A DNA stretch of 64,000 bases from positions 1 through 64,000 of the forward strand of contig JAHIWS010000020.1 in assembly GCA_018815925.1 (NCBI GenBank), in the 5' to 3' direction. The translations under genes were made by a program, and so were the position numbers. Numbering within the stretch: position 1 is the stretch's first letter; every line of letters starts with the position of its first letter. The DNA comes from Nanobdellota archaeon (GTDB taxonomy: Archaea > Nanobdellota > Nanobdellia > Pacearchaeales > GW2011-AR1). The notes under the pieces were generated by a model. It was not told the DNA's origin. It did no database searches and saw only the letters and a list, made by a program, of their open reading frames with translations. Shown one piece after another: positions 1-64,000 of this stretch.

Positions 1-93
1 AAATGGGTTTGGGTGTGTGAAGGGCAAGTATGGTGGTAGTGTTTCTGGGAAAAGATGTTGGAGTTTGAGGGCTGAGATATGTTGTAAATTCAT
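1..93 (-). CDS. possible 5' end of a gene running off the window edge
   Basis: An ATG at position 93 on the minus strand opens a frame that stays open to the window edge (about 31 residues, no recognised motif). The plus strand is also partly open here, so coding is not certain. It lies downstream of the 166-aa membrane protein gene and just past a 24-bp palindrome. I cannot assign a product. Confidence 0.2.
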   Translation of the reverse strand, partial: MNLQHISALKLQHLFPETLPPYLPFTHPNPF

Positions 94-105
94 AGCAAAC
101 AATCT

Positions 106-129
106 AAATCTCACGTTAACGTGAGATTT
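106..129. promoter_or_regulatory. perfect 24-bp palindrome
   Basis: A perfect inverted repeat centred on GTTAAC (core CTCACGTTAACGTGAG, extended by AAAT/ATTT). It sits about 40 bp after the stop of the leftward membrane-protein gene and 13 bp before the next possible leftward start. It could be a dimeric-regulator operator for the following gene or a transcription-end hairpin; position does not decide between them. Confidence 0.5.
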
Positions 130-169
130 TCAACATACCCTAAAAAAATCTAAAAGAAAATCTACACAC

Positions 170-670
170 TCAATCCTTTTTTTTAGCATTAGCAAGTATT
201 AAGGCCAAAGCAATAGCAATAACAACTACAAAGAACACATTGATCCAAAAAGAATTGCTCCAACTTTGGTTAAATAAAGACTCAAAAAAACTCCATCCAA
301 CCCCTGTTGCCCATAGAATAACAATAATCATTACAATAACAAGAACAATTGCAGCTGCAATTTTTACTCCTTTTCCTCCAATTTTTGCATCTCCCCCTAT
401 AACAAAACTCCAAATAAGCAAAGCAACAAAAACAACTACTAAAGCAACTGATAAAAATAAAATCAAATTTGATACAACTAATTTAGGAAAAACAGCACTA
501 ACAAAAATTAAACCAATAACAAAAGAAACAAGAGCATTAAGTTGTTTTTTATCTTCCCCAAAAACTTTTGTTTTCTCAAGAATTGCGAACACAATAAAAA
601 ACATCAACAAAAAAGGGTAAGCAAATTTTGTTAAAACCCAGTGTTGTAAAACGATTTCTCCTGTTGCCAT
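170..670 (-). CDS. multi-pass membrane protein of unknown function
   Basis: A 166-aa hydrophobic protein with about four or five predicted membrane segments (roughly residues 12-32, 46-63, 68-90, 103-122 and 140-160), short polar loops and a lysine-rich C-terminus (AKKKD). No catalytic motif is visible. It follows a PRC-barrel gene on the same strand with a 7-nt gap, so the two are probably co-transcribed. The long antisense ORF (240-620 +) is a shadow produced by T-rich membrane codons. Family not recognised. Confidence 0.7.
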   Translation of the reverse strand: MATGEIVLQHWVLTKFAYPFLLMFFIVFAILEKTKVFGEDKKQLNALVSFVIGLIFVSAVFPKLVVSNLILFLSVALVVVFVALLIWSFVIGGDAKIGGKGVKIAAAIVLVIVMIIVILWATGVGWSFFESLFNQSWSNSFWINVFFVVVIAIALALILANAKKKD

Positions 671-677
671 TTTCTAT

Positions 678-956
678 TTAAATTAAATCGCCAGGGATTT
701 CATCAATACCAGAATCCTGACTAGGTAAAGCGGTTTTATTTATGAGAAAAATATCACTAATTGCCCTTACAAACTGTTGAGGGATTATGACCCCTCTTGC
801 ACCACCAATCAAAGATGTTACACCACCCCCCACTTTTATTCTCCATCCATCAATCTTATTCTCATGTAAATTTGCTTCTTCTATTTCTCCAAAAAAGTCT
901 CCAGAATCTGTATAAACCTTTGTCCCTAAAACATCTGTTATTTTCTTTACCCTCAT
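678..956 (-). CDS. PRC-barrel domain protein
   Basis: A 92-aa protein with the PRC-barrel pattern: an N-terminal strand pair (VLGTKVYTDSGDFFGEIEEA), a middle strand region, and the typical terminal V-I-P-x-x-x-V motif (GVIIPQQFVRAISDIFLI). PRC-barrel proteins are small beta-barrel adaptors linked to RNA processing or cell division in archaea; the partner here is unknown. A TATA-like ATTTAAAT lies about 20-28 bp upstream of the ATG, suggesting a leaderless or very short leader transcript. A second, related PRC-barrel gene lies at 42621. Confidence 0.8.
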   Translation of the reverse strand: MRVKKITDVLGTKVYTDSGDFFGEIEEANLHENKIDGWRIKVGGGVTSLIGGARGVIIPQQFVRAISDIFLINKTALPSQDSGIDEIPGDLI

Positions 957-1186
957 ATTAAAAACTAGGGGCTCCTATTTAAATAGTTTTCCATAATTTA
1001 AAATATGTTTCATCAACAGATATGTGTCCTAAAAATAAACTAAAATAAGTTACTTAAATTAATTTTCTTTAAAATTACCTTTAATAGATTTTTCCGTTGA
1101 TAAAATAAATTTCATTGATTATGAATACCAATGAACCTAATTTAGAACATAATAAAGTTTATAAAAAAATCAAACCTTCTTAAGCT
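957..1186. promoter_or_regulatory. divergent intergenic region with two promoters
   Basis: Divergent AT-rich gap between the PRC-barrel gene (leftward) and the M50-like gene (rightward). The TATA-like ATTTAAAT at about 977-984 serves the leftward gene. A 20-codon ORF (1121-1183, +) ends three nucleotides before the ATG of the rightward gene and may be a leader ORF, but nothing beyond position supports its translation. Confidence 0.35.
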
Positions 1187-1813
1187 ATGTTTGAGAAAAA
1201 AGAAATAGTCCCAATCTTGATTACAACCCTAATACTCGGAGTAGTCATCAGTTTAATAGAAAGTCTTGAATTATTCCTATATAGTCTACTCGCTGTATTT
1301 CTAGTAATAATAGTTAATATAGTTGCTAAAAAAATATCTTGTTTTTATCTAGACTCAGAAATAGAAATAAAACTATGGGAATTTAAAAGATATGGTTTCA
1401 AAAAAAGCAGTTACTTTAAAAAATCATTTCCTGCAGGAGCTTTTTTCCCAATAATCTTTACTGCATTTACACTAGGTTATGTGAATTGGATGGCCTGTTT
1501 AGTATTTGATGTTAAAGCCAAAATATATAGGGCAGCAAAAAGACATCAACTTTATTCTTTTTCAGAAATGACAGAATGGCACATCGGACTAATCGCTGCC
1601 TCAGGAATCCTCGCTAACCTTATTTTTGCAGTCTTGGGATATTTAATGGGTTTTCCACTTTTCACAAAAATAAATATTTATTATGTTTTCTTTAATATGA
1701 TTCCCCTTTCCAACCTAGATGGAAATAAGGTCTTCTTTGGAAATTTTGTAATGTGGGCTTTTTTAGCAGCCCTAACCTTAATCGGTTTAGGTTATATTTT
1801 TCTGACTATATAA
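1187..1813 (+). CDS. site-2 protease-like (M50 family) membrane protein, probably inactive
   Basis: A 208-aa protein with about five or six membrane helices. The C-terminal half retains M50 family landmarks: a glycine/asparagine segment (GILANLIF) and the NMIPLSNLDGNKVF motif equivalent to the N-x-x-P...LDG that supplies the third zinc ligand. The HExxH zinc-binding motif expected in the first core helix is not present; the corresponding region reads AGAFFPIIFTAFTLG. It is therefore likely a non-proteolytic M50 homologue in the membrane. Function unknown. Confidence 0.65.
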   Translation: MFEKKEIVPILITTLILGVVISLIESLELFLYSLLAVFLVIIVNIVAKKISCFYLDSEIEIKLWEFKRYGFKKSSYFKKSFPAGAFFPIIFTAFTLGYVNWMACLVFDVKAKIYRAAKRHQLYSFSEMTEWHIGLIAASGILANLIFAVLGYLMGFPLFTKINIYYVFFNMIPLSNLDGNKVFFGNFVMWAFLAALTLIGLGYIFLTI

Positions 1814-1855
1814 AGCTGTATAAAACTATTTAAAGATTTAGAAATTCAAACTAAA

Positions 1856-3403
1856 ATGCCCTTAAAATTTCTTCAGAACATAATACCAAGAAAATACCAA
1901 CAAGATATTTTTGAAACATGTGTAAATAAAAATTGCTTAGTTGTGCTCCCTACAGGAATAGGAAAAACACTAATAGCACTAATGTTAGCAATAAAAAGAA
2001 TAGAACAATACCCTATGGAAAAAGTTGTTTTTTTAGCCCCCACAAAACCATTAGCAGAACAACATTTAAATTATTTTAAAAAATATCTTCCAGAGCTCTT
2101 TGGAGACATGCAATTATTTACTGGTTCTGTTAAACCAGAACAAAGAAAAAAAATATACAAAACAGCAGATATTATCTTTTCAACACCTCAATGTGTAGCC
2201 AATGATCTAAAAAATAATCTTTATAATTTACAAGAAGTATCATTACTAATAGAAGATGAAGCACATAGATGTACAAAAAACTATGATTATAATTATGTTG
2301 CTCAAACCTATATTAAACAAGCCATGAATCCAAGAATCTTAGGATTAACAGCCTCACCAGGATCAAATACTTCGAGTATTAGGGAAATCTGTAAAAATCT
2401 TTCTATTGAGGAAGTAGAACTAAGAACAAGACAAAGTACAGATGTTTCACAATATCTTCAAGAACTAAAATTTGAAAAAATAATGTTGGATTTTCCCCCT
2501 GAACTAGAAGAAATTAGGCATGTTCTAAAAAAGCTTTTTAATAGTTATGTTGAAGAATTAAAAAAAAGAAAAGTACTTTGGGAACCACCCACAAAAACAA
2601 ATTTAATCAACCTTCAAAAAAAAATTTCTTCTTCTTTATCAATGGGAAGTAAAAATTTTAACTATATGATGGGGGCAAGTGCCTGTGCACAAGCAATCAA
2701 ACTACAACACGCTCTTGAACTTTTAGAAACCCAAACCCTCTATAGTTTTAATAAATATCTTAAAACACTCTTTGACCAAGCTTCTAAAAAACAAAGTAAA
2801 GGGGTGGTAAAACTTGTTGCAAACCCAGAATTTAATTTCATTTTCATGTCTTCAAATGAACTTTTAGCAAAAAATCATGAACATCCAAAATTAAAAAAAC
2901 TAATAGAAATAATAACAAAAGAAAATTCAAATAGTAACTCAAAAATAATTGTCTTTACACAATTTAGAGACACTGCTTCTATTGTCTCAAAAAATCTAAA
3001 CAACATTTCTGGCATAAAAGCAAAAGTCTTTGTTGGCCAAGCAAAAAAACAAGGTTCTGGTTTAAGTCAAAAACAACAAAAAAAAATAATTGAAGATTTT
3101 TCAGAAGGAAAAATAAATACATTGTGTGCAACATGTATTGCAGAAGAAGGCCTTGATATTCCAGAAGTCAATGCAGTTATATTTTATGAACCAATTCCCT
3201 CTGCAATCCGTGCAATACAAAGAGCAGGAAGAACAGCAAGACTAATGAAAGGAAAATTAATTATTTTAATAACAAAAGGCACAAGAGATGAAGCATTTTA
3301 TTATGTATCAAAATCAAGAGAAAGAAAAATGCACAAAGCAATAGACACAATCAAACAAACTCTCTCAAGAAACAATAAACTAGAAGTTCAGAAGAAGTTA
3401 TAA
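1856..3403 (+). CDS. hef: Hef/FANCM-type superfamily 2 DNA helicase
   Basis: A 515-aa SF2 helicase. It shows motif I (LPTGIGKT, about residues 31-38), motif II DEAH, motif III-like TASPG, and motif VI QRAGRTAR, followed by the Hef/FANCM-type tail (ITKGTRDEAFYYVSKSRERKM). Hef remodels stalled forks and branched DNA. In many euryarchaea Hef is a single polypeptide with a C-terminal XPF nuclease domain. Here the helicase ends with its own TAA and the nuclease is encoded by the next gene, whose ATG starts one nucleotide after the stop and in a different frame. Confidence 0.88.
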   Translation: MPLKFLQNIIPRKYQQDIFETCVNKNCLVVLPTGIGKTLIALMLAIKRIEQYPMEKVVFLAPTKPLAEQHLNYFKKYLPELFGDMQLFTGSVKPEQRKKIYKTADIIFSTPQCVANDLKNNLYNLQEVSLLIEDEAHRCTKNYDYNYVAQTYIKQAMNPRILGLTASPGSNTSSIREICKNLSIEEVELRTRQSTDVSQYLQELKFEKIMLDFPPELEEIRHVLKKLFNSYVEELKKRKVLWEPPTKTNLINLQKKISSSLSMGSKNFNYMMGASACAQAIKLQHALELLETQTLYSFNKYLKTLFDQASKKQSKGVVKLVANPEFNFIFMSSNELLAKNHEHPKLKKLIEIITKENSNSNSKIIVFTQFRDTASIVSKNLNNISGIKAKVFVGQAKKQGSGLSQKQQKKIIEDFSEGKINTLCATCIAEEGLDIPEVNAVIFYEPIPSAIRAIQRAGRTARLMKGKLIILITKGTRDEAFYYVSKSRERKMHKAIDTIKQTLSRNNKLEVQKKL

Positions 3404-3404
3404 T

Positions 3405-4028
3405 ATGCCTAAAAAAATCCTAATTGATTATAGGGAAAAAAATTCTATGGTTCCCTCTGAATTAATAAATCTTGGATTTGAAATAGAATTTAAAGAATTA
3501 AAAGTAGCAGATTATATTATCAAGGGAATTGCAATAGAAAGAAAAACAATTTCTGATTTCACATCCTCAATGTTAAATGGAAGACTATTAAAACAACTAG
3601 AAGAACTAAAACAATATTCAAAAAATTTATTAATTGTTGAAGGGGTAGAACAATCTGCACTATATGATGATTCTCCAGAAGGAATTAATGGAAATGCTGT
3701 TCGTGGCTTTCTTTTATCAATTCTTTTAAAACACAACATCCCAATCATGTTTACAAAAAATGCAGAAGATACTGCAAAATTTTTAGCTGTATTAATCAAA
3801 AAAAAGCAAAAAGAATCACCAATAAATGTAAAAAAACATTCTTTAAATAAAAAAGAAAGAATGCAGTTTATTCTCGAGGGTTTTCCAGGTGTTGGTCCAA
3901 AAACAGCAAAAAAACTTCTTAATGAATTTAAAACCCTTCAAAATATAATCAACACTCCTTTAGAAAATTTAAAAAAAATAATTGGAAAAAAAGCAGATAT
4001 TTTTAACATAATCAAAGAAGAGTACTAG
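3405..4028 (+). CDS. Hef/XPF-type structure-specific endonuclease (separate subunit)
   Basis: A 207-aa protein equivalent to the C-terminal half of Hef. An ERCC4 nuclease domain (about 1-140) contains the catalytic ERKxxxD signature (ERKTISDF) and upstream acidic residues (IDYREK). A tandem helix-hairpin-helix follows, with GFPGVGPKTAKKLL at about 155-168. The length matches nuclease plus (HhH)2 without helicase. It is translated one base after the helicase stop, so equimolar production is likely. The two products probably form one fork-processing complex (inference). Confidence 0.88.
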   Translation: MPKKILIDYREKNSMVPSELINLGFEIEFKELKVADYIIKGIAIERKTISDFTSSMLNGRLLKQLEELKQYSKNLLIVEGVEQSALYDDSPEGINGNAVRGFLLSILLKHNIPIMFTKNAEDTAKFLAVLIKKKQKESPINVKKHSLNKKERMQFILEGFPGVGPKTAKKLLNEFKTLQNIINTPLENLKKIIGKKADIFNIIKEEY

Positions 4029-4213
4029 ATATTGACACCAATACTTGAACCAAAAAGAACCTTATATTTACCTTCATATTCTGCAATTAATTTGTTTATT
4101 CTTTTTTGTTTTTCTCCTTCAGGGAGGGTATAAGTTAGTTTATTCAATGTTTTTAATTTTGAGATTGACAAAAGAAAATTAACTTGTTCCCCTAAATCAT
4201 TTTTCTCACTCAT
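4025..4213 (-). CDS. small hypothetical protein
   Basis: A 62-aa protein, mostly helical and charged, with no recognised domain. A strong Shine-Dalgarno sequence (AAGGAGGT) precedes the ATG by about 7 nt, which is the main support for it being real. It converges on the Hef nuclease gene with a 4-nt overlap of stop codons. Confidence 0.55.
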   Translation of the reverse strand: MSEKNDLGEQVNFLLSISKLKTLNKLTYTLPEGEKQKRINKLIAEYEGKYKVLFGSSIGVNI

Positions 4214-4423
4214 GCTGCAACCTCCTTAATCTTTTTTTTAATACCAGATTCTCCAATAAACCAAAATTATTTAATTGTTCAGAAAAATTTTTCAAACCCT
4301 TATCTCTTACCATTAAAATAAAATAAAAAATAAAAAGTATATAAACAAATATATCTTTTAAAATATAGATTAAAATACAAAAATTATATAAAACCTAGAA
4401 TTCTTTGTACATTATATTTTTCC

Positions 4424-4951
4424 TTATTCTAAATTATATTTTCCTATTGCTTCATAAACAGGACCTTTATTCCGCAACATAGAACTTTTTAATTTAAAAC
4501 AATTTACACTAAATTTAATCCTTGGAATTTTTATTTTTTTTAAATCACTTAAAAACTGTTTTTTATCTTTAATGTTTTTAATTCTTGCAATTGTTAAATG
4601 ACCCATAAATCTTTTTTCAAATTCAAACAAACCTTCTAAAACAAAATCTATTTCTTTTTGAAATTTTTCAGCTCCTTTTAAATTTAACCAAACAATCCTA
4701 ATAAAATTTTCAGAAAAAACCCCTAAATTATTTAGTTCTACTTCAAAATTATTAAATTTAATTTTGCTTAATCTTGTTTTAACTCCTTCAACTTTCTCTT
4801 TACTAATCTCTCCTAAAAACTTAAGAGTCAAATGCAAATTTTCTAATTCTGTTGTTTTACCAACAAATTCTGGTAAAGAATTCTGAATCTTTTTTATTTC
4901 TTTCTGAATTTTTTCAGGAACATCAATTGAAATAAAACAACGAATATTCAT
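4424..4951 (-). CDS. thpR: RNA 2',3'-cyclic phosphodiesterase (2H family)
   Basis: A 2H phosphoesterase with its two HxT motifs, HLTLKFLG (about residue 40) and HLTIARI (about 120), within a 175-aa protein of family-typical length starting MNIRCFISIDVP. The ORF track begins 32 codons earlier, but that extension lies inside the upstream gene. The ATG at 4951 is one nucleotide after the stop of the dockerin protein gene. The enzyme opens or ligates 2',3'-cyclic phosphate RNA ends, probably in tRNA metabolism. Confidence 0.85.
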   Translation of the reverse strand: MNIRCFISIDVPEKIQKEIKKIQNSLPEFVGKTTELENLHLTLKFLGEISKEKVEGVKTRLSKIKFNNFEVELNNLGVFSENFIRIVWLNLKGAEKFQKEIDFVLEGLFEFEKRFMGHLTIARIKNIKDKKQFLSDLKKIKIPRIKFSVNCFKLKSSMLRNKGPVYEAIGKYNLE

Positions 4952-4952
4952 T

Positions 4953-6974
4953 TTAAACTTGTTCAGAATCATCAAGAGAATAAGATTCTGAACTTGTTGT
5001 ATTATTTGTATTGTCTGTGGGCAATTTATTGTTTGTATTAGTAACAAGTTGTTTGTTTTTCCAAGGATCAGAAATAACTTGTTTATATTCTTTTATTTTT
5101 CTAGCTCTTCTTACTATTAAAACAACTACAACACTGATAGCAACCAAAAATAAAGCTATTAAAACTACCAAAAGCCATTTAAGATTTTTAGGCTCTTCTC
5201 CTTGTTCACAGTCTTCTGAACAATTATCAAAATTCTCGTCAGAATCACAGATTCCATCTCCACAATAAGAACCTAAAGTAATACTGCATAAACCACAATC
5301 ATTTTGACAATTTAAACAATCCTCCCCCATATTGCAAACCCCATCTCCACAATAATAATTAGAAGTTGATTGAATAACATTAAAATTAACTATTTTTGAT
5401 TTGGTGGTTGAAAAAGAAGCAGACTCACTAGCATATATTTGAAGCACATTTGCACCTAAAACAGGATATGCATAATCTGTTCCAGGAATAAAACCCACCT
5501 GAGCCCCATTATTTAAAGAATATTTCCAGTATTTTGCATTATTTTTTTCATCTTTAACTTGTAAAAGAATCTCATAATCATAAGCATAAGTTATATTTCT
5601 TGGTGAAGAAATAATAATATTTATTCTTGAAACACTAGGAGTGCCCCCATTCCCATGATTAGAGGTCACACCACACTTTCCAATAACCTCTCCTTTATTT
5701 TCCCAAACATTAAAACCCTCACAAACAAAAGAAATTCTTCCTTCACATTTTTCTTCTCCTAGACTTTCACAATAAAGCACAGGTGTAGGACCCCCTTTGT
5801 AAAGATAAGAATCAAGATAAGTAATATCGTGTATTGTCACCTGGCCATCTGCATTACAATCTGCAATCCCTAAATGATAGGGGATAGAACCTCCCTTGTA
5901 AAGGTAATTCATTAAAAAATCAATATCTAAATCACCAATAAAACCATCTTTATTTGCATCACACCTCAATAAATCAGAACTTGTATTTTCTTCTATAGCT
6001 ACAGGCCCAGAACCTGAATTATGTAAAAAATCATTTAAATAATCAACATCACTTGAATCTAAAATATCATCTGCATTTACATTTGCCAATTCAATTGGGT
6101 GATAAAGTTCTCTAACACCAGATAAATAATTTTGGATTAATTCTACATCTAAATCACCAATAAAACCATCTTTATTTACATCTCCTCTGATTAACTCACC
6201 ACTTGTATTTTCTCCTATAGCTACAGGTACAGACCCCCCCTTATGGATATAACTACTTAAATAAGTTATATCAAACATATTAACAACCCCATCTCCATTA
6301 ACATTTCCTAATTCTAAAGGATAAGGTGCGGGGCCTCCTTTATTTAAAAAATCTATTAAAAACACAATATCTAGATCACCAATAAAACCATCTTTAGTTA
6401 CATCTCCCCTTACAGGATTGCTTATTGTAATATCTAAGGCAACAGGTGCAGGACCTCCAGCATGCAAAGAATTATTTAAATAATCTATATCAGCCTGATC
6501 AATAATATTATTTCCATCTACATTTCCTAATTCTAAAGGATTTGGAGCAACCCCTCCTGAATTTAAATAATCATTTAAAAATAAAACATCTATGTCCCCA
6601 ATAAAACCATCTTGATAACAATCTCCCCTAACTAAACCTACACTAGTATTAACTGCAATAGACATAGGTGTGGGGCCTCCAAAATTAGTATAATTAAGTA
6701 AATAAGTAGAATCGTCCTGATCAATAATATTGTCTCCATTAACATTTGCTACCTCTAGAGGATAAGGTGCAATACCTCCTGAATTAATATAAACATTTAA
6801 ACGAGTTATATCAAAAAGATTAATAACCCCGTCACCATTACAATCTCCCCTAAGATAATCTTCAGGAGCAAAAAAAACTTGTTTAAATTCAGGAACAGAG
6901 AAAAAATAAAAAACAGCAAATATTAAAACAAAAACTAAAACAAAACGTATAATCTTCTTATCCCCTTTTTTCAT
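4953..6974 (-). CDS. membrane-anchored surface protein with five dockerin-like domains
   Basis: A 673-aa protein. An N-terminal hydrophobic segment (about 7-27) may be a signal or anchor. It is followed by ten EF-hand-like dockerin repeats of the pattern D-x-N-x-D-G-x-[IV]...D-[IV]-x-x-L, pairing into five dockerin domains (about 40-405), each pair ending GGP or similar. A beta-rich segment follows (about 450-540), then two Cys-rich CGDGxC repeats (about 545-590), a C-terminal membrane helix (about 600-625) and a polar Asn/Thr/Ser cytoplasmic tail. Dockerins bind Ca2+ and partner cohesins; no cohesin is visible in this window. Probably displayed at the cell surface. Confidence 0.85.
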   Translation of the reverse strand: MKKGDKKIIRFVLVFVLIFAVFYFFSVPEFKQVFFAPEDYLRGDCNGDGVINLFDITRLNVYINSGGIAPYPLEVANVNGDNIIDQDDSTYLLNYTNFGGPTPMSIAVNTSVGLVRGDCYQDGFIGDIDVLFLNDYLNSGGVAPNPLELGNVDGNNIIDQADIDYLNNSLHAGGPAPVALDITISNPVRGDVTKDGFIGDLDIVFLIDFLNKGGPAPYPLELGNVNGDGVVNMFDITYLSSYIHKGGSVPVAIGENTSGELIRGDVNKDGFIGDLDVELIQNYLSGVRELYHPIELANVNADDILDSSDVDYLNDFLHNSGSGPVAIEENTSSDLLRCDANKDGFIGDLDIDFLMNYLYKGGSIPYHLGIADCNADGQVTIHDITYLDSYLYKGGPTPVLYCESLGEEKCEGRISFVCEGFNVWENKGEVIGKCGVTSNHGNGGTPSVSRINIIISSPRNITYAYDYEILLQVKDEKNNAKYWKYSLNNGAQVGFIPGTDYAYPVLGANVLQIYASESASFSTTKSKIVNFNVIQSTSNYYCGDGVCNMGEDCLNCQNDCGLCSITLGSYCGDGICDSDENFDNCSEDCEQGEEPKNLKWLLVVLIALFLVAISVVVVLIVRRARKIKEYKQVISDPWKNKQLVTNTNNKLPTDNTNNTTSSESYSLDDSEQV

Positions 6975-7020
6975 AATTCCAAATACAAATAAAACTATTT
7001 AAAGATTTAGAAAAAATAAA

Positions 7021-7779
7021 TTAAAAAATATTTCTAAAAAAAGCCTCAACTCTCTGAAAAAAACCAGGCATTACTTCATCTTCATAATCACCCTGTGAAT
7101 CTGATAAATATTTTACAGTTTTATCATAACTCCAACCCATTGTCATATCTTGTTGCTGACTCTGATTTCCTGGATTAACCACTGCACATTCCAAATCAGG
7201 TCCCCCCTTATATAAATAAGAAATTAAATATGTGATGTCAAAAATATTAACAAATTCATCACCATTTACATTAGAAGCCCATAATGAGTCTGGAGCAGGG
7301 CCTCCTAAATAAAACCATGCTATTAAATAAGTTATATCAAATATGTTTGTAGTATCATCAGCATTCGCATCCCCACACTGAAAATTACTTCCACACTGAT
7401 AATCATAATTACATTCATTTGTTCCAGCACCTTGAATAGTTATACATGATGTTCCTGAACAAATTTTGTGGGTCTCATTTTGTGTTTGATTACTTCCACA
7501 CTGATAATCATAATTACATTCATTTGTTCCAGCACCTTGAATAGTTATACATGATGTTCCTGAACAAATTTTGTGGGTCTCATTTTGTGTTTGATTACTT
7601 CTTATCTTAACAGCACTTTCTAACTCAACACCTTTTGCTTCTAGTTTTCCTAAATCACCAGGTGAATACTGGATTCCATTTCCAGTAGGTTTTTTCCAAA
7701 AATCAAAAAAACCAGCACTAACAAGAGGGAGAACTAAAAATATAGCTAAAAGACAAATAAATACAACCACTCTTTTCAT
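7021..7779 (-). CDS. secreted/anchored protein with one dockerin domain and a tandem Cys repeat
   Basis: A 252-aa protein starting MKRVVVFICLLAIFLVL, a signal peptide (the 20 codons before it in the ORF track are unlikely). It contains two identical 35-residue Cys/Asn/Thr-rich repeats (…NETHKICSGTSCITIQGAG…), then one dockerin-like pair (about 130-190, NIFDITYLI twice). The repeats have N-x-T sequons and four Cys each. Homologous in design to the large dockerin protein next door. The exact DNA duplication implies recent amplification. Confidence 0.8.
   Translation of the reverse strand: MKRVVVFICLLAIFLVLPLVSAGFFDFWKKPTGNGIQYSPGDLGKLEAKGVELESAVKIRSNQTQNETHKICSGTSCITIQGAGTNECNYDYQCGSNQTQNETHKICSGTSCITIQGAGTNECNYDYQCGSNFQCGDANADDTTNIFDITYLIAWFYLGGPAPDSLWASNVNGDEFVNIFDITYLISYLYKGGPDLECAVVNPGNQSQQQDMTMGWSYDKTVKYLSDSQGDYEDEVMPGFFQRVEAFFRNIF
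7384..7593. repeat. exact 105-bp tandem duplication
   Basis: Two consecutive copies, apparently identical, of a 105-bp unit (copies start at 7384 and 7489; the first 7 nt of a third start at 7594). The unit is 35 codons, so copy-number change keeps frame. It lies in the Cys-rich part of the secreted dockerin protein. Confidence 0.92.
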
Positions 7780-7929
7780 AAGATAAATAAAAAAAACAAA
7801 TTTATAAATGTTTTGTTTGAAACCAATAAAATTAATCAAAAAAGGGTGATAAAAATTTTTAATTTTTCAAAAAACAAAAAACTATTTAAATTAAATTTTA
7901 TATATAATGATGGAAAAAGGAGGTGAAAA

Positions 7930-8133
7930 ATGGCAAAAAAAAATCCAAGACTATTAAACTTTGTTGCATGGCTAACAGGAATTCTAGTTTCATTAGCAGT
8001 AGGTTTTGGAATGATTGGGGGAACACTAACATTACCAACATGGCTAGGAGGAGATATTGTGGCTATGATTGCTGGATGGATTGTGGTAATCACAACAGCC
8101 CTAAGTGCAATTCTTACACTAATCAAAACTTAA
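7930..8133 (+). CDS. small two-helix membrane protein
   Basis: A 67-aa protein with two hydrophobic helices (about 10-32 and 43-64) separated by a short Gly/Pro/Trp loop. A clear Shine-Dalgarno (GGAGGTGA) sits a few nucleotides before the ATG. The ORFs in other frames here are shadows. Size and topology resemble small archaeal membrane proteins or pilin-like cores, but no family signature is visible. Confidence 0.65.
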   Translation: MAKKNPRLLNFVAWLTGILVSLAVGFGMIGGTLTLPTWLGGDIVAMIAGWIVVITTALSAILTLIKT

Positions 8134-8183
8134 AATTTTGTTTTTATTTTTTGTTTTTATTTTATTTGTATTTTACTTAGAAT

Positions 8184-8555
8184 TCACCCAATACAAACCC
8201 CTTCTTTACACGAACCCTCACCACACACCATATCCTTAATTTTAAAGGAATTTCCAACACAATACATTTCAAAAAGAGTCCCACCCCCCCACACAGAATC
8301 ATCGGAAGTGCAATAATCAATAGACCTATGCACCTTTCCATCACCAACCCCCCAAACAACAATTCCTTTTTGAAAATAATTTAATCCATTATCACTATCA
8401 TAACAAAATTTATTATTTATATCTACACCTTCTGGAAGAAAATCTTCTTCAGGAGATAATTTTAATTTCCTATAAAAGCTTTTGTAAACAAAATAAGATG
8501 TTGTAACCAATAATAACAAAACCAACATAACAACAATTATCTCTCTTCTTTCCAT
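8184..8555 (-). CDS. single-pass membrane protein with Cys-rich extracellular domain
   Basis: A 123-aa protein with an N-terminal membrane helix (about 6-26, IIVVMLVLLLLVTTSYFV) and an outer domain containing six cysteines, ending CGEGSCKEGVCIG. This C-terminal motif resembles the Cys-rich tails of other secreted proteins in this genome. Function unknown. The 172-bp gap behind it (8556-8728) shows no gene. Confidence 0.65.
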   Translation of the reverse strand: MERREIIVVMLVLLLLVTTSYFVYKSFYRKLKLSPEEDFLPEGVDINNKFCYDSDNGLNYFQKGIVVWGVGDGKVHRSIDYCTSDDSVWGGGTLFEMYCVGNSFKIKDMVCGEGSCKEGVCIG

Positions 8556-8728
8556 AAAAGATTATACTTCCACAAGTTTATAAATTTTAATGTAATCGAA
8601 AAAAATTAAAATTTAAGAAAACATTAAAATAAATTCCTAGGCCAGGCTTTAACACCCTCCTTCCAATTTTTTTATTAACTTCCCCTAGTTCCAAAGAACA
8701 ATTAATCCACTAGGTTTTTTACCTTTCT

Positions 8729-9934
8729 TTATTTTGGAACCAAAGCAAAAAAACTATAAGCATTTTTTACTTTTTCTGCAATTTTTTTAACATCAGATAA
8801 TTGAACTTTTTGAATATTCTTTTCATATTCATAAAACTCTTTTGCATCACCATCAATTTCAGATAAAAGCAAACCAACCATCTGCCTTTGGGAATCTTCC
8901 ATAGAAATCTGATAATTCCCAATTAATTGGTCTTTAACTTGCTCTAATTCTTTTTCATTTAGGTCTTCTTTAATTTTTCCAAACTCTTGCAAAATAATTT
9001 TTTTAACTTCCTCGACAGCTGATTTTGTTGTTCCAACATAAATAGCATTATAAGCATAAAGACTATTAATATCTGAATAACCTTTAACAGCATAGGCAAG
9101 ATTTCTTTTTTCCCTTATTTCAGAAAATAACCTAGAAGACATGCCTTCTGCCATTAAACAACTCAAAACTTGTGCAGCATAATTTTTTTTATCTCTTGAA
9201 ACAGGAACATGATATGCAAAAATTAAATTAGCTTGATCTATTCCTGTTCTAAATTCAATTTTTGTTTTATTTTTTAAATTAATCTTAAATTCAGAAACTT
9301 TTCCTTTCTTATTATTAAAATTTTTTTCAGCAAAATCTACAATTTTATCAAAATTTGTATCTCCCACTACACACAAAATTATATTATTAGGCTGATAAAC
9401 TTCTTCAAATTTTTTAATCATCTTATCTCTGCTAATAGAACCCATTGTTTTTTCTGTTCCAATTAAATTAAGACCAAGAGGTTCTCCATACAAATAACTC
9501 TGAATCTCATCAAGAACATATCTTTTAGGATCATCTTTATACATCTTCATTTCTTCAAAAATAACTTTTCTTTCTTTTTCAAGTTCTTTCTCATCAAATT
9601 TCGGATTTTTAACTATATCACTCAAAACATTTAAAGCTACATTTACATGTTTACTAGGCATCTTACACCAATAAGCGGTAACTGTTTCAGAAGTAAAACC
9701 ATTTAAAACCCCTCCTTTTCTTTCAATCTCTTCTGCAATTTGCTTAGCATTTCTTGTTGGAGTTCCTTTATACAACATGTGCTCAATAAAATGAGAAATT
9801 CCTTTTTCAAAACCAGCCTCATTAACACCCCCATTTCTAACAGCAAAAGCCACATTAACTACTGGCAGATCTCTTTTTTCAAATACAATAGTCATGCCGT
9901 TCTTCAATACTTTTCTATAAAATGTTGGCTTCAT
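8729..9934 (-). CDS. M16 family zinc metallopeptidase
   Basis: A 401-aa pitrilysin/processing-peptidase-like protein. The inverted zinc motif HxxEH is present (HFIEHMLYKGT, about residues 46-56), with the downstream glutamate region (about 120-130). The C-terminal half carries the typical second M16 domain with a RNLAYAV segment near residue 287. Length equals a two-domain bacterial-type M16B. No signal peptide is seen, so it is probably cytoplasmic. Substrate unknown. Tail-to-head with the methyltransferase gene upstream. Confidence 0.88.
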   Translation of the reverse strand: MKPTFYRKVLKNGMTIVFEKRDLPVVNVAFAVRNGGVNEAGFEKGISHFIEHMLYKGTPTRNAKQIAEEIERKGGVLNGFTSETVTAYWCKMPSKHVNVALNVLSDIVKNPKFDEKELEKERKVIFEEMKMYKDDPKRYVLDEIQSYLYGEPLGLNLIGTEKTMGSISRDKMIKKFEEVYQPNNIILCVVGDTNFDKIVDFAEKNFNNKKGKVSEFKINLKNKTKIEFRTGIDQANLIFAYHVPVSRDKKNYAAQVLSCLMAEGMSSRLFSEIREKRNLAYAVKGYSDINSLYAYNAIYVGTTKSAVEEVKKIILQEFGKIKEDLNEKELEQVKDQLIGNYQISMEDSQRQMVGLLLSEIDGDAKEFYEYEKNIQKVQLSDVKKIAEKVKNAYSFFALVPK

Positions 9935-9986
9935 TTGAAATTTTTTTCTTTTCTATTTCAAAGATTTGGAAATTTCCTATTTATTT

Positions 9987-10742
9987 TCATTTTCCAAACA
10001 CAAAATACCTCTCAGTTCCCAATTCAAAATCATCAAGCAATTTAAAGTTTTGCCTAATAAAATTCAAAACCCATTTTCTTTTAACTTTAAATTTTTCTTT
10101 TTTAACCATACTTTTTGTTGCAAAGCTCACAACAACTTTATCTACTAACAAAACAATTTCTTTTAATAATCTCTTAGAATAATCTCTTTCAAGCATTTCT
10201 AAACTATCTAAAACCTTGAATAAAAAAACAATTTTTTTGCCTTTAATCTTCTTAATTATTTTCTTAACCTTACCCATTTCAAATAAACTCAAATGAGAGA
10301 CCCTTCCCTTTATCTTACTTTTTTTAAAATAATTATTAGTATTATCAACTAACTGGCCAACAGCCTCTGCACCAAAATAATTAACTTTACAAGGAAAATA
10401 ATTATAAGAAAATCCATTTGCTCCACAACCTAAATCAATAACATTAACTTCATCAAAACCCTTTAACAATTTTCTGTAAAGTTTTTCATAAAAATCTATT
10501 CGTTCTCTTGTCCCTAAATGTTTTCTTAAAATCCATTCAACAGGTTTTTCTTTAATGCTCAAAAGTTTTGTACTCCTAAAAGGCCAATAAACTTTATTCA
10601 AAAGATCCCTGGTTAACCTTATCTTCTCCTTGTCACTAACCTCTCTTTTTTCAAACTTTACAAAAGCCATTTCAACATCTTTCTTAGGTAATTTGGAAAG
10701 TTCTTTCTTTTTAATAATTTGATTGTAAATTTGCTTGTTCAT
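9987..10742 (-). CDS. FmrO/Arm-like 16S rRNA methyltransferase homologue
   Basis: A 251-aa SAM-dependent methyltransferase starting MNKQIYNQI (17 codons inside the tracked ORF). The order of motifs recalls the aminoglycoside-resistance 16S rRNA m7G1405 family: RKHLGTRERIDFYEKLY, SAM motif VIDLGCGANGFSYNYF, and late KVVVSFATKSM, with a C-terminal region resembling the conserved end of ArmA-like enzymes. In archaea the role could be housekeeping rRNA methylation; resistance is not implied. Divergent from the TGS GTPase gene with a 33-bp gap. Confidence 0.6.
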   Translation of the reverse strand: MNKQIYNQIIKKKELSKLPKKDVEMAFVKFEKREVSDKEKIRLTRDLLNKVYWPFRSTKLLSIKEKPVEWILRKHLGTRERIDFYEKLYRKLLKGFDEVNVIDLGCGANGFSYNYFPCKVNYFGAEAVGQLVDNTNNYFKKSKIKGRVSHLSLFEMGKVKKIIKKIKGKKIVFLFKVLDSLEMLERDYSKRLLKEIVLLVDKVVVSFATKSMVKKEKFKVKRKWVLNFIRQNFKLLDDFELGTERYFVFGK

Positions 10743-10775
10743 AATAATTAAATAGTGCAATAGATTATAAAATCT

Positions 10776-11675
10776 ATGCCTATCAATGCTCATCCTGAAT
10801 TTTTAGCAGCAGAAAAAGAATATATTAAAGTTCAAACACTAGAGGAAAAAATTGAAAAACTAAAAAAGATGATTTCTCTAGCTCCAAGTCACAAGGGAGG
10901 GGAAAACCTTAAAAAACAATTAACAACTAGAAGAAAAAAATTAGAACAGCAACTAATTAAATCAAAAAAATCTGGAAAATCAACATTCAAGGGAATTAAA
11001 AAAGAAGATATGCAGATTGTTATTATTGGAAAAACAAACACAGGAAAATCTTCTTTACTAAACACACTTACAAATGCTTACCCAAAAATATCAGAAATAA
11101 ATTTCACAACAAAACAACCAATAATAGGTATGATGAATCTTGAAACAATAAATATGCAATTAATAGAAAATCCAGCAATTGAATCTTCTTATTATGATAA
11201 AGGTTTAACAAATAGTGCAGACACTTTATTAATTTTAATAACAAATCTTAACCAAATAAAAGAAATTGAAAAATATTTAGACAAAACCACTGCAAGAAGA
11301 ATAATTGTGTTTAATATAAAAGAATATATTGATACAAGAAAATTAAAAGCAACATTAAAATCAAAAAAATATAATTTTGTTATAATTAATATCCAAACAA
11401 AAGAAAACTTTGAAGAACTTAAATCCAGAATCATCCAAAGTTTTAATAAAATAAGAGTCTACACTAAAGAACCAGGAAAAGAAAAATCCAAAAAACCAAT
11501 AATTCTAAAACCAAATTTAACAGTAAAAGATGTTGCTGAAAAAATTCTTCATGGGTTCTCGAAACAAGTATCGGAAACAAAAATTTGGGGGCCAAGCTCA
11601 AAATTCCCTGGACAAAAAGTGGGCCTCAAACATAAACTCAAAGATCTCGATGTTGTAGAATTTAAGACAAGGTAA
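10776..11675 (+). CDS. TGS-domain GTPase, DRG/Rbg-like
   Basis: A 299-aa protein: an N-terminal coiled-coil helical region (about 1-70), a G domain with Walker A GKTNTGKSS (about 86-94), and a C-terminal TGS domain (about 245-299). The fourth G-motif NKxD is not evident (the position reads NIKEYI) and the switch regions are short, so nucleotide specificity may be relaxed. DRG proteins associate with ribosomes. It is shorter than typical archaeal DRG. Confidence 0.7.
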   Translation: MPINAHPEFLAAEKEYIKVQTLEEKIEKLKKMISLAPSHKGGENLKKQLTTRRKKLEQQLIKSKKSGKSTFKGIKKEDMQIVIIGKTNTGKSSLLNTLTNAYPKISEINFTTKQPIIGMMNLETINMQLIENPAIESSYYDKGLTNSADTLLILITNLNQIKEIEKYLDKTTARRIIVFNIKEYIDTRKLKATLKSKKYNFVIINIQTKENFEELKSRIIQSFNKIRVYTKEPGKEKSKKPIILKPNLTVKDVAEKILHGFSKQVSETKIWGPSSKFPGQKVGLKHKLKDLDVVEFKTR

Positions 11676-11712
11676 ATATTAAATTTATAAATCCATTTTT
11701 ACTTTATTATTT

Positions 11713-12042
11713 ATGCCCCAATCTAGTACTGCTCTTCTTCACCACCATAAAAGAAAAAGAAAGAAAAATATTTCTAGAAAAAAACTAATTTCATGGGTAG
11801 ATAAAGCAATATATTTTGCAGGAGCTATTGCTTTAATCATGACAATCCCCCAAGTATTAAAAATATGGATAGATCAAAACCCCGCAGGAGTATCACTTAC
11901 AACTTGGGGAACTTATTTTATTTTGCATTTCTTTTGGATCTCTTATGCTGTTTTGCATAAGGCAAAACCATTAATTATAGTATATTCTGCAGGACTCTTA
12001 ATAAATGCCTTAATAGTTGTAGGTTTAATTCTTTATGGATAA
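11713..12042 (+). CDS. SemiSWEET / PQ-loop family transporter
   Basis: A 109-aa protein with three membrane helices after a basic N-terminus rich in His/Arg/Lys. The PQ motif is present (MTIPQVLKIW), followed by the typical GVSLTTWGTYF and the FFWISYAVLH helix. A single three-helix unit that works as a dimer, as in bacterial SemiSWEETs that move sugars. A TATA-like TTATTTAT precedes the ATG. Confidence 0.85.
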   Translation: MPQSSTALLHHHKRKRKKNISRKKLISWVDKAIYFAGAIALIMTIPQVLKIWIDQNPAGVSLTTWGTYFILHFFWISYAVLHKAKPLIIVYSAGLLINALIVVGLILYG

Positions 12043-12989
12043 TCACTTCCAACCCATTCTAATAGGAGCAATTATTTTTTCTAAAGCTCCTGCAACCCCT
12101 TGTTTTAAATCAGCAGAATGAAGTTTTCCAGACTCAAAAGCTTTTTCTAATTTTTCATAAGAATCAAAATTTAAATTTCCCCCAAACTTGTCATCTCTCT
12201 TAACATCTAATTTTCCAAACTTAGAAAAAATAATTAATTTTGCTATTAATAAAAGAGGATTGTTTTCTTTATCTCCTTTTTTGCAATATGCTTTTTTAAT
12301 TTTCTTCTTAATAACCTCTTTGCTATCCCTAATAGAAATCAAACTAGATTCATCAGAACTACTCATTTTAGACCCTGGACCCTTTAAACTTGGAATTATG
12401 GGTGTAAAAAGATAAACACACTCTTGCAAACCAATTTCTTTGCCTTGGTCAATCCCCAAGGCATAAATCTTTCTCTGGTCTAAACCCCCCACAACAAAAT
12501 TAATCCCTAGTTTCTTAACATCTTCTATCTGCATTAAAGGGTATATAATCTGAGAAATTTTTGCATTTTCAATATTTCTAGCAACTTCCTGCATGGCTCT
12601 TACTCCACGATTAACAGTTAATTTTAAAGCTAATTTTAAAATATCTTCAAAATAATCTGGTTTTTTTTGAAAACTAGTTCCCTTAATAATTTCTGTTTTC
12701 AAACCAAAAGCTTTAAATCCTTTTTCCCAATGATTTACTTGTGTGTTGACAAACTTCCAATCTCCTTTTTGATTTAACCAAGTATGCCAATCAGCTAACA
12801 AAACCTTAACCTTTATTCCTGCTTTTTGCAAATCCAGTAATTTCAAGATTGTAACTAAATGCCCTAAATGAATTTCTCCAGAACATTCATAACCACAATA
12901 AGCAAATCCTCTCTTCATAAAACCCTTAATTTTTCCCTCATTAATTATCTCTGCACAATTTCTTTTTATTAAATCTTCCTTAGACATAA
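12043..12989 (-). CDS. tyrS: tyrosyl-tRNA synthetase (archaeal type)
   Basis: A 314-aa class I synthetase. It has the HIGH-like motif HLGH in GEIHLGHLVTILKLLDLQ, an archaeal LLADWHTWLNQKG segment, and the KMSSS loop (SKMSSSDESSLISI). Length and motifs match archaeal TyrRS rather than TrpRS. The tracked GTG start four nucleotides upstream gives MIMSK; ATG at 12989 is preferred. It converges directly on the SemiSWEET gene. Confidence 0.88.
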
Positions 12990-13028
12990 TCACAACAATA
13001 ATTATTAATTATTAAATGTTTTTATTTA

Positions 13029-13094
13029 ATGCTGCTCGAAGTTTTTATCTTCATCCTCTTAGGCATCCTTGCAGGAACTATCACAGGCCTCTGA
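13029..13094 (+). pseudogene. severed 5' end of a TctA-family permease gene
   Basis: ATG followed by 20 hydrophobic codons (…FILLGILAGTITGL) and a premature TGA. The sequence continues exactly, in codon phase, into the permease ORF at 32695 (…ACA GGC TTA ATT CCA: TGLIPGIHINLVG). This joins the typical TctA N-terminus, so the gene was split by insertion of the 19.6-kb element. The AT-rich region before the ATG is the original promoter area. Confidence 0.85.
13083..13088 (+). other. attL core (ACAGGC)
   Basis: Six bases ACAGGC at the point where the permease frame breaks, repeated at 32695-32700. Similarity extends imperfectly leftwards (GCATcCTTG…ACT…ACAGGC versus GCATtCTTG…ACT…ACAGGC), suggesting that a longer, diverged attachment site was carried by the element. 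The core itself is short. Confidence 0.6.
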
Positions 13095-13177
13095 GAGCCA
13101 AAACCACGCTATTTCTCCTCTTATTCTTCCAATAAATACCTTATCAATACCAGAATTAAAAAGAGGTTTTTCGTAAA

Positions 13178-13654
13178 ATGTACATGGCAAAAGTTAAAGA
13201 TAAGGTGTTCATAAACACAGGAGTCAGGTACAAGGGCAAGAAGATTCCAATATTCGACAGGATAAACATGATCAAAAATGATCTGAGGGAACTTTTACCC
13301 GAAGTTGAGGAAGATAGATATCTCTCCATGTTCAGCCACATAAGAAATTTCTTCTACGGGAAATTGCATTATGGAAGAAGAAATGATCCTGCAAATAAAG
13401 AAAGAAAAAGAGAATTAACAGAAGCTGAGAAGGTTATTCTGGATTATATGCTCAAAAATAAATTAAATCCCTCCACAACTTATCGCTGGTTTGTTGCCTG
13501 CAGACTCCCCGCTGATGTTAAAGAAAAATTAGAGAAGGGCCAAGTTAGCTTCAAAAAAGCATTTCTAATTGCAGACAATCGAAAAAAATCAAAGATGAGC
13601 AATACAGGACTCATAATGATAGAAGAAATAAATAACATCGTGAGGAGCTTATAA
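13178..13654 (+). CDS. integrase partner with ParB/KorB-like DNA-binding helices
   Basis: A 158-aa basic protein. The segment STTYRWFVACRLP (about 109-121) and the following ADVKEKLEKGQVSFKKAF (about 122-139) match the pattern of the ParB/KorB helix-turn-helix (…R.LRLP..V...L..GK.S...A). The first half is unrecognised. The TAA overlaps the integrase ATG by one base, so the two are translationally coupled. A role in excision or site recognition is inference. GAGGT lies about 13 nt upstream of the ATG. Confidence 0.65.
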   Translation: MYMAKVKDKVFINTGVRYKGKKIPIFDRINMIKNDLRELLPEVEEDRYLSMFSHIRNFFYGKLHYGRRNDPANKERKRELTEAEKVILDYMLKNKLNPSTTYRWFVACRLPADVKEKLEKGQVSFKKAFLIADNRKKSKMSNTGLIMIEEINNIVRSL

Positions 13655-14502
13655 TGGGAAATAAAAATAAACTTCCAGACATGTTCACAAAAGAACAGTT
13701 GATAAAGCTGTTTGAAAATATCTTTATTCCAAAACTTTCGATAGCATGTTTTATGGCCCTTATGTGTGGGATGAGAGTTAATGAAATTTGTAGACTTCAA
13801 ATTGCTGATGTTGATTTAGAAAGAAGAACTATAAAAATAAGAGATAGTAAAAATCCGAACAGGGCCAAACAAAAGGGCTACGGAAAAGATAGAATCGTTC
13901 CAATTCCAGAAGCAGCAATCTCTCCAATAAAAAAATGGTTCGAGATCATTGATGGAGGAAAATGGTTCTTACCCTCTGAAAATTCTCCTGACAAACACCT
14001 TAGAAAAAAGACAGTGCATATTTGGTTTGCAGAAGCAAGAAAGAGAGCCGGCCTTAATATTCCAGATTATAAGGTAGAATATAAAAAACCGACAAAGTAC
14101 AGGAAGGAAACAACCATCTACAAATTTAGATTCCATCACCTTAGACATTTCTATGCAACTTATGTTTACGAAAAGACAAGAGATCTTTATGCTGTTGCCA
14201 ATCTCCTAGGTCATAACCAAGTAACAACCACTCAGATTTATGCAAAGATCTCCGATAAAACCAAAAGAGAAACAGTTGATTTCGCATTTAATATGCCAAT
14301 TAAAACTCAATTGTTTGAAAAAAATCCAATAAACGCTCTAAACTACAGTATTCCGGAAATAGCAAAAAGAGAAAAAAGTCCACTTGAAATTCTCGAGGAA
14401 AGATTTGTAAGAGGAGAATTATCAGATATTGAATTTGCAAATAAATTAAGATTACTTAAATTGAAAAAAGAAATGGAAACAGAGAAGTATATCGAAACAT
14501 AG
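13654..14502 (+). CDS. int: tyrosine recombinase (integrase)
   Basis: A 282-aa integrase whose catalytic set appears complete: Arg in MCGMRVNEICRL (about 29-40), a Lys in the beta-hairpin region, HHLRHFYAT (HxxR), LLGHNQ (His) and IYAKIS (Tyr nucleophile). The protein is short, with little N-terminal core-binding domain; the preceding coupled gene may supply that function. It sits next to attL, as expected for the enzyme that inserted the element. A long C-terminal basic helix follows the Tyr. Confidence 0.92.
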   Translation: MGNKNKLPDMFTKEQLIKLFENIFIPKLSIACFMALMCGMRVNEICRLQIADVDLERRTIKIRDSKNPNRAKQKGYGKDRIVPIPEAAISPIKKWFEIIDGGKWFLPSENSPDKHLRKKTVHIWFAEARKRAGLNIPDYKVEYKKPTKYRKETTIYKFRFHHLRHFYATYVYEKTRDLYAVANLLGHNQVTTTQIYAKISDKTKRETVDFAFNMPIKTQLFEKNPINALNYSIPEIAKREKSPLEILEERFVRGELSDIEFANKLRLLKLKKEMETEKYIET

Positions 14503-14550
14503 TTCTTGTTTAATCTCCTGTAATTTTTAATTAAATTAGCAGGGAGGAAA

Positions 14551-14730
14551 ATGCGAACCCACACAATGCAAGTAAGGTTAACAAAGACCCAAGGAGAAAG
14601 ATTAAAAATCTTGGCTGAAGGTGCAGGATTTAATACTGTTTCCAGCTACGTTAGGTTTATGTTATTTAATCCAACCTTTGAAATGAAACTTAACAGGATC
14701 TTAGAAATCTTAAAAGAATTAAAAAAATGA
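14551..14730 (+). CDS. ribbon-helix-helix-like small regulator (not in ORF track)
   Basis: A 59-aa ORF below the track threshold. A Shine-Dalgarno (AGGGAGGA) precedes the ATG. The layout is MQVRLTKTQGERLKILAEGAG… followed by SYVRFMLF, a CopG/Arc-like ribbon then two helices. The C-terminal KLNRILEILKELKK closely parallels KLNQILEEIKKKR of the 60-aa protein at 31154, so the element carries two paralogues near its two ends. Confidence 0.75.
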   Translation: MRTHTMQVRLTKTQGERLKILAEGAGFNTVSSYVRFMLFNPTFEMKLNRILEILKELKK

Positions 14731-14802
14731 GTTTAAAATCTTTGTACAAGGATAGGAACCAACAACAATAATTCTTTTAACCATTGTTTTACAAAGCATA
14801 TT

Positions 14803-15246
14803 ATGATCCCTGTGTTATACACTCTCTTTTTGGAAAGACTTTGTGAAATAAAATCAAAAGAAGAGATAATCCCCTATGGGCTTGTTTTTTCCAAAATATG
14901 CAGAAGTTTCTCAATCACCAAAGATGAATGCAGATTTATCCTTATGCTGTACAGAGATCTTGGTTTCATTGACATACACAAAACAGGAATAAAAATATTG
15001 AAAAGAGAAATACCTAAACAAAGAGAAATAAAATTACTTGCACACAGGATTCCAAAGATTTGTATAAGTCACTGTGAAAAATGCGGCAAAACTTTCGATG
15101 CAAAAATTATAATTCAAGAAACTTGTAAGGATTGTTCTGAAAAGATGAGCAAGGAAATCAAAGAAAAAGTCAAAAAAGAAATTGAAAACGGAAATACAAA
15201 TCCTGAATGGGTTTTAACATTGCAGGAATTGATGAAAAGGGATTAA
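14803..15246 (+). CDS. winged-helix plus zinc-ribbon protein
   Basis: A 147-aa protein. The N-terminal half looks like a winged helix (YGLVFSKICRSFSITKDECRFILMLYRDLGFIDIH). The C-terminal part has CEKCGK…CKDC, a four-Cys zinc ribbon, ending in a charged helix. A transcription or replication-initiation role for the element is plausible but not shown. Confidence 0.65.
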   Translation: MIPVLYTLFLERLCEIKSKEEIIPYGLVFSKICRSFSITKDECRFILMLYRDLGFIDIHKTGIKILKREIPKQREIKLLAHRIPKICISHCEKCGKTFDAKIIIQETCKDCSEKMSKEIKEKVKKEIENGNTNPEWVLTLQELMKRD

Positions 15247-15286
15247 GGTTAATCCTTTAAAATTTCCAGTACACTATCTTAGAACT

Positions 15287-15460
15287 TTATTTTTTATTGC
15301 TATCTTCTTCAATTTTATCTGTTAAAACAACGAATGCTTTTTTTCCTATGTGTTTTTCTGGAACAATTATGTGTCCTGCTTTCCCTCCAAATTTTTTAAC
15401 TTCTTTTTCAACAACTTCATCTCCTTCGTCCAAAACTATTGTAATTACTTTTCTTTTCAT
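15287..15460 (-). CDS. DUF2080-like small protein (not in ORF track)
   Basis: A 57-aa ORF on the strand opposite the tracked shadow. It reads MKRKVITIVLDEGD… then GKAGHIIVPEKHIGKKAFVVL, the swapped-hairpin AbrB-like pattern seen in DUF2080 transposase-associated proteins (…VP..yiGKkv.V). A TATA-like TTTATATA lies 28 bp upstream of the ATG, implying a leaderless transcript, with a palindrome between TATA and the start. Probably a DNA-binding antitoxin-like regulator. Confidence 0.65.
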   Translation of the reverse strand: MKRKVITIVLDEGDEVVEKEVKKFGGKAGHIIVPEKHIGKKAFVVLTDKIEEDSNKK

Positions 15461-15492
15461 AATATACTTAGTATATACTATTATATAAATCT
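15461..15492. promoter_or_regulatory. promoter with operator-like repeat, copied at 17019
   Basis: The repeat AGTATATACTAAGTATAT occurs here (as its reverse complement) between TATA (TTATATAAAT) and the ATG of the DUF2080 gene. The same repeat occurs in the opposite orientation at about 17021-17038; both copies are followed rightwards by a similar A/T-rich TATA and CTTT(T)GGG. This fits a binding site for one of the element's small AbrB/RHH regulators. Confidence 0.5.
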
Positions 15493-15555
15493 TTGGGTAT
15501 ATTAAATTTTAAACAAAGCCAAACATTTTTAAACAAGTTTATACATATTATAAAT

Positions 15556-15798
15556 ATGGATAAACAAGGTAATACAATATTTACTAATGATATTTTTATT
15601 GCAAAAGTTACTGGAACCGAATCAAATAAAACAGTTTCAATTCCGAATCATCTTTGTGAATTTTGTGGAATTAAAAAAGGGTATCTTGTAAAAGTTCAGA
15701 TTTTAGACGCAAAACCCTCTAAAGAAAAAGAAGAAATAATAATTAACAAGAAAAATGCAAAACCAAAACGAACAAGAAAAAAAGCATCTCGAATTTAA
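15556..15798 (+). CDS. AbrB/SpoVT-like small DNA-binding protein
   Basis: An 80-aa protein starting MDKQGNTIF; the tracked 21-codon extension is unlikely because TATA-like sequence (ATTATAAAT) abuts this ATG. The SNKTVSIPNHLCEFCGIKKGYLVKVQI segment follows the AbrB swapped-hairpin pattern (…k.vtIP..lre.lgikkGd.V.v.) and a Lys/Arg tail follows. Divergent from DUF2080; together they look like a regulatory pair. Confidence 0.65.
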   Translation: MDKQGNTIFTNDIFIAKVTGTESNKTVSIPNHLCEFCGIKKGYLVKVQILDAKPSKEKEEIIINKKNAKPKRTRKKASRI

Positions 15799-15985
15799 AA
15801 GAAAATGCTGTACTCTTATAACAATAAGAAGAAAAGCAGATGAATTGTGTAATCAAGGAAAAATAAGTAAATATCAAAAAAATAAAATTAAAGAAAAATT
15901 AAAATATGAGTGGCGAAAAGCATACAATCGCCACCCCTATATCTCACAATCAGTTAAGCAGGGTTTCAATCTGCTGTATACTTAA
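15755..15985 (+). CDS. small basic hypothetical protein
   Basis: A 76-aa, Lys/Arg-rich helical ORF. It overlaps the end of the AbrB-like gene by 44 nt and the end of the convergent 290-aa gene by 36 nt, which weakens the case, although viral elements often overlap genes. No domain recognised. Confidence 0.35.
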   Translation: MQNQNEQEKKHLEFKRKCCTLITIRRKADELCNQGKISKYQKNKIKEKLKYEWRKAYNRHPYISQSVKQGFNLLYT

Positions 15986-16822
15986 TGATTGTATTTGTGG
16001 TGTTAGAGTATTCACTTTATTTAGTGCCTGAACTCGGCTTGCAGGGTATGTTGAATTTTGGGTTACATTATAAATCCAACTATTTCCCAAAATATACACC
16101 TGTCCTTTTCCACCACTCCAAGGCAATCCGTGAGCAACATAGTTTGCACCAAATCTTAATGGTGCTAACAAAATTGTCGCTTTGTTCTTCCGCCTATATC
16201 GTGGAGTAACACCGAATACAAAACGAGATATATCTGCAGTGTCCAAAGCTCCCATTAATTCCATCCAACTGAATTCGTGTATTTGATAATTTCTGTAAAT
16301 TATTACACACTTCTTAATGCCGTGCTTTTTCATAATAGCAACTTTTTCTGCATTAAATTCTGTGTAAACTTCAACAGCAGGCACAATTTCTTTCTTTGGA
16401 TATTTTTCCTTCGCTTCTAAAATTTGCTCTTCAAACTCCCTCGCTGTCTGCCTGAATGATTTTTCATAAGAGCAGAAAAAAGGAGTTTCTTGAATGTTTT
16501 GGACATTCTCAATAAAGTTCATTTGCGAAGTTGTGAACTCCGTTCCCTCTTTAACCTGTATATGCAAAAGGAATTTTGACCTTGGATATTTTTTACAAAT
16601 CTCTCTATATCCATCCCTTTGTTCTCTTGCACCTATGATATTGAACTTATCAGTGTTTCTCGTCGTGAACTTAAAACATTTTACAGCATAAGGCATATTT
16701 GAAATCTGTCTATTACACTGAACTGATAGGTCAATTTCCTGGCTATTTGGGATTACAAACTGCTGTGCCGGAAGTGAAACTAAATTCACTTTCCTTTCAC
16801 TCTCCTGTTTTTGTTCTACCAT
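15950..16822 (-). CDS. 290-aa protein of unknown function, alternating alpha/beta
   Basis: Starts MVEQKQESER, with AAGGAGG upstream of the ATG and a TTTAAATA box about 45 bp upstream. Alternating strand/helix segments (SKFLLHIQV, EIVPAVEVY, KKCVIIYRNY, RFVFGVTPRY) suggest a TIM-barrel-like fold, and the C-terminal 60 residues are polar and Gln/Asn-rich. I do not recognise a family; a superficial resemblance to tRNA-guanine transglycosylase barrels is too weak to name it. G+C looks slightly higher than in flanking genes. Confidence 0.6.
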   Translation of the reverse strand: MVEQKQESERKVNLVSLPAQQFVIPNSQEIDLSVQCNRQISNMPYAVKCFKFTTRNTDKFNIIGAREQRDGYREICKKYPRSKFLLHIQVKEGTEFTTSQMNFIENVQNIQETPFFCSYEKSFRQTAREFEEQILEAKEKYPKKEIVPAVEVYTEFNAEKVAIMKKHGIKKCVIIYRNYQIHEFSWMELMGALDTADISRFVFGVTPRYRRKNKATILLAPLRFGANYVAHGLPWSGGKGQVYILGNSWIYNVTQNSTYPASRVQALNKVNTLTPQIQSLSIQQIETLLN

Positions 16823-17201
16823 TTTTTATACCGCCTCCTTCGGCTCACTGCTTCATACAAATATTTAAATAGTAAATATGCTTCTCTTTTTTATTAAAGA
16901 GGGTCATTTGCATTTTGTATTTTCCTACTTGTAGTCCACAGCATATTTAATTGTCCCGACTTACGTCAAGAGTATGCTGTTAAATCAAATTCTTACGAAT
17001 TGACTATATTTTCCTAAAAATAGTATATACTAAGTATATTTAAATCTTTTGGGATTGATGGATATTAGAATTTTACTTGGGGGTTAGAAGGAATATAGGA
17101 AAATATAGTCCAACGAACCCCAAGATAACAAAATTAAGAAATAATGTTTTAAAAATATTTGCTTAATTTTTTTTGGTTTTCAAAAAGTCCCATAACTAAG
17201 A
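16823..17201. other. structured intergenic region of the element
   Basis: 379 bp without a gene. It holds an imperfect stem from ACAGCATA/TATGCTGT (about 16937-16980), a perfect 15-bp inverted repeat (17002-17016 with 17096-17110) and, between its arms, the AGTATATACTAAGTATAT motif shared with 15461. The density of dyads suggests a regulatory or replication site. Confidence 0.55.
17002..17110. repeat. 15-bp perfect inverted repeat enclosing an operator-like motif
   Basis: GACTATATTTTCCTA at 17002-17016 and its exact complement TAGGAAAATATAGTC at 17096-17110, 79 bp apart. The interior contains the palindromic motif also found at 15461 and a TATA-like box. It could be a small inverted-repeat element, an origin, or a termination structure for the two leftward units. 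Confidence 0.7.
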
Positions 17202-18080
17202 TTATCTTATCACTATCCTCTCACCATTTGGATCTTTAATAGAAGGATTTTCTTTCACCATCATCTTAGCAAAATCAAAATTATTCTCGTTAGCAAAAGT
17301 GAACCTTGTGGAATACCTCACTTGAAGATCTCTTTCTCGAACAACCCTCCGATAATCTCTTATTATCTCTTTTGGAGGCAGAATGCTGAATCTCCTCTTA
17401 TCGCAAATTATCAAGGCAATTTTTGGGCTAATCGGAAAATGCATTTCAAATCCAAAACATTCCAGGCCAAGGTTCCCATAAGGAAATAAATCAATTTCAT
17501 TATATTCTGCAACAGGATTATCAGAAGTCCAAAAGGGAAATTTTGTTTTATTGATTAAAAGAATCCATTTTAGATCTTTGATTCTTGATTTAAATTCATC
17601 AACTTCTTTAATAATATTGTTATGCATTTTCCTCAATGAATCTTTTTTCATAGATCCTAAAACTTCCTCTTTCAAACTTTCAGATAACTGTTCGCCATAC
17701 TTCTCCAAAAATTGTTTTGAGGTATCTTTTAATGTATTTCTTGTTTCTCTTGTACGGATCATTTGGTAAGCAACAAATTCTGCAATAATATCTTTTTCAT
17801 CCATAGTTAATTTATCCAAATCTTTAATTGAAATTAATTTTTGAATTATGGGATCAAATTTTGTTTCTATTTGTTGTAAAGTTTTTTCTATATCTTGATC
17901 TTCTGAAAGGGTATTATAAAATTCCTTCTCAAAAGCTATGTTTTTTATATTGGTTTGAAAAATTTCCTCTTTTTCTTTATCAAAAACCCAAGTATAATAT
18001 TCTTTGTCATTAAAATGAGAAAAATTTTTTAAATAAACTCTTGGAACAAAATGTTGAACCTTAACTTTTGTTTGCACCAT
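17202..18080 (-). CDS. DUF4238 family protein (last gene of the defence-like operon)
   Basis: A 292-aa protein starting MVQTKVKVQHFVPRVYLKNF, the N-terminal signature of DUF4238, with a central SDNPV motif (FWTSDNPVAEY) typical of the family. The tracked upstream 20 codons overlap the previous gene and are unlikely; from this ATG the overlap is 20 nt. DUF4238 proteins occur in defence gene neighbourhoods, but the activity is not established. Last cistron of a seven-gene leftward unit. Confidence 0.75.
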   Translation of the reverse strand: MVQTKVKVQHFVPRVYLKNFSHFNDKEYYTWVFDKEKEEIFQTNIKNIAFEKEFYNTLSEDQDIEKTLQQIETKFDPIIQKLISIKDLDKLTMDEKDIIAEFVAYQMIRTRETRNTLKDTSKQFLEKYGEQLSESLKEEVLGSMKKDSLRKMHNNIIKEVDEFKSRIKDLKWILLINKTKFPFWTSDNPVAEYNEIDLFPYGNLGLECFGFEMHFPISPKIALIICDKRRFSILPPKEIIRDYRRVVRERDLQVRYSTRFTFANENNFDFAKMMVKENPSIKDPNGERIVIR

Positions 18081-18657
18081 TTTTTTTCTTTCTTTGATTT
18101 TCCAATGCAGGAAGGGTATATTTAACATAATTATATTCATCGATGCATTTTGCCAAAGTTCTTTCTTCTTTGTGAGAAAAATCCTTAAATTCCTGCCGCA
18201 TCTTTTTTAAAAAATTAAAATAATCCTCCGAATCCCCCGTCTTAAAACCCCAAGCTTTTCTGATGTATGCGTCCCACATAATGAAAACTTCTGGAATTGT
18301 TAAATGCATTAATTTTGAAGCGCCCGTATATTGTATGCCCTTGATTTTAGATAAAGTATCAAAAATATGTTTTATTTCTTTTTTATAAAAATCAAGATCA
18401 ATTTCCCTTATTGATTTTCCATCGAATTTTTTAAAGTAAGGTTTTAAATTTTTAACAACCTGTTTAAACTCCTTCAAATCAAAATCTTTCATAGCATATC
18501 TGAATGTAGCAAAATTCCATGTTGAAAGGATGAATAAAAATGCTTCGGTTTCAAAACCTTTTTCAATCATATTAAGGAACATTGGATAATAACTCCCTCT
18601 GTTTTCCAATTCATCAAATCTTTTCAAATTTTCTTCAAAGTCGTTTTTGTTTATCAT
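18061..18657 (-). CDS. defence-operon protein with possible helix-hairpin-helix glycosylase-like motif
   Basis: A 198-aa mostly helical protein. The segment IKGIQYTGASKLMHLTIPEVFIMWDAYIRKAWG resembles the conserved helices of HhH DNA-glycosylase-like proteins (G..laSK.lhf..P..fpi.D..v..al). The catalytic Lys/Asp pair is not certain, so I name only the resemblance. It overlaps the nuclease upstream by 4 nt. Confidence 0.5.
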   Translation of the reverse strand: MINKNDFEENLKRFDELENRGSYYPMFLNMIEKGFETEAFLFILSTWNFATFRYAMKDFDLKEFKQVVKNLKPYFKKFDGKSIREIDLDFYKKEIKHIFDTLSKIKGIQYTGASKLMHLTIPEVFIMWDAYIRKAWGFKTGDSEDYFNFLKKMRQEFKDFSHKEERTLAKCIDEYNYVKYTLPALENQRKKKNGANKS

Positions 18658-19301
18658 TTTCCCTCACACCATTCGCAGCACTTCTTAGGACACTCTCCTT
18701 CAAGAAGTTTTAATGCATTATTCCAAGCTTTCTCCGCCATCTTAACATCAACTTTCATCTTAACAAGATCTGTATCAAATATAACTTCACCTGTTTCAGT
18801 AACTTCTCTTGGAACATAAAACAACAAGAAAAAATAATCTTCGGTTTCATACCCATTTTTTCTTAATAAAAAGTTGTAGATATTTTGTTGGAGTCGGTAA
18901 TGCTCTGCAGTATCTTCTTTCAATGCATATCCTCTTGTTTTATAATCAAGCACAATTAATTTCTTTCCTTTCTTCAAAATATTATCAACGGCTCCATGAA
19001 GTTCGTTTCCTTTCTTGTCCTTCCAACTGACTCCTTTAAAATTGCTCTGCCAAACTTTCATTTTTTCTTTATCATCAAATAGATCCATATTTTTGCATTC
19101 TTTGTTTTCACAAAGTTCTGGCGGCAATTGCCTTTTATCCCGAAATTTATCAAAATGCTTTTTCAGAATACGATCCATTCCCGAAGGCAAACTTGGAAAA
19201 ATTCCTGCAGGTCTTTTCCATACCCTGTGTTGTGCTAACCAAAAACACCGGGGGCATTCTTTCATAAGGTTTAGTGCAGAAGGAGAAAGTTTGTAAACCA
19301 T
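18654..19301 (-). CDS. Cas4/RecB-like PD-(D/E)xK nuclease with probable Fe-S cluster
   Basis: A 215-aa protein of the PDDEXK_1 type. It has LSPSALNLMKECPRCFWL at the N-terminus, catalytic GAVDNIL and VLDYKTRG (D and DxK), QQNIYNF (QxxxY motif), and a C-terminal CPKKCCEWC cluster that with the N-terminal Cys pair could bind 4Fe-4S as in Cas4/AddB. No cas gene is nearby, so it probably acts as a DNA end-processing nuclease within the operon. One-nucleotide gap from the helicase upstream. Confidence 0.8.
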   Translation of the reverse strand: MVYKLSPSALNLMKECPRCFWLAQHRVWKRPAGIFPSLPSGMDRILKKHFDKFRDKRQLPPELCENKECKNMDLFDDKEKMKVWQSNFKGVSWKDKKGNELHGAVDNILKKGKKLIVLDYKTRGYALKEDTAEHYRLQQNIYNFLLRKNGYETEDYFFLLFYVPREVTETGEVIFDTDLVKMKVDVKMAEKAWNNALKLLEGECPKKCCEWCEGK

Positions 19302-19302
19302 T

Positions 19303-21696
19303 TTAATTAAATAAATCCTCGAATTTTTTCCAATCTTTATTCAACTTGCCAGGATAATAATCATAATCTTTTCCTTCATGATAGTGCCAAACATTATTTT
19401 CTTTTACAGCAATTCCCCCAACATAATTTTTTCCAAGTTCTTTTATTTTTAAATTAAGATATTTTGCCTTATCTCTGGTATGACCTCTTCCTTCTGGCAA
19501 GGCAGTATCTCCTTTTTTTGTATCAAATATTCCCACCTTGTTATCTTTAAATAAAATTATCCAGTCTGGATAAAAAAGTCTCCATGCTTCTTCTTTAGTA
19601 TTCCAATACTTAATAGCATAATATTCTTTCCCATAATCTCCATTCTTAAACCACCACAAAATTTTATCTTTTTTTGCATCTATGTACTTCATAAATTCTT
19701 CCTCATTTATCTTTCCTTCTTCATCTTTAAGATAAAATTTATCTAACACGCAAAGATTTGAGGGAATCTCCAAATAATCTTCTGAGAACCAATATTCATT
19801 TAATATAGTAAAATCAATTGCCTCTCTTTCTTCTTGCAACCGCCTTCTATTTTTGATTATTTCTTTTAATATTGGCTTATATTCTTTTATTGATTGTGTT
19901 ATCGCAGGACGAATTATACTCGAAGCCCCCTTGTCCAAATCATTGATAAAAATTTTATACATGTAATTAGAACTATCCGTTAAAACTGACTTAAACCAAA
20001 CTCTAATTGCAGATTTTAATGTGGGAAAAGATCTCGCAATATTAGATATCTTTGCTTCATCTTCTGTTTGTTCTGCCAACAACCTATAGACATAATAATT
20101 AAAAGTTTTTTCAATATCATTATTAGACATCTCTAATTCCAAATCATCTCCAGTTTTATTGAATTCCATACTTAAATTATCGAATTCTATAAATTCAGCA
20201 TTCATAATTATCTTTCTTTTGATGATTGGTTTAAGATCAATTCCTTTTGCTAATAATTTTTTGGATCCTTTTCCGTACAAAAGATCATCTGAAGTTATTT
20301 TAAAATATTTATTCATTGAATTTAAGAAACTTCTTTGAAATTTAAAAGAATCTGCCAAATCTCCGTATTCTAACCTTGAAACAAAATCAGACTTCAACTT
20401 AATATTTTTTATCCCATTTTTTCTCCTAGCAGGAAGTATTGAGGGTTTATTTGGAGAAATTTCTTTCCACTTTTCACTAATTCTATTTCTATCATAATTC
20501 GTGAAAAGAAATCCTGTTTTGATTATCTGAGAATTTGAATAATCTTCTTTTCTTTGAGGTTCAGGCATTCTTAAAATTCTCCCTACCGTTTGAAGATCAA
20601 AGGTTTCAGATTGAATCTCTCTAAATCTAACCAAGATGTGAGCCCGCGGACAATCCCACCCAGTTCCAGCAGTTTGTTTAAATAAAAGAAAATCATGAGT
20701 ATCATCTAATTCTTCAAGAAATTCAGGTTTGGGGTGCTTATCAAACCACCGAGCAATTTTGATTTCTTCTATCCCTTTTTTATGTAATATTTCTGTTGCT
20801 ATTTGTTCCTTTGTTTTTTCCCCCAGCCCAATAAGATTAGAATCATCATTAGGCAATTGTATTAAAACTAAAGGATTAATATTTTTATTGAGTTTTTTAT
20901 ACTCTTTAACAATTTCTTCTCTTTTTTCTATAGCTAAGTCTATCATAGCTTCTTCTAAAGAACCTTCTTTGATTTCTTTTATATATTTTTTTATATTTTC
21001 TTCTGTTTGGACGATTACTTTTTCTTTTATTAATCCCTGTTCAACTACCTTTTCATGAGGCACTTTTACAAAACTATCATATTCTGCAGCCTCCGCAATT
21101 AAATTCTTATCGGGGGTTGCAGAAACATGCAAAACAACACTTGGATTAATCATTTCAATAATCGGTTTTGCCCCTCTTTCTGTAACATGTGTATGGGCCT
21201 CGTCTATAATTAAAATTATTTCTCTATTATCTTTGTGAGTATTTTCAACAAAATCCTCAAAATAAAAACCTGTTTCTTTTCTTTGAGTTTCATCTTCCGG
21301 CCTCCTCAAAACCCTAACTGTTGCTTCTGAACGAGTAACAATCTTTTGCCAATTTAAAAATAAAATTTCATTTTTTTGCAATTTTCCTTTATTAATATCT
21401 GAAAGAGTAAGGAGATTGTTTTCAAGGGTATTTTCAAAATAAGCTCTAAACTTATCTTTACTCTGCATAGCAAGATCATCATTAAACGTAACCCAAATAA
21501 AAGATTTATCTACATCCCATTGTGGGAGTTTATTTAGTCCCCTAATAAAATCTGAAACCATAAATGTTTTACCTGAACCTGTTGGAGCTTGAAAGACTAA
21601 AGGCAATTTCCTTTTTTCATTTTTCCATAAATTTAGAAACTTTTCAGTAAGTTTATCTCTTGCTTCTTTTTGAAATTCTAATGGTGTTATCATCAA
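19303..21696 (-). CDS. type III restriction-like Res subunit (SF2 helicase plus nuclease)
   Basis: A 797-aa protein. It has Walker A (QAPTGSGKT, about 36-44), DEAH box (IIDEAHTH), SATPD (motif III), and motif VI-like QTVGRILRMP. The C-terminal domain contains PDWIIL…GIFDTKKGD, the PD-(D/E)xK catalytic core seen in type III Res. Somewhat shorter than typical Res (about 900-1000 aa). It begins one nucleotide after the DUF365 gene. Expected role: ATP-driven DNA translocation and cleavage of unmodified DNA. Confidence 0.87.
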   Translation of the reverse strand: MMITPLEFQKEARDKLTEKFLNLWKNEKRKLPLVFQAPTGSGKTFMVSDFIRGLNKLPQWDVDKSFIWVTFNDDLAMQSKDKFRAYFENTLENNLLTLSDINKGKLQKNEILFLNWQKIVTRSEATVRVLRRPEDETQRKETGFYFEDFVENTHKDNREIILIIDEAHTHVTERGAKPIIEMINPSVVLHVSATPDKNLIAEAAEYDSFVKVPHEKVVEQGLIKEKVIVQTEENIKKYIKEIKEGSLEEAMIDLAIEKREEIVKEYKKLNKNINPLVLIQLPNDDSNLIGLGEKTKEQIATEILHKKGIEEIKIARWFDKHPKPEFLEELDDTHDFLLFKQTAGTGWDCPRAHILVRFREIQSETFDLQTVGRILRMPEPQRKEDYSNSQIIKTGFLFTNYDRNRISEKWKEISPNKPSILPARRKNGIKNIKLKSDFVSRLEYGDLADSFKFQRSFLNSMNKYFKITSDDLLYGKGSKKLLAKGIDLKPIIKRKIIMNAEFIEFDNLSMEFNKTGDDLELEMSNNDIEKTFNYYVYRLLAEQTEDEAKISNIARSFPTLKSAIRVWFKSVLTDSSNYMYKIFINDLDKGASSIIRPAITQSIKEYKPILKEIIKNRRRLQEEREAIDFTILNEYWFSEDYLEIPSNLCVLDKFYLKDEEGKINEEEFMKYIDAKKDKILWWFKNGDYGKEYYAIKYWNTKEEAWRLFYPDWIILFKDNKVGIFDTKKGDTALPEGRGHTRDKAKYLNLKIKELGKNYVGGIAVKENNVWHYHEGKDYDYYPGKLNKDWKKFEDLFN

Positions 21697-21697
21697 A

Positions 21698-22114
21698 CTA
21701 ATTATCCTCCTTTCTTAAAAATCTACCCGTCATTCCAACAGGCATCTTAATTTTTCTAGGTTGTGAATATTTTCTTATTGATTTGAGATGTAAAACTGCC
21801 ATTTTCTTGTCTTCTCTTCCCTTGCTGTATTCTTTTAATTCAAAATCCTTTAAGAACATATCTTTAAAATATTTTTTTGGAATCTCGTTTAATGAAAGAT
21901 ATTCCACCTTCCCAATTATTGCTTCACCAAAAAGTGTTTTTTTATTCCGAGAAACATAAATAAAAAATTTAAGACCCCTCTTTAAATTACTTTTAGACTT
22001 TTTATTAGGATCATGAGATAAGTATTTTACAAAAATAAATTTCTTCTTCTCAAAGAGATTATTTGCCTGGGCTTCGATTAAGGGGAATACAACCCCAATA
22101 ATTTCATTTTTCAT
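21698..22114 (-). CDS. DUF365/PUA-like domain protein
   Basis: A 138-aa protein whose IIGVVFPLIEAQANNLFEKKKFIFVKYL start, KRGLKFFIYVSRNKKTLFGEAII core and late KYSQPRKIKMPVGMTGRFL match the archaeal DUF365 pattern, a member of the PUA/ASCH/EVE-like fold. Such folds can bind modified nucleobases. Placed between a nuclease and Res, it may sense the methylation state or modified invader DNA (inference). Overlaps the upstream gene by 11 nt. Confidence 0.65.
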   Translation of the reverse strand: MKNEIIGVVFPLIEAQANNLFEKKKFIFVKYLSHDPNKKSKSNLKRGLKFFIYVSRNKKTLFGEAIIGKVEYLSLNEIPKKYFKDMFLKDFELKEYSKGREDKKMAVLHLKSIRKYSQPRKIKMPVGMTGRFLRKEDN

Positions 22115-22799
22115 TTTTTAATTCCTTTAAAGTCTCTATTAATTTACAGGGGTCCTTGCCTATTAAAGATATTCGACATCTCCAAAACTCCCTAAGACCA
22201 AATTTCCAAGTTGCAATCTTCTTATTTTTTATTTTATCTTTAATATCCAAAATTAAAGAAGGCCTATCAATCCAAGAAACAAAATATTCTTCATATTCAT
22301 TTAAATTCATTAAATCATACAATTCTGTAGGAGTTTTATTTTGCCAATTTATTTTTTGACCATTCAACCAATTGTCCCTTTCATTAGTTTTTTTATTAAA
22401 ATAAATCTGTATATGGAAATCTCCCTTTAAATCTTCTATCAATTCTGTTCGTTTAATTATTTTTATGTCCCCTTTTTCAATACAAGATTTTAAATCTCCC
22501 CATGAATCTGGGATTAAAGAAGTTTTAACTTCTATGTGCCATTCATTAACATCCTTCTTTAAAATAAAATCTATATCCATATCTCCAGTTTCGTTTATAT
22601 AATTCGTTTCAGAAAAAATTATTCCATTATCTGAAAACCATCTCTTGAGAGTAATTTCTCCAAGATATCCCCTTATTCTTGAATCAAGTTGTACAATTTT
22701 ACTTCTATTTCTCAAATTATCTATAAACTTTTCTTTCAATGCCTTATCTATTGCTGACAAGACATCTATTTTTGTTATGCTCAACTTTAAAGGATTCAT
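22104..22799 (-). CDS. PD-(D/E)xK restriction-endonuclease-like protein
   Basis: A 231-aa protein. RGYLGEITLKRWF supplies a Glu, GDMDIDFIL the catalytic Asp, and WHIEVKTS the ExK, the standard order of a PD-(D/E)xK nuclease. The C-terminal half has FVSWIDRPSL and a Cys-Arg-rich region of unknown role. It follows Mod after one nucleotide. It is separate from the nuclease domain already present in Res, so the operon encodes at least two, and with the Cas4-like protein three, predicted nucleases. Confidence 0.75.
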   Translation of the reverse strand: MNPLKLSITKIDVLSAIDKALKEKFIDNLRNRSKIVQLDSRIRGYLGEITLKRWFSDNGIIFSETNYINETGDMDIDFILKKDVNEWHIEVKTSLIPDSWGDLKSCIEKGDIKIIKRTELIEDLKGDFHIQIYFNKKTNERDNWLNGQKINWQNKTPTELYDLMNLNEYEEYFVSWIDRPSLILDIKDKIKNKKIATWKFGLREFWRCRISLIGKDPCKLIETLKELKNEK

Positions 22800-22800
22800 T

Positions 22801-24480
22801 TTAATTAATCAAATTGTAAATATTTTTATAGATTTCCAGAATTGGAACAGGGATAGTTTTAATAGTTACATTCTTCAAATACTCAAAGTCTTCAATAAAT
22901 TCATCTTGTCCCCAGCTAAAAACATAAACAGTTGTATCCTTCTTTAATTTTTTAACTGCTTCTATAAATTTATTAAATTGGTCTAACTCTTCTCTAAAAT
23001 AAACTGCCGTATACTTCTTTTTAAGATTATCTTCAAATAATTGATAATATTTTGTCTTTTTTACTAACTCAAGGGTATTTTCCGCAATAGCCAATAATTC
23101 TCCTGCATTATGAGCAAGTTCAACTTTATCTTCATCATTTACATTAAGGATATTATTCTTTCCAATAAAAAGTGTTTCGTAAAATTTAAGAGAATTTCCA
23201 TATTCTTTTATGGATTTTTTTATTCTTGGATAACAAACTTTTTTACAAATTTCACTTTCGTTATTTGTGCATAAAATAAATTGCCTTTTATTTTTCTTAT
23301 TGGATCTTATTATCGCCTCTCCAGAAGTTCCAGACCCAGCAAAAAAATCCAAGAATATTCCTTTCTCTCCCAAAGAAAGGTCGCAAATAAAATCAATCAG
23401 GCCAAGAGGTTTTGGATAATTAAATATATCTTGATTCAACTTTTTTTTCAATTCTTGACTTCCAGCAGAATTGCTAAAATCTATTAATGCTCGATAAGGT
23501 ATAATTCGTTCTCTTTTTTTATTTTCATTATCCACATATTGATATTGTTTGATATATACTTTCCAATTGTCTTTCACTTTTTTAAATACGATAAAATCAT
23601 TTTCAACGCCCCATTCAAATTTCTTTTTACTCCACCTCCAAGTATTGGGTTTTCCTTTTTTCCCTCCTGCCCAAATTTTGGTTTTATCAGGAGTAATAAT
23701 AGGATAGTCTCCTGTTTCATTATAATTCCCTTTATAATCCAAATCTCTCAAATAATATTTCCCTCTAAAATCAACAAACTTGTCAGAATATCTATATTTT
23801 GAATCATTATCAACATCAAGTTTTTCTTTATTAAAAGATAAGACAGAATAATCTTTTGCATAACATAACATATAATCAAACTCTATTGCAATTTTTCCAC
23901 TATCATGACCCGCACCTGCTTTACTTTTCCGAACAAAATTTGCCACAAAATTTTGCTCCCCAAAGATATTATCACAAAGTAACTTTAATTGATACAGTTC
24001 ATTGTCATCAATAGAAATGAAAATTACTCCATTTTTTTTAAGTAAACTCTTAGATAATTCTAATCTCTTTTCCATAAATGAGAGCCAATATCCATGTCTA
24101 AAAGGATGATCTTTTGGAACTTCAGTTCCATCAGGAAACTTGGAAATTATTCTCTTATCTTTATATCTAAATCCATCAGAACCCGTATTATAAGGAGGAT
24201 CAATGTAAATTACATCGATTTTTTCCTTATGAGTATAATTTAAACAAGTTAAGGCATGATAATTATCCCCTTGAATCAAAATATGTTGGGGTTTTCCATC
24301 ATCAGTCTTTATGGCCAAATTGGGAACTTCTTTAAGAACAGGCAATTTATTTTCAACATCATCTTCAAATGCTTCGGGAACATCCATCCAAACCAGACCA
24401 TACCTTTGTTTTTTTACAGATTTTTTAAGCCGTTCAATTTCTTTTTGTAATTTAAATATCTCTTGATCTTTTATCGTCAT
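22801..24480 (-). CDS. type III restriction-like Mod subunit (adenine-specific DNA methyltransferase)
   Basis: A 559-aa beta-class methyltransferase. DPPYNTGSDGF (motif IV, about 95-105) precedes a variable target-recognition region (about 210-340, Lys/Trp/Tyr rich) and FLDFFAGSGTSGEAII (motif I SAM binding, about 375-390). The N-terminus starts with a heptad coiled coil. Architecture and length match type III Mod (N6-adenine). First gene of the unit; the winged-helix gene 108 bp upstream may control it. Confidence 0.9.
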   Translation of the reverse strand: MTIKDQEIFKLQKEIERLKKSVKKQRYGLVWMDVPEAFEDDVENKLPVLKEVPNLAIKTDDGKPQHILIQGDNYHALTCLNYTHKEKIDVIYIDPPYNTGSDGFRYKDKRIISKFPDGTEVPKDHPFRHGYWLSFMEKRLELSKSLLKKNGVIFISIDDNELYQLKLLCDNIFGEQNFVANFVRKSKAGAGHDSGKIAIEFDYMLCYAKDYSVLSFNKEKLDVDNDSKYRYSDKFVDFRGKYYLRDLDYKGNYNETGDYPIITPDKTKIWAGGKKGKPNTWRWSKKKFEWGVENDFIVFKKVKDNWKVYIKQYQYVDNENKKRERIIPYRALIDFSNSAGSQELKKKLNQDIFNYPKPLGLIDFICDLSLGEKGIFLDFFAGSGTSGEAIIRSNKKNKRQFILCTNNESEICKKVCYPRIKKSIKEYGNSLKFYETLFIGKNNILNVNDEDKVELAHNAGELLAIAENTLELVKKTKYYQLFEDNLKKKYTAVYFREELDQFNKFIEAVKKLKKDTTVYVFSWGQDEFIEDFEYLKNVTIKTIPVPILEIYKNIYNLIN

Positions 24481-24588
24481 TTTTGTTTATATCTCCCTAA
24501 GGTGTTTCATACTTTGTTTTAATTCCAGGCCTTAAATTTTATTTTTTTCTGCATGCTTAATTAAGAATAAACGATTTTTTAAAAGCAT

Positions 24589-24861
24589 CTATTCTCCAGA
24601 GACTTTGAATACCTCTCTTAAAATGTTCCTCCCTTTTTTAGTAATTTTATAAAATTTAAATGAACGGTCTTCGGGATTAATACACTTTATTAAATCTTTC
24701 TGAGAAAGTTCTTTTATCGTCGTAGAATTATGAGATTTATATTGTTTAAGTGCCCTCATAATCTCTGGTTGGCTTAATTGAGTGTGATTAGAAAGTAGAT
24801 TAAGCGTTTCTTTCCTCCTTTTTGCTCTCGCAACAAAACCAATTAGTTTTAAATCTACCAT
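24589..24861 (-). CDS. winged-helix transcription regulator
   Basis: A 90-aa protein with an ArsR/MarR-like wHTH: RRKETLNLLSNHTQLSQPEIMRALKQYKSHNSTTIKELSQKDLIKCINP…FKFYKITKKGRNIL. Located immediately upstream of the Mod-Res operon on the same strand and divergent from the 321-aa membrane protein, so it probably represses one or both. Confidence 0.7.
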   Translation of the reverse strand: MVDLKLIGFVARAKRRKETLNLLSNHTQLSQPEIMRALKQYKSHNSTTIKELSQKDLIKCINPEDRSFKFYKITKKGRNILREVFKVSGE

Positions 24862-24945
24862 ATATAAAATGAGTTACAGATATTTTTATTTAGAGGTTAC
24901 AAATTGGGTTACGGAAATAACAACGTTTAAAAAAGCCCAAATCCT
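24862..24945. promoter_or_regulatory. divergent promoter with repeated GTTAC motifs
   Basis: Three GTTAC motifs at 24873, 24896 and 24908 (the last two 12 bp apart, the first 23 bp away) in the gap between the wHTH gene and the membrane protein gene. Half-sites of this spacing would fit an autoregulatory operator; this is positional inference. Confidence 0.35.
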
Positions 24946-25911
24946 ATGAAAAGCATGCCAGAAAAACAAAAATCTTGGATCAGGAGACACTGGATTATTT
25001 CAGGAGTTATAGGGTTCTTTGCATTATTTTTAATCATCGGGGTTTTTCAAGGAGTAAATAATGGAATTACAGGAAATGTAGTTAATGAAGGGCAATCTGA
25101 TTTACCTACTTCATATTCTGAAGCCAAGCAAAAAGCAACAGATGTTTCTTATGAAGAGCTCATGCGGCATGCTGAAACTTATCAAGGCCAATGGGTCTGT
25201 TTTAAAGGAGAAGTTATTCAAGTAATCACAGATCTCCCTAAACTTGAATTGAGAGTGTCTACAAGGGCAGATGAATGGGTTGGTTACATAGAAGACATTG
25301 TTTATGTTTATGCAACTGATTATTCTGGTGAAAGATTATTGGAAGGAGATATGATTCAGTTTTGCGGAAAATCAGGAGGTGCGGTTACTTATGAAGCAAT
25401 TCTTGGTAATAAAATTACAATTCCCGGAATTGAAACTGATGAGGCTTATGTGGAATTAATTGATAAGAGTGAAATAAGTCAAGAGCAAAAACCTGTTGCA
25501 ACACTTGGCCAGATTTGGGTCTCTGCTGAAAACTTTGATGCTGATTCAGATATTGATGGTATTGAATTTAGTCTGCAGCCAAAAGATAGCAAAGGTGGAC
25601 TTGTAAATGTAGAGGGCACTGCAAATATAAAACTCTGGAAGATGGAGTGCACAGAAAGAGGTGAATATGGAGAATATTGCCTTCAAGAAGATTGCACTCG
25701 AAAAGACAGTTTGCTTATTGAAACTTGGTCTCTTCCTATTAACTCAGAAGATTATGATTTCATGGGTGCTAACATTCAAGCAGAATATAAAAGTTACAAA
25801 CCTCAGGGAGATAAGTATGAACAAAAAGGCTGCATAGAAGTAACTTTTGTTGATCCAAAGGGAAATAGTTTCACAACATCTGAGAGGGATATTTATTTAG
25901 CGGGATTTTAA
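24946..25911 (+). CDS. membrane-anchored protein with OB-like and beta-sandwich regions
   Basis: A 321-aa protein. A basic N-terminus and one membrane helix (about 17-37, WIISGVIGFFALFLIIGVFQG) are followed by a domain around SYEELMRHAETYQGQWVCFKGEVIQV… that resembles small OB-fold (tRNA anti-like) secreted domains, then a second beta-rich domain (about 185-320) with several Cys. It would face outside. The only rightward gene in the element's centre; it could be a superinfection-exclusion or virion-surface protein, but nothing proves this. Confidence 0.6.
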   Translation: MKSMPEKQKSWIRRHWIISGVIGFFALFLIIGVFQGVNNGITGNVVNEGQSDLPTSYSEAKQKATDVSYEELMRHAETYQGQWVCFKGEVIQVITDLPKLELRVSTRADEWVGYIEDIVYVYATDYSGERLLEGDMIQFCGKSGGAVTYEAILGNKITIPGIETDEAYVELIDKSEISQEQKPVATLGQIWVSAENFDADSDIDGIEFSLQPKDSKGGLVNVEGTANIKLWKMECTERGEYGEYCLQEDCTRKDSLLIETWSLPINSEDYDFMGANIQAEYKSYKPQGDKYEQKGCIEVTFVDPKGNSFTTSERDIYLAGF

Positions 25912-25915
25912 AGAT

Positions 25916-26518
25916 TCACCTCTTGCGTCTTATATCAAGAAATGCAAAAGCGAATCCTCCCGTCCAAGTAAAATTAATCAAAGCCTTAACAAACTCCTGG
26001 TTTTCTTCTGGAAGCACTACCTTATCTTTGCCCTCTTCTACAATCCACTCGATTTTATCGAGCTGACTTTCTAATTCAGGAATATTTGGGATTTTGATTA
26101 AACCTTCTTTGAAAAGTTTGTTTAAATAAAAATAAATTCTGCTTTGATCGTCTGCAAAATCATTTGATTTGAATTTTTCAATTTCGAATCTGCATTTATG
26201 AACAGTTACAAAATCTCTAATTTCTTCTATTATTTCATTACTTGCTCCACCAGGATTAATTCTGAATATTCCTTTTTCCACTCCAAAAAATTCTTTAATC
26301 ACTTCTTTAATTTTCTCTTTTATATCTTGTCCGATAAAATAATCTATAATTTGATAGTTCTCTTTTTCTATTTCTACTACTTGACTAAATGACCTCCCCC
26401 TTAAATTTGGGGATTGAACAAATTTACTTCTCTTAGTTTCAGGAATATGATAACCCCACACCATAGCAGACCTTTCTGTTGATGTCTGACCAATGCTACA
26501 TGCAATTATTTTTTTCAT
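25916..26518 (-). CDS. terminase-associated protein resembling a TerL nuclease domain
   Basis: A 200-aa protein starting MKKIIACSIGQTS. Its second half (ADDQSRIYFYLNKLFKEG followed by LIKIPNIPELESQLDKI) follows the pattern of the C-terminal region of TerL nuclease domains, although the adjacent TerL already has a full nuclease. It overlaps the end of TerL by 4 nt. Possibly a duplicated or regulatory nuclease-fold subunit; active-site acids are not clear. Confidence 0.45.
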   Translation of the reverse strand: MKKIIACSIGQTSTERSAMVWGYHIPETKRSKFVQSPNLRGRSFSQVVEIEKENYQIIDYFIGQDIKEKIKEVIKEFFGVEKGIFRINPGGASNEIIEEIRDFVTVHKCRFEIEKFKSNDFADDQSRIYFYLNKLFKEGLIKIPNIPELESQLDKIEWIVEEGKDKVVLPEENQEFVKALINFTWTGGFAFAFLDIRRKR

Positions 26519-27918
26519 TGAATAGCTCTCCGTATTTCATTTAAATCAAATAGTTTATTTGCTCTTTGAAAGACAAAAAACATCCTCATCATGATTGAAT
26601 CTCCATAGTCTGTTGATCTTCCAAGATTCTCTTTAATTTCCTCTTTTGTTAAAATGCTCAATGGCTGATCTTTTCCAGGATTCGCTTGTTTGATTTGTTC
26701 AAGATCCTCAATAATTTTTTCTTTTATTCTCGCATCAATATCCCTATAAATTCCAATTCTTCCAGAGTTAACATAATTCGCAAGTTCAAACCAACATTGA
26801 GCTTTTAAATTTCTAAAATTCTGTAAAGAGGTTTCTTTTTCTTCTTTAGACTTAAAGGGACTTGCGTTATTCACAAATCCTTTGACACCTGTTAAATCTT
26901 TTACTAATCCAAAACCCACACCATCTTCGTCAACTAAGCAGTGACTTCTTTGAATTTTATTTTCTGTTAATATCTTATCTAATTCTTCATTTGAGATGTT
27001 GTCCATTATTTTAATACCTGTGATAAAAAAACCATCCCAAAAAGTTAAAACGGTTTTGTCTCTTCCCCTGCCAGCAACATCAACTGTGCAATATTTCTGA
27101 CCCTTTTCTGCTTCATTCGTGAACAAGTCCATAATTGCATCATAATTAAAAAGTCTTGTAGGGTCATCGTCATATTCCCAATTTCCATAAAGCAATCTTT
27201 CTTTGCTCACTCTGTCTAATTTTTTAAGATTCTCCAAATGATGGGGGCTGATATAATGATTATCTTTTACAAATGCAGGCAAAAACTTTCTATACTTTGG
27301 AAGCCTATTTTCTTTCCAAGGTTTGTAAAAATCATAATACAAAAAATTCTTACTTGGATTAGAACAAATCAATAATTTTGGAATTAATTTAAATTCTTCA
27401 AGTTTGAATCTCAACCTACTCATTAAAATATTCTTTGCCTTGATTGTAACTTCACTTGCTTCATCTATCACAGCTCCGCAAAATTCAGTCGAGCCCAACG
27501 AATCAAATTCAGGATCGCTTGGATATAAGAATAAATCTTTCAAATAGATCTCACTTCCATTTGAAAAGGTAATCACGCCAGCCATTGAATTGTAATTATA
27601 ATCTTGATTGGGTTTCAAATTCCAGTCCCTACAAATCTGGAAGAAGGTCAATAATGTTGAGTCTTTAAGTCGTTTTAATACTGCTCGGCCCATAAGCCAT
27701 CTACTCCCTGGATATCTCAAACAAGAGAATGTTAACCATGCACATGCAAGGTGGCTCTTACCTCCACCACTTGCACCTCCGAATAAGAGTTCTGTAGTCT
27801 CTTTGTCTTGAAGTATCTCCCATGCCTGTTCTTGCCTCTTCGTCGGAGAAAACCTGATCTCATGTGTCTGACCCCTTTGAAAACTTGCAGGGGTTGTTTC
27901 TGGCGTGCTTTTTCCCAT
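26515..27918 (-). CDS. terL: terminase large subunit (DNA packaging ATPase-nuclease)
   Basis: A 467-aa protein. The N-terminal ATPase has FGGASGGGKSH (Walker A, about 43-53), FCGAVIDEASEV (Walker B plus catalytic Glu) and LICSNPS (coupling motif). The C-terminal RNase H-like nuclease starts at CTVDVAGRGRDKTV and ends near STDYGDSIMM with the final Asp. Complete length for TerL. Packages viral DNA into preformed capsids, yet no portal or capsid gene is recognised in the element. Confidence 0.87.
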   Translation of the reverse strand: MGKSTPETTPASFQRGQTHEIRFSPTKRQEQAWEILQDKETTELLFGGASGGGKSHLACAWLTFSCLRYPGSRWLMGRAVLKRLKDSTLLTFFQICRDWNLKPNQDYNYNSMAGVITFSNGSEIYLKDLFLYPSDPEFDSLGSTEFCGAVIDEASEVTIKAKNILMSRLRFKLEEFKLIPKLLICSNPSKNFLYYDFYKPWKENRLPKYRKFLPAFVKDNHYISPHHLENLKKLDRVSKERLLYGNWEYDDDPTRLFNYDAIMDLFTNEAEKGQKYCTVDVAGRGRDKTVLTFWDGFFITGIKIMDNISNEELDKILTENKIQRSHCLVDEDGVGFGLVKDLTGVKGFVNNASPFKSKEEKETSLQNFRNLKAQCWFELANYVNSGRIGIYRDIDARIKEKIIEDLEQIKQANPGKDQPLSILTKEEIKENLGRSTDYGDSIMMRMFFVFQRANKLFDLNEIRRAIQ

Positions 27919-27925
27919 TTCCCCA

Positions 27926-28351
27926 TCAATCCTCCTTCTTCTCTGTTATTATCTTGAAAACGTAATTTTTCACGTTCAAATTATGTTCATCTGCGATCTT
28001 TGATTTTAGCCCAAATTTCTCTAAGAAATCGGTGAAATTAGAAATTGTTTGATTAAGCAAAGAGATCCCCTTTGCTTGGATATTCTGATCTTGTGATAAA
28101 ATCAATCTATGGGCGGCCCTCATGCTCACTTCAAAAGAGAGTATAAATTTTTTGGATAACTTCTCAATTTCAGGGAAGGCTATCTGTCTTATCACAATTT
28201 CAATGTCTTTGTAAATTTGTCTTTCAGTAACCTTAAATTTTTCAGAAAGGCTTTTAACAACTTGCACAGGTATTCCAAAACCTCCGGCTGCATTAAGATA
28301 ATTCAAAATATCATTTCTCCTTTCTATGTAGTTTCCTTTTTTCTCTGCCAT
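27926..28351 (-). CDS. terminase small subunit-like DNA-binding protein
   Basis: A 141-aa protein starting MAEKKGNYIERR (the tracked start is TTG, 12 nt upstream). An N-terminal helix-turn-helix (VQVVKSLSEKFKVTERQIYKDI, about 25-46) precedes helical oligomerisation-like regions. It lies 7 nt before TerL on the same strand, the normal TerS position. Direct family identification is not possible by eye. The GTTCA-rich hairpin region upstream is a candidate binding site. Confidence 0.6.
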   Translation of the reverse strand: MAEKKGNYIERRNDILNYLNAAGGFGIPVQVVKSLSEKFKVTERQIYKDIEIVIRQIAFPEIEKLSKKFILSFEVSMRAAHRLILSQDQNIQAKGISLLNQTISNFTDFLEKFGLKSKIADEHNLNVKNYVFKIITEKKED

Positions 28352-28411
28352 TTTTTGAATCAAATCGAAACAGGTTCTCTCTTAAAGGTCATTTCATATC
28401 CAAAACCAATA

Positions 28412-28511
28412 GTTCAAAGTTCATATCTATAGAAATATGAACTTTTGAACAATCTCTTGGTTTTTTGCTAAAAGTTCAAATAATCCAATTGAACTTTCTG
28501 AACTATTGAAC
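28412..28511. repeat. cluster of eight GTTCA/TGAAC motifs with a long hairpin
   Basis: GTTCA at 28412, 28419 and 28474; TGAAC at 28438, 28446, 28490, 28499 and 28507. The first four form an almost perfect stem (GTTCAAAGTTCATAT against ATATGAACTTTTGAAC). The cluster fills the gap between the PrimPol gene and the TerS-like gene. Candidate packaging (pac) site, iteron-type origin or operator. Confidence 0.75.
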
Positions 28512-28513
28512 AA

Positions 28514-30283
28514 TCATAAAACCTTATATTGTCCATGAGATACTTTCTCGATTATTCCTGACACCTCCATTGTTTTGAGTGCATTATTGAAATTAGTTTT
28601 ACCAATTCCTTTGTTAGCAGCTTTTTCTAATCCTTCATTTGTTTGAAATTCTTTTATTCCTTTTTCCTTAAACCATTTCTTTAAAACTTCAATACATTTG
28701 TCCTCTTTGTTCTTTTTGACGAATTCGCCAGAGTAAACCATTTTAATCTCATCTTCAAGAAATGTAACCAAAAGTTTCATCGGTGGCAACTCTGATTCAT
28801 TTCTATTCTTTAATTGTTTCAAAACCAAATTTCCTCCCTTCCTTTCTGCTTTAAGAATTGCATCTGCATAATTTGCCAAGTCGCTTGATCCCCTTAACTC
28901 ATCCATCTCATCTCCAGCAGATCCACCCTTACGATTATGATGTAACAAAAGAATTGAGCAATTGTACTTTTCGACTAAAGGCCTTAAAGTATCGACAAAC
29001 AATTCAGATACACTTCCTGCATCATTCTCATCAAAAGAGATGGCCCTTCTATAAGTATCAATCACTAATAACTTAGGTTTATGTTCTTCCAATATTTTCT
29101 CAATTGCTTCAATGTCTCTTTTTTTATCAATCTTAATTGAAGAAAAACAAATAAATCCAATATCATATTCTCCCGTCAACCCTAATCCCTTTTTAACCAT
29201 CGAAGTTCTTTTTTTCATTATCGCATATCCATTCTCTTTATCGAGATAAATTACTTTTCCTTTTTTGGATTTGAACTTATTTAAAAAATCATTACCTGAC
29301 GCAACAGCATAACATATCAAGATAGCCAAAAAAGTTTTCAAGACTCCTGCCTTTCCGACTAACAAACACACAGATCTATTTGCGATAATCTTTTCAATTA
29401 TCCACTCTAATCCTTCGGTTTCGTAATCTTTTAAATTGCCTTCCCAGATAATATTCAGATCAACTTTCTGTTCTTTAATTTCTCGTGGTTTTAATCCATA
29501 TTTTTCTTCTGCAATTTTTAAAACATTAACAAAATCTACTTTTCTTAAAGAACCACTTTTTGCATCAGAACAATCCATAAGACCTTCCTTTACTGCGATT
29601 GCAGCTGCAGGACCCCCACCAGAATTGCATCTAAAACAGTGCCACGTATTCTTAAAAGGATTTATCCAAAAGTTAGATTTTGTCTCAGAACCATGAATAG
29701 GATGGGAACCATAATATTCACTTCCCTGTTTTTTCAATCCAGCAGTTCCCCAAATATCTACAACAGATAAGTTATCTATATCCGAATCTTGAATTATTTT
29801 TGATACAGGAATTTCTTTCTTATCTTGGAAAGGTTTAACAAATTCAATAAGCTGATCATAATTAAGATTTGTTATTGGGATGTCATTCATGGCTTCATAA
29901 ATTTTTCCAGAAGGATGAACTGATCCTGGCCCTATAACCTGAGTTCCCTGGCTCTGAACCTCTCCAATATGTTCTCCCTCTAATTTTAAAATAATTTTTT
30001 TCTTTAACCCTTCAACAAAAAAATAATTATGCATTCCATTTCCTGTTTTAACCTTAAATGTCTGAGGTAACTTTCCATCTATCAACATCTGCAATTTTGT
30101 GCTATCAGCATCTATCACTGCAAGATTATCATATCCACATAAAACCCCATAATTCTCATCAGGAAGAAAATTCTTAATTTCACTGTAAGAATATGGTTTG
30201 TTAACCCAATCTGATTCAAAAGGCTTTTTCGTTCCCTTTTTTATCCTACAGAATTTTAAGTTTTGTAATGTTTCTGGTATCAT
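28514..30283 (-). CDS. primase-polymerase / RepA-like helicase fusion (replication protein)
   Basis: A 589-aa protein. The N-terminal PrimPol-like domain (about 1-150) has NYGVLCGYDNLAVIDADS and a later GNGMHNYFF. A CHC2-like zinc region (HCFRCNSGGG, about 215) follows. Next comes a RecA/RepA-like ATPase with LLVGKAGVLKT (Walker A, about 310-320), LLVIDTYRR (Walker B) and ILLLHHNRKGG. A winged helix closes the protein (about 520-589). It should prime and unwind element DNA. The GxxxxGKT Walker A is a variant, GKAGVLKT. Confidence 0.8.
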   Translation of the reverse strand: MIPETLQNLKFCRIKKGTKKPFESDWVNKPYSYSEIKNFLPDENYGVLCGYDNLAVIDADSTKLQMLIDGKLPQTFKVKTGNGMHNYFFVEGLKKKIILKLEGEHIGEVQSQGTQVIGPGSVHPSGKIYEAMNDIPITNLNYDQLIEFVKPFQDKKEIPVSKIIQDSDIDNLSVVDIWGTAGLKKQGSEYYGSHPIHGSETKSNFWINPFKNTWHCFRCNSGGGPAAAIAVKEGLMDCSDAKSGSLRKVDFVNVLKIAEEKYGLKPREIKEQKVDLNIIWEGNLKDYETEGLEWIIEKIIANRSVCLLVGKAGVLKTFLAILICYAVASGNDFLNKFKSKKGKVIYLDKENGYAIMKKRTSMVKKGLGLTGEYDIGFICFSSIKIDKKRDIEAIEKILEEHKPKLLVIDTYRRAISFDENDAGSVSELFVDTLRPLVEKYNCSILLLHHNRKGGSAGDEMDELRGSSDLANYADAILKAERKGGNLVLKQLKNRNESELPPMKLLVTFLEDEIKMVYSGEFVKKNKEDKCIEVLKKWFKEKGIKEFQTNEGLEKAANKGIGKTNFNNALKTMEVSGIIEKVSHGQYKVL

Positions 30284-30594
30284 AGTATTTGCTGTCCATA
30301 TTTAATTTTGTTAATTGGTTCCTGCTTACTAAGCCAGCAGAAAAAGCATTCCTTCATGTAATAATTTTCTCGAATGAAAATCCTTCCACATTTACATTTG
30401 TATATTTTCTCTTCGTCAACTTCCATTCCAGTATTACACTCAAATCCGAGATTAACAGCACATTCGAAGCAGAGCCAGAGAATATCCCATCTACCACTGC
30501 TGTTCTGGTCAACATAATACATTTCTTTTATTCTCCCACATAGTTTACATCTCCTTCCTTTTTTCATTTTAAAAATAAAAAGGGGATTTTTCAT
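30280..30594 (-). CDS. zinc-finger protein
   Basis: About 104 aa. Three Cys pairs: CKLCGRIKEMYY, WLCFECAVN and CKCGRIF, followed by CFFC, sufficient for two zinc sites. The start is uncertain: TTG 30600, ATG 30594 or ATG 30567 (the last just before the first Cys pair). Overlaps the PrimPol start by 4 nt, suggesting a replication-associated role. Confidence 0.65.
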   Translation of the reverse strand: MKNPLFIFKMKKGRRCKLCGRIKEMYYVDQNSSGRWDILWLCFECAVNLGFECNTGMEVDEEKIYKCKCGRIFIRENYYMKECFFCWLSKQEPINKIKYGQQIL

Positions 30595-30604
30595 CCCCAA
30601 AAAA

Positions 30605-30925
30605 TTAAAGTGGCTTTAAGACAATCATTTCCTTTCCAAATTTCGGACTTTTGTCTTTAGTGATTTTCACTTTCTGACCAATCCAATTGACGTCATCTTC
30701 GCCGTACTTTCCAATCAAATTTGAAATTGAAAAGTTGTTCAAGAAAACATCAAACTTCAATTGTCCGCTGTCTACTGTTGCCACTAATCTGTCGCCATGC
30801 TTGGTTTCCAGGTCCTTAATTTTCTGGATGGAAACATCCATTTCCTTAACATATTCCAGATCTTCATCGGACGTCGGTTTGACCTTGATGGTCGGCAGAA
30901 TTTCTTTAGCTTTTCTAAGCACCAT
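30605..30925 (-). CDS. probable OB-fold-like element protein
   Basis: A 106-aa protein. The N-terminal half is a helical, acidic region; the C-terminal half (SGQLKFDVFLNNFSISNLIGKYG…WIGQKVKITKD…FGKEMIVLKP) shows alternating strands like a small nucleic-acid-binding barrel. A good Shine-Dalgarno (GGAGGT) precedes the ATG. Its place in the replication cluster suggests ssDNA binding, unproven. Confidence 0.55.
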   Translation of the reverse strand: MVLRKAKEILPTIKVKPTSDEDLEYVKEMDVSIQKIKDLETKHGDRLVATVDSGQLKFDVFLNNFSISNLIGKYGEDDVNWIGQKVKITKDKSPKFGKEMIVLKPL

Positions 30926-30965
30926 TGTTTAACCTCCTGCAATTTAATTATCTCTTCGAAGAGCA

Positions 30966-31151
30966 TCATTTTTCCGCCTCCTCTAAAGTCGAAATTTCAG
31001 AAATAGAAAGGAGGACAATTTTCCCAGTTTTATCTCTAATTTTTATAAAAGAATTGTCTGCAGCTAACAAATGCCCACGGTAATAAAAGCTACTCCTTAA
31101 AATTATTTTGACATATTTCCCAATCAAATTATTACAATCAATCGAATCCAT
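30966..31151 (-). CDS. LSm/Hfq-like small protein
   Basis: A 61-aa protein: LIGKYVKIILRSSFYYRGHLLAADNSFIKIRDKTGKIVLLSISEISTLEE. The pattern (strand with VkI.L..g..y.G.l...D..f..i.d..g...l....I..i) is that of the Sm1/Sm2 fold of archaeal LSm proteins. AGAGGT lies upstream of the ATG. It may chaperone RNA or interfere with host RNA regulation. Confidence 0.6.
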   Translation of the reverse strand: MDSIDCNNLIGKYVKIILRSSFYYRGHLLAADNSFIKIRDKTGKIVLLSISEISTLEEAEK

Positions 31152-31153
31152 TT

Positions 31154-31336
31154 TTACCTCTTTTTTTTAATCTCCTCGAGAATTTGATTTAATTTTACTT
31201 CGACACTTTTTGATTGAAACATTCTTGATCGACAAAAAGAGGTTACAGTAGGGAACCCTTCCATCTTCGCAAGTTTCTCCAATCTCTCTTTCTCTTCCTT
31301 CGTCGCCTTTATCATAACGAAATGATTTTTAGCCAT
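31154..31336 (-). CDS. ribbon-helix-helix regulator
   Basis: A 60-aa protein: a strand HFVMIKATKEEKERLEKLAKMEG, helix and SFCRSRMF, like CopG/Arc. The C-terminus parallels the RHH protein at 14551. AGAGGTGA ribosome-binding site precedes the ATG; the start overlaps the upstream wHTH gene stop by 8 nt. Confidence 0.7.
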   Translation of the reverse strand: MAKNHFVMIKATKEEKERLEKLAKMEGFPTVTSFCRSRMFQSKSVEVKLNQILEEIKKKR

Positions 31337-31538
31337 TTTTCACCTCTTCAAATTTAATAAGTGTATTTTTTCCAGTGCTAAGAATTATAATTTGCCCATT
31401 CATTTTCAAAATTTCAAGAATTTCTTTAACAGTTCTGTATCTCAACATAGCCTCTGAACAGATTTGGGAAGGAGAAACAGCTACATCTTTCTCCCTTAGA
31501 TAATTTAACACCTTTTGAATAGATTTTGTATTTGCCAT
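31329..31538 (-). CDS. winged-helix repressor-like protein
   Basis: A 69-aa protein: IQKVLNYLREKDVAVSPSQICSEAMLRYRTVKEILEILKMNGQIIIL, a compact wHTH. First gene of the leftward early-type operon (wHTH, RHH, LSm-like, OB-like, zinc finger, PrimPol). The short leader without Shine-Dalgarno suits a leaderless promoter-proximal gene. Confidence 0.7.
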   Translation of the reverse strand: MANTKSIQKVLNYLREKDVAVSPSQICSEAMLRYRTVKEILEILKMNGQIIILSTGKNTLIKFEEVKNG

Positions 31539-31662
31539 CTTGTTTGATATTTAATATCAATCAATAGTTCTTTTTTTATAAATCTTTTGGTTGGATATTA
31601 AGTATCATACTAATACTACACAATGACAACATTTATAAAATCAGTTTGACATAAAATACAAT
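31539..31662. promoter_or_regulatory. divergent operator/promoter switch region
   Basis: TGATATTTAATATCA (31545-31559) is a perfect 7+1+7 palindrome directly beside the leftward start. A related degraded copy (GGATATTAAGTATCAT, about 31593) lies 40 bp away, and TATA-like TTTATAAAAT sits about 30 bp before the rightward ATG. Arrangement resembles a lysogeny-type switch between two regulators. Confidence 0.55.
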
Positions 31663-32580
31663 ATGGATATAAAAAAGAGCAGCAGCGGAAGAGACAAGAT
31701 AAAAGTTATTGAAAGTGTCCCATATAGCCAATTAATATTTTTGATCTCCTCTGGAAAAACCTATGCATTAGAGATAGCTAAAGCCAGAGGGAAAAAAGAT
31801 AGCTCCCCAACAGCAAAACAATTGGACCAGTTAAAAAAAAGGGGGTTTCTAACTTCAAAAAAAGGGGGGTTACTTAATAAGAATATTTATTCAATTAATT
31901 GGAAAAAAATTAATAAAGAATTTGTCAATTATGTTTTTAACATTTTCGAGAAAGATGTTAAAGATTATAAAAAAATAAGTAAAAAAGAGCAGGATGAACC
32001 AAAGGAAAATCACTACAACGAACTTCTAAAAAAAATAAAAACCAAAAACTTTGATAAGGATATCAAAAACCACGAGTACCTCATCACGTTATTAAAACTT
32101 ACCTTCCCTCTTGTTGAGAATAGAGAAAAAACCATTAGAGAGATATTTGAAGATTTAAGAATAAATTTTCCTCAACCACCAGGCACTTTTGTTGATCACC
32201 CTTCAAAATTTCATGATGAAAAAAAGAGAAGAGAATCAGGAGAATACTACACAGATCTTATTGAAGGGAGAAAAAGAGATGAAAAATACGCCCAACTAGA
32301 AGAGTTCATTAAAATAACAAGAGGTGTTTCAGATACAGTTGGAATGCGTGGTATTGAACGTCTATGGAAATATCTGCAAATCAAATATACTGCTTCACAC
32401 CCAAATAATGAAATAAGAAAAGAATTATTGCAAACAGTTCCAAAAGAGGTGATGGAAATTATAAAAGAAAATTGTTTCAAAGGAACAAAACCCACCGAAA
32501 ATAAAGAAGAAGATTCTGAAAATGCAAATCAAAATGTTGTCTTATCGACGGAAAAAGGAGAAATTGAAAATGAAAAGTAA
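31663..32580 (+). CDS. divergently transcribed element regulator with winged-helix N-terminus
   Basis: A 305-aa charged protein. Residues 15-75 (VPYSQLIFLISSGKTYALEIAKARGKKDSSPTAKQLDQLKKRGFLTSKKGG, then NIYSINWKKI) look like a winged helix with a wing hairpin; the rest is helical and ends in a Glu/Asn-rich tail. It reads away from the repressor-like operon across the operator region and is the last gene before attR. Possibly the immunity or induction regulator. Confidence 0.6.
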   Translation: MDIKKSSSGRDKIKVIESVPYSQLIFLISSGKTYALEIAKARGKKDSSPTAKQLDQLKKRGFLTSKKGGLLNKNIYSINWKKINKEFVNYVFNIFEKDVKDYKKISKKEQDEPKENHYNELLKKIKTKNFDKDIKNHEYLITLLKLTFPLVENREKTIREIFEDLRINFPQPPGTFVDHPSKFHDEKKRRESGEYYTDLIEGRKRDEKYAQLEEFIKITRGVSDTVGMRGIERLWKYLQIKYTASHPNNEIRKELLQTVPKEVMEIIKENCFKGTKPTENKEEDSENANQNVVLSTEKGEIENEK

Positions 32581-32676
32581 ATGTTCCTTTTATACCACAC
32601 CTATCCTAAAACAGATACCGGCCCAATATGTTCTTACAGCCCCTGATACCCTCGAATTTAAAGGTTTTAGCTCTAT

Positions 32677-33828
32677 GTGCATTCTTGGTACTTTACAGGC
32701 TTAATTCCAGGAATCCACATAAATCTTGTAGGGGTTTCTATTGTTTCTTTATCAGCATCTTTACTAGCATCTATAAACCCTCTTTATCTTTTGATTTTTA
32801 TTGTTGCAACGGCAATCACCCACACTTTTCTTGATTTTATTCCTAGTGTTTTTTTAGGATGCCCAGACACAGACACAGAACTTTCAATTTTACCGGGCCA
32901 TGAACTTTTAAAAAAAGGCCAAGGATATTCTGCAATAATGCTAACTGCCTATGGGAGTCTAGCAGCAATATTTTTATTACTTATTATTACTTGGCCTTCA
33001 ATAATAATTATTTCAAAAATACAAAACATTCTTCCAATAATAATTCCAGGATTATTAGTATTAGCTACTCTTTTTTTAATTTCAACAGAAAAAAATAAAT
33101 CAAAGGCGATATTTGCCTTTCTCTTAACAGGAATCTTAGGATTAATTATTTTAAATTTAGAAAAAGTTGACCAACCTCTTCTTCCTTTATTAACAGGATT
33201 ATTTGGAGGGGCAACAATTTTATTATCTATAAAAAACAAAACCCAAATTCCCAAACAAACTCTTAAACTAACAAAAACTAAAATTTCCAAACCCATCTTA
33301 GGAGCTTTAATAGCATCCCCAATATGCTCTTTTCTTCCAGGTTTAGGATCAGGACAAGCAGCAATCATAGGAAATTCAATTGCCCAAACAAATAAAAAAG
33401 GTTTTCTAATTTTATTAGGTGCAACAAATACTTTAGTAATGGGTTTTTCTTTTATCTCATTGTATGCAATATTAAAAACAAGAACAGGAGCAGCATCAGC
33501 AATTAAAGAAATTTTGGGAACCTTGGAAACAAATTATTTAATTTTAATCCTGTTAGTAATTTTAATTTCAGGAGTAATTTCTTTTTATTTAACAAAAAAC
33601 TTAGCAAAATTCTTTTCACACAAAATAACAAAAATAAATTACACAAAAATTTCCCTAGCGACCCTATTAATATTAACACTAATTGTTGTCTTAGTTTCAG
33701 GTTTTTGGGGCTTGCTGATTTTAATAATCTCAACTCTAACAGGAATCTATTGCATCAAACTAAAAGTAAAAAGAACTCTTATGATGGGTTGTCTAATGTT
33801 ACAGACGATTTTATGGTATTTGTTTTAA
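32677..33828 (+). pseudogene. TctA-family (DUF112) permease lacking its original N-terminus
   Basis: A 383-aa ORF from a GTG. From TGLIPGIHINLVG on it is a normal TctA-like membrane protein with about ten helices and the second repeat's GxLIASPICSFLPGLGSGQ. The first membrane helix and start lie 19.6 kb away at 13029. The GTG, with a TTTAAA box 15-25 bp upstream in element DNA, could give a shortened protein, so it may be either broken or re-promoted. Its end overlaps the PurF-like gene by 4 nt. Confidence 0.75.
32695..32700 (+). other. attR core (ACAGGC)
   Basis: Right copy of the ACAGGC at the junction where the permease reading frame resumes (ACA GGC TTA ATT). Preceding bases (GCATTCTTGGTACTTT) imperfectly match the host gene sequence left of attL. 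Confidence 0.6.
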
Positions 33829-35237
33829 GCTTCAACCTCTCTCCAACAGCCAGGACACAAATTCTCTGCAGGCAAACCAACTGCCTCAACCATATCATTA
33901 AAATATTGAAATTTCAGACTAGTCAAACCTAAATCCATCCTAATAACTTCCACCATCCGGCCATATTTTTCAGAGTTCTCATCTGTATAAGATGTAATAT
34001 CAAAAACATCTCTACCTTCAACTTTTTTCATTGCTCTTCTAGTAGCTAAATCCATTATTGATTTTGATCTTGAAAAATTTAAAAAATTACAAGCATGTGT
34101 CAAAGGTGGACAAGAAATCCTGGCATGAACCTCTGTTGCACCATGTTTAAACAATTCTCGAACCTTTTCTTTTAATTGTGTTCCTCTAACAATAGAATCT
34201 TCTGTAATTATAATTTTTTTATTTTTAATAATTCTCCTATTTCCAATTAATTTATACTCTGCAACTAAATCCCTTATTTTTTGATCTTGAGGCATAAAAC
34301 TCCTCCCCCATGTCGGAGTATACTTTACAAAACCCCTCTCATAAGGCAAACCACTCTTATTACTATATCCTATCCCGCTCCCAACACCAGAATCAGGGAT
34401 TCCAAAAACAAAATCAACATCAAACCCTCCCTCATCTAAATCTCTTTGAGCAAGAAATTCTCCAAATTGATACCTAATTTGTTCAGCATTAACCCCTTCA
34501 TAACAAGAAGTAGGAAAACCATAATAAATTGGTAAAAAAGTACATAATTGTAATTTATTTCTAGGTTCTTTCAACTGCCTATACACTTCATTTGTCAAAA
34601 GCCCAATTTCTCCAGGCCCTAAATCTTTTTCAAATTCAAAACCAAGATTTTCAAAAGCAGTAGTTTCAGAAGTAGCAGCCATACTGCCAAGCTTTCTTCC
34701 AACAACAATAGGAGTCCTACCAGATTTATCTCTAGCAAGATAAATTCCCTCTTTAGTAAGTAACATTAATGAAGAACTTCCCTTAATCTCATTTTGCATA
34801 ATCTCAATACCCTCAACAAAACTTTTTCCTTGAGAAATTAGATTAGCAATTAACTCAACTTGATTAAATTCTTCCTCAGTATTTTCAATAAAATTTTTTC
34901 CTTTTTCAAGCTCTCTTAAAGCAAGTTTCTCTAAATTTGCAATTTTTCCAACATGTGCTAACGCATAATTCCCTAAATGTGATTTAATTTTAAATGGTTG
35001 CACTTCATAATCACTAACAACCCCAATTCCACTCCTGGCCTTAACATTTTCTTTAAAATTAAAAAGCTGGGGTCTAAAAGGATAAAGCCCAATACTTTTT
35101 ATCTTATAGTGAATATCTTTCCTATCATAAACAGCCATCCCTCCAATTTTAGTTCCCAAATGAAACTGGTAATCTGTTCCATAAAACAAATCATCTACAC
35201 AATTTCGATCTGAAACAATTCCAAATATCCCTGACAT
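33825..35237 (-). CDS. PurF-like amidophosphoribosyltransferase homologue without the catalytic Cys
   Basis: A 470-aa protein. It starts MSGIFGIVSD where glutamine PRPP amidotransferases read M-C-G-I: codon 2 is TCA (Ser), so the N-terminal nucleophile is missing. The PRPP-binding loop is kept (IIITEDSIVRGTQ, about 355-367). Possible Fe-S cysteines remain (CTFLPIYY, HACNF, CPGCW). It may use free ammonia, serve another phosphoribosyl reaction, or be regulatory. No purine-pathway neighbours are present. Confidence 0.75.
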   Translation of the reverse strand: MSGIFGIVSDRNCVDDLFYGTDYQFHLGTKIGGMAVYDRKDIHYKIKSIGLYPFRPQLFNFKENVKARSGIGVVSDYEVQPFKIKSHLGNYALAHVGKIANLEKLALRELEKGKNFIENTEEEFNQVELIANLISQGKSFVEGIEIMQNEIKGSSSLMLLTKEGIYLARDKSGRTPIVVGRKLGSMAATSETTAFENLGFEFEKDLGPGEIGLLTNEVYRQLKEPRNKLQLCTFLPIYYGFPTSCYEGVNAEQIRYQFGEFLAQRDLDEGGFDVDFVFGIPDSGVGSGIGYSNKSGLPYERGFVKYTPTWGRSFMPQDQKIRDLVAEYKLIGNRRIIKNKKIIITEDSIVRGTQLKEKVRELFKHGATEVHARISCPPLTHACNFLNFSRSKSIMDLATRRAMKKVEGRDVFDITSYTDENSEKYGRMVEVIRMDLGLTSLKFQYFNDMVEAVGLPAENLCPGCWREVEA

Positions 35238-35289
35238 AAAAACAAAAATTCAACCCCTCTTTTAAATTAAATTGTGGTAAAATAGGTAA

Positions 35290-38200
35290 TTAAACCCATT
35301 CTCCTAAACCTGTTTGTTTTTCAGCTTCCTTACCAAAAATACTATCAATATATCCTTTAACAAGTTCAAGGTTTTGTTTTACATAGGGTGAAAGATTATA
35401 CTGCTTGGCTAAATTAAGCGCAGGTTCTAAATACTTTTTAATTCCACCTTCATGAACTGTAAAAATTATTTTACCTCCACACTTAGGACAAATCCCTGTT
35501 AAAGGAGGCCTCCTTAAAATCTCATTGCAAGCAACACACCTAAATTCTTGGGTAGAAAACTTTCTTAAATTCCCCCTAAGATCTTTCATAAAATGTCTTT
35601 CAATTACTAACCTTGCTGTATCTGAAGTGTCGACAGCCCTTATTTTCTCAACTAACTCCATTTGATGTTTAAGTTTTTCTTGCATTGTTCCAAGACTTTT
35701 ATAAGAAGAACATCTTATTCCTTTATTAAAATCAAAGGTATCATGTGTATAACCCATTCCAATAAAAGGATTTTCTCCTTTGTCCAATAAACTTTTAACA
35801 TTTTTTATTTTTACTTCAGACGAGTGTTTTTTTTGTTCAGCAGCCCGATAAAGTTCTAAAGGATAGCTCTTTACAAATTCAAAATCTAAAATCTGATCAT
35901 CTACTTCCCCTGCATCAATTTTTGCATTTAAAACTAATGGAGCATCTTGGGTTCCTCCTCTGTGGCTTGGCAAAAACTGTCTTGAAAAATTTAACAAAAC
36001 ATCGCCCAACAACATCACAGCCATTTCATCACCATCACAATCTCTTCTAATAGCCGCGTGCATATAAGGAGAAGCTAAAAGCCCAAGAGTTTTTGAAAAA
36101 CCAATAAATCTACAAATTACTCCTGCACAATTATGGGGTGCCATACACACACCCATTTTACCTATTAAGTCATCCCTATTTTTTACATTATAAAAAGGTT
36201 TTAATTTGTAAAACCTAACAAGTTCCTCATCAACAAAATTAGCAACCCTAATAAAAACATCATCAGCTTTTTCATCAGGTGTATCAGGAGAACTTGGAAG
36301 AAGAATATCATGAGGCATTAATTCTATTATTTGTTCTTCATTTACAATATCTTTTCCATCTATATCCTTAACATACCCCAGGTCCCTTAATTTTTCAACA
36401 TCCACACCTATTTCCCTTGGTTTAAATGCAACCAAAGGAAGTTCAGTAGCATCAAACCTAATTGTCCCATCTTTATTTACTTGCAGCTCATTTCTTGCTC
36501 TTAAAATGCCTTTAGAAAGATTTTCCATCATATGTCCCTCTGAACTCGTACCTCTAACCCCTTTAATTAACAAAGGTATTTCTGTTTTTGAAAGCCCAAG
36601 ATTTCCAACTGCTTCATTAAAAAAATGATTTATGTCCAAAGAAAAAGTACAATAAGTTTGTTTATATTCATGTTCTTCACAAGCAACAAAACTTTTTTCC
36701 TTGCACCTAGGACAATAATACATTTTTCGAGTTTTACACCCGCAAATTTCACAAACAGAATAAATTGTTTCTTTTTTACACTTATCACAATTGTAAATTG
36801 GAAATGCACTTCTAACACTCCCTTGCTCACAAGCAGCCTGAATACTCCTTAATCTTCCTCCTTCTTTTCCAACAGGAAATAAAACATTTGGGCTTCCAAC
36901 AAGTTTCCTAAGTTTTGCTTTTTCAGGGCGCCCCATTCGTGCCCCAATAAATTCTCCTGATTTATCTCTAATTTCAAACTCAGAAACAGAATTAACAATC
37001 TCCAAAATATTTTTACCAGATTTGAATTTATTTTCATCCATAAAATCCCTTAATAAATTTTTTTTATTGCAAACAAGTTCAAAATCAAGACCAAGATTAG
37101 CCAATAAAGCTTTACTATGTTCTTTATTTAAAACAACATTTTCAATTGTAACCACATGTTCTATACCTAATAATTCCAAAGCTCGCTTTCCTTGCTTAAA
37201 ATTTTCTTGATCTATTTTTGCATATGGAAAAATTATTTTTCCATCAATCTTTGAAACTTTTAACCATTCAATAAGATTAAAAAATTCTAAAGGAGAAATT
37301 TCCTTCCAATAAAAAATATAATTTGGGTGCAAAGAAATCTCAAATTCCCTGCTTATTTTAACAGCCGTATCAAAATCTATATTAAAAAAATTTAAATTTC
37401 TTGAAAATTCTTTATCTTTCTCTTGTAATTCCAACCCCCACCACTCTTCAACATATCCTGGTTTAATCAAATCAGCATTTCTGTTTGCAACATCACTAAA
37501 AGGAAAAAGAATGTCCCCTAGATAAATAATCTCCTCTACATCAGGGTAAAATAATTTTGCTTCTTCAATTGATTTTAATTTTTTTACACTTCCATTAAAT
37601 AATTTAACTATAGGCCCATCTATCTGATCACAAACCGTGATTGCTGCCCCTTTAGTTGGTTTTTCAATCTTTAATTGACTTCCAATAGCCAAAAAACTAT
37701 CTGTTATTGCCATTGTAGCAGGGTGTACAGAAGCTGCACTAAATCCAGACACCCTTCCCCTTCCATACCTAAATCTAAACGCTCCTGATCTTGAAGGATG
37801 CCCAAAAACAGGTCTTCCAGCAACAAGATCTTTAATATAAGTTGGGGAATCAAGTGCCTTTCCCACATCCCTTTTTTCATGAATTTTAATATACTCTTCA
37901 AGAAAATCAAAACCAGTGGATTTAAATCCTCTTTTTTTTAAACTTGTCAAAAGCCTAAAACCTTTTGCAGCTTTTTGAGCCAAACCTTCTCCAAGAATTA
38001 AACAAAATCCACTCCTCAAATAATTAGTTTCAACTCTTTCTAAATTTTTATAATTAGATACTTCAAGTTTTTCAGAAGGATCTCCTGAAACTTGGATAGG
38101 AAGATTCTTTGCTAAAAAAAGTGTTTCTTCTTCTGTAGGCATATATTGGAGATTAGTGATTCTATCATGAAAATCAGAGAGTTCTGTAAATACTCTTTTT

Positions 38201-38751
38201 ATTTCTTCCTCTGAAGGATCATGTTTTTCATACCCAAACATTTCTCTAAGATAATCTATTAAAATCAAAACCATACAACTTGCAGTAGTTCCTGCACTTC
38301 GTATTGGTCCTGAAAAACCTGCAACAAAATAATCCTTGCCTTGTCTTGTTTTTCTAAGTTTTAACCCAGTATAACCTTCAATTGGGCTTGAAACAACACC
38401 TAAAGTAAGGTATGCAAAACCAACCCTAACACCTGCATCAATTGCCTCAAGCAAATCTTTAAATTTACAAAATTTTTGTTTTGCAACCTCTTCTGCAATT
38501 TTAAATGCAACAGCCACATCTAATTTCCCATATTCTTTTTCAAGACCTAAAATCCTTTTTGCAATACTAGATTCTTCCATCTGAGGATAAATAGTAGATA
38601 TTAACCCTACAACCTTTTCTGCCATACTCATAGCAAGAGGAATCTCAACCTTATCTACAGGATCTAATCCTTTAGCCCTAGCTTCCTCTGCAACTTCATA
38701 AACTCCTTTGACCCCCTCTTCAATCATCTTAAAATATTTTTGAGTGTTCAT
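35290..38751 (-). CDS. polC: DNA polymerase D large subunit (DP2)
   Basis: A 1153-aa catalytic subunit of the archaeal family D polymerase. It shows the N-terminal DP2 region, the double-psi barrel catalytic segment near RRDCDGDEMAVMLLGD (Asp triad), and two zinc modules (CDKCKKETIYSVCEICGC and CVACNEILRRPPLTGICPKC). Slightly shorter than the Pyrococcus protein and without an intein. ATG overlaps the HAD gene stop by 4 nt. Terminal gene of the replication operon. Confidence 0.95.
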   Translation of the reverse strand: MNTQKYFKMIEEGVKGVYEVAEEARAKGLDPVDKVEIPLAMSMAEKVVGLISTIYPQMEESSIAKRILGLEKEYGKLDVAVAFKIAEEVAKQKFCKFKDLLEAIDAGVRVGFAYLTLGVVSSPIEGYTGLKLRKTRQGKDYFVAGFSGPIRSAGTTASCMVLILIDYLREMFGYEKHDPSEEEIKRVFTELSDFHDRITNLQYMPTEEETLFLAKNLPIQVSGDPSEKLEVSNYKNLERVETNYLRSGFCLILGEGLAQKAAKGFRLLTSLKKRGFKSTGFDFLEEYIKIHEKRDVGKALDSPTYIKDLVAGRPVFGHPSRSGAFRFRYGRGRVSGFSAASVHPATMAITDSFLAIGSQLKIEKPTKGAAITVCDQIDGPIVKLFNGSVKKLKSIEEAKLFYPDVEEIIYLGDILFPFSDVANRNADLIKPGYVEEWWGLELQEKDKEFSRNLNFFNIDFDTAVKISREFEISLHPNYIFYWKEISPLEFFNLIEWLKVSKIDGKIIFPYAKIDQENFKQGKRALELLGIEHVVTIENVVLNKEHSKALLANLGLDFELVCNKKNLLRDFMDENKFKSGKNILEIVNSVSEFEIRDKSGEFIGARMGRPEKAKLRKLVGSPNVLFPVGKEGGRLRSIQAACEQGSVRSAFPIYNCDKCKKETIYSVCEICGCKTRKMYYCPRCKEKSFVACEEHEYKQTYCTFSLDINHFFNEAVGNLGLSKTEIPLLIKGVRGTSSEGHMMENLSKGILRARNELQVNKDGTIRFDATELPLVAFKPREIGVDVEKLRDLGYVKDIDGKDIVNEEQIIELMPHDILLPSSPDTPDEKADDVFIRVANFVDEELVRFYKLKPFYNVKNRDDLIGKMGVCMAPHNCAGVICRFIGFSKTLGLLASPYMHAAIRRDCDGDEMAVMLLGDVLLNFSRQFLPSHRGGTQDAPLVLNAKIDAGEVDDQILDFEFVKSYPLELYRAAEQKKHSSEVKIKNVKSLLDKGENPFIGMGYTHDTFDFNKGIRCSSYKSLGTMQEKLKHQMELVEKIRAVDTSDTARLVIERHFMKDLRGNLRKFSTQEFRCVACNEILRRPPLTGICPKCGGKIIFTVHEGGIKKYLEPALNLAKQYNLSPYVKQNLELVKGYIDSIFGKEAEKQTGLGEWV

Positions 38752-39320
38752 TTTAATTTCTCCAAGATTTCATACCAATCCTCAACTCTCTCGACATTAT
38801 CAGGCAAACCATCTCCCTGATTCCAAGGTTTATCTAATAAAAAAACACCTATTCCTTTTTCAGCACAATCTAAACCATAAATTTCATTGTCATCTACTAA
38901 AAAATCTACTTTTTTCTCTAAACATATTTCAGCCTTGCTTCCATTTTCAGTAGGGTGGATACCCCCTGAATAAAAAATAGGGGTGTTAAAATTATTAAGA
39001 TTCCTTTTGAAAAAACTTTCTGTTTCTCTTGAAACCTCCTTAGATCTTGAAGTAACAAAACAAGAAATATGTTTTTTATTTAAATCCTCAAAAACGTTTT
39101 TAAAATCAGAATAAAGGACCCTATCTTCAAAAAAACTAGTTTTCCTAAAATCTACAAGCAAATCTCTAAAAGAATCTTTATCTAACCCCAAACACTTCCA
39201 AATTTCAGAAGAATTTATATCTTCAAAAGAATAATTGGTATTAAATCCCCTATTATAATATATAAGAAAAGGTTTCACAAAATCCACCACAGTATCATCC
39301 ACATCAATTGCTATCTTCAT
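38748..39320 (-). CDS. HAD-superfamily 5'-nucleotidase (NT5C-like)
   Basis: A 190-aa protein starting MKIAIDVDDTVVDFVKPF (DxDxT nucleophile motif), then FVTSRSKE (motif II) and VDFLVDDNEIYGLDCAEKG (motif IV). NT5C-like phosphatases remove phosphate from (deoxy)nucleotides. It lies between DP1 and DP2 with overlaps on both sides, so production is coupled to the replicative polymerase. Tracked TTG start three codons upstream is less likely. Confidence 0.85.
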   Translation of the reverse strand: MKIAIDVDDTVVDFVKPFLIYYNRGFNTNYSFEDINSSEIWKCLGLDKDSFRDLLVDFRKTSFFEDRVLYSDFKNVFEDLNKKHISCFVTSRSKEVSRETESFFKRNLNNFNTPIFYSGGIHPTENGSKAEICLEKKVDFLVDDNEIYGLDCAEKGIGVFLLDKPWNQGDGLPDNVERVEDWYEILEKLK

Positions 39321-40890
39321 CTTCCTCAAAATCCAAAATTTTAATTGCGCGAGTTTTTAAATTTAAAAGAGGAACCTTGCAATGATCAGGTTCATTTCCA
39401 AATTTTTCCTGATAGGGTGTCTTTCCCTCCCAACATGAAGCAGAAATCATCAAAATATTATTATAATAAGAAATCCCACTTTTATGCATATGTCCTGCAA
39501 AAAAAATATCAGGAACATCTCTAATAAGGTGTGCATCTTTTTCAAAAGGATAATACTGAACAGACTTGTGTGTAGGGGCAAGATGCCTATTTTTTAAAAG
39601 ATATTTCATTATTTTTTCAGGACTATTTGCTGCTTTTTGTAACATGAGTTTTGGAATATTATTAACATAAAATGGAAAAGAAAATCCGTGATAACATAAA
39701 ACATTGAAACCAGGAAAATTAATTTTTGCCCCTATATTAACTGTTGATGGATTTTGAATAAGAATGACATTTTCCAATTCAGATATTGCCCAAGCATATC
39801 TTTTGTCTAAAATAGGTTGGGGTTCCATTAACCTAACACAATCATGATTCCCAGGACAAATAATTATCTTAATATCTTTTCTTATTTTTCCAAGAAGTTC
39901 TGCCAACTCGGAAAATTGTTCTTCCAAATTTTTAATTTTAAGGTCTCTTTCTTGATTAGGATAATTACCTATGCCTGTAACAAGATCACCCCCAACAAAC
40001 AAATATTTTATTTTTTCTACTTCAGATGTATTAGGAAGCTTTCCACTTAAATAAGTAATAAATTTCAAAAAACTTTTTTCTAAAAACTTTTTACTCCCAA
40101 AATGCAAATCTCCAATAAATAAAGCATATTCTTCTACAGGAGAGTTTTTTCTTTCTAAAAGCATAGATTCAGGAAAAATAATATCATTTACAAAAAAAAT
40201 CTCCCTATTACCAACACCCTTAAAACCCAAAACAGAATCAAGAGCTATATCTTCTGCCTTTTGATACAAATCTTTTTTAGATGCATTAATTAAAACTTTT
40301 ATTTTTCCAGTTAAATCTTCTACTTCTAACAAAATATTTTTATTTTTTGTTGTTCTCTTACTAGAAACAAGCCCTATAATAGAAACACCCTGCCTATTTC
40401 CTGAAATTTTATTTATGGATACAAGGTTTCCTAGCTCAGAATGTTCTTCTAAAATTTCCCTCATATCTTTAAATCTTGTCTTAAAATATTTAACAAAATC
40501 TTTTACTTCAAGTTTTTTATTCTTTTGAATTTCAACAGGAAAAACCTTTACACCCTCTATAGCAGGTTGATTGCAAACTTCTTCCTCGATAGGTTCTACA
40601 CAAACAGATGTTTCTTTTGAAATCTCAATACTCAACCCAAGTTTTATTTTAAGTTTTTCTAGTTTTTTTTGTTTTTCTTTTGGAAGAGTCAAAAAAACCT
40701 TGCTTACGCCCTCCATATTATTCTCAAAAATGTTTTTGGTTATTATCTTCTGTTGAGTATAGCTTCCCAATCTATCAATGATGAGTTTTATAGATTCTAC
40801 ATCCTCTACACCACTAAACAAACCTAAAACATCCTTATCCAATAAAAATCCTTTTTTTAGACAAAATCTTAAAATTTCTTTATTATCCAT
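39304..40890 (-). CDS. polB: DNA polymerase D small subunit (DP1)
   Basis: A 528-aa protein. The N-terminal helical domain (1-110) and OB fold (about 145-230) precede a calcineurin-like phosphoesterase domain with GDLHFG, GGDLVTG, CPGNHDCVR and GHMHKSG, the Mre11-like proofreading nuclease. All metal ligands appear present. It starts 2 nt after cdc6 and overlaps the HAD gene. Confidence 0.93.
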   Translation of the reverse strand: MDNKEILRFCLKKGFLLDKDVLGLFSGVEDVESIKLIIDRLGSYTQQKIITKNIFENNMEGVSKVFLTLPKEKQKKLEKLKIKLGLSIEISKETSVCVEPIEEEVCNQPAIEGVKVFPVEIQKNKKLEVKDFVKYFKTRFKDMREILEEHSELGNLVSINKISGNRQGVSIIGLVSSKRTTKNKNILLEVEDLTGKIKVLINASKKDLYQKAEDIALDSVLGFKGVGNREIFFVNDIIFPESMLLERKNSPVEEYALFIGDLHFGSKKFLEKSFLKFITYLSGKLPNTSEVEKIKYLFVGGDLVTGIGNYPNQERDLKIKNLEEQFSELAELLGKIRKDIKIIICPGNHDCVRLMEPQPILDKRYAWAISELENVILIQNPSTVNIGAKINFPGFNVLCYHGFSFPFYVNNIPKLMLQKAANSPEKIMKYLLKNRHLAPTHKSVQYYPFEKDAHLIRDVPDIFFAGHMHKSGISYYNNILMISASCWEGKTPYQEKFGNEPDHCKVPLLNLKTRAIKILDFEEDEDSN

Positions 40891-40892
40891 TT

Positions 40893-42107
40893 TTAATTAT
40901 AATTTAAAGAATGTTCAATTATCTCTTTTGCTTTTTCAATTATATTCCTACCAATTGCTAATTTTATTTCCCTCATTCTCCCTCCTCTCCCTTTAGAAAT
41001 AACCTTGACATTAATAATTCCCAACATATCAAACTCCTGAATAATATCACTAACCCTTCTCTGGGTTAAAACTTCTAACTTATTCCTTATGCAAATGTCT
41101 TGATAAAGATTATAAACATCACCTGTAAAAATAGGGTTTTCTTTTTGTTTGTCTGATAATTTAATTATGGCACCTAAGACAACTTGAAACTGTTTAGGTT
41201 CAGAATCTATAACTTCTAAAATCTTATCCTTTTCTATCTTATCATTAGCTTCATCTATATGTTTTAATAGAATTTTTTCTGAGTTATCTCGCTCTGCTAA
41301 TTCTCCTGCAACTCTTAGTAAATCTAAAGCCCTCCTTGCATCTCCATGTTCTCTAGCAGCATATGCAGCACACTTAGCTATCACACCTTCTTTAACTACC
41401 TCTGGTTTAAAAGTCAATTCTGATCTTTTTTTTAAAATTTCTTGGAGCTGCATAGCATTATAAGGGGAAAAAACTATTTCTTCCTCAGATAAAGAACTTC
41501 TAACCCTAGGATCAATCTCCTCTAAAAAAGTAAGATCATTACTAATTCCTACAATACAAATCTGGGTTTTAGATAGTTCAGAATTTAACCTAGTTAAATT
41601 ATACAAAAAATCATTAGAAATTTTTTTGACTGTTTGATCAATCTCATCAAGGATAAGAACCAGCAATTGTTTTTCCGAATCAATAAGTTCTATGAATTTA
41701 CTATAAACAGCCTGTGTCGGAAGACCTGTAGAAGGAACCTCTCCACCTAATTTTTTAATAAGTTCTGCTAAAATCCTATATTCTGTGTCAGAAATTTTTT
41801 TTAATTTGCAATTTAAATATTCTATTCTAAGTTTAAAATCAGCATCTTTTTTTACCCTTTTCAAAAGTTCATCTTTGACATATTGTATTGAAAGGGTTTT
41901 TCCTGTACCTGTTTTCCCAAATAAAAATAAATTACTAGTTTTTTCACCTCTCAAAGCAGGAGCCAATATAGAAGCAACTTGTTTTATTTGTTCTCCTCTA
42001 TGTAATATCTCTTCAGGCCTATGATTTGACTGTAAAATTGATTTATTTTTAAAAATCTTATTCTTATCAAAAGACTCAAAAATACCTTCTAATTCCTCTT
42101 TCATCAT
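40893..42107 (-). CDS. cdc6: Orc1/Cdc6 replication initiator
   Basis: A 404-aa AAA+ protein: LFLFGKTGTGKT (Walker A, about 61-72), LLVLILDEIDQ (Walker B), sensor 2 region EHGDARRALDLL (GxARxALD), and a C-terminal winged helix (about 310-395) that reads ORB DNA. First gene of the cdc6-DP1-HAD-DP2 operon, directly beside the putative origin. Confidence 0.95.
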   Translation of the reverse strand: MMKEELEGIFESFDKNKIFKNKSILQSNHRPEEILHRGEQIKQVASILAPALRGEKTSNLFLFGKTGTGKTLSIQYVKDELLKRVKKDADFKLRIEYLNCKLKKISDTEYRILAELIKKLGGEVPSTGLPTQAVYSKFIELIDSEKQLLVLILDEIDQTVKKISNDFLYNLTRLNSELSKTQICIVGISNDLTFLEEIDPRVRSSLSEEEIVFSPYNAMQLQEILKKRSELTFKPEVVKEGVIAKCAAYAAREHGDARRALDLLRVAGELAERDNSEKILLKHIDEANDKIEKDKILEVIDSEPKQFQVVLGAIIKLSDKQKENPIFTGDVYNLYQDICIRNKLEVLTQRRVSDIIQEFDMLGIINVKVISKGRGGRMREIKLAIGRNIIEKAKEIIEHSLNYN

Positions 42108-42367
42108 TTTAAAACAATACCCCTTTATTAATAAGATTTATATTCTTTAATCCTCATTAAAAAATTTACCTATTATAAAAGTTCTTTACACCCACTTAGA
42201 TTTCCAATGGAAAATTAAATCTTAGTGAAACTCTCAACGAGAAAAACTCATAACTCTTTATAAAGGATTATAACCACTCAAAAAGAAAAACACCTAAATT
42301 TCTAATGGAAATTAGGAAATTTTCTAGAAAATTAATTTTATAACACATTCTACACTTTCTTCTTTTT

Positions 42368-42438
<71 letters not shown>

Positions 42439-42506
42439 TATACTTTATAATATAAATAATTATAAATAAATAAAAAACATACAAAATTTCAAAATTCTTT
42501 TTAAAG

Positions 42507-42530
42507 GTTTCCAAACGAAACAAAGGAGGG
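42507..42530 (+). promoter_or_regulatory. ORB-like initiator binding site
   Basis: GTTTCCAAACGAAAC plus AAA and GGAGGG resembles the archaeal origin recognition box (dyad plus G-string). It lies between the (ACT)23 tract and the PRC-barrel gene and points towards that gene. Confidence 0.65.
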
Positions 42531-42620
42531 AGTATTGATAAAAAAGAGAGATAATAGACTCTTGTAAATACTATATACCTTTACAGAAAAATTTATAAAT
42601 TGTTTCTCTCTTGCTTTGTT

Positions 42621-42881
42621 ATGCAAACTGAAAAAAATCCCTTTAGTGCTATATTGGGAAAAATGATAGTGACAAAAGAAGGAAAAAGATTAGGTTTTGT
42701 TAAAGATATAACTTTTGAAACACGATCAGGAGAATTAATTAATCTTGTAGTAAAAGATCCAACCCCTTATACTAAAAATCTTAATCTTGAAAAAACATCT
42801 TCTAATGATCTTTTAATTCCTTATAGTGCAATAATAGCCATAGGTGATTTTGTTATTGTTTCTGAAGAGGATTTAATTTAA
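42621..42881 (+). CDS. PRC-barrel domain protein
   Basis: An 86-aa protein starting MQTEKNPFSAILG, with a PRC-barrel pattern: GKMIVTKEGKRLGFVKDITFETRSGELINLVV, then IPYSAIIAIGDFVIVSEE. The tracked start seven codons upstream is TTG. A TATA-like TTTATAAATT lies about 25-30 bp upstream, so the transcript is nearly leaderless. Beside oriC, it may be a chromosome-partition or division adaptor; related to the gene at 678. Confidence 0.8.
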   Translation: MQTEKNPFSAILGKMIVTKEGKRLGFVKDITFETRSGELINLVVKDPTPYTKNLNLEKTSSNDLLIPYSAIIAIGDFVIVSEEDLI

Positions 42882-42922
42882 TTTACACAAATATTTAAAA
42901 ACACACTTTTTATTTAAATAAA

Positions 42923-43354
42923 ATGAAACTTTTAGGATTTAATTTTACTAAAATAAGCATAGAGAAAAAAGATACAAGAGTAGATAAATTAAAAATAAAC
43001 ACTAAAATAGATCTTAAAGAGATTAAAGAAGTAGAACAAGGTTTATTTAAAACAAAAGAAAAACTAATTGCAATTAATTTTAATTATTCTATAGAATATG
43101 AACCTGAATTTGCAAAGATATATTTTGAAGGGGGTTTTGTAATTTCTCTAGAATCAAAAGATGCTAAAGAACTTTTAAAACAATGGGAAGAAAAAAAGAC
43201 ACCTGATGATATTAGGATTAAAATTTTTAATATTATCCTAAGGAAAACAAATGTAAAAGCACTACAATTAGAGGAAGAAATAGGGTTACCTTTTCATGTT
43301 TCTATGCCTATCATAAGAAAACAAGACCCAACAAACCAAAATACAGAAACATAG
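42923..43354 (+). CDS. conserved hypothetical protein
   Basis: A 143-aa protein with alternating strands in the first two thirds (KLKINTKIDLKEIKEV…AINFNYSIEYEPEFAKIYFEGGFVISL) and helices afterwards (KELLKQWEEKKTPDDIRIKIFNIILRKTNVKALQLEEEIGLP). I recognise the pattern of a small conserved archaeal protein near replication genes but cannot name it. Short leader with TTTAAAAACAC upstream. Confidence 0.65.
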   Translation: MKLLGFNFTKISIEKKDTRVDKLKINTKIDLKEIKEVEQGLFKTKEKLIAINFNYSIEYEPEFAKIYFEGGFVISLESKDAKELLKQWEEKKTPDDIRIKIFNIILRKTNVKALQLEEEIGLPFHVSMPIIRKQDPTNQNTET

Positions 43355-43388
43355 GAAGAATTTTAAGTTATATTTCTTTTTATTTCTT

Positions 43389-43664
43389 ATGAAAATATCT
43401 AATATAAAAAGAGAAAAAATTTCAGAGCAAATTTTAGCATACCTTTACTCAATAAGCCCAAAACCAGCATTTACATCTCATATTGCGAGGGAAATTGCTA
43501 GGGATGAAGAATTCATTAAAGACCTCCTTTTTGAGCTTAAGAAGAAAAATCTAATCTTAGACATAAAAAAAAATGCCTTTGGATTACCCTATAAACGAAG
43601 ATTAAGATGGAAATTGAGTAATTCAGCTTACAATTTCTACAGACAACACCAACATCCTAATTAG
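43389..43664 (+). CDS. winged-helix DNA-binding protein
   Basis: A 91-aa protein: KISEQILAYLYSISPKPAFTSHIAREIARDEEFIKDLLFELKKKNLI… a wHTH with recognition helix, followed by a basic hairpin (YKRRLRWKLS). Probably a transcription regulator. Same strand as its neighbours. Confidence 0.7.
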   Translation: MKISNIKREKISEQILAYLYSISPKPAFTSHIAREIARDEEFIKDLLFELKKKNLILDIKKNAFGLPYKRRLRWKLSNSAYNFYRQHQHPN

Positions 43665-43719
43665 TTTTTATATTTTTGACAATACTAAAATATTTATACT
43701 TCTTGTTTTACTATTATTT

Positions 43720-44388
43720 ATGGATCAAATAAAAGAAGCTTTCCAAAAAGTAAAACAAGATGTTGATTTATTAAAAAAAGATTTAGATTTCTTAAAGGAA
43801 AATATTGTTGAAACAAGACAAAAAATAATTGATTTATGCAATATAGTCTTAAAATTATCTAAAAAAGAGGCTCCGACACATAAACAAGATATTCCAACAG
43901 TTTCGACACATCCTTCGACACATTCAACAAGGTTTAAGCCATTAAAAACCCAAAATATGCTTATTTCCACTGGAAATCAAGGGGTTTCGACAGACAGACA
44001 GACAGACAGACAGACACACCAACAGACACAAAAAACACCTCAAAACACCCCCAATTCTATTGAAAATGCAGTTGAAATGTTAGAATCCTTAGATAATCTT
44101 AAAAGGGAAATTAGGCTGAAATTTAAAAGACTTACAGATCAAGAGTGGGTAGTTTTTTCAACAATATATCAATTTGACGAAGAGCAAATAAGTGCAGATC
44201 ATAAAGCTCTTTCTAAGAAGTTAGGTTTATCTGAAAGTTCTATTAGGGATTATGTTGGGAGATTAATTAAAAAAGGAATTCCCGTCGAGAAAAAGAGAAT
44301 AAATAATAAACAAATATCCTTATCTATTTCTCCCAATCTCAAGAAAATAGCATCTCTTCCTACAATTTTACAATTAAGAGAGCTTTAG
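43720..44388 (+). CDS. coiled-coil plus winged-helix regulator with simple-repeat linker
   Basis: A 222-aa protein. The N-terminal coiled coil (1-45, VKQDVDLLKKDLDFLKENI) is followed by a Thr/Gln/Ser linker (50-115) and a C-terminal wHTH (about 130-200, LSKKLGLSESSIRDYVGRLIKKGIP). The linker DNA contains seven GACA units, so slippage would shift the frame before the DNA-binding domain. It converges with a paralogue of the same architecture (44570). Confidence 0.7.
   Translation: MDQIKEAFQKVKQDVDLLKKDLDFLKENIVETRQKIIDLCNIVLKLSKKEAPTHKQDIPTVSTHPSTHSTRFKPLKTQNMLISTGNQGVSTDRQTDRQTHQQTQKTPQNTPNSIENAVEMLESLDNLKREIRLKFKRLTDQEWVVFSTIYQFDEEQISADHKALSKKLGLSESSIRDYVGRLIKKGIPVEKKRINNKQISLSISPNLKKIASLPTILQLREL
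43989..44016. repeat. (GACA)7 tetranucleotide repeat inside a coding region
   Basis: Seven uninterrupted GACA units inside the linker of the preceding regulator gene, encoding a DRQTDRQT-like segment. A tetranucleotide in coding DNA is a classic slippage (phase-variation) substrate, because one unit gained or lost shifts frame. Confidence 0.93.
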
Positions 44389-44569
44389 CTAGTTTTTATG
44401 TTAGCCGAATAACTTCCATTTTTTTCAAACTAGTATTAATTTTAAGTCTCTTTTTCTAATTTTTTACTTTTTTAAATCTTAAAACCCTCTAAATTTCCTT
44501 TTTTATTTTTATTACTTTAAACAATTATTTGTTTTTAATTCTCACTTTTGATTTTTTAAATTTCTTTTT
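44389..44569. terminator. T-rich convergent terminator region
   Basis: A 180-bp gap between two convergent genes containing many runs of five to seven T on the plus strand (and A-runs for the other strand). Oligo-T tracts terminate archaeal transcription. No hairpin or gene seen. Confidence 0.5.
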
Positions 44570-45178
44570 TTAATTTTTCTTATGCTTTTTTGGTCTTTTT
44601 ACACTCACTTTTGATTTTTTCATTAATTTTTCTTTTATTTCATCAGGGATAAATACCCTTTTCTTACCATTATACTCTATTCTTTCTTCAATTATATCCC
44701 CTTTTTGTTTTATTCGATTTATCTGTCCTCTTATTGTTGATTTAGATTTTCCTAACATTGCTGCCAAATCATCATAACTTAAGTTCATGTCACTATTTAA
44801 AAGTACCCACAAAATAGCCCTCTCAGTTACTGAAAATTGGTCTAATTTTGGTGTTTGAACAGCTGTTTGCACACCTGTTTGAACAGCATAAACACCTGTT
44901 TGTTTATCAAACACCTGTTTAGGTGTTTTAAACACCTGTTTAGGTTTTAACTCATTCATGATCGATAAAATATTTTTCAATCCTTCAAGCTCTTTTTTTA
45001 TCGAAGACAAATCTTCTTTTAACCCTTCAATATTATTTTGTTGTAAATTTTTTTCAGATTCAAGGTGTTTTATCCATCCACTAACAGCACTAATATCTTT
45101 TTTAACAGCCTCAAAACCTTTTTTTGTGTCTTCTTCAACACGTTCTACCTCTTTTTTTCTAGAAAACCACCTAAACAT
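44570..45178 (-). CDS. coiled-coil plus winged-helix regulator, paralogue of the 43720 gene
   Basis: A 202-aa protein starting MFRWFSRKKEVE (the tracked start lies 17 codons earlier). It has a coiled-coil region (15-80, LEGLKNILSIM end), a repeat linker KQVF/QTGV (about 80-115) and a wHTH (about 120-175, YDDLAAMLGKSKSTIRGQINRIKQKGDII) with a very basic tail. A TATA-like ATTTATATAAT lies 28 bp upstream. Linker DNA carries four CACCTGTTT motifs, also present upstream of the gene. Confidence 0.7.
   Translation of the reverse strand: MFRWFSRKKEVERVEEDTKKGFEAVKKDISAVSGWIKHLESEKNLQQNNIEGLKEDLSSIKKELEGLKNILSIMNELKPKQVFKTPKQVFDKQTGVYAVQTGVQTAVQTPKLDQFSVTERAILWVLLNSDMNLSYDDLAAMLGKSKSTIRGQINRIKQKGDIIEERIEYNGKKRVFIPDEIKEKLMKKSKVSVKRPKKHKKN
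44871..44940. repeat. four CACCTGTTT motifs in coding DNA
   Basis: CACCTGTTT begins at 44871, 44892, 44911 and 44932 (spacing 21, 19 and 21 bp), about two helical turns apart, with a further copy at 45381 upstream of the gene. Related CAGCCTGTTTAAA sites occur at about 45338 and 45426. The helical phasing suits an operator array, but the motif also encodes the QTGV/KQVF linker. Confidence 0.75.
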
Positions 45179-45476
45179 AGTATTTCTAAATACCTTAATT
45201 ATATAAATCTTTCTATTTTTCGACGACAATTTCCAAAGATGTTAGTAAATAACATAAATAAAAAAGAGCAAAAAAGGTGCCAAAAATTAACTTTTTTCTA
45301 TGCAAAAACAGTTGTTTATTTAAAAAAACACCCTTAGCAGCCTGTTTAAAACACCCTCAAACAACCCCAAACAACATAAACACCTGTTTGTTTTTTTAAC
45401 TTTTCCATCGGTAAAGCACCATAAACAGCCTGTTTAAACAAACTCAATACATACTTAGGTAACCTTAGTGCACAAT

Positions 45477-45798
45477 ATGCCTAGGCTAAGAAGATTAATA
45501 CAAAATTTTTTTTGGAAAGATAGTAAATTATCCCAAATATCTTTAAAAAGATTATTATAATTCTTTCTTTATACCAAATAAACAAGGGCAAATAACCTTT
45601 AAAGAAGATCTTCTTTTTGGAGGAATTGAAGGAAAATTTTACATTGATTTAAAAACACCTAATTGTATTTATGTTGTTGAAAACATCAAATATTCTATAT
45701 CAACAGATAATGTTGTAAGTGTTGTAAGAGTTCCTTATAATTTTGAGGGAAAGGAACGATCTGAATTAGGGGTAGCAAAATCATTACAAATTGTTTAG
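45477..45798 (+). pseudogene. frameshifted gene remnant
   Basis: An ATG reads 27 codons to a stop. Shifting frame continues with IPNKQGQITFKEDLLFGG… and ends SLQIV at 45798. The composition (alternating strands, balanced charge) looks like former protein, but no family is recognised. Confidence 0.5.
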
Positions 45799-45820
45799 AA
45801 GATCCAAGAGCCCCTAAAGA

Positions 45821-46380
45821 TTGGAAACCAAAACCAACCTAAGAATAATTCTTCATGAGGAAGGTTATGGACCTTTTAGCAAACCTCCTTGGGTAAAAGG
45901 CGGTCCTCCACACCCTACAAAAAATACTAAAATCCTTCTCTTTCACTTAGCTAACCTTAGTGCACAACTCCCACAGGCCACAAAAATTAAGGTCAAAAAT
46001 AGGTGGAAAAACAGCAAAATATAATGGATCTTTTTAAAAATAAATGATTTTATGTTTATTAATGGCAGATGAATTAAAAGATATAGGTGGGAAAACAATT
46101 AGTCCTGGAATCTATTATTTTCCTGAAAAAAACAATAACATTTCTTTCAAATTATTTTAAATTAGTTTCTGTTCCTTTTTTAGGTAAAGGTTATTAGTGG
46201 GAACAACTCTTTGGGGTGTAGGTCTTCCTATTTCTCAAGATCATCCTCCAGACCATAAAAGAGCAAGGAAAAGAGACTTACTACAGGAGAAATACCTGCA
46301 TTAAAAATAAGAACTCAAACAGAAAGATTTGTTTCTCAAGATAAAATAGAAGATTTCTTTAACTTACAAGCAGCCTAATT
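45821..46380 (+). pseudogene. further degraded reading frames
   Basis: Short frames separated by stops: one from 45821 (ends 46024), one starting MADELKDIGGKTISPG (about 46063-46160), and one ending FFNLQAA near 46378. Their order and strand suggest remnants of one accessory operon, perhaps of the integrated element that left the serine recombinase. No function assigned. Confidence 0.4.
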
Positions 46381-46517
46381 ACTAAAAACCAATTTTCCTC
46401 TATAAAACTTCTTACAACCTATATTAACAGAACTTTTTACCCTACAATATATGAACTAAGGGGGTCCTAAATGCCCGTGAACCATAACTTTATATACCTA
46501 AGTGCACGTTATTTACT

Positions 46518-46730
46518 ATGAAAAAGAGGGAAAAAGAGATTAAATGCAAACATTGTGGAGAATGTTGTAAAAGATTAAATTTTACAGACAAATTAATTAT
46601 ATCTCTTAATACATTTTCTTTTATGTTTTCTAAAAAGTGTAAATTCCTTAATCAAGATAATCTTTGTAAAATATATAATAACCGCCCTAAGATATGTAGA
46701 GATTGGATTTGTGGGGTTTTCAAAAAATGA
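46518..46730 (+). CDS. YkgJ-type Cys-cluster protein
   Basis: A 70-aa protein with a CKHCGECCKRL N-terminus, a central CKFLNQDNLCKIY, and CRDWICG near the C-terminus, the metal-binding Cys pattern of small YkgJ/UPF0153 proteins. The stop overlaps the recombinase ATG (ATGA), so the two are translationally coupled. It may be cargo or an accessory of the mobile unit. A repeat CCTAAGTGCAC lies just upstream of the ATG. Confidence 0.7.
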   Translation: MKKREKEIKCKHCGECCKRLNFTDKLIISLNTFSFMFSKKCKFLNQDNLCKIYNNRPKICRDWICGVFKK

Positions 46731-47500
46731 TTACCACTAAACCCTTAGCAGCAATATATGTAAGAGTTAGCACAGAAGAACAAGCAAGGCAAGGGGTGTC
46801 TTTAGCTGCACAAGAAGAGGCCTTACAGAATTATGCAAATGCATTGGGTTATGATGTTTTGAAAATTTACAAAGATGAAGGAAAATCTGCAAAAGATATA
46901 AAGGGAAGACCAGAAATGGTGCAACTACTCATAGATGCAGAAGCACGTAAATTTCAGGCAATTTTTATCTATAAACTTGATAGGTTTTCAAGAAGCTTGA
47001 GAGATCTTATAGAAACAATTGCAAAATTAAAAGAATGGAACATAGATTTTGTTTCTCTTCAAGATAAGATTGAGACTACAAGTGCATCAGGAAAATTAAT
47101 GTTCCATATAATATCTGCTTTTGCTGAGTTTGAAAGAAATGTTACCGGAGAAAGAACAAAATTTTCTATGGATAAAGTAGCAAGAGATGGAAATCCTATT
47201 ACTAGAGCCCCTTGGGGATATAAATTAGAAAATAAAAAACTAATTCCAACAGAGCATTCATATCAAGTCCAGGAGGTTTTTCAAGATTTTTTAAACCAAG
47301 ACGTGAGCCTCACTAAATTAGCAAAGAAATATAGTTTCTCTGTCAATGGCTTAAAGAAAATTCTAACAAATCAAACTTATTTAGGAAAAATTAAGTTTGA
47401 TAAGCAAACCCACCAAGGAACACACCAAGCATTAATATCTTCGACGCTCTTCAACCACGTTCAGAATAAATTAGAAAAGTTAGGGATAAAGAAGATTTAG
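46727..47500 (+). CDS. serine recombinase (resolvase-invertase type with recombinase domain)
   Basis: A 257-aa protein from ATG 46727 (the tracked start overlaps the previous gene). The catalytic domain has IYVRVSTEEQARQGVSL (nucleophile Ser), IYKLDRFSRSLRDL and FAEFERNVTGERT. A Recombinase-domain start (APWGYKLENKKLIP…) and a short HTH-like region follow. It is truncated relative to large serine integrases (over 450 aa); the end coincides with the LysM gene end (4-nt overlap). Confidence 0.85.
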   Translation: MITTKPLAAIYVRVSTEEQARQGVSLAAQEEALQNYANALGYDVLKIYKDEGKSAKDIKGRPEMVQLLIDAEARKFQAIFIYKLDRFSRSLRDLIETIAKLKEWNIDFVSLQDKIETTSASGKLMFHIISAFAEFERNVTGERTKFSMDKVARDGNPITRAPWGYKLENKKLIPTEHSYQVQEVFQDFLNQDVSLTKLAKKYSFSVNGLKKILTNQTYLGKIKFDKQTHQGTHQALISSTLFNHVQNKLEKLGIKKI

Positions 47501-47892
47501 AATTCAGATAAGTAATCTCTATCACTAAGTAGGCTTTTCATAGTATTATTTTTAATATCTTTAGGAAGAATAAGTTCTTTATTAATAAATTTAAGTATCC
47601 TATTATAATTTAATCTTAATTTCATTCCTGGTTCAATATGATTTGGGTTATTTCCAACAATTTTTTGGTTATAAGGATCATTATAAATATCCTTAGCATT
47701 AGCTTCTGGACCATAGTATCTTTGTGCAATTCCTGTCAAACCTCTCTTAGAATCCTTTTCTCGTACAGTATAAAAAGCATCCCTTATAGGCGTTCCTGAT
47801 GATCCTAGTCCAGCCCAAAGTGCAGATTCTACAACCTTAGGAAATAAACATAATCCCGCAATTGTTAAAAACTCTCTTCTACCAACTTCCAT
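47497..47892 (-). CDS. Tat-exported LysM-domain protein
   Basis: A 131-aa protein with a twin-arginine signal (GRREFLTIAGLCLF) and a LysM-like domain (about 42-92, YTVREKD…TGIAQRYYG…NPNHIEPGMKLRLNYN). LysM binds glycan chains. Export by Tat implies folding or cofactor loading inside the cell. Remaining C-terminal 40 residues are unrecognised. Confidence 0.7.
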   Translation of the reverse strand: MEVGRREFLTIAGLCLFPKVVESALWAGLGSSGTPIRDAFYTVREKDSKRGLTGIAQRYYGPEANAKDIYNDPYNQKIVGNNPNHIEPGMKLRLNYNRILKFINKELILPKDIKNNTMKSLLSDRDYLSEF

Positions 47893-47969
47893 ACAAAATT
47901 TACTCTTTTAATATATTTAAAGATTATTGTGTTCCGCACACCCTAAATTTTTTTAAATGAATTTTTATT

Positions 47970-48144
47970 TTATGATTTTTAAAAAAGAGTATCCAAAGAC
48001 TTTTTAAAATATAAACAACCACACAATATATATTTTGATGCTGGAAATCCTGATTTAGATTATTATTTAACTCATAAAGAACACAGAAGACAAAAATATG
48101 TCTTTAAACACTATAGCTCTAAACAACCTAGAAGATTAAAAGAA
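47970..48144 (+). pseudogene. gene remnant antisense to the end of rps9
   Basis: ATG-initiated 11 codons (MIFKKEYPKTF) reach a stop; a shifted frame continues YKQPHNIYFDAGNPDLDYYLTHKEH then RRQKYVFKHY and runs into the uS9 gene end. Likely debris from the region where the r-protein operon is cut. Confidence 0.4.
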
Positions 48145-48546
48145 TTATCTATAAGAAGTTTGCCTCATTGCCCTGGCCCTGGAATCTCCCGGTTTATAGG
48201 CTTCTTTTCTTCTTACATCTGCAACCAGTAAATTCCTATCATAACTTAAAAAAGCTTCAGAAAGCTCTTTTGAATTCGTAAATTTAATAATAGCCCTTGA
48301 TAATGCAACCCTTGCAGCTTCTATTTGTGATTTTTCCCCGCCACTTTTAACATTTATTTCAATATCAAAATTTAATTTTCCTAAAATTTTTTCAGCAATT
48401 CTTAAGGGTTCTTCTATTTTGAATTTATCAAATTTTTGAAGAGATGTAAATGGTTTTTTATTGATTGTGACTTTTCCAGAACCTTCTCTAATAAGGGCTT
48501 TTGCAATAGCCCTTTTTCTTTTTCCAGATGTAATTATTTTTTTCAT
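48145..48546 (-). CDS. rps9: 30S ribosomal protein uS9
   Basis: A 133-aa protein with uS9 landmarks: KRAIAKALIREG, and the C-terminal RRKEAYKPGDSRARAMRQTSYR that reaches the decoding centre. In archaeal operons uS9 is normally followed by rpoN, rpoK and rps2; here the operon stops and remnants follow, while rpoN is at 61060. Confidence 0.93.
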   Translation of the reverse strand: MKKIITSGKRKRAIAKALIREGSGKVTINKKPFTSLQKFDKFKIEEPLRIAEKILGKLNFDIEINVKSGGEKSQIEAARVALSRAIIKFTNSKELSEAFLSYDRNLLVADVRRKEAYKPGDSRARAMRQTSYR

Positions 48547-48601
48547 TTAAAATTGTATTTATGTTTATTTTGAATGAATGGAAATTTTATATTTACTTTT
48601 A

Positions 48602-48994
48602 TCATTTTTTTAGTTCATTAATTTTTAAAAATTTGGTTTTCTTTTCTTTTCCACCTATTATTTTTTTTGATTCTTCAAATTCCTTTGGAGTTTTAGAATA
48701 ACATTTTATTCTTTTAAGAGCCTGTTTTCCTCTTCCTTTTCTATGATTAGGAATCATCCCCCTTATTGTTCTTTTAACAATTAAATAAGGAACTCTTGAA
48801 ATTTTTGGGCCTTTTTGCCCACTTCCAACTCTTTGCCTTTTTGCTTCAAATTTTTCTTTAATATCTTTTTTATTGCCTGTGATGACTATTTGGTTACAGT
48901 TTAAGAGAACAATTTCTTCTCCTTTAAGTGCTTCTTTAGCAATATAACTAGCTAATCTTCCAAGAATTGCGTTTTTACCGTTGATTATTTTCAT
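48602..48994 (-). CDS. rpl13: 50S ribosomal protein uL13
   Basis: A 130-aa protein: MKIINGKNAILGRLASYIAKEAL, a central VKRTIRGMIPNHRKGRGKQALKRIKCY (typical uL13 motif). Starts inside the last codons of eL18 (4-nt overlap), typical operon coupling. Confidence 0.93.
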   Translation of the reverse strand: MKIINGKNAILGRLASYIAKEALKGEEIVLLNCNQIVITGNKKDIKEKFEAKRQRVGSGQKGPKISRVPYLIVKRTIRGMIPNHRKGRGKQALKRIKCYSKTPKEFEESKKIIGGKEKKTKFLKINELKK

Positions 48995-49344
48995 CTTAAA
49001 ACTACCAATCCTTTCCTTTCAGGATTTTTTTTAATTTCTTCTGAGATAGTTAAATATTCACAACCAGCCTGTTTTAGTTTTTCTTTCGCCTTTTCTGAAA
49101 AAGAAAAAGCAACCACTTTTATTTTCTTTCCTATTTCTCCTTGAGAAAGAATTTTTCCAGGAACAACAACATTTTCTTTTAATTTATCTACATTAAAATT
49201 TTTTTGTTTTTTTCTAGGGCCTGATAATATTTCAGCAACTTCTTTCCACCTTTTGTTTTTTTTAGCAAGTCTAATAGTTTCAACTAATTCTATATTATGC
49301 TTTTTTTTTGTTTGTTTTTCAATTTTAGTATTTGATTTACTCAT
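48991..49344 (-). CDS. rpl18e: 50S ribosomal protein eL18
   Basis: A 117-aa eL18: KKNKRWKEVAEILSGPRKKQKNFNVDKL and a VVPGKILSQGEIGKKIKVVAFSFSEKA core. The preceding leader holds a hairpin 12 nt before the ATG. The operon's own strand is opposite to tRNA-Leu, which lies between it and rpoD. Confidence 0.9.
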   Translation of the reverse strand: MSKSNTKIEKQTKKKHNIELVETIRLAKKNKRWKEVAEILSGPRKKQKNFNVDKLKENVVVPGKILSQGEIGKKIKVVAFSFSEKAKEKLKQAGCEYLTISEEIKKNPERKGLVVLR

Positions 49345-49355
49345 TTTTTGATTTT

Positions 49356-49379
49356 GCAGAAGTAGTTACCCTACTCTGC
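49356..49379 (-). promoter_or_regulatory. hairpin in the eL18 leader
   Basis: GCAGA…TCTGC with GTAG/CTAC inside and one unpaired A gives a strong stem with a four-base loop, in the leader 12-35 nt upstream of the eL18 ATG. Neighbouring GCGAGTCAAACC is GC-rich relative to surroundings. Possible r-protein binding or structured 5' UTR. Confidence 0.4.
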
Positions 49380-49529
49380 TAACGCTTGGTTTGACTCGCA
49401 GGTTTTGTAAAAATGTTAGTTTTGAGATGTTTATAAAGGTTTTTATATGCTTAATTAATTCTTAGTTTATTAACCTTAAGCCTAATTTAAAGGAAAGTTT
49501 GATAAAGAAAAATTTGGTTATCTTTATAA

Positions 49530-49613
49530 GCGGAGTTGCTGGAGTGGTCAAACAGGATGGACTCAAAATCCATTAGCTTAGTGCTTACACAGGTTCGAAT
49601 CCTGTACTCCGCA
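49530..49613 (+). tRNA. tRNA-Leu (anticodon CAA)
   Basis: 84 nt. Acceptor GCGGAGT/ACTCCGC, A73 discriminator, anticodon stem ATGGA/TCCAT with loop CTCAAAA (anticodon CAA), long type II variable arm, T-arm with GGTTCGAATCC. Lies on the strand opposite the surrounding r-protein operon. Confidence 0.95.
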
Positions 49614-49628
49614 TAAAAACCTTTACAA

Positions 49629-50354
49629 TCATTCTTTACTAATTTTTTTTCCAACTTCGGCTAAGCCTTTTTTTAAGATTTCAATAGATTTTTTAAAAAT
49701 ATCTTCACAAGGAAGATGACCAAAACTTTCAAGAGTTATTAAAAGTTCATTTGTTGGATTTATATTTATTAATTCTTTTCCTTGTTTTTTGAAGTATTCA
49801 AGACAAATACCACATTCATCACATTTTTCAGAATTTTGAATTTTTATTTTTCCATTTTCAGAGGAAAAAACTTTGAGAGGACAAATATCAACAATTTCTG
49901 TTGGACAATTTCTGTCAACTTTAATATCAAAAATATTCCTATAAAACATTAAACCTGGGGTGAATTTAGAGTGTTCTTTTCCTTTTCCGGTTTGTGTAGT
50001 TGCAACAAATTCTAATTCCTGACCCCTTTTTAAATCACTAATAGGAATTTTATTATGTGCTGGTTGTATAATTCCTTTTAATTCCTCGGAGTAAACAGGT
50101 CCTTCTTTTTTTGAACTCAATTTAAGCTTAATTTCTTTTGATTTTGGGCTTATTTTACTGCTTTCTAAAGGGATTAAACCTAACCTATGGGCAATTGTTT
50201 CATCATAAAGAGGAGAATCATTTTTTGAAATTTCCACACTCTCTATTGCAAGGGTTGGAATTTGGTTTATGTATCTTCTTATAGCATTTGCTAAACTTTC
50301 ATTTATTTCTGCATTAAAAATAATCTGGTTTTCTTGTTTTTTTTGAAGTTTCAT
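49629..50354 (-). CDS. rpoD: RNA polymerase subunit Rpo3 (D)
   Basis: A 241-aa protein related to bacterial alpha: FNAEINESLANAIRRYINQIPTLAIE and SPLYDETIAHRLGLIPL. Domain 3 carries CPTEIVDICPLKVF and CDECGICLEY, a ferredoxin-like cysteine set that may bind an Fe-S cluster. Starts the downstream half of the operon after uS11; tRNA-Leu follows its stop. Confidence 0.92.
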   Translation of the reverse strand: MKLQKKQENQIIFNAEINESLANAIRRYINQIPTLAIESVEISKNDSPLYDETIAHRLGLIPLESSKISPKSKEIKLKLSSKKEGPVYSEELKGIIQPAHNKIPISDLKRGQELEFVATTQTGKGKEHSKFTPGLMFYRNIFDIKVDRNCPTEIVDICPLKVFSSENGKIKIQNSEKCDECGICLEYFKKQGKELININPTNELLITLESFGHLPCEDIFKKSIEILKKGLAEVGKKISKE

Positions 50355-50390
50355 AGTATTTTTTAATATACTTTGTTTTTAAATTTATCT

Positions 50391-50813
50391 TTAAGGTCTT
50401 CGACCCCTTCGACCCCCTTTCTTTTTTGGGCCTCCTCTTGGAACCCTTGTTGTATCAAGGATATTTAAAATTTTAAATCCTGATCTCGATAAACTTTTTA
50501 TTATAGCATTTGCTCCAGGACCAGGAGCAGGATTTCTGGTTTTTGCTCTTATTCTAACATATAGGAATTTAATACCTAAATCTTGAATGTTTTCTGCAAT
50601 TCTTTTGGCTATAAACATGGCTATGGTTGGATTTGCTTTTAATCTTCCATGTTTTGTAACCATACCTCCTGTAACTTTTGAAATTGTTTTACCAGACATA
50701 TCTGTTACATGTACTATTGTATTGTTAAAAGAGGTATAAATATTTACAACTGCTTCTACTTCTTTTTTGGGTTTTTTAGGTGTTTTTTTGATTTCTGTTT
50801 TTTCTTCAGGCAT
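50391..50813 (-). CDS. rps11: 30S ribosomal protein uS11
   Basis: A 140-aa protein: VVNIYTSFNNTIVHVTDMSGKTISKVTGG and a C-terminal RVPRGGPKKKGGRRGRRP. The Lys-rich 20-residue N-terminus is slightly extended. Two-nucleotide gap to uS4. Confidence 0.95.
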   Translation of the reverse strand: MPEEKTEIKKTPKKPKKEVEAVVNIYTSFNNTIVHVTDMSGKTISKVTGGMVTKHGRLKANPTIAMFIAKRIAENIQDLGIKFLYVRIRAKTRNPAPGPGANAIIKSLSRSGFKILNILDTTRVPRGGPKKKGGRRGRRP

Positions 50814-50815
50814 TT

Positions 50816-51283
50816 TTATTTATTTTTTTCTGTTTTAATTTTCTTTTTTAAACTAATTTTATCTTCTAATTCTAAAGGAACAATATATGAAGGAATATTA
50901 ATAATCCTTTTATTAACTAACACTTTTTTATGAACTATTAACTGCCGTGCACTTTTTGGCGTTGTAGCGAGTTTTTTAGTTAAAACTAATGTTTGAAGCC
51001 TTCTTTTTAAATAATCTTTTTTATCTAGAGAAAGAATATCTCCTATAGATTCAATTTTAAAACCAATTTTTTTTAACCCATTAAAAAGAACTTTTTGTTC
51101 ATTTGAATCTGCAGAAATTAGTTTTTTAGCTTTTTCTCTTATTTTTTTTATCTGAGCTTCTGCTTTCCAAATCTCTTTTTTGTTTTTTAACCCAAAATCT
51201 TTTTTTATCTGAGCTTCTTCGGCAATTCTAGTTTTATCAAAAGGTCTTTTTGGTTTTGAATATTTTTTGTGTTTACGTTTCAT
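50816..51283 (-). CDS. rps4: 30S ribosomal protein uS4
   Basis: A 155-aa protein with an S4 domain: RLQTLVLTKKLATTPKSARQLIVHKKVLVNKRIINIPSYIVP. The N-terminal region KYSKPKRPFDKTRI fits archaeal uS4. Start overlaps the uS13 stop. Confidence 0.94.
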   Translation of the reverse strand: MKRKHKKYSKPKRPFDKTRIAEEAQIKKDFGLKNKKEIWKAEAQIKKIREKAKKLISADSNEQKVLFNGLKKIGFKIESIGDILSLDKKDYLKRRLQTLVLTKKLATTPKSARQLIVHKKVLVNKRIINIPSYIVPLELEDKISLKKKIKTEKNK

Positions 51284-51858
51284 TTTTTCTTAACTTTCTT
51301 TTTAATTCCTGTTGCTTTTTTTCTGTTTTTTCTAAAATTACTTCTTGTTCTTTGTCCTCTTGTTGGAAGTCCAGCCATGTGTCTATAACCCCTATAGCTT
51401 TTTATTTTCTTAAGCCTCTTAATATCAAAATCTGTTCTTAATTCTAAATCGCTCCCCACCAAGTGTTTATTTTCACCATCTTCAAAATCTTTTTGCCTAT
51501 TTACTAAATATTTTGGGATTCCAGGGTTTTTTAAAAATTCAACAATTTTTTTAATCTCTTCGTCTTTTAATGAACCAATTTTTCTATTTTTATTTATTTT
51601 AAGGATTTTACAAATAGCATTAGATAAAGCCCATGAGATTCCTTTTATCTTTGCTAGGCCAGGATATATCTTCATCTTCCCTTCTATATCTTTTGAAAGA
51701 ATTCTAACTACTCTGTCTTCATACATTTGTTCTAATTTTTGTTCTTTAATACCTGAAATACTTTTATCTTCAAGTGCTTGTTTTTTAGTTTGGCTGCTTG
51801 CAGACGGGATAGCTAGAGGTTTTGTCTCTTGTCTTTTTTCTAATTTTTGTTCTTTCAT
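51280..51858 (-). CDS. rps13: 30S ribosomal protein uS13 with extended N-terminus
   Basis: A 192-aa protein. The S13 core (about 50-190) has VVRILSKDIEGKMKIYPGLAKIKGISWALSNAI and the C-terminal YRGYRHMAGLPTRGQRTRSNFRKNR. An about 40-residue N-terminal extension of Lys/Glu/Gln is unusual for uS13 (normally about 150 aa) and repeats KEQKLE twice. Its ATG (51858) is preceded by DUF655 after 2 nt; an internal start is possible but no better site is visible. Confidence 0.9.
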   Translation of the reverse strand: MKEQKLEKRQETKPLAIPSASSQTKKQALEDKSISGIKEQKLEQMYEDRVVRILSKDIEGKMKIYPGLAKIKGISWALSNAICKILKINKNRKIGSLKDEEIKKIVEFLKNPGIPKYLVNRQKDFEDGENKHLVGSDLELRTDFDIKRLKKIKSYRGYRHMAGLPTRGQRTRSNFRKNRKKATGIKKKVKKK

Positions 51859-51860
51859 TT

Positions 51861-52397
51861 TTAATTTACAAATAAATTATATCTTTCGAGAGATGTTAAC
51901 TCCTTTAAAATTCTTTTTTCAATTGCTTTTTGAGGATCAGGAAGGTTTTGAATTCTTTTTTTCATATCCTCAAAAGATTCAAAAGCTTTTTCTTTTCTTT
52001 TAGTGATGATTTCTTTCATGTGTTTTTTGCCTAAACCAGGAAGCATTTCTATTTGATGTATCCTTTTGTTAATTGCATCTGCTTTATTAAAAAATTCAAC
52101 AAATTCTTTTTCTTTTTCTTTTACTACTTTCCCAATATGCTCTTCTAATTGTTGTTTTGCAGTTTCAGTTATTTTTTCTTTAGGAAGTCTTCCAAGAATA
52201 TAATATATTTTATCTCTTTTTCCTTCCCCAATATAAACTTTTTCTCCTATTTCTAAACTAATTCCTCTTCTAGGGACTAATTCTAAAAGAGTAAATTGGG
52301 TTTCCCCTATAGCTTGTGCTATAGGCATCATTTTCCTATCCAAAGGATATCCATTTGGTAAAAATTCTAAGATTATTGCGTGGTCTTCCTTTGTCAT
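51861..52397 (-). CDS. DUF655 family protein
   Basis: A 178-aa protein conserved in archaeal rpo/r-protein loci: HAIILEFLPNGYPLDR, GEKVYIGEGKRDKIYYILGRL, and a HhH-like IEMLPGLGKKHMKEII. Possibly an RNA-binding translation-linked factor; function unknown in the family. Confidence 0.85.
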   Translation of the reverse strand: MTKEDHAIILEFLPNGYPLDRKMMPIAQAIGETQFTLLELVPRRGISLEIGEKVYIGEGKRDKIYYILGRLPKEKITETAKQQLEEHIGKVVKEKEKEFVEFFNKADAINKRIHQIEMLPGLGKKHMKEIITKRKEKAFESFEDMKKRIQNLPDPQKAIEKRILKELTSLERYNLFVN

Positions 52398-52402
52398 TTT
52401 TT

Positions 52403-52708
52403 TTATTCGAATTCTTTAACAATTTTAAGTATTTTTTGGGCTTCATCCTCATTTAAACCAACATCTGTGAAAATTTTGTTTAATTCTTCCGCTGTCTCAG
52501 GCATTATGTCAATTATTTTACTAGTATGATTTTCATTAATTTTCATTAAATCTAATGTTTCAATTTTTTTTCTAAATTCTTTAGCTTCTTTTGGTTTTAA
52601 ATTAGTAAACTTTTTTATAAATGCAAGAACATCTGCTTTGCTATCTTTTGTTTTGAGAACATCTTCAAGACTTTCAGCCATACTGAGGGTTTTAATTTTT
52701 TCTATCAT
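52403..52708 (-). CDS. rpoF: RNA polymerase subunit Rpo4 (F)
   Basis: A 101-aa Rpb4-like protein: ESLEDVLKTKDSKADVLAFIKKFTNLKPKEAKEFRKKIETLDLMKINENHTSKIIDIMPETAEEL. Helical HRDC-like fold that pairs with Rpo7. Co-oriented between eL21 and DUF655 as in other archaea. Confidence 0.88.
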   Translation of the reverse strand: MIEKIKTLSMAESLEDVLKTKDSKADVLAFIKKFTNLKPKEAKEFRKKIETLDLMKINENHTSKIIDIMPETAEELNKIFTDVGLNEDEAQKILKIVKEFE

Positions 52709-52718
52709 TTTATGTGTT

Positions 52719-52976
52719 TTAATTTGGTTTTATTTTTTTTAAATGTATTGGAGGTATTAAAAATGTTTTCTCTTTGTTTTGATCCTTCATTTTTATAATA
52801 TAAACCCCTCCTTTTTTACCTTCTACTACTCCGGTTCTTCCTTGAATTTTTAAAGGAAAACTTGATTTTACAGATGATTCTCTTTTTACACTTACTTTTT
52901 CTCCTTTTTTTAGTTCCTGAAAGTATCTACTAAGTTTTAGTTTTCCTTTTGTTTTAATTTTTTTCTTTTGAACCAT
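52719..52976 (-). CDS. rpl21e: 50S ribosomal protein eL21
   Basis: An 85-aa protein with a basic start (KKKIKTKGKLKLSRYFQELKKGEKVSV) and a KOW-like SFPLKIQGRTGVVEGKKGGVYIIKMKD. First gene of the leftward ribosomal operon. Confidence 0.9.
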   Translation of the reverse strand: MVQKKKIKTKGKLKLSRYFQELKKGEKVSVKRESSVKSSFPLKIQGRTGVVEGKKGGVYIIKMKDQNKEKTFLIPPIHLKKIKPN

Positions 52977-53010
52977 ATTTTACCCAGAAATAGCTTATTT
53001 AAAAAGGTAT

Positions 53011-53211
53011 CTAATTAAAATTTTTAGACCTAGAAAAATCACCGGAAACGTCTGTAAAAGCCAAATCTCCATTTTTTCTTGCATTTTCCATATTTTGAAC
53101 TATTGCTTTAAACATTTTTTCACCCCAAACATTTTTTCCACATTTTTCACAAAAATCAATAACACTCTCATCAGAAATTTCTGCATGGCAATAAATACAT
53201 TTTTTACTCAT
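53011..53211 (-). CDS. small zinc-ribbon protein
   Basis: A 66-aa protein from ATG 53211 (the tracked start is GTG 12 nt upstream). CIYCHAEISDESVIDFCEKCGKNVWG forms one zinc ribbon. The rest is helical and polar. Upstream of the eL21 operon on the same strand; function unknown. Confidence 0.7.
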   Translation of the reverse strand: MSKKCIYCHAEISDESVIDFCEKCGKNVWGEKMFKAIVQNMENARKNGDLAFTDVSGDFSRSKNFN

Positions 53212-53301
53212 AGGATTCACCACTTTTTAAGCTGAATTATTTGGGAAACAAAATTAGTTTTTAAACTTTTAGGAGAATTTTAAAGTTACTCTTTTAAGTT
53301 T

Positions 53302-54465
53302 TTATTTTTTTGGAAAGATTGTAAGAATACTATTTTTATCATATAAAATATATTTTGTATCCAGGGTATCATATTTTTCAGGATCTTTTTTGTATTTTCT
53401 CTTAGAAATCCAGTTTTCTTTTGTTAAAGTGTCACTAATTTGTTTACTATTAATATTTATTCCCTTCTCTTCAGAAAAATATTTTTTTGTTTCTTTTCTC
53501 ATTATTTTTGCAATTTTTTTATTAGAGTAATATTTCGTTTTTAACCCAATAATTCTCTCATTAAAACTTGTATCCCCCTCATAAGTCATTTCCTTTACAA
53601 GGGAATAGTTTGACCTCATATACTCTTTATTTTTTGCTTTGAAATTTCTTTCTTGATATTCTTTTAATTTTGGCTCAATATCCATGTTGTCTAGAGAAGC
53701 AAATTTAGGGTTTGTTATTTCAAAATTACATTTATTTTCAAGACCAATTTTTTTATTAATGCCCTTTTCTTGAGTATCCCTTTCAAGATTCTTTTTCTTA
53801 AAAACATCTTTTTCACCCTCTGCAACATATTTTTTATTTATTTCTGATTCTGGTTTTTCAACCTGTATTCTTGTTAAATAAGAGGCTAAGTATTTTTCTG
53901 TTCCCATTCCTAATTTATTTAAATTAATTTTAGTTAACCTAACTCTCTTGTTTAATATTTCTTTAGGTAAAACTATAAATCCTTCAGAATTAGGAAAATA
54001 ATCTACCCCCTCTACTAAAACCCCATAATCTGGTCCCGGAGTTCTTATTCCTTTTTTTGTATATCTTAGAAAGGTTTTTCCCAGGATTGTTGTACCTGCT
54101 TTTTCCAGAACATCGGCTCTTATTACTGATTTTTTATTTTTATCTTTTATATTTAGTGTAACTAGTTTTGGAGTTTGTTTTTTTGGTTCAACAAAATTAG
54201 CAAATTGTGCTTGGATTATTGGTTTTTCAAATTTGGAAATTACTTCTAATTTTGCTTTGGGAAATTTTATATAAGGAGATTCTTTTTTATCTATTGTAAA
54301 ATATCCTAGGCCTCCAATAGTCAAGATAGGAATAAAAAAATATTTTAATAAAATAGATTTTATGCTTTGGTTTCTATAAAACTTTTTTGGAGTCCATACT
54401 TGAGCGTCACTAGAACGACTAATTGCTAGGAGTCTTTCCTTCATGTTCTTCAATCTAAATCCCAT
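53302..54465 (-). CDS. single-pass membrane protein with large soluble domain
   Basis: A 387-aa protein. A basic N-terminus, one membrane helix (about 38-57, LLKYFFIPILTIGGLGYFTI), then a Lys/Glu-rich soluble region ending in a helical KKYKKDPEKYDTLDTKYILY segment. No domain recognised. Next to the ABC permease operon but may be independent (39-nt gap). Confidence 0.6.
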   Translation of the reverse strand: MGFRLKNMKERLLAISRSSDAQVWTPKKFYRNQSIKSILLKYFFIPILTIGGLGYFTIDKKESPYIKFPKAKLEVISKFEKPIIQAQFANFVEPKKQTPKLVTLNIKDKNKKSVIRADVLEKAGTTILGKTFLRYTKKGIRTPGPDYGVLVEGVDYFPNSEGFIVLPKEILNKRVRLTKINLNKLGMGTEKYLASYLTRIQVEKPESEINKKYVAEGEKDVFKKKNLERDTQEKGINKKIGLENKCNFEITNPKFASLDNMDIEPKLKEYQERNFKAKNKEYMRSNYSLVKEMTYEGDTSFNERIIGLKTKYYSNKKIAKIMRKETKKYFSEEKGININSKQISDTLTKENWISKRKYKKDPEKYDTLDTKYILYDKNSILTIFPKK

Positions 54466-54504
54466 GTTATTTTAAGGTGTCTAAATTATTTATAAATTAT
54501 TGTA

Positions 54505-55713
54505 TTACTCATACCTCAACGCATCAACAACATTTGTTTTACTTGCTTGCATTGCTGGAAGAATCCCAGATATAGCACCTATTAAAAATCCAAATCCTAA
54601 ACACCCTAAGATTAAATAGGTGGGAGCAGCTGCTTGTAAAAGATTTGTATTCAAAGAAGTAATTGCTATGTATTCTATTGTTTTACTTACTCCTAGTCCT
54701 AAACTAACTCCTATTATTCCTCCTACAAGCCCTAACATACCAGATTCAATTAAGAAGATCATTAAAACATCTTTATTCTGCGCCCCAATAGCTTTCATAA
54801 CCCCTATCTCTCTTGTTCTTTCAATAACAGAAGTATACATTGTGTTTGCAATTCCAATTGCCCCTACAATTAGAGAAATAGCTGCGACTCCTGCTAAAAA
54901 AGCAGTAACAATATTAAGTATATTTCCAAAACTTTCTAATAATTGATCAGGGGTGAGTATATCAAAATCTTGATTTTTTTCAGTAACATCCCTTAAATTT
55001 CTTAATTTTTTTTCAACTCTATCTGCAACTTCTAAAATATCTTCTCCTTCATCAATTTGGACAACAATCCAATCAACTCTTTCAGGAATATTAAATAATT
55101 CTCTTGCACTTTCTAAACTCATTACAACCATTTGATCATCGTCAGGGTTTCCAATTTTTTCAAATACCCCCCTAACCTTGAAATCTTGGCCATTAATTAT
55201 TAATTTGTTTCCAGTTTTTACTGGTTTTCCCCAGAGATTTCCTTCCTTATGATTAATCCCTAAATTAACCCCTGAATCTCCTTGTTGTAAAAATCTTCCT
55301 TCATTAACCTCAAGGTTTCCTGTTTCTGCAAAAAGATTAGTATGGAGAGCAACCCCCCAAACTAGCATATATCTTTCTGTTCCTGCAAATTCAATTTTGG
55401 CATTTCCTGCAATATAGTCAGCAACATCTTTAACCCCTCTAACACTTTTTATAGTGTTTACATCCTCTTCTCTAAGGATTGTTCCGCCTACACTTCCAGG
55501 AGGTCCAAGAAACCCTGTTGAAGGTTGGACAAAAAATTTATCAGCTCCAAGAGTTTCAAATTGTTCTTTAACAGCTCCTTGTAAACCTAAAGACAAACTA
55601 ATAAGCATAAAAATAGTTGCAATTGAAATGAAAATACCTAACATGGTCAACCCTGTTCTAAGCTTTCGCTTCTGCAAGTTTCTCAAACCCAGTTTAAAGT
55701 AATCTGTTAGCAT
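54505..55713 (-). CDS. MacB/FtsX-type ABC transporter permease
   Basis: A 402-aa protein. One N-terminal helix (about 22-44), a large extracellular MacB-PCD domain (50-270), and three C-terminal FtsX helices (about 275-295, 330-352, 365-390) containing GIANTMYTSVIERTREIGVMKAIGA. Same architecture as the permease at 56012, with the ERTREIGVMKAIGAQNKD stretch nearly identical, a duplicated pair that may form a heterodimer. Confidence 0.88.
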   Translation of the reverse strand: MLTDYFKLGLRNLQKRKLRTGLTMLGIFISIATIFMLISLSLGLQGAVKEQFETLGADKFFVQPSTGFLGPPGSVGGTILREEDVNTIKSVRGVKDVADYIAGNAKIEFAGTERYMLVWGVALHTNLFAETGNLEVNEGRFLQQGDSGVNLGINHKEGNLWGKPVKTGNKLIINGQDFKVRGVFEKIGNPDDDQMVVMSLESARELFNIPERVDWIVVQIDEGEDILEVADRVEKKLRNLRDVTEKNQDFDILTPDQLLESFGNILNIVTAFLAGVAAISLIVGAIGIANTMYTSVIERTREIGVMKAIGAQNKDVLMIFLIESGMLGLVGGIIGVSLGLGVSKTIEYIAITSLNTNLLQAAAPTYLILGCLGFGFLIGAISGILPAMQASKTNVVDALRYE

Positions 55714-56009
55714 TTTTCCTTTTCTTGTTTAATTAAATAATCAATAATTTTTGAACCAAGGTTTTGATGGGAATGTCTTATTTTTATTATATCTTCTAAA
55801 GAAATATTTTTAGGCAGGCTTACATCAACAATTATTTTACCAAAATTATTTTTTTCTAAAACATATACTGGTTCATGACCTAATTCAATAGCTTTATTAT
55901 AATTTATTCTAGGGTTTCTCAAACAATTATCCAATACATCTTCTGGCCATTTTTGTTCCTTCCAAAATTCTCTTAATTGTTGCTCTTTGTTGAAGTATTT
56001 TTTGTTCAT
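55707..56009 (-). CDS. small hypothetical protein in the ABC operon
   Basis: A 100-aa protein from ATG 56009 (GGAG upstream; tracked start is TTG). A Trp-containing N-terminus (LREFWKEQKWPEDVLDNCL), a central VDVSLPKNISLEDIIKIRHSHQ and Lys-rich end. It overlaps the upstream end of the next permease by 7 nt. Not recognised. Confidence 0.55.
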   Translation of the reverse strand: MNKKYFNKEQQLREFWKEQKWPEDVLDNCLRNPRINYNKAIELGHEPVYVLEKNNFGKIIVDVSLPKNISLEDIIKIRHSHQNLGSKIIDYLIKQEKEKC

Positions 56010-56011
56010 CC

Positions 56012-57229
56012 TCAACTCCTTAATGCATCAACCACATTTAATTTACTTGCTTGCATTGCAGGAAAAATTCCTGAAATTATTCCTACAAAAAATGAAAATC
56101 CAACAGCCCCAATCAACAACCCATAATTTGCACTAACCCTAAATAAATTAATTCCAAGAGCTTGGCTAGCAATTGATGAGGCTCCAAAAGCAATACCTAT
56201 TCCTATTAAAGACCCTATACTTCCTCCAACAAGCCCCAACATACCAGATTCAATTAAGAAGATCATTAAAACATCTTTATTCTGCGCCCCAATAGCTTTC
56301 ATAACCCCTATCTCTCTTGTTCTTTCAACAACAGAAGTATACATTGTGTTTGCAATTCCAACACCTCCAACAAAAAGAGAAATCATAGCAATTCCAACAA
56401 CAATTATGTTGATAATATTAAGAATTGTATTAACAGATTCTAATGATTGGAGGGGTGTTTCTACTGTAAATGTTTCTTCTCCCAATTTTTCATTTCTGTC
56501 ATTTCTTAATTTTCTTTCAATTTCTTTAGCAATATCTTCTATTTGGTTTTTATCTTGAACTTTAGCAACAATTAAATCATATTCTCCTTTTGTTTCAAAA
56601 AGATTTTGCATATCTTTTGTATTCATATAAATAATCCCATTAAGTTGAATGCTGCTTGATTTTTCCAAAATCCCAATTATTTCAAAACTAAAATCATTAA
56701 TTAAAACATTTTTTTCAATTAAAAATGGTTTTTCAAAATCATTTGTTTCAAGAAAAAAATTTCCTAGCATAATTTTTCCCCTATCTCCTGGTTCTAATAA
56801 ACGGCCTTGTTCTGCTTCAACACCTAAAGTTTCATAAAATAAATTGGCTAGCTTTTTTTCATCAGGAACATCTGTTCCATATCCAAACCCAGAAATTTTA
56901 TTATATTCTAATTTCCCAACCCTTATTAATCTTGGAATTACAGCTTCTACTCCTTGGATATTTTCAATTATTTTAAGATCATTATCATTAAGTTTTTCAA
57001 CAACAGTGCTTCCAGGAGGCCCAAACCCTGTCCCCTTATTTTGTATTGTTAGTCTATCTAAAGAAAGAGTCCCAAACTGGCTTGTAACAGCTTCTTGGAG
57101 CCCCTGACCCATAGAAATAAGAGCAACAACAGCAGCAATCCCAATAAAAATTCCTAAGATTGTCAACCAGCTTCTTAAACCACGTTTTCTTAAGTTCTTA
57201 AATGCAAGTGAGAAATAGTTTTGTATCAT
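56012..57229 (-). CDS. MacB/FtsX-type ABC transporter permease
   Basis: A 405-aa paralogue of the permease at 54505: N-terminal membrane helix (RSWLTILGIFIGIAAVVALISMG), a periplasm-facing domain (50-270), and three C-terminal helices with VGIANTMYTSVVERTREIGVMKAIGA. The two permeases with the ATPase at 59757 probably form one macrolide/lipoprotein-type exporter. Confidence 0.88.
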   Translation of the reverse strand: MIQNYFSLAFKNLRKRGLRSWLTILGIFIGIAAVVALISMGQGLQEAVTSQFGTLSLDRLTIQNKGTGFGPPGSTVVEKLNDNDLKIIENIQGVEAVIPRLIRVGKLEYNKISGFGYGTDVPDEKKLANLFYETLGVEAEQGRLLEPGDRGKIMLGNFFLETNDFEKPFLIEKNVLINDFSFEIIGILEKSSSIQLNGIIYMNTKDMQNLFETKGEYDLIVAKVQDKNQIEDIAKEIERKLRNDRNEKLGEETFTVETPLQSLESVNTILNIINIIVVGIAMISLFVGGVGIANTMYTSVVERTREIGVMKAIGAQNKDVLMIFLIESGMLGLVGGSIGSLIGIGIAFGASSIASQALGINLFRVSANYGLLIGAVGFSFFVGIISGIFPAMQASKLNVVDALRS

Positions 57230-58020
57230 TTTTTGGTTTCTTTATATAATTTTTTTAATTCAGGATTGTTTTTGATAAATTCAGAGATGGCTTGCTTATG
57301 ACACCCTCTTTTTTCAGCTATTTCACTCTGATTTAATCCTTTTAATAAACCAGAAGCAATTTCATCATAAATATCTATATTTGCACAAGAAGGTCTTCCT
57401 CTTTTTATTTTTCCTTTAATTTCTTTTATTTCTTTAGCGATTCTTAAGGTTTTTCCATAAGAGATTCCATAAACCTCACTTAGTTTTTTAAGAGAGATAC
57501 CTTCTTCTGTAAAATTAATAATTTGTGTTCGTAGGTGCTTTTTTACTAAATAAGTGTTACGGGAAGATTCATAATCTTCTAACATTTCCATAAAAGATTT
57601 ATTCCTCCTCACTCTTTCATGATATTCTTCAACAGCCCTCTTAAAAGGATTATATTTTTGGAAATTATTAAAAGAATTAAGACCCTCTAACAAATCTTCT
57701 TTTTTAATCATGGTGTGCTTACTAAAGTATTTTTCAGAGTTAGAATAAATATTTTTTTCTAAAGGAATTCCTCTTGCTGCAATGTGAAGTTTTAATTCAT
57801 TCAGGGTTTTTTTACCAAGTTCCTTTGTTTTTTTTATTTTTTTTTCTGATAAACTCAAAATTTCCTCTATTGTAGGATATTCAAAAATTTTTTTGTTTAA
57901 TAAATTCCAACCAATTACTAAAAGTCTGTTTGCAAGCTTAACACTTTTTTCATCTTCCTGAATAGAACCTTGCAAAACAACCTCAAGGTTTTCTGGCCTA
58001 GAATAAGTTTTGTTTAACAT
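57226..58020 (-). CDS. regulator with RNA polymerase alpha-CTD-like HhH and tandem HTH
   Basis: A 264-aa protein. Residues 28-85 (LVIGWNLLNKKIFEYPTIEEILSLSEKKIKKTKELGKKTLNELKLHIAARGI) match the bacterial RNA polymerase alpha-CTD HhH pattern. Two later HTH segments follow (about 175-200, ISLKKLSEVYGISYGKTLRIAKEI; about 235-255, NQSEIAEKRGCHKQAISEFIKNN). It starts before and overlaps the permease gene by 4 nt. Proposed DNA-binding regulator of the operon. Confidence 0.65.
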   Translation of the reverse strand: MLNKTYSRPENLEVVLQGSIQEDEKSVKLANRLLVIGWNLLNKKIFEYPTIEEILSLSEKKIKKTKELGKKTLNELKLHIAARGIPLEKNIYSNSEKYFSKHTMIKKEDLLEGLNSFNNFQKYNPFKRAVEEYHERVRRNKSFMEMLEDYESSRNTYLVKKHLRTQIINFTEEGISLKKLSEVYGISYGKTLRIAKEIKEIKGKIKRGRPSCANIDIYDEIASGLLKGLNQSEIAEKRGCHKQAISEFIKNNPELKKLYKETKK

Positions 58021-58025
58021 AGGAG

Positions 58026-58391
58026 TTACCTCCCCGATTCTCTTTCTACTTTAGCCATCTTTTCTAAATAACTATTATATTTAGGGTTAGAAGGCAAAAT
58101 AATATTAAAATCCCCTAACCATTCTTTATATGGTATCCTCTCACTTAAAAATTCAAGAGCACTATCCACTAAATAAGTTTCTTGTATGTCAGGCAAAACA
58201 TTTCCATCATCCCTATTTATGTAAGAGAATTTAACAAAAAGATGTTTTTGATTTGTTCTATCTTTTCCAATATAAAGATAATCCTCCACATACACATTTC
58301 CCGTAAGATGGTCTTTCTTTCCCACTTTAACTTTTTTCCTAACATAATTTTTTAATTCATCTAAATTATTAATTTTAGTGACCATCTTCAA
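58026..58391 (-). CDS. hypothetical protein
   Basis: A 121-aa protein with alternating strands (VKVGKKDHLTGNVYVEDYLYIGKDRTNQKHLFVKFSYI) and a C-terminal helical region; no family recognised. It overlaps the next small gene by 17 nt, consistent with a tight operon. Confidence 0.55.
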   Translation of the reverse strand: MKMVTKINNLDELKNYVRKKVKVGKKDHLTGNVYVEDYLYIGKDRTNQKHLFVKFSYINRDDGNVLPDIQETYLVDSALEFLSERIPYKEWLGDFNIILPSNPKYNSYLEKMAKVERESGR

Positions 58392-58563
58392 ATACTTCTA
58401 AATTATAATTTATTTGAGGATTCTTGTCTTTTTGTTTTTTTATAGAATCCCTTGCTCTTTTTTGATTATTTCTAAAATCTTTCATAGCTTTTTCTTCTCT
58501 ATCTGCTTCTTCAAAACTAGGGTAAGTTATTCTAAAATTATAGATGTTTTCATCCATTTTCAC
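58375..58563 (-). CDS. small charged hypothetical protein
   Basis: A 62-aa, highly charged, mostly helical protein (EADREEKAMKDFRNNQKRARDSI). Start overlaps the secreted-protein gene stop by 4 nt. Unrecognised. Confidence 0.45.
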   Translation of the reverse strand: MKMDENIYNFRITYPSFEEADREEKAMKDFRNNQKRARDSIKKQKDKNPQINYNLEVFEDGH

Positions 58564-59459
58564 TCACTTCCCCTATTCTTCTTTTTTTTTCTTCTTTTTA
58601 TTTTCCTATAAATTACCCAAATAATTATTAATAAAATAATAATTCCAATATACAAACCTGTGTTACTTTTTTGTATTAATCCTTTTTCAAGGGCTTCTTC
58701 ACTTGTATAAACTTTAAAAGGCAAATTTATGTTTTCTATTTGATCATTATTATCAAAGTCCTTGTAGGTTATTTTTGCTTTTAGCACAGGAGTTGTTGTT
58801 TTGTAAATAACATTAAATGTAGCAAAATCAGTATCATCTGCGTCAACACCCCCAATAAATATTTTACTTTTAGATAAAATTTCAAAACCTTGTGGGAAAA
58901 TTTCAACAGACATAGATTTAATTTCTCCAAGACCCTTGTTTATTATTTCAAGAGAGAGTTTTCCTTCTTGTTCAAGAATAGGCGTTTCAATACTTGCTCC
59001 TTTTGCTTCAGCAGCAAAATCAAGCTCTGTTTTAGCACTAACCCTTATTCCAAAACTTCCTGCTTTTTCATAATCATCATCATTATCATCTGCGTCTACA
59101 TAAGTAATAACATAAGGAATATTATAATCTCCTGGTTCAATATCTGTTGAAGCTTTTAGAGTAAAACTTGTTGAATCATCATCATCTTCATCAAGATCAT
59201 CTAATTCTTTTTCAGAACTTCCTATAACAGTAAATGGAAGTGAAATTGATGTGCCATCAGGAAGAACATGAACAAGAATAATCTGAACAGAAACCTCTTC
59301 AATATCAAAATTTTGATTATTTTCTACATCAATGTTTACACTACCTTGTTCTCCTGGATATATTGTAATGTAGTCTGCATCAACAACAAGGGCTGATGCA
59401 AAGCTTATGTTAATTAAGAAGATTAATGCTAAAAAAGGGATTATTGATTTAGAGTTCAT
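58560..59459 (-). CDS. secreted, membrane-anchored beta-sandwich protein (COG1361/S-layer-like)
   Basis: A 299-aa protein. Signal peptide (about 5-25, IIPFLALIFLINISFASALV), repeated Ig-like/CARDB-type strands (40-250) and a C-terminal membrane helix (about 270-290) with a basic tail. The pattern of two beta-sandwich units with a C-terminal anchor resembles archaeal COG1361 exported proteins; it may be the exporter's partner. Confidence 0.7.
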   Translation of the reverse strand: MNSKSIIPFLALIFLINISFASALVVDADYITIYPGEQGSVNIDVENNQNFDIEEVSVQIILVHVLPDGTSISLPFTVIGSSEKELDDLDEDDDDSTSFTLKASTDIEPGDYNIPYVITYVDADDNDDDYEKAGSFGIRVSAKTELDFAAEAKGASIETPILEQEGKLSLEIINKGLGEIKSMSVEIFPQGFEILSKSKIFIGGVDADDTDFATFNVIYKTTTPVLKAKITYKDFDNNDQIENINLPFKVYTSEEALEKGLIQKSNTGLYIGIIILLIIIWVIYRKIKRRKKKKNRGSE

Positions 59460-59673
59460 TTTGTACTCTAATTATACTTGATTTAATTAGGTTGGTGATA
59501 TCAATAGTGATTTTTTCTAAATCTATTTTCTTTTCAGATTTAAACATATTAAAATCTACTTTCACATCTCCTTGATTTTCTAAAATAGGAATAATTAATC
59601 CATTAGAAGGGATTACGTAAGGTTCACTTTTACCCTTTTCTTTCACAGCATAAGTTAGATACTTTTCTTCCAT
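59449..59673 (-). CDS. small hypothetical protein
   Basis: A 74-aa protein from ATG 59673 (the tracked GTG 15 nt upstream is less likely). A TATA-like ATTTATAAAG lies about 25-35 bp upstream, so this may be the first gene of the leftward unit. Overlaps the secreted-protein gene by 11 nt. No recognised domain. Confidence 0.5.
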   Translation of the reverse strand: MEEKYLTYAVKEKGKSEPYVIPSNGLIIPILENQGDVKVDFNMFKSEKKIDLEKITIDITNLIKSSIIRVQNEL

Positions 59674-59756
59674 TTTCTTAATTTCCACACAGAAATATCC
59701 TTTATAAATATTTCGATATTGTTACTACAGAATGATTACAACAATTGGGTTTAATT

Positions 59757-60497
59757 TCAATCCTTAAGAATACATTCTGGAAGTTTCACTTTTTTCCATT
59801 TTCCATTTGTCTTTTTTTCCAAACTTTCTATTTTTCCATCTCTTAAAGAATAGAGTGTTTTAGCATATGTTTTTGCAATTTCAGGATCATGGGTAACAAT
59901 AATGATTGTCCTTCCTTTTTTATTTAAATCTGTTAAAAAACCCATTACTCTTTCACCTGTTTTTGTATCAAGATTTCCTGTTGGTTCGTCTGCTAAAAGG
60001 ATATCTGGTTTATTTGCTAAAGATCTTGCAATAGCAACTCTTTGTTGTTGTCCTCCAGAAAGTTGATTAGGGTAATGGTTCATTCTATCTTCTAATTCCA
60101 TTGATTTCAGAAGTTTTTCTGCTCTTTCCTCCCGATATTCTTTATCTTCATTTTGAAATAACATAGGGAGCATAACATTTTCTTTAGCTGTTAAATTAGG
60201 AATAAGATTAAACTGCTGAAATATAAACCCTATTTTTTTACCCCTAAGTTGGGCAAGTTCTGATTCTTCTAAATTTTCTATGTTTTTTCCTTTAAGATAA
60301 ATATCCCCTTTTGTTGTTAAGTCAAGACTTCCTGTTAAATTCATAGCAGTACTTTTTCCACTTCCAGAAGGCCCCATTATTGCAACAAAATCCCCTTCTT
60401 GTATAGAAATATCAACACAATCAAGAGCTTTAACAAGAGATTCCCCCATTTCATAATATTTTGCAGCTTGTTTTAATTTTATTATTAGAGGTTTCAT
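59757..60497 (-). CDS. MacB/LolD-type ABC transporter ATPase
   Basis: A 246-aa ATPase: Walker A GPSGSGKST, Q-loop FIFQQFN, LSGGQQQRVAIARSL signature, Walker B ILLADEPTGNLD, H-loop VTHDPEIA. Overlaps the upstream 171-aa gene by 4 nt. Supplies energy for the two MacB/FtsX permeases downstream. Confidence 0.92.
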   Translation of the reverse strand: MKPLIIKLKQAAKYYEMGESLVKALDCVDISIQEGDFVAIMGPSGSGKSTAMNLTGSLDLTTKGDIYLKGKNIENLEESELAQLRGKKIGFIFQQFNLIPNLTAKENVMLPMLFQNEDKEYREERAEKLLKSMELEDRMNHYPNQLSGGQQQRVAIARSLANKPDILLADEPTGNLDTKTGERVMGFLTDLNKKGRTIIIVTHDPEIAKTYAKTLYSLRDGKIESLEKKTNGKWKKVKLPECILKD

Positions 60498-61009
60498 TTT
60501 TTAATTTTGAATCTCGAAGCATAAGAATTTAATTGAGGGTTTGGATTTTCAGTAATTATAGATGTAAAAAAACCTCTTATGGTATTATTTGCAAAACCAA
60601 AATCAAGTTTAAGTATAGGGTTTTTTCCTAGTCTCAATCTTGAAATATTAAATCTTCCTTGAATAGGTTCTCTTAAATTTAGTTCTTTTCTAAATTTTTC
60701 ATATATATCAATAATTCTTATTCTTCCTTCTAATAGGGTTTGCCTAAGAGTTTCAAGGTTTAAATCTCCTAATAAATTTTCATTAACCAAATTTTCCGCT
60801 ATTGAATATCCTGCTTGCACTATACAAAGGTCTATTCCTCTTGGAGTAACATAGTGTGGTTGAATATGTCTTCTTGCAACAACAGGTTCATTAGGATTAA
60901 AATTAAAAACCCACTCTTTTTTATCATAGTCTATACTAGTAAGAGTCATAAATTCCGGAAGGTATACTTTTTCTCTAAGAAATTCAATTGTGTTCATTTT
61001 ATTTTCCAT
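60494..61009 (-). CDS. hypothetical protein, possible hotdog-like fold
   Basis: A 171-aa protein. VVARRHIQPHYVTPRGIDLCIVQAGYSIAENL resembles the central helix of hotdog-fold (FcoT/FabZ-like) proteins, but catalytic residues are not certain. Co-transcribed with the ABC ATPase. Substrate unknown. Confidence 0.5.
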   Translation of the reverse strand: MENKMNTIEFLREKVYLPEFMTLTSIDYDKKEWVFNFNPNEPVVARRHIQPHYVTPRGIDLCIVQAGYSIAENLVNENLLGDLNLETLRQTLLEGRIRIIDIYEKFRKELNLREPIQGRFNISRLRLGKNPILKLDFGFANNTIRGFFTSIITENPNPQLNSYASRFKIKK

Positions 61010-61059
61010 ATATTTTTCTCAATCACAAGCTTTATAAATCTTCTTAATGCAATATTAAT

Positions 61060-61257
61060 ATGATAATTCCAGTGAGATGTATGTCGTGCGGAAAACCCAT
61101 TGGACACTTGTGGGGAGATTTTAAAAAAAGAGTATCAGAAGGAGAATCTGAAAAAAAAGTATTAGATGAACTGGGGTTAGAGAGATTCTGCTGTAGATCA
61201 ATGTTCCTAGGACAAGAAGATTTTATAGAATTAATTGGAAAGTTTAAAAAGAGTTAA
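61060..61257 (+). CDS. rpoN: RNA polymerase subunit Rpo10 (N)
   Basis: A 65-aa Rpb10-like zinc protein: MIIPVRCMSCGKPIGHLWGDF at the start and GLERFCCRSMFL at the centre (CxxCn…CC ligand set). TATA-like TTTATAAAT about 25 bp upstream. It normally sits with rps9/rpoK; here it is alone and convergent with rnp4. Confidence 0.95.
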   Translation: MIIPVRCMSCGKPIGHLWGDFKKRVSEGESEKKVLDELGLERFCCRSMFLGQEDFIELIGKFKKS

Positions 61258-61518
61258 TCATTTCATTTTCCACCTGCTTTTATATCCACAATTTTCACAT
61301 TCAACTGATTTTATTTTACTCTTTATTTTTATTTTAGGGTTTTGATAAGGTGTAAAACATTTTTTACAAAAAAGTTTTCTTTTTTTTCCTAGTTTAATAT
61401 TGTAAGACATAGCCAACCTCTTAATTTTCTTAATCTCCTTGGTTTTTTTGTTTTTTAAATGATTGAAAAATTCTTTAATTTGTTGTTCTGCTTTTGTTTT
61501 TGATATTTTTTTTTTCAT
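61258..61518 (-). CDS. rnp4: RNase P protein component 4 (Rpr2)
   Basis: An 86-aa protein with a Lys-rich N-terminal helical pair (IKEFFNHLKNKKTKEIKKIKRLAMSYNIKL) and a zinc module CKKCFTPYQNP…CENCGYKSRWKMK. Its stop is adjacent to the rpoN stop (convergent). It binds RNase P RNA with Rnp1 homologues. Confidence 0.9.
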   Translation of the reverse strand: MKKKISKTKAEQQIKEFFNHLKNKKTKEIKKIKRLAMSYNIKLGKKRKLFCKKCFTPYQNPKIKIKSKIKSVECENCGYKSRWKMK

Positions 61519-61568
61519 AAAACAATTAAGAAAGTAATCTTTAAAAACCCTTAAAACAACATACTTTT

Positions 61569-61682
61569 GAAGACGGCCATAATAGGTTGGAAATACCTGT
61601 TACCATTCCGAACACAGAAGTTAAGCTTCCTATGCTGTTTGTTTTAGTGGCCGATAAGCTGCGAAGCATCAGTGCTGTCTTC
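61569..61682 (+). rRNA. 5S ribosomal RNA
   Basis: GAAGACGGC at 61569 pairs with GCTGTCTTC at 61674-61682. Inside are the universal CCATTCCGAACACAGAAGTT (loop B/C) and a GGCCGA-type region. About 114 nt. It stands alone, with no 16S or 23S in the window. Its last 39 nt overlap, antisense, the end of the HldE-like kinase gene. Confidence 0.92.
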
Positions 61683-62645
61683 TTTAATTTTCTTTTTTAT
61701 TTCATCAGTTGTGGTGGTTGCTGTTCCTTGTTTTTCAACAACAACACCAGATGCATAATTTGCTATTTTAATTGCTTCAGACATACTTAAACCAGAAGCT
61801 AAACTTAAAGCTAAAGTAGCAGCAAAAGTATCTCCTGCTCCTGTAACATCTCTTACTTGCCTAGCTTTGGTTTCAATCATTACAGATTTTTCTTTTTCAT
61901 ATTTAAATACACCATCTTTTCCCAGGGTTATTATGGCATATTTTGAATTTACTCTTTCACAAAGTTTTCTACCCATTTCTTCAAGAACATCTTTTTTATT
62001 TTCATATTTTATCCCAGTCATTTGAAATGCTTCTTTTTTGTTAGGACGTATTATGGTGCAATCTTTAAAATAATGTAAATTTTGAGGTTTTGAATCAACA
62101 AGGATAGGGATTTTTTTAGTGTTAGCAGACTTAATTATTTGTTGAGATAATTTATCATTAAAAAAACCTTTGTTATAATCAGAGAAAATAATAAAATCAC
62201 ATTTTTCTAAATTCTCTTCTATATTTTTTTGATATCTTAGGTCAATTTTTTTTCTATTTTTTTCACCATAATTTAATCTTGTTACTTGCTGACCATGTGC
62301 CATTATTCTTTGTTTTAGGAGAGTTTTATTTCCATTATAAACTGGTTTTAAGATTATTCCTTTTTCTTTACATAATTCTTTTATTTTTTCACCAGAATAA
62401 TCTTTTCCAAGAACACCATAGAGTTCGCATTTTCCTCCAAGTGAAACAATATTATTTGCTACATTTGCTGCTCCCCCCAGAGCATATGTTTCTTCATTTT
62501 CTTCAACATTTACATTTGGTGCAGCATGTTGCTCAGGATTTAATTTTTTTATTTCTCCCCAAGAAAATTTATCTAATATAAGATCCCCATACACTAAAAT
62601 ATTTTTGTCTTTGAAATTATCAAGAGCATCCACCAAATTTTTCAT
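61644..62645 (-). CDS. PfkB-family heptose-7-phosphate kinase (HldE/RfaE-like)
   Basis: A 333-aa PfkB kinase: YALGGAANVANNIVSLGG (sugar-binding region), SDYNKGFF, RPNKKEAFQM, and the catalytic VTGAGDTFAATLAL with AIITLGKDGVF. The heptose-kinase branch (VYGDLILDKFSWGEI) fits D-glycero-beta-D-manno-heptose 7-phosphate kinase; sugar specificity is inferred. The last 13 codons lie in the antisense strand of 5S rRNA, so the terminal few residues are constrained by the rRNA. Confidence 0.82.
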   Translation of the reverse strand: MKNLVDALDNFKDKNILVYGDLILDKFSWGEIKKLNPEQHAAPNVNVEENEETYALGGAANVANNIVSLGGKCELYGVLGKDYSGEKIKELCKEKGIILKPVYNGNKTLLKQRIMAHGQQVTRLNYGEKNRKKIDLRYQKNIEENLEKCDFIIFSDYNKGFFNDKLSQQIIKSANTKKIPILVDSKPQNLHYFKDCTIIRPNKKEAFQMTGIKYENKKDVLEEMGRKLCERVNSKYAIITLGKDGVFKYEKEKSVMIETKARQVRDVTGAGDTFAATLALSLASGLSMSEAIKIANYASGVVVEKQGTATTTTDEIKKKIKEDSTDASQLIGH

Positions 62646-62756
62646 ATTTAACTTATTTAAGTTTGTTTTATAAGTGTTATGAAATAAGGATATCTATTTT
62701 TAAAGGTATAATGCGGAACTCAAATTAAAATTTGGTTGCTCATCTTTTTAGAAAGA

Positions 62757-62840
62757 TGCGGAAGAAAGGATTCGAACCTTCGCAGACACTAAGCCACAAG
62801 AGCCTTAATCTTGCCCGTTTGACCACTCCGGCACTTCCGC
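62757..62840 (-). tRNA. tRNA-Leu with anticodon AAG (A34)
   Basis: 84 nt type II tRNA. Acceptor GCGGAAG/CTTCCGC, discriminator A. Anticodon stem CAAGA/TCTTG with loop TTAAGGC puts AAG at 34-36. A Leu GAG is normal in archaea, while A34 is rare because it would need deamination to inosine. Variable arm and T-loop TTCGAAT are intact. Confidence 0.85.
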
Positions 62841-62878
62841 ATATTCTTTACCTGTATTTCTAATATAAAAAGTTTGCT

Positions 62879-63151
62879 CTACAAAAAACTAAAAATTCCC
62901 TTTTGAAGAAGAAGCAAACCAAAAATAATAAAAACTAATTTTGGAATATTAAAAATCAATAAAAAAAGGAAAAGAATCCCCGATAAAATATCAACCCAAC
63001 TTCCAAAATCTTTTAGTAAACCTAGACTAGATTTAGAAATTAAAATTAATCCAAAAACAAGAAATATTTTATTTGGAAGATTTATTAAAGACCCGCTTAT
63101 TAAAATTAATCCAGCAATTATATCAAAAATGCCCAAAGCCTTAACCAACAT
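62879..63151 (-). CDS. small multi-pass membrane protein
   Basis: A 90-aa protein with three or four hydrophobic stretches (LGIFDIIAGLILISGSL, IFLVFGLILIS, WVDILSGILFLFLLIF, LVFIIFGLLLLQKGIF), an internal duplication-like pattern of GLILIS/GLLLL. No recognised family. Confidence 0.6.
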   Translation of the reverse strand: MLVKALGIFDIIAGLILISGSLINLPNKIFLVFGLILISKSSLGLLKDFGSWVDILSGILFLFLLIFNIPKLVFIIFGLLLLQKGIFSFL

Positions 63152-63185
63152 ATTTTTTAAACTAAAAACCTCTTTAAAAATATAT

Positions 63186-63316
63186 GCGCCTGTAACTCAG
63201 TCTGGATAGAGTGCTTCCCCCCTAAAGAGATGAATTTGTTCATTTACTTACACCAAATATTTAGTTGGGGTGTGGGGGAAAGGAAGAAGTCGTAGGTTCA
63301 AATCCTACCAGGCGCG
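63186..63316 (+). tRNA. tRNA-Arg (anticodon CCT) with a 56-nt intron
   Basis: Acceptor GCGCCTG/CAGGCGC, G73, T-stem GTAGG/CCTAC with TTCAAAT. Anticodon stem CTTCC/GGAAG is split by 63225-63280. The splice site fits the canonical 37/38 position: CCCC pairs with GGGG, leaving three-base bulges TA^A and AA^A. The spliced loop CCCCTAA gives anticodon CCT, but position 33 would be C instead of the near-universal U. Confidence 0.85.
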
Positions 63317-63369
63317 TTTTTTATTAATATAGAAAACCTTTAAAACAATCCTTTTATTTTATCTTTTAT

Positions 63370-63441
63370 GCGTGGGTAGGTCAATGGCTAGACTCTCTGC
63401 CTTCCAAGCAGATTATCCGGGTTCGAATCCCGGCCTGCGCA
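63370..63441 (+). tRNA. tRNA-Gly (anticodon TCC)
   Basis: 72 nt. Acceptor GCGTGGG/CCTGCGC with two wobble pairs, D-arm GGTC/GACT, anticodon stem TCTGC/GCAGA with loop CTTCCAA, T-arm CGGG TTCGAAT CCCG, A73. Lies 53 bp downstream of tRNA-Arg on the same strand. Confidence 0.95.
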
Positions 63442-63505
63442 TACGACGTGAACTTTTTGTTCACGGAGTCATGGAGCCCTATTTCCGACCTGCATTTTAA
63501 ATAAA

Positions 63506-64000
63506 ATGGAAGAACAAGGAAAATCAGAAAAAAGAACATTTGAAAGTTTTCACAATAAGTATTACAAGCTGTTTTTACTAATTCCACTTTGCCTTATTGT
63601 TTTCTCTCTCCTTTATATGGGGATGTTTTATTCTAAAAATAATGATTTTATTTACAAAGATGTCTCTTTAACAGGAGGAACTTCTGCAACTATTTATGGA
63701 AAAATAAATACAGAAAATTTAGAACAAGAATTATCAAATAAACTAGATGATGTTGGGTTTAGAGAAGTTTATGATGTGGTAACAAGAGAACAAAAAGCAG
63801 TAATAATTGAGACAAAATCAGATATTGAAACCACTAAACAAGTTCTTGAAGAATACCTTGGTTATGAGCTTGATGGAGAAAACAGCAGCTTTGAATTTAC
63901 AGGTTCTGTTTTAAGTGAGAATTTTTATAACCAACTTTTAATAGCAATTTTAATTGCTTTTGTTTTTATGGGGGTGGTTGTTTTTATTATTTTTAGAACT
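63506..64000 (+). CDS. secF: protein translocase subunit SecF (partial, 3' end beyond the window)
   Basis: The ATG at 63506 starts a basic cytoplasmic head, a membrane helix (about 23-45) and the outer DVSLTGGTSATIYGKI motif characteristic of SecF (D-x-x-GGT). The next membrane helix begins at the window end (FYNQLLIAILIAFVFMGVVVFII). It is not in the ORF track because it runs past position 64000. Works with SecD in preprotein export. Confidence 0.9.
   Translation, partial: MEEQGKSEKRTFESFHNKYYKLFLLIPLCLIVFSLLYMGMFYSKNNDFIYKDVSLTGGTSATIYGKINTENLEQELSNKLDDVGFREVYDVVTREQKAVIIETKSDIETTKQVLEEYLGYELDGENSSFEFTGSVLSENFYNQLLIAILIAFVFMGVVVFIIFRT

Follow-up and report, generated by a model that had tools for sequence, protein, structure and literature searches.

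What is a small protein of the DUF365 family doing between the methyltransferase and the helicase-nuclease of a restriction-modification (R-M) system? The window, the whole 64,000-nucleotide stretch of archaeal DNA analysed here, contains such a gene at 21698–22114 on the minus strand, which starts with ATG and encodes 138 residues. A sequence-only reading had assigned it to DUF365 and placed it between a nuclease and Res. The Pfam search confirmed the family: PF04033 (DUF365) matched at 41.6 bits, against a gathering cut-off of 25.9, over the whole profile (1–96 of 96) and with an E-value of 1.6e-10. It was the sole Pfam match at E-values up to 1, with no match to the ASCH (PF04266) or EVE (PF01878) profiles. 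The protein also matched the sequence of AF2351 in the PDB (2kku) with an E-value of 5e-8.

The layout of the gene was likewise found in the sequence as it had been described. DUF365 shares 11 nt with the gene upstream (22104–22799) and ends 1 nt before the start of Res, a TTG at 21696; an ATG 3 nt beyond this TTG is an alternative start. The 3′ end of the DUF365 gene (21698–21725, minus strand) holds a Shine-Dalgarno sequence for Res, AAAGGAGGAT. Because this ribosome-binding site falls within the last DUF365 codons, translational coupling between DUF365 and Res is plausible.

The operon and its mod/res junction

The gene is part of a run of eight genes, all on the minus strand. The run opens upstream of Mod with a small winged-helix protein (24589–24861), a possible regulator with weak HTH_27/MarR matches, and continues with Mod (22801–24480), a putative nuclease of 231 residues (22104–22799), DUF365 and Res (19303–21696). 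Directly after Res come a Cas4-like PD-(D/E)XK protein (18654–19301) and, overlapping its gene, a 198-residue protein with weak similarity to DUF6308 (18061–18657; PF19827, E 0.0063, below the cut-off). A DUF4238 protein ends the run (17202–18140; PF14022, 1.4e-42), for which PADLOC also gave a weak DUF4238-Pers match.

Mod is a type III-like N6/N4 DNA methyltransferase of 559 residues (PF01555, 5.7e-29; PADLOC MTase_III, 8.5e-84) with DPPY at 94 and FAGSG at 380. Res, a type III-like helicase-nuclease of 797 residues (PF04851, ResIII, 8.3e-20), has the motifs GSGKT, DEAH, SATP and QTVGRILR and a C-terminal PD-(D/E)XK nuclease motif of its own (PD...DTK). A Mod and a Res with catalytic motifs in one operon identify the locus as a type III-like R-M system. 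It resembles classical type III systems in the order of the Mod motifs (DPPY, then FxGxG), in the helicase motifs and C-terminal nuclease of Res and in the adjacency of its genes, but differs from them in having two extra genes, one nuclease-like and one DUF365, between mod and res.

While the position of DUF365 and the identity of Res were borne out, the nuclease named by the sequence-only reading stays putative. A GEI...D...EVK pattern found by eye, which follows the GxE...D...ExK scheme, and a weak PADLOC match to SduA (E 0.0026) suggest that the 231-residue protein is a PD-(D/E)XK nuclease. It matched no family in Pfam, NCBIfam or PHROGs and no PDB sequence, zero relatives were found in 186 related genomes, plasmids, phages and viral contigs, and AlphaFold run on the single sequence gave no usable model (pLDDT 36.9). 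As Res has its own nuclease motif, this protein would be an extra nuclease.

The nearest relatives of Mod and Res (L023), with 55–57% identity, are encoded by touching mod and res genes and have neither the nuclease nor DUF365. The same is true of three further pairs (L024–L026), and the mod/res spacing across L023–L026 ranges from a 4-nt overlap to a 4-nt gap. Since the closest Mod-Res pairs are without both, the nuclease and DUF365 can be regarded as additions to a complete two-gene system. In a related system (L027) the Mod/Res junction holds an unrelated, unassigned and apparently helical protein; with this lysine-rich protein of 282 residues (8446–9294), gene insertion between Mod and Res is seen a second time.

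The Cas4-like gene (PF12705, 7e-10) is unlikely to be a subunit of the system, since it turned up in 54 of 168 related genomes, most of which yielded no relative of the window Res, and it is probably a separate mobile gene. Its protein is about 60–84% identical across genera. In the same genome a second copy (G000:C18:26329-26973) has an Eco57I methyltransferase at a distance of about 1.4 kb, and the copy in G580 (L066 2814–3479) lies about 0.6 kb downstream of a GIY-YIG-ResIII gene.

The R-M run is flanked by a tyrosine integrase (13654–14502) and a terminase large subunit (26515–27918), with a primase-like protein and a clamp loader close by. Given these surroundings, the operon probably belongs to a provirus or a related element. 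The likely provirus or integrated element spans 13178–31000 and continues to about 47500, and a gene for a DNA-invertase-like recombinase is located at 46703–47500.

Fold and cleft of the DUF365 protein

The sequence-only reading hinged on membership of the PUA superfamily, and the predicted structure places the protein there. An AlphaFold2 model (pLDDT 76.9, pTM 0.72) has strands and helices in E-H-E order, and Foldseek matched it to AF2351 (2kku, E 1e-8), ZmASCH (3e-8), the N-terminal domain of McrB from Staphylothermus marinus (6n0s, 1.2e-5) and YqfB (4e-5). Further matches were TTHA0113 and the ASCH domain of TRIP4, and the Foldseek probability was 1.0 for 2kku, ZmASCH, TTHA0113 and YqfB. 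The model and its matches support an ASCH/PUA-superfamily β-barrel.

AF2351 from Archaeoglobus fulgidus, the best structural match, is itself a member of the DUF365 family with 34% identity to the window protein, from which it differs in a longer loop with Trp residues and in a T/Q in place of Lys59. ZmASCH (PDB: 5guq/5y6b) has the same fold and cleft residues (Y47, T49, K53, Y90) with DUF365 counterparts; however, its identity to the window protein is 18%, and for this nearest solved relative with a known activity the assays showed weak cleavage of ssRNA rather than the reading of modified DNA. We know of no link between ZmASCH and restriction.

Residues were mapped by an ungapped phmmer alignment to ZmASCH, with residue roles taken from PMC5615036. 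Tyr47, Thr49, Lys53 and the pocket residue Tyr90 of ZmASCH, which line its nucleic-acid cleft and base pocket, correspond to Tyr53, Ser55, Lys59 and Tyr96 in the window protein. Tyr53, Ser55 and Tyr96 are invariant (27/27 DUF365 rows, with a GNAT fusion left out), so that the stacking tyrosine is conserved; Lys59 is shared by the six copies from the window's phylum, with T or Q at this position in the others. Glu64 is also invariant and Glu92 nearly so. From the ribonuclease residues of ZmASCH (Tyr47, Lys53 and Ser128), the tyrosine and the lysine are present in DUF365; Ser128 lies beyond the sequence alignment. An amidohydrolase of the YqfB type, with its Lys-Thr-Glu triad, is unlikely: catalytic Thr24 falls on the invariant Phe28 in an alignment based on motifs and not on structure.

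Restriction and EVE genes beside DUF365

DUF365 is rare in the window's phylum, with matches in 7 of 371 genomes at an E-value of 0.001, five of them above the cut-off. With further genome samples added and weak or broken matches removed, the total is six full-length copies; the matches in G189, G265 and G376 were dropped for in-frame stops or scores below the cut-off. Each of the six has an R-M gene no more than 20 nt away, and the arrangements represent four unrelated architectures. Apart from the window, these are a Mod with TypeIII_RM_meth, DUF365 and Res, from a type III subfamily that differs from the window's (L018, G263); an MTase piece, DUF365, an Eco57I MTase and a T5orf172-ResIII (GIY-YIG) helicase (L019, G202); DUF365, an MTase piece, an Eco57I-like MTase and GIY-YIG-ResIII (L066, G580); a PLD-helicase, an Eco57I-TaqI_C MTase and DUF365 (L020, G203); and a type IIG-like MTase with DUF365 (L065, G522). 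The partners in L065 and L066 were identified from their translations, and those in L066 also by their likeness to L019. A rough estimate from the MTase counts of four genomes gives a chance of about 5e-8 for four such adjacencies, a value that is too small since defence genes cluster.

In the phylogenetic tree all six copies group in a single clade (85/79) with both type III and Eco57I partners, and a supported inner clade of four (97/88) likewise mixes two system types; long branches make the exact branching unsure. DUF365 therefore appears to have been exchanged between system types. The link to R-M recurs in independent architectures and is thereby supported much more strongly than one locus could show.

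Beyond the phylum, both plasmid copies of DUF365 adjoin R-M genes. The plasmid of Thermococcus profundus has an Eco57I MTase and, further along, AbiEii, a PLD-SNF2 helicase and DUF365; in that of Methanocaldococcus jannaschii, DUF365 is followed by an Eco57I/MmeI type IIG enzyme. An alignment of seven sequences was too diverse to be of use in scanning contigs. The scan of genome contigs for DUF365 gave 32 named loci. In Thermococcaceae the PLD-helicase system accompanies the gene, in Archaeoglobales the partners are Eco57I enzymes or NOV_C helicases, and further loci come from WOR-3 and Thermotogaceae bins; two bacterial loci are among those that extend the pattern. The Archaeoglobales loci are closely related and do not count as independent. 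About 13 of the 32 had no R-M or EVE gene in the available flank, or had one only at some distance, and some of the contigs are short. The DUF365 neighbours scanned contained HicA/HicB-like families. No DUF365 relatives were found in viral contigs and phages, which leaves a broad virus-borne family without support.

At 12 of the 32 named loci DUF365 has an EVE gene no more than 3 kb away; these 12 come from Archaeoglobales, Thermococcaceae and a Thermotogaceae bin. The two genes stand directly side by side at three of them (L033 178–1064, L039 7529–8417 and L056 4508–5384); the other neighbourhoods are L031, L034, L040, L041, L044, L045, L048, L054 and L057, and several in Archaeoglobales have small genes in between. 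DUF365 keeps the same gene company as EVE in several settings and appears to be a mobile accessory from the PUA superfamily that serves archaeal restriction systems. A direct comparison of DUF365 and EVE profiles (hhalign against the neighbouring EVE proteins) gave a probability of 8%, too weak for sequence homology.

Modification reading and its rivals

Taking together the family, the fold, the operon position, the recurrent linkage to R-M and EVE genes and the conserved cleft residues, we put the odds at slightly better than even (about 0.52) that the DUF365 protein is an ASCH/PUA accessory subunit of the type III-like R-M system, reading modification and gating cleavage, and that it belongs to a plug-in family. 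Such a subunit would read the modification state of DNA, either that of foreign hypermodified viral DNA or the methylation set by its own Mod, and would contact Res, the neighbouring nuclease or both, licensing or blocking cleavage. In this operon the plug-in would have entered at the Mod/Res junction, and the family would have moved between type III-like, Eco57I/GIY-YIG-helicase, PLD-helicase and type IIG systems. Within the superfamily there are precedents in the EVE domain of VcaM4I, which flips 5mC/5hmC (PMC7897488), and in YTH-McrB, which is cited as binding m6A DNA (in PMC7641849). Modified DNA is our first choice of ligand and RNA the second; that the ligand is DNA, that the base read is modified and that its reading governs cleavage are all presumed. 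A reader is not strictly needed, because Mod and Res already have a rule for self and non-self, and this counts against the proposal, as do the ssRNA activity of ZmASCH, the roughly 13 named loci with no R-M or EVE gene close by, the weak profile match to EVE and the relatedness of the Archaeoglobales loci.

Controller proteins limit synthesis in type II systems, and the strongest rival, which we nevertheless consider doubtful, gives DUF365 a comparable part: it would regulate the operon by binding RNA, or act there as a weak ribonuclease, and would bind mRNA, perhaps at the Mod/Res junction, and limit the synthesis of Res. ZmASCH, the best-characterised structural match, binds ssRNA and cleaves it weakly (PMC5615036), the equivalents of its Y47 and K53 are kept in the window's clade, and the DUF365 gene stands just before Res and carries the Res Shine-Dalgarno sequence; in G263, too, DUF365 directly precedes Res. 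At other loci, however, the gene follows (L020, L002, L065) or precedes (L003) methyltransferase/helicase genes and is not placed before a Res gene. The EVE neighbours point to modified bases instead, and the other superfamily members in restriction systems (EVE, SRA, YTH) are sensors of DNA modification (PMC7641849, PMC7897488).

Base processing ranks next and is unlikely in our estimate: DUF365 would be an enzyme (glycosylase, deglucosylase or amidohydrolase) that acts on a modified base in foreign DNA and turns that DNA into a restriction substrate. The same fold does serve enzymes, as YqfB hydrolyses N4-acylcytidine (PMC6972931) and BapA, whose ASCH fold has been compared with that of ZmASCH, works together with Brig3 on glucosyl-hmC DNA in phage defence (PMC13160076). 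The presence of YqfB among the Foldseek matches and the conservation of E64 and E92 also speak for an enzyme, whereas Phe28 in place of the YqfB nucleophile and the lack of an assignable equivalent of BapA Asp101 speak against it. Least probable of all is that DUF365 is a housekeeping or toxin-antitoxin-like gene riding in defence islands, with its place between nuclease and Res an accident. Many Archaeoglobales copies do lie near HicAB, VapBC/PIN or metabolic genes with no R-M gene in reach, but all six phylum copies overlap or nearly touch R-M genes in four architectures, far above chance.

A wider form of the modification-reading proposal is more tentative, and we hold it at clearly less than even odds. 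DUF365 may be an unrecognised family of PUA-superfamily modification sensors plugged into complete R-M systems of several types, either alone or paired with an EVE reader, that add a second, modification-dependent target rule and so combine a type III with a type IV response. Were this so, canonical methylate-or-cut systems might react to modified viral DNA as well. The proposal points to a movable base-reading part common to archaeal restriction systems, and it offers a function-level lead for DUF365, a domain whose structure has been solved (2kku) but not explained.

Accessories from the PUA superfamily are already known in R-M systems; no description was found of DUF365 in this role or of its place inside a type III-like operon. 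A full-text search for DUF365 in literature lying mostly outside the subscription journals returned no paper tying it to restriction, so that a prior mention elsewhere is possible, and Bell et al. (PMC7641849) was absent among the papers that contain the word. The McrB N-terminal domain of the archaeon S. marinus (6n0s) and YTH-McrB are likewise PUA-like domains serving restriction, but they are built into the McrB GTPase of a modification-dependent type IV system that has no methyltransferase.

The closest parallel is with the EVE proteins linked to restriction by Bell et al. (2020, PMC7641849), which are also small stand-alone proteins of the PUA/ASCH superfamily encoded with archaeal R-M and SNF2/PLD-helicase systems. 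DUF365 differs from them as a separate Pfam family and in its partners, which include type III-like Mod/Res and Eco57I systems. The Thermococcus locus (Eco57I MTase, an unassigned 601-residue protein, AbiEii, PLD-helicase, DUF365) has a layout like that of their R-M-linked operon (COG1743-DUF499-SNF2 nuclease-EVE), but its families differ and it does not share the identity of the four genes. At a further locus (L021 66–4769), a lower-scoring GNAT-DUF365 fusion stands beside an ASCH protein and a 992-residue GmrSD_N-HEPN_Swt1 protein, an arrangement similar to the operons in which Bell et al. (PMC7641849) found GNAT-EVE together with ASCH, but with DUF365 in the place of EVE.
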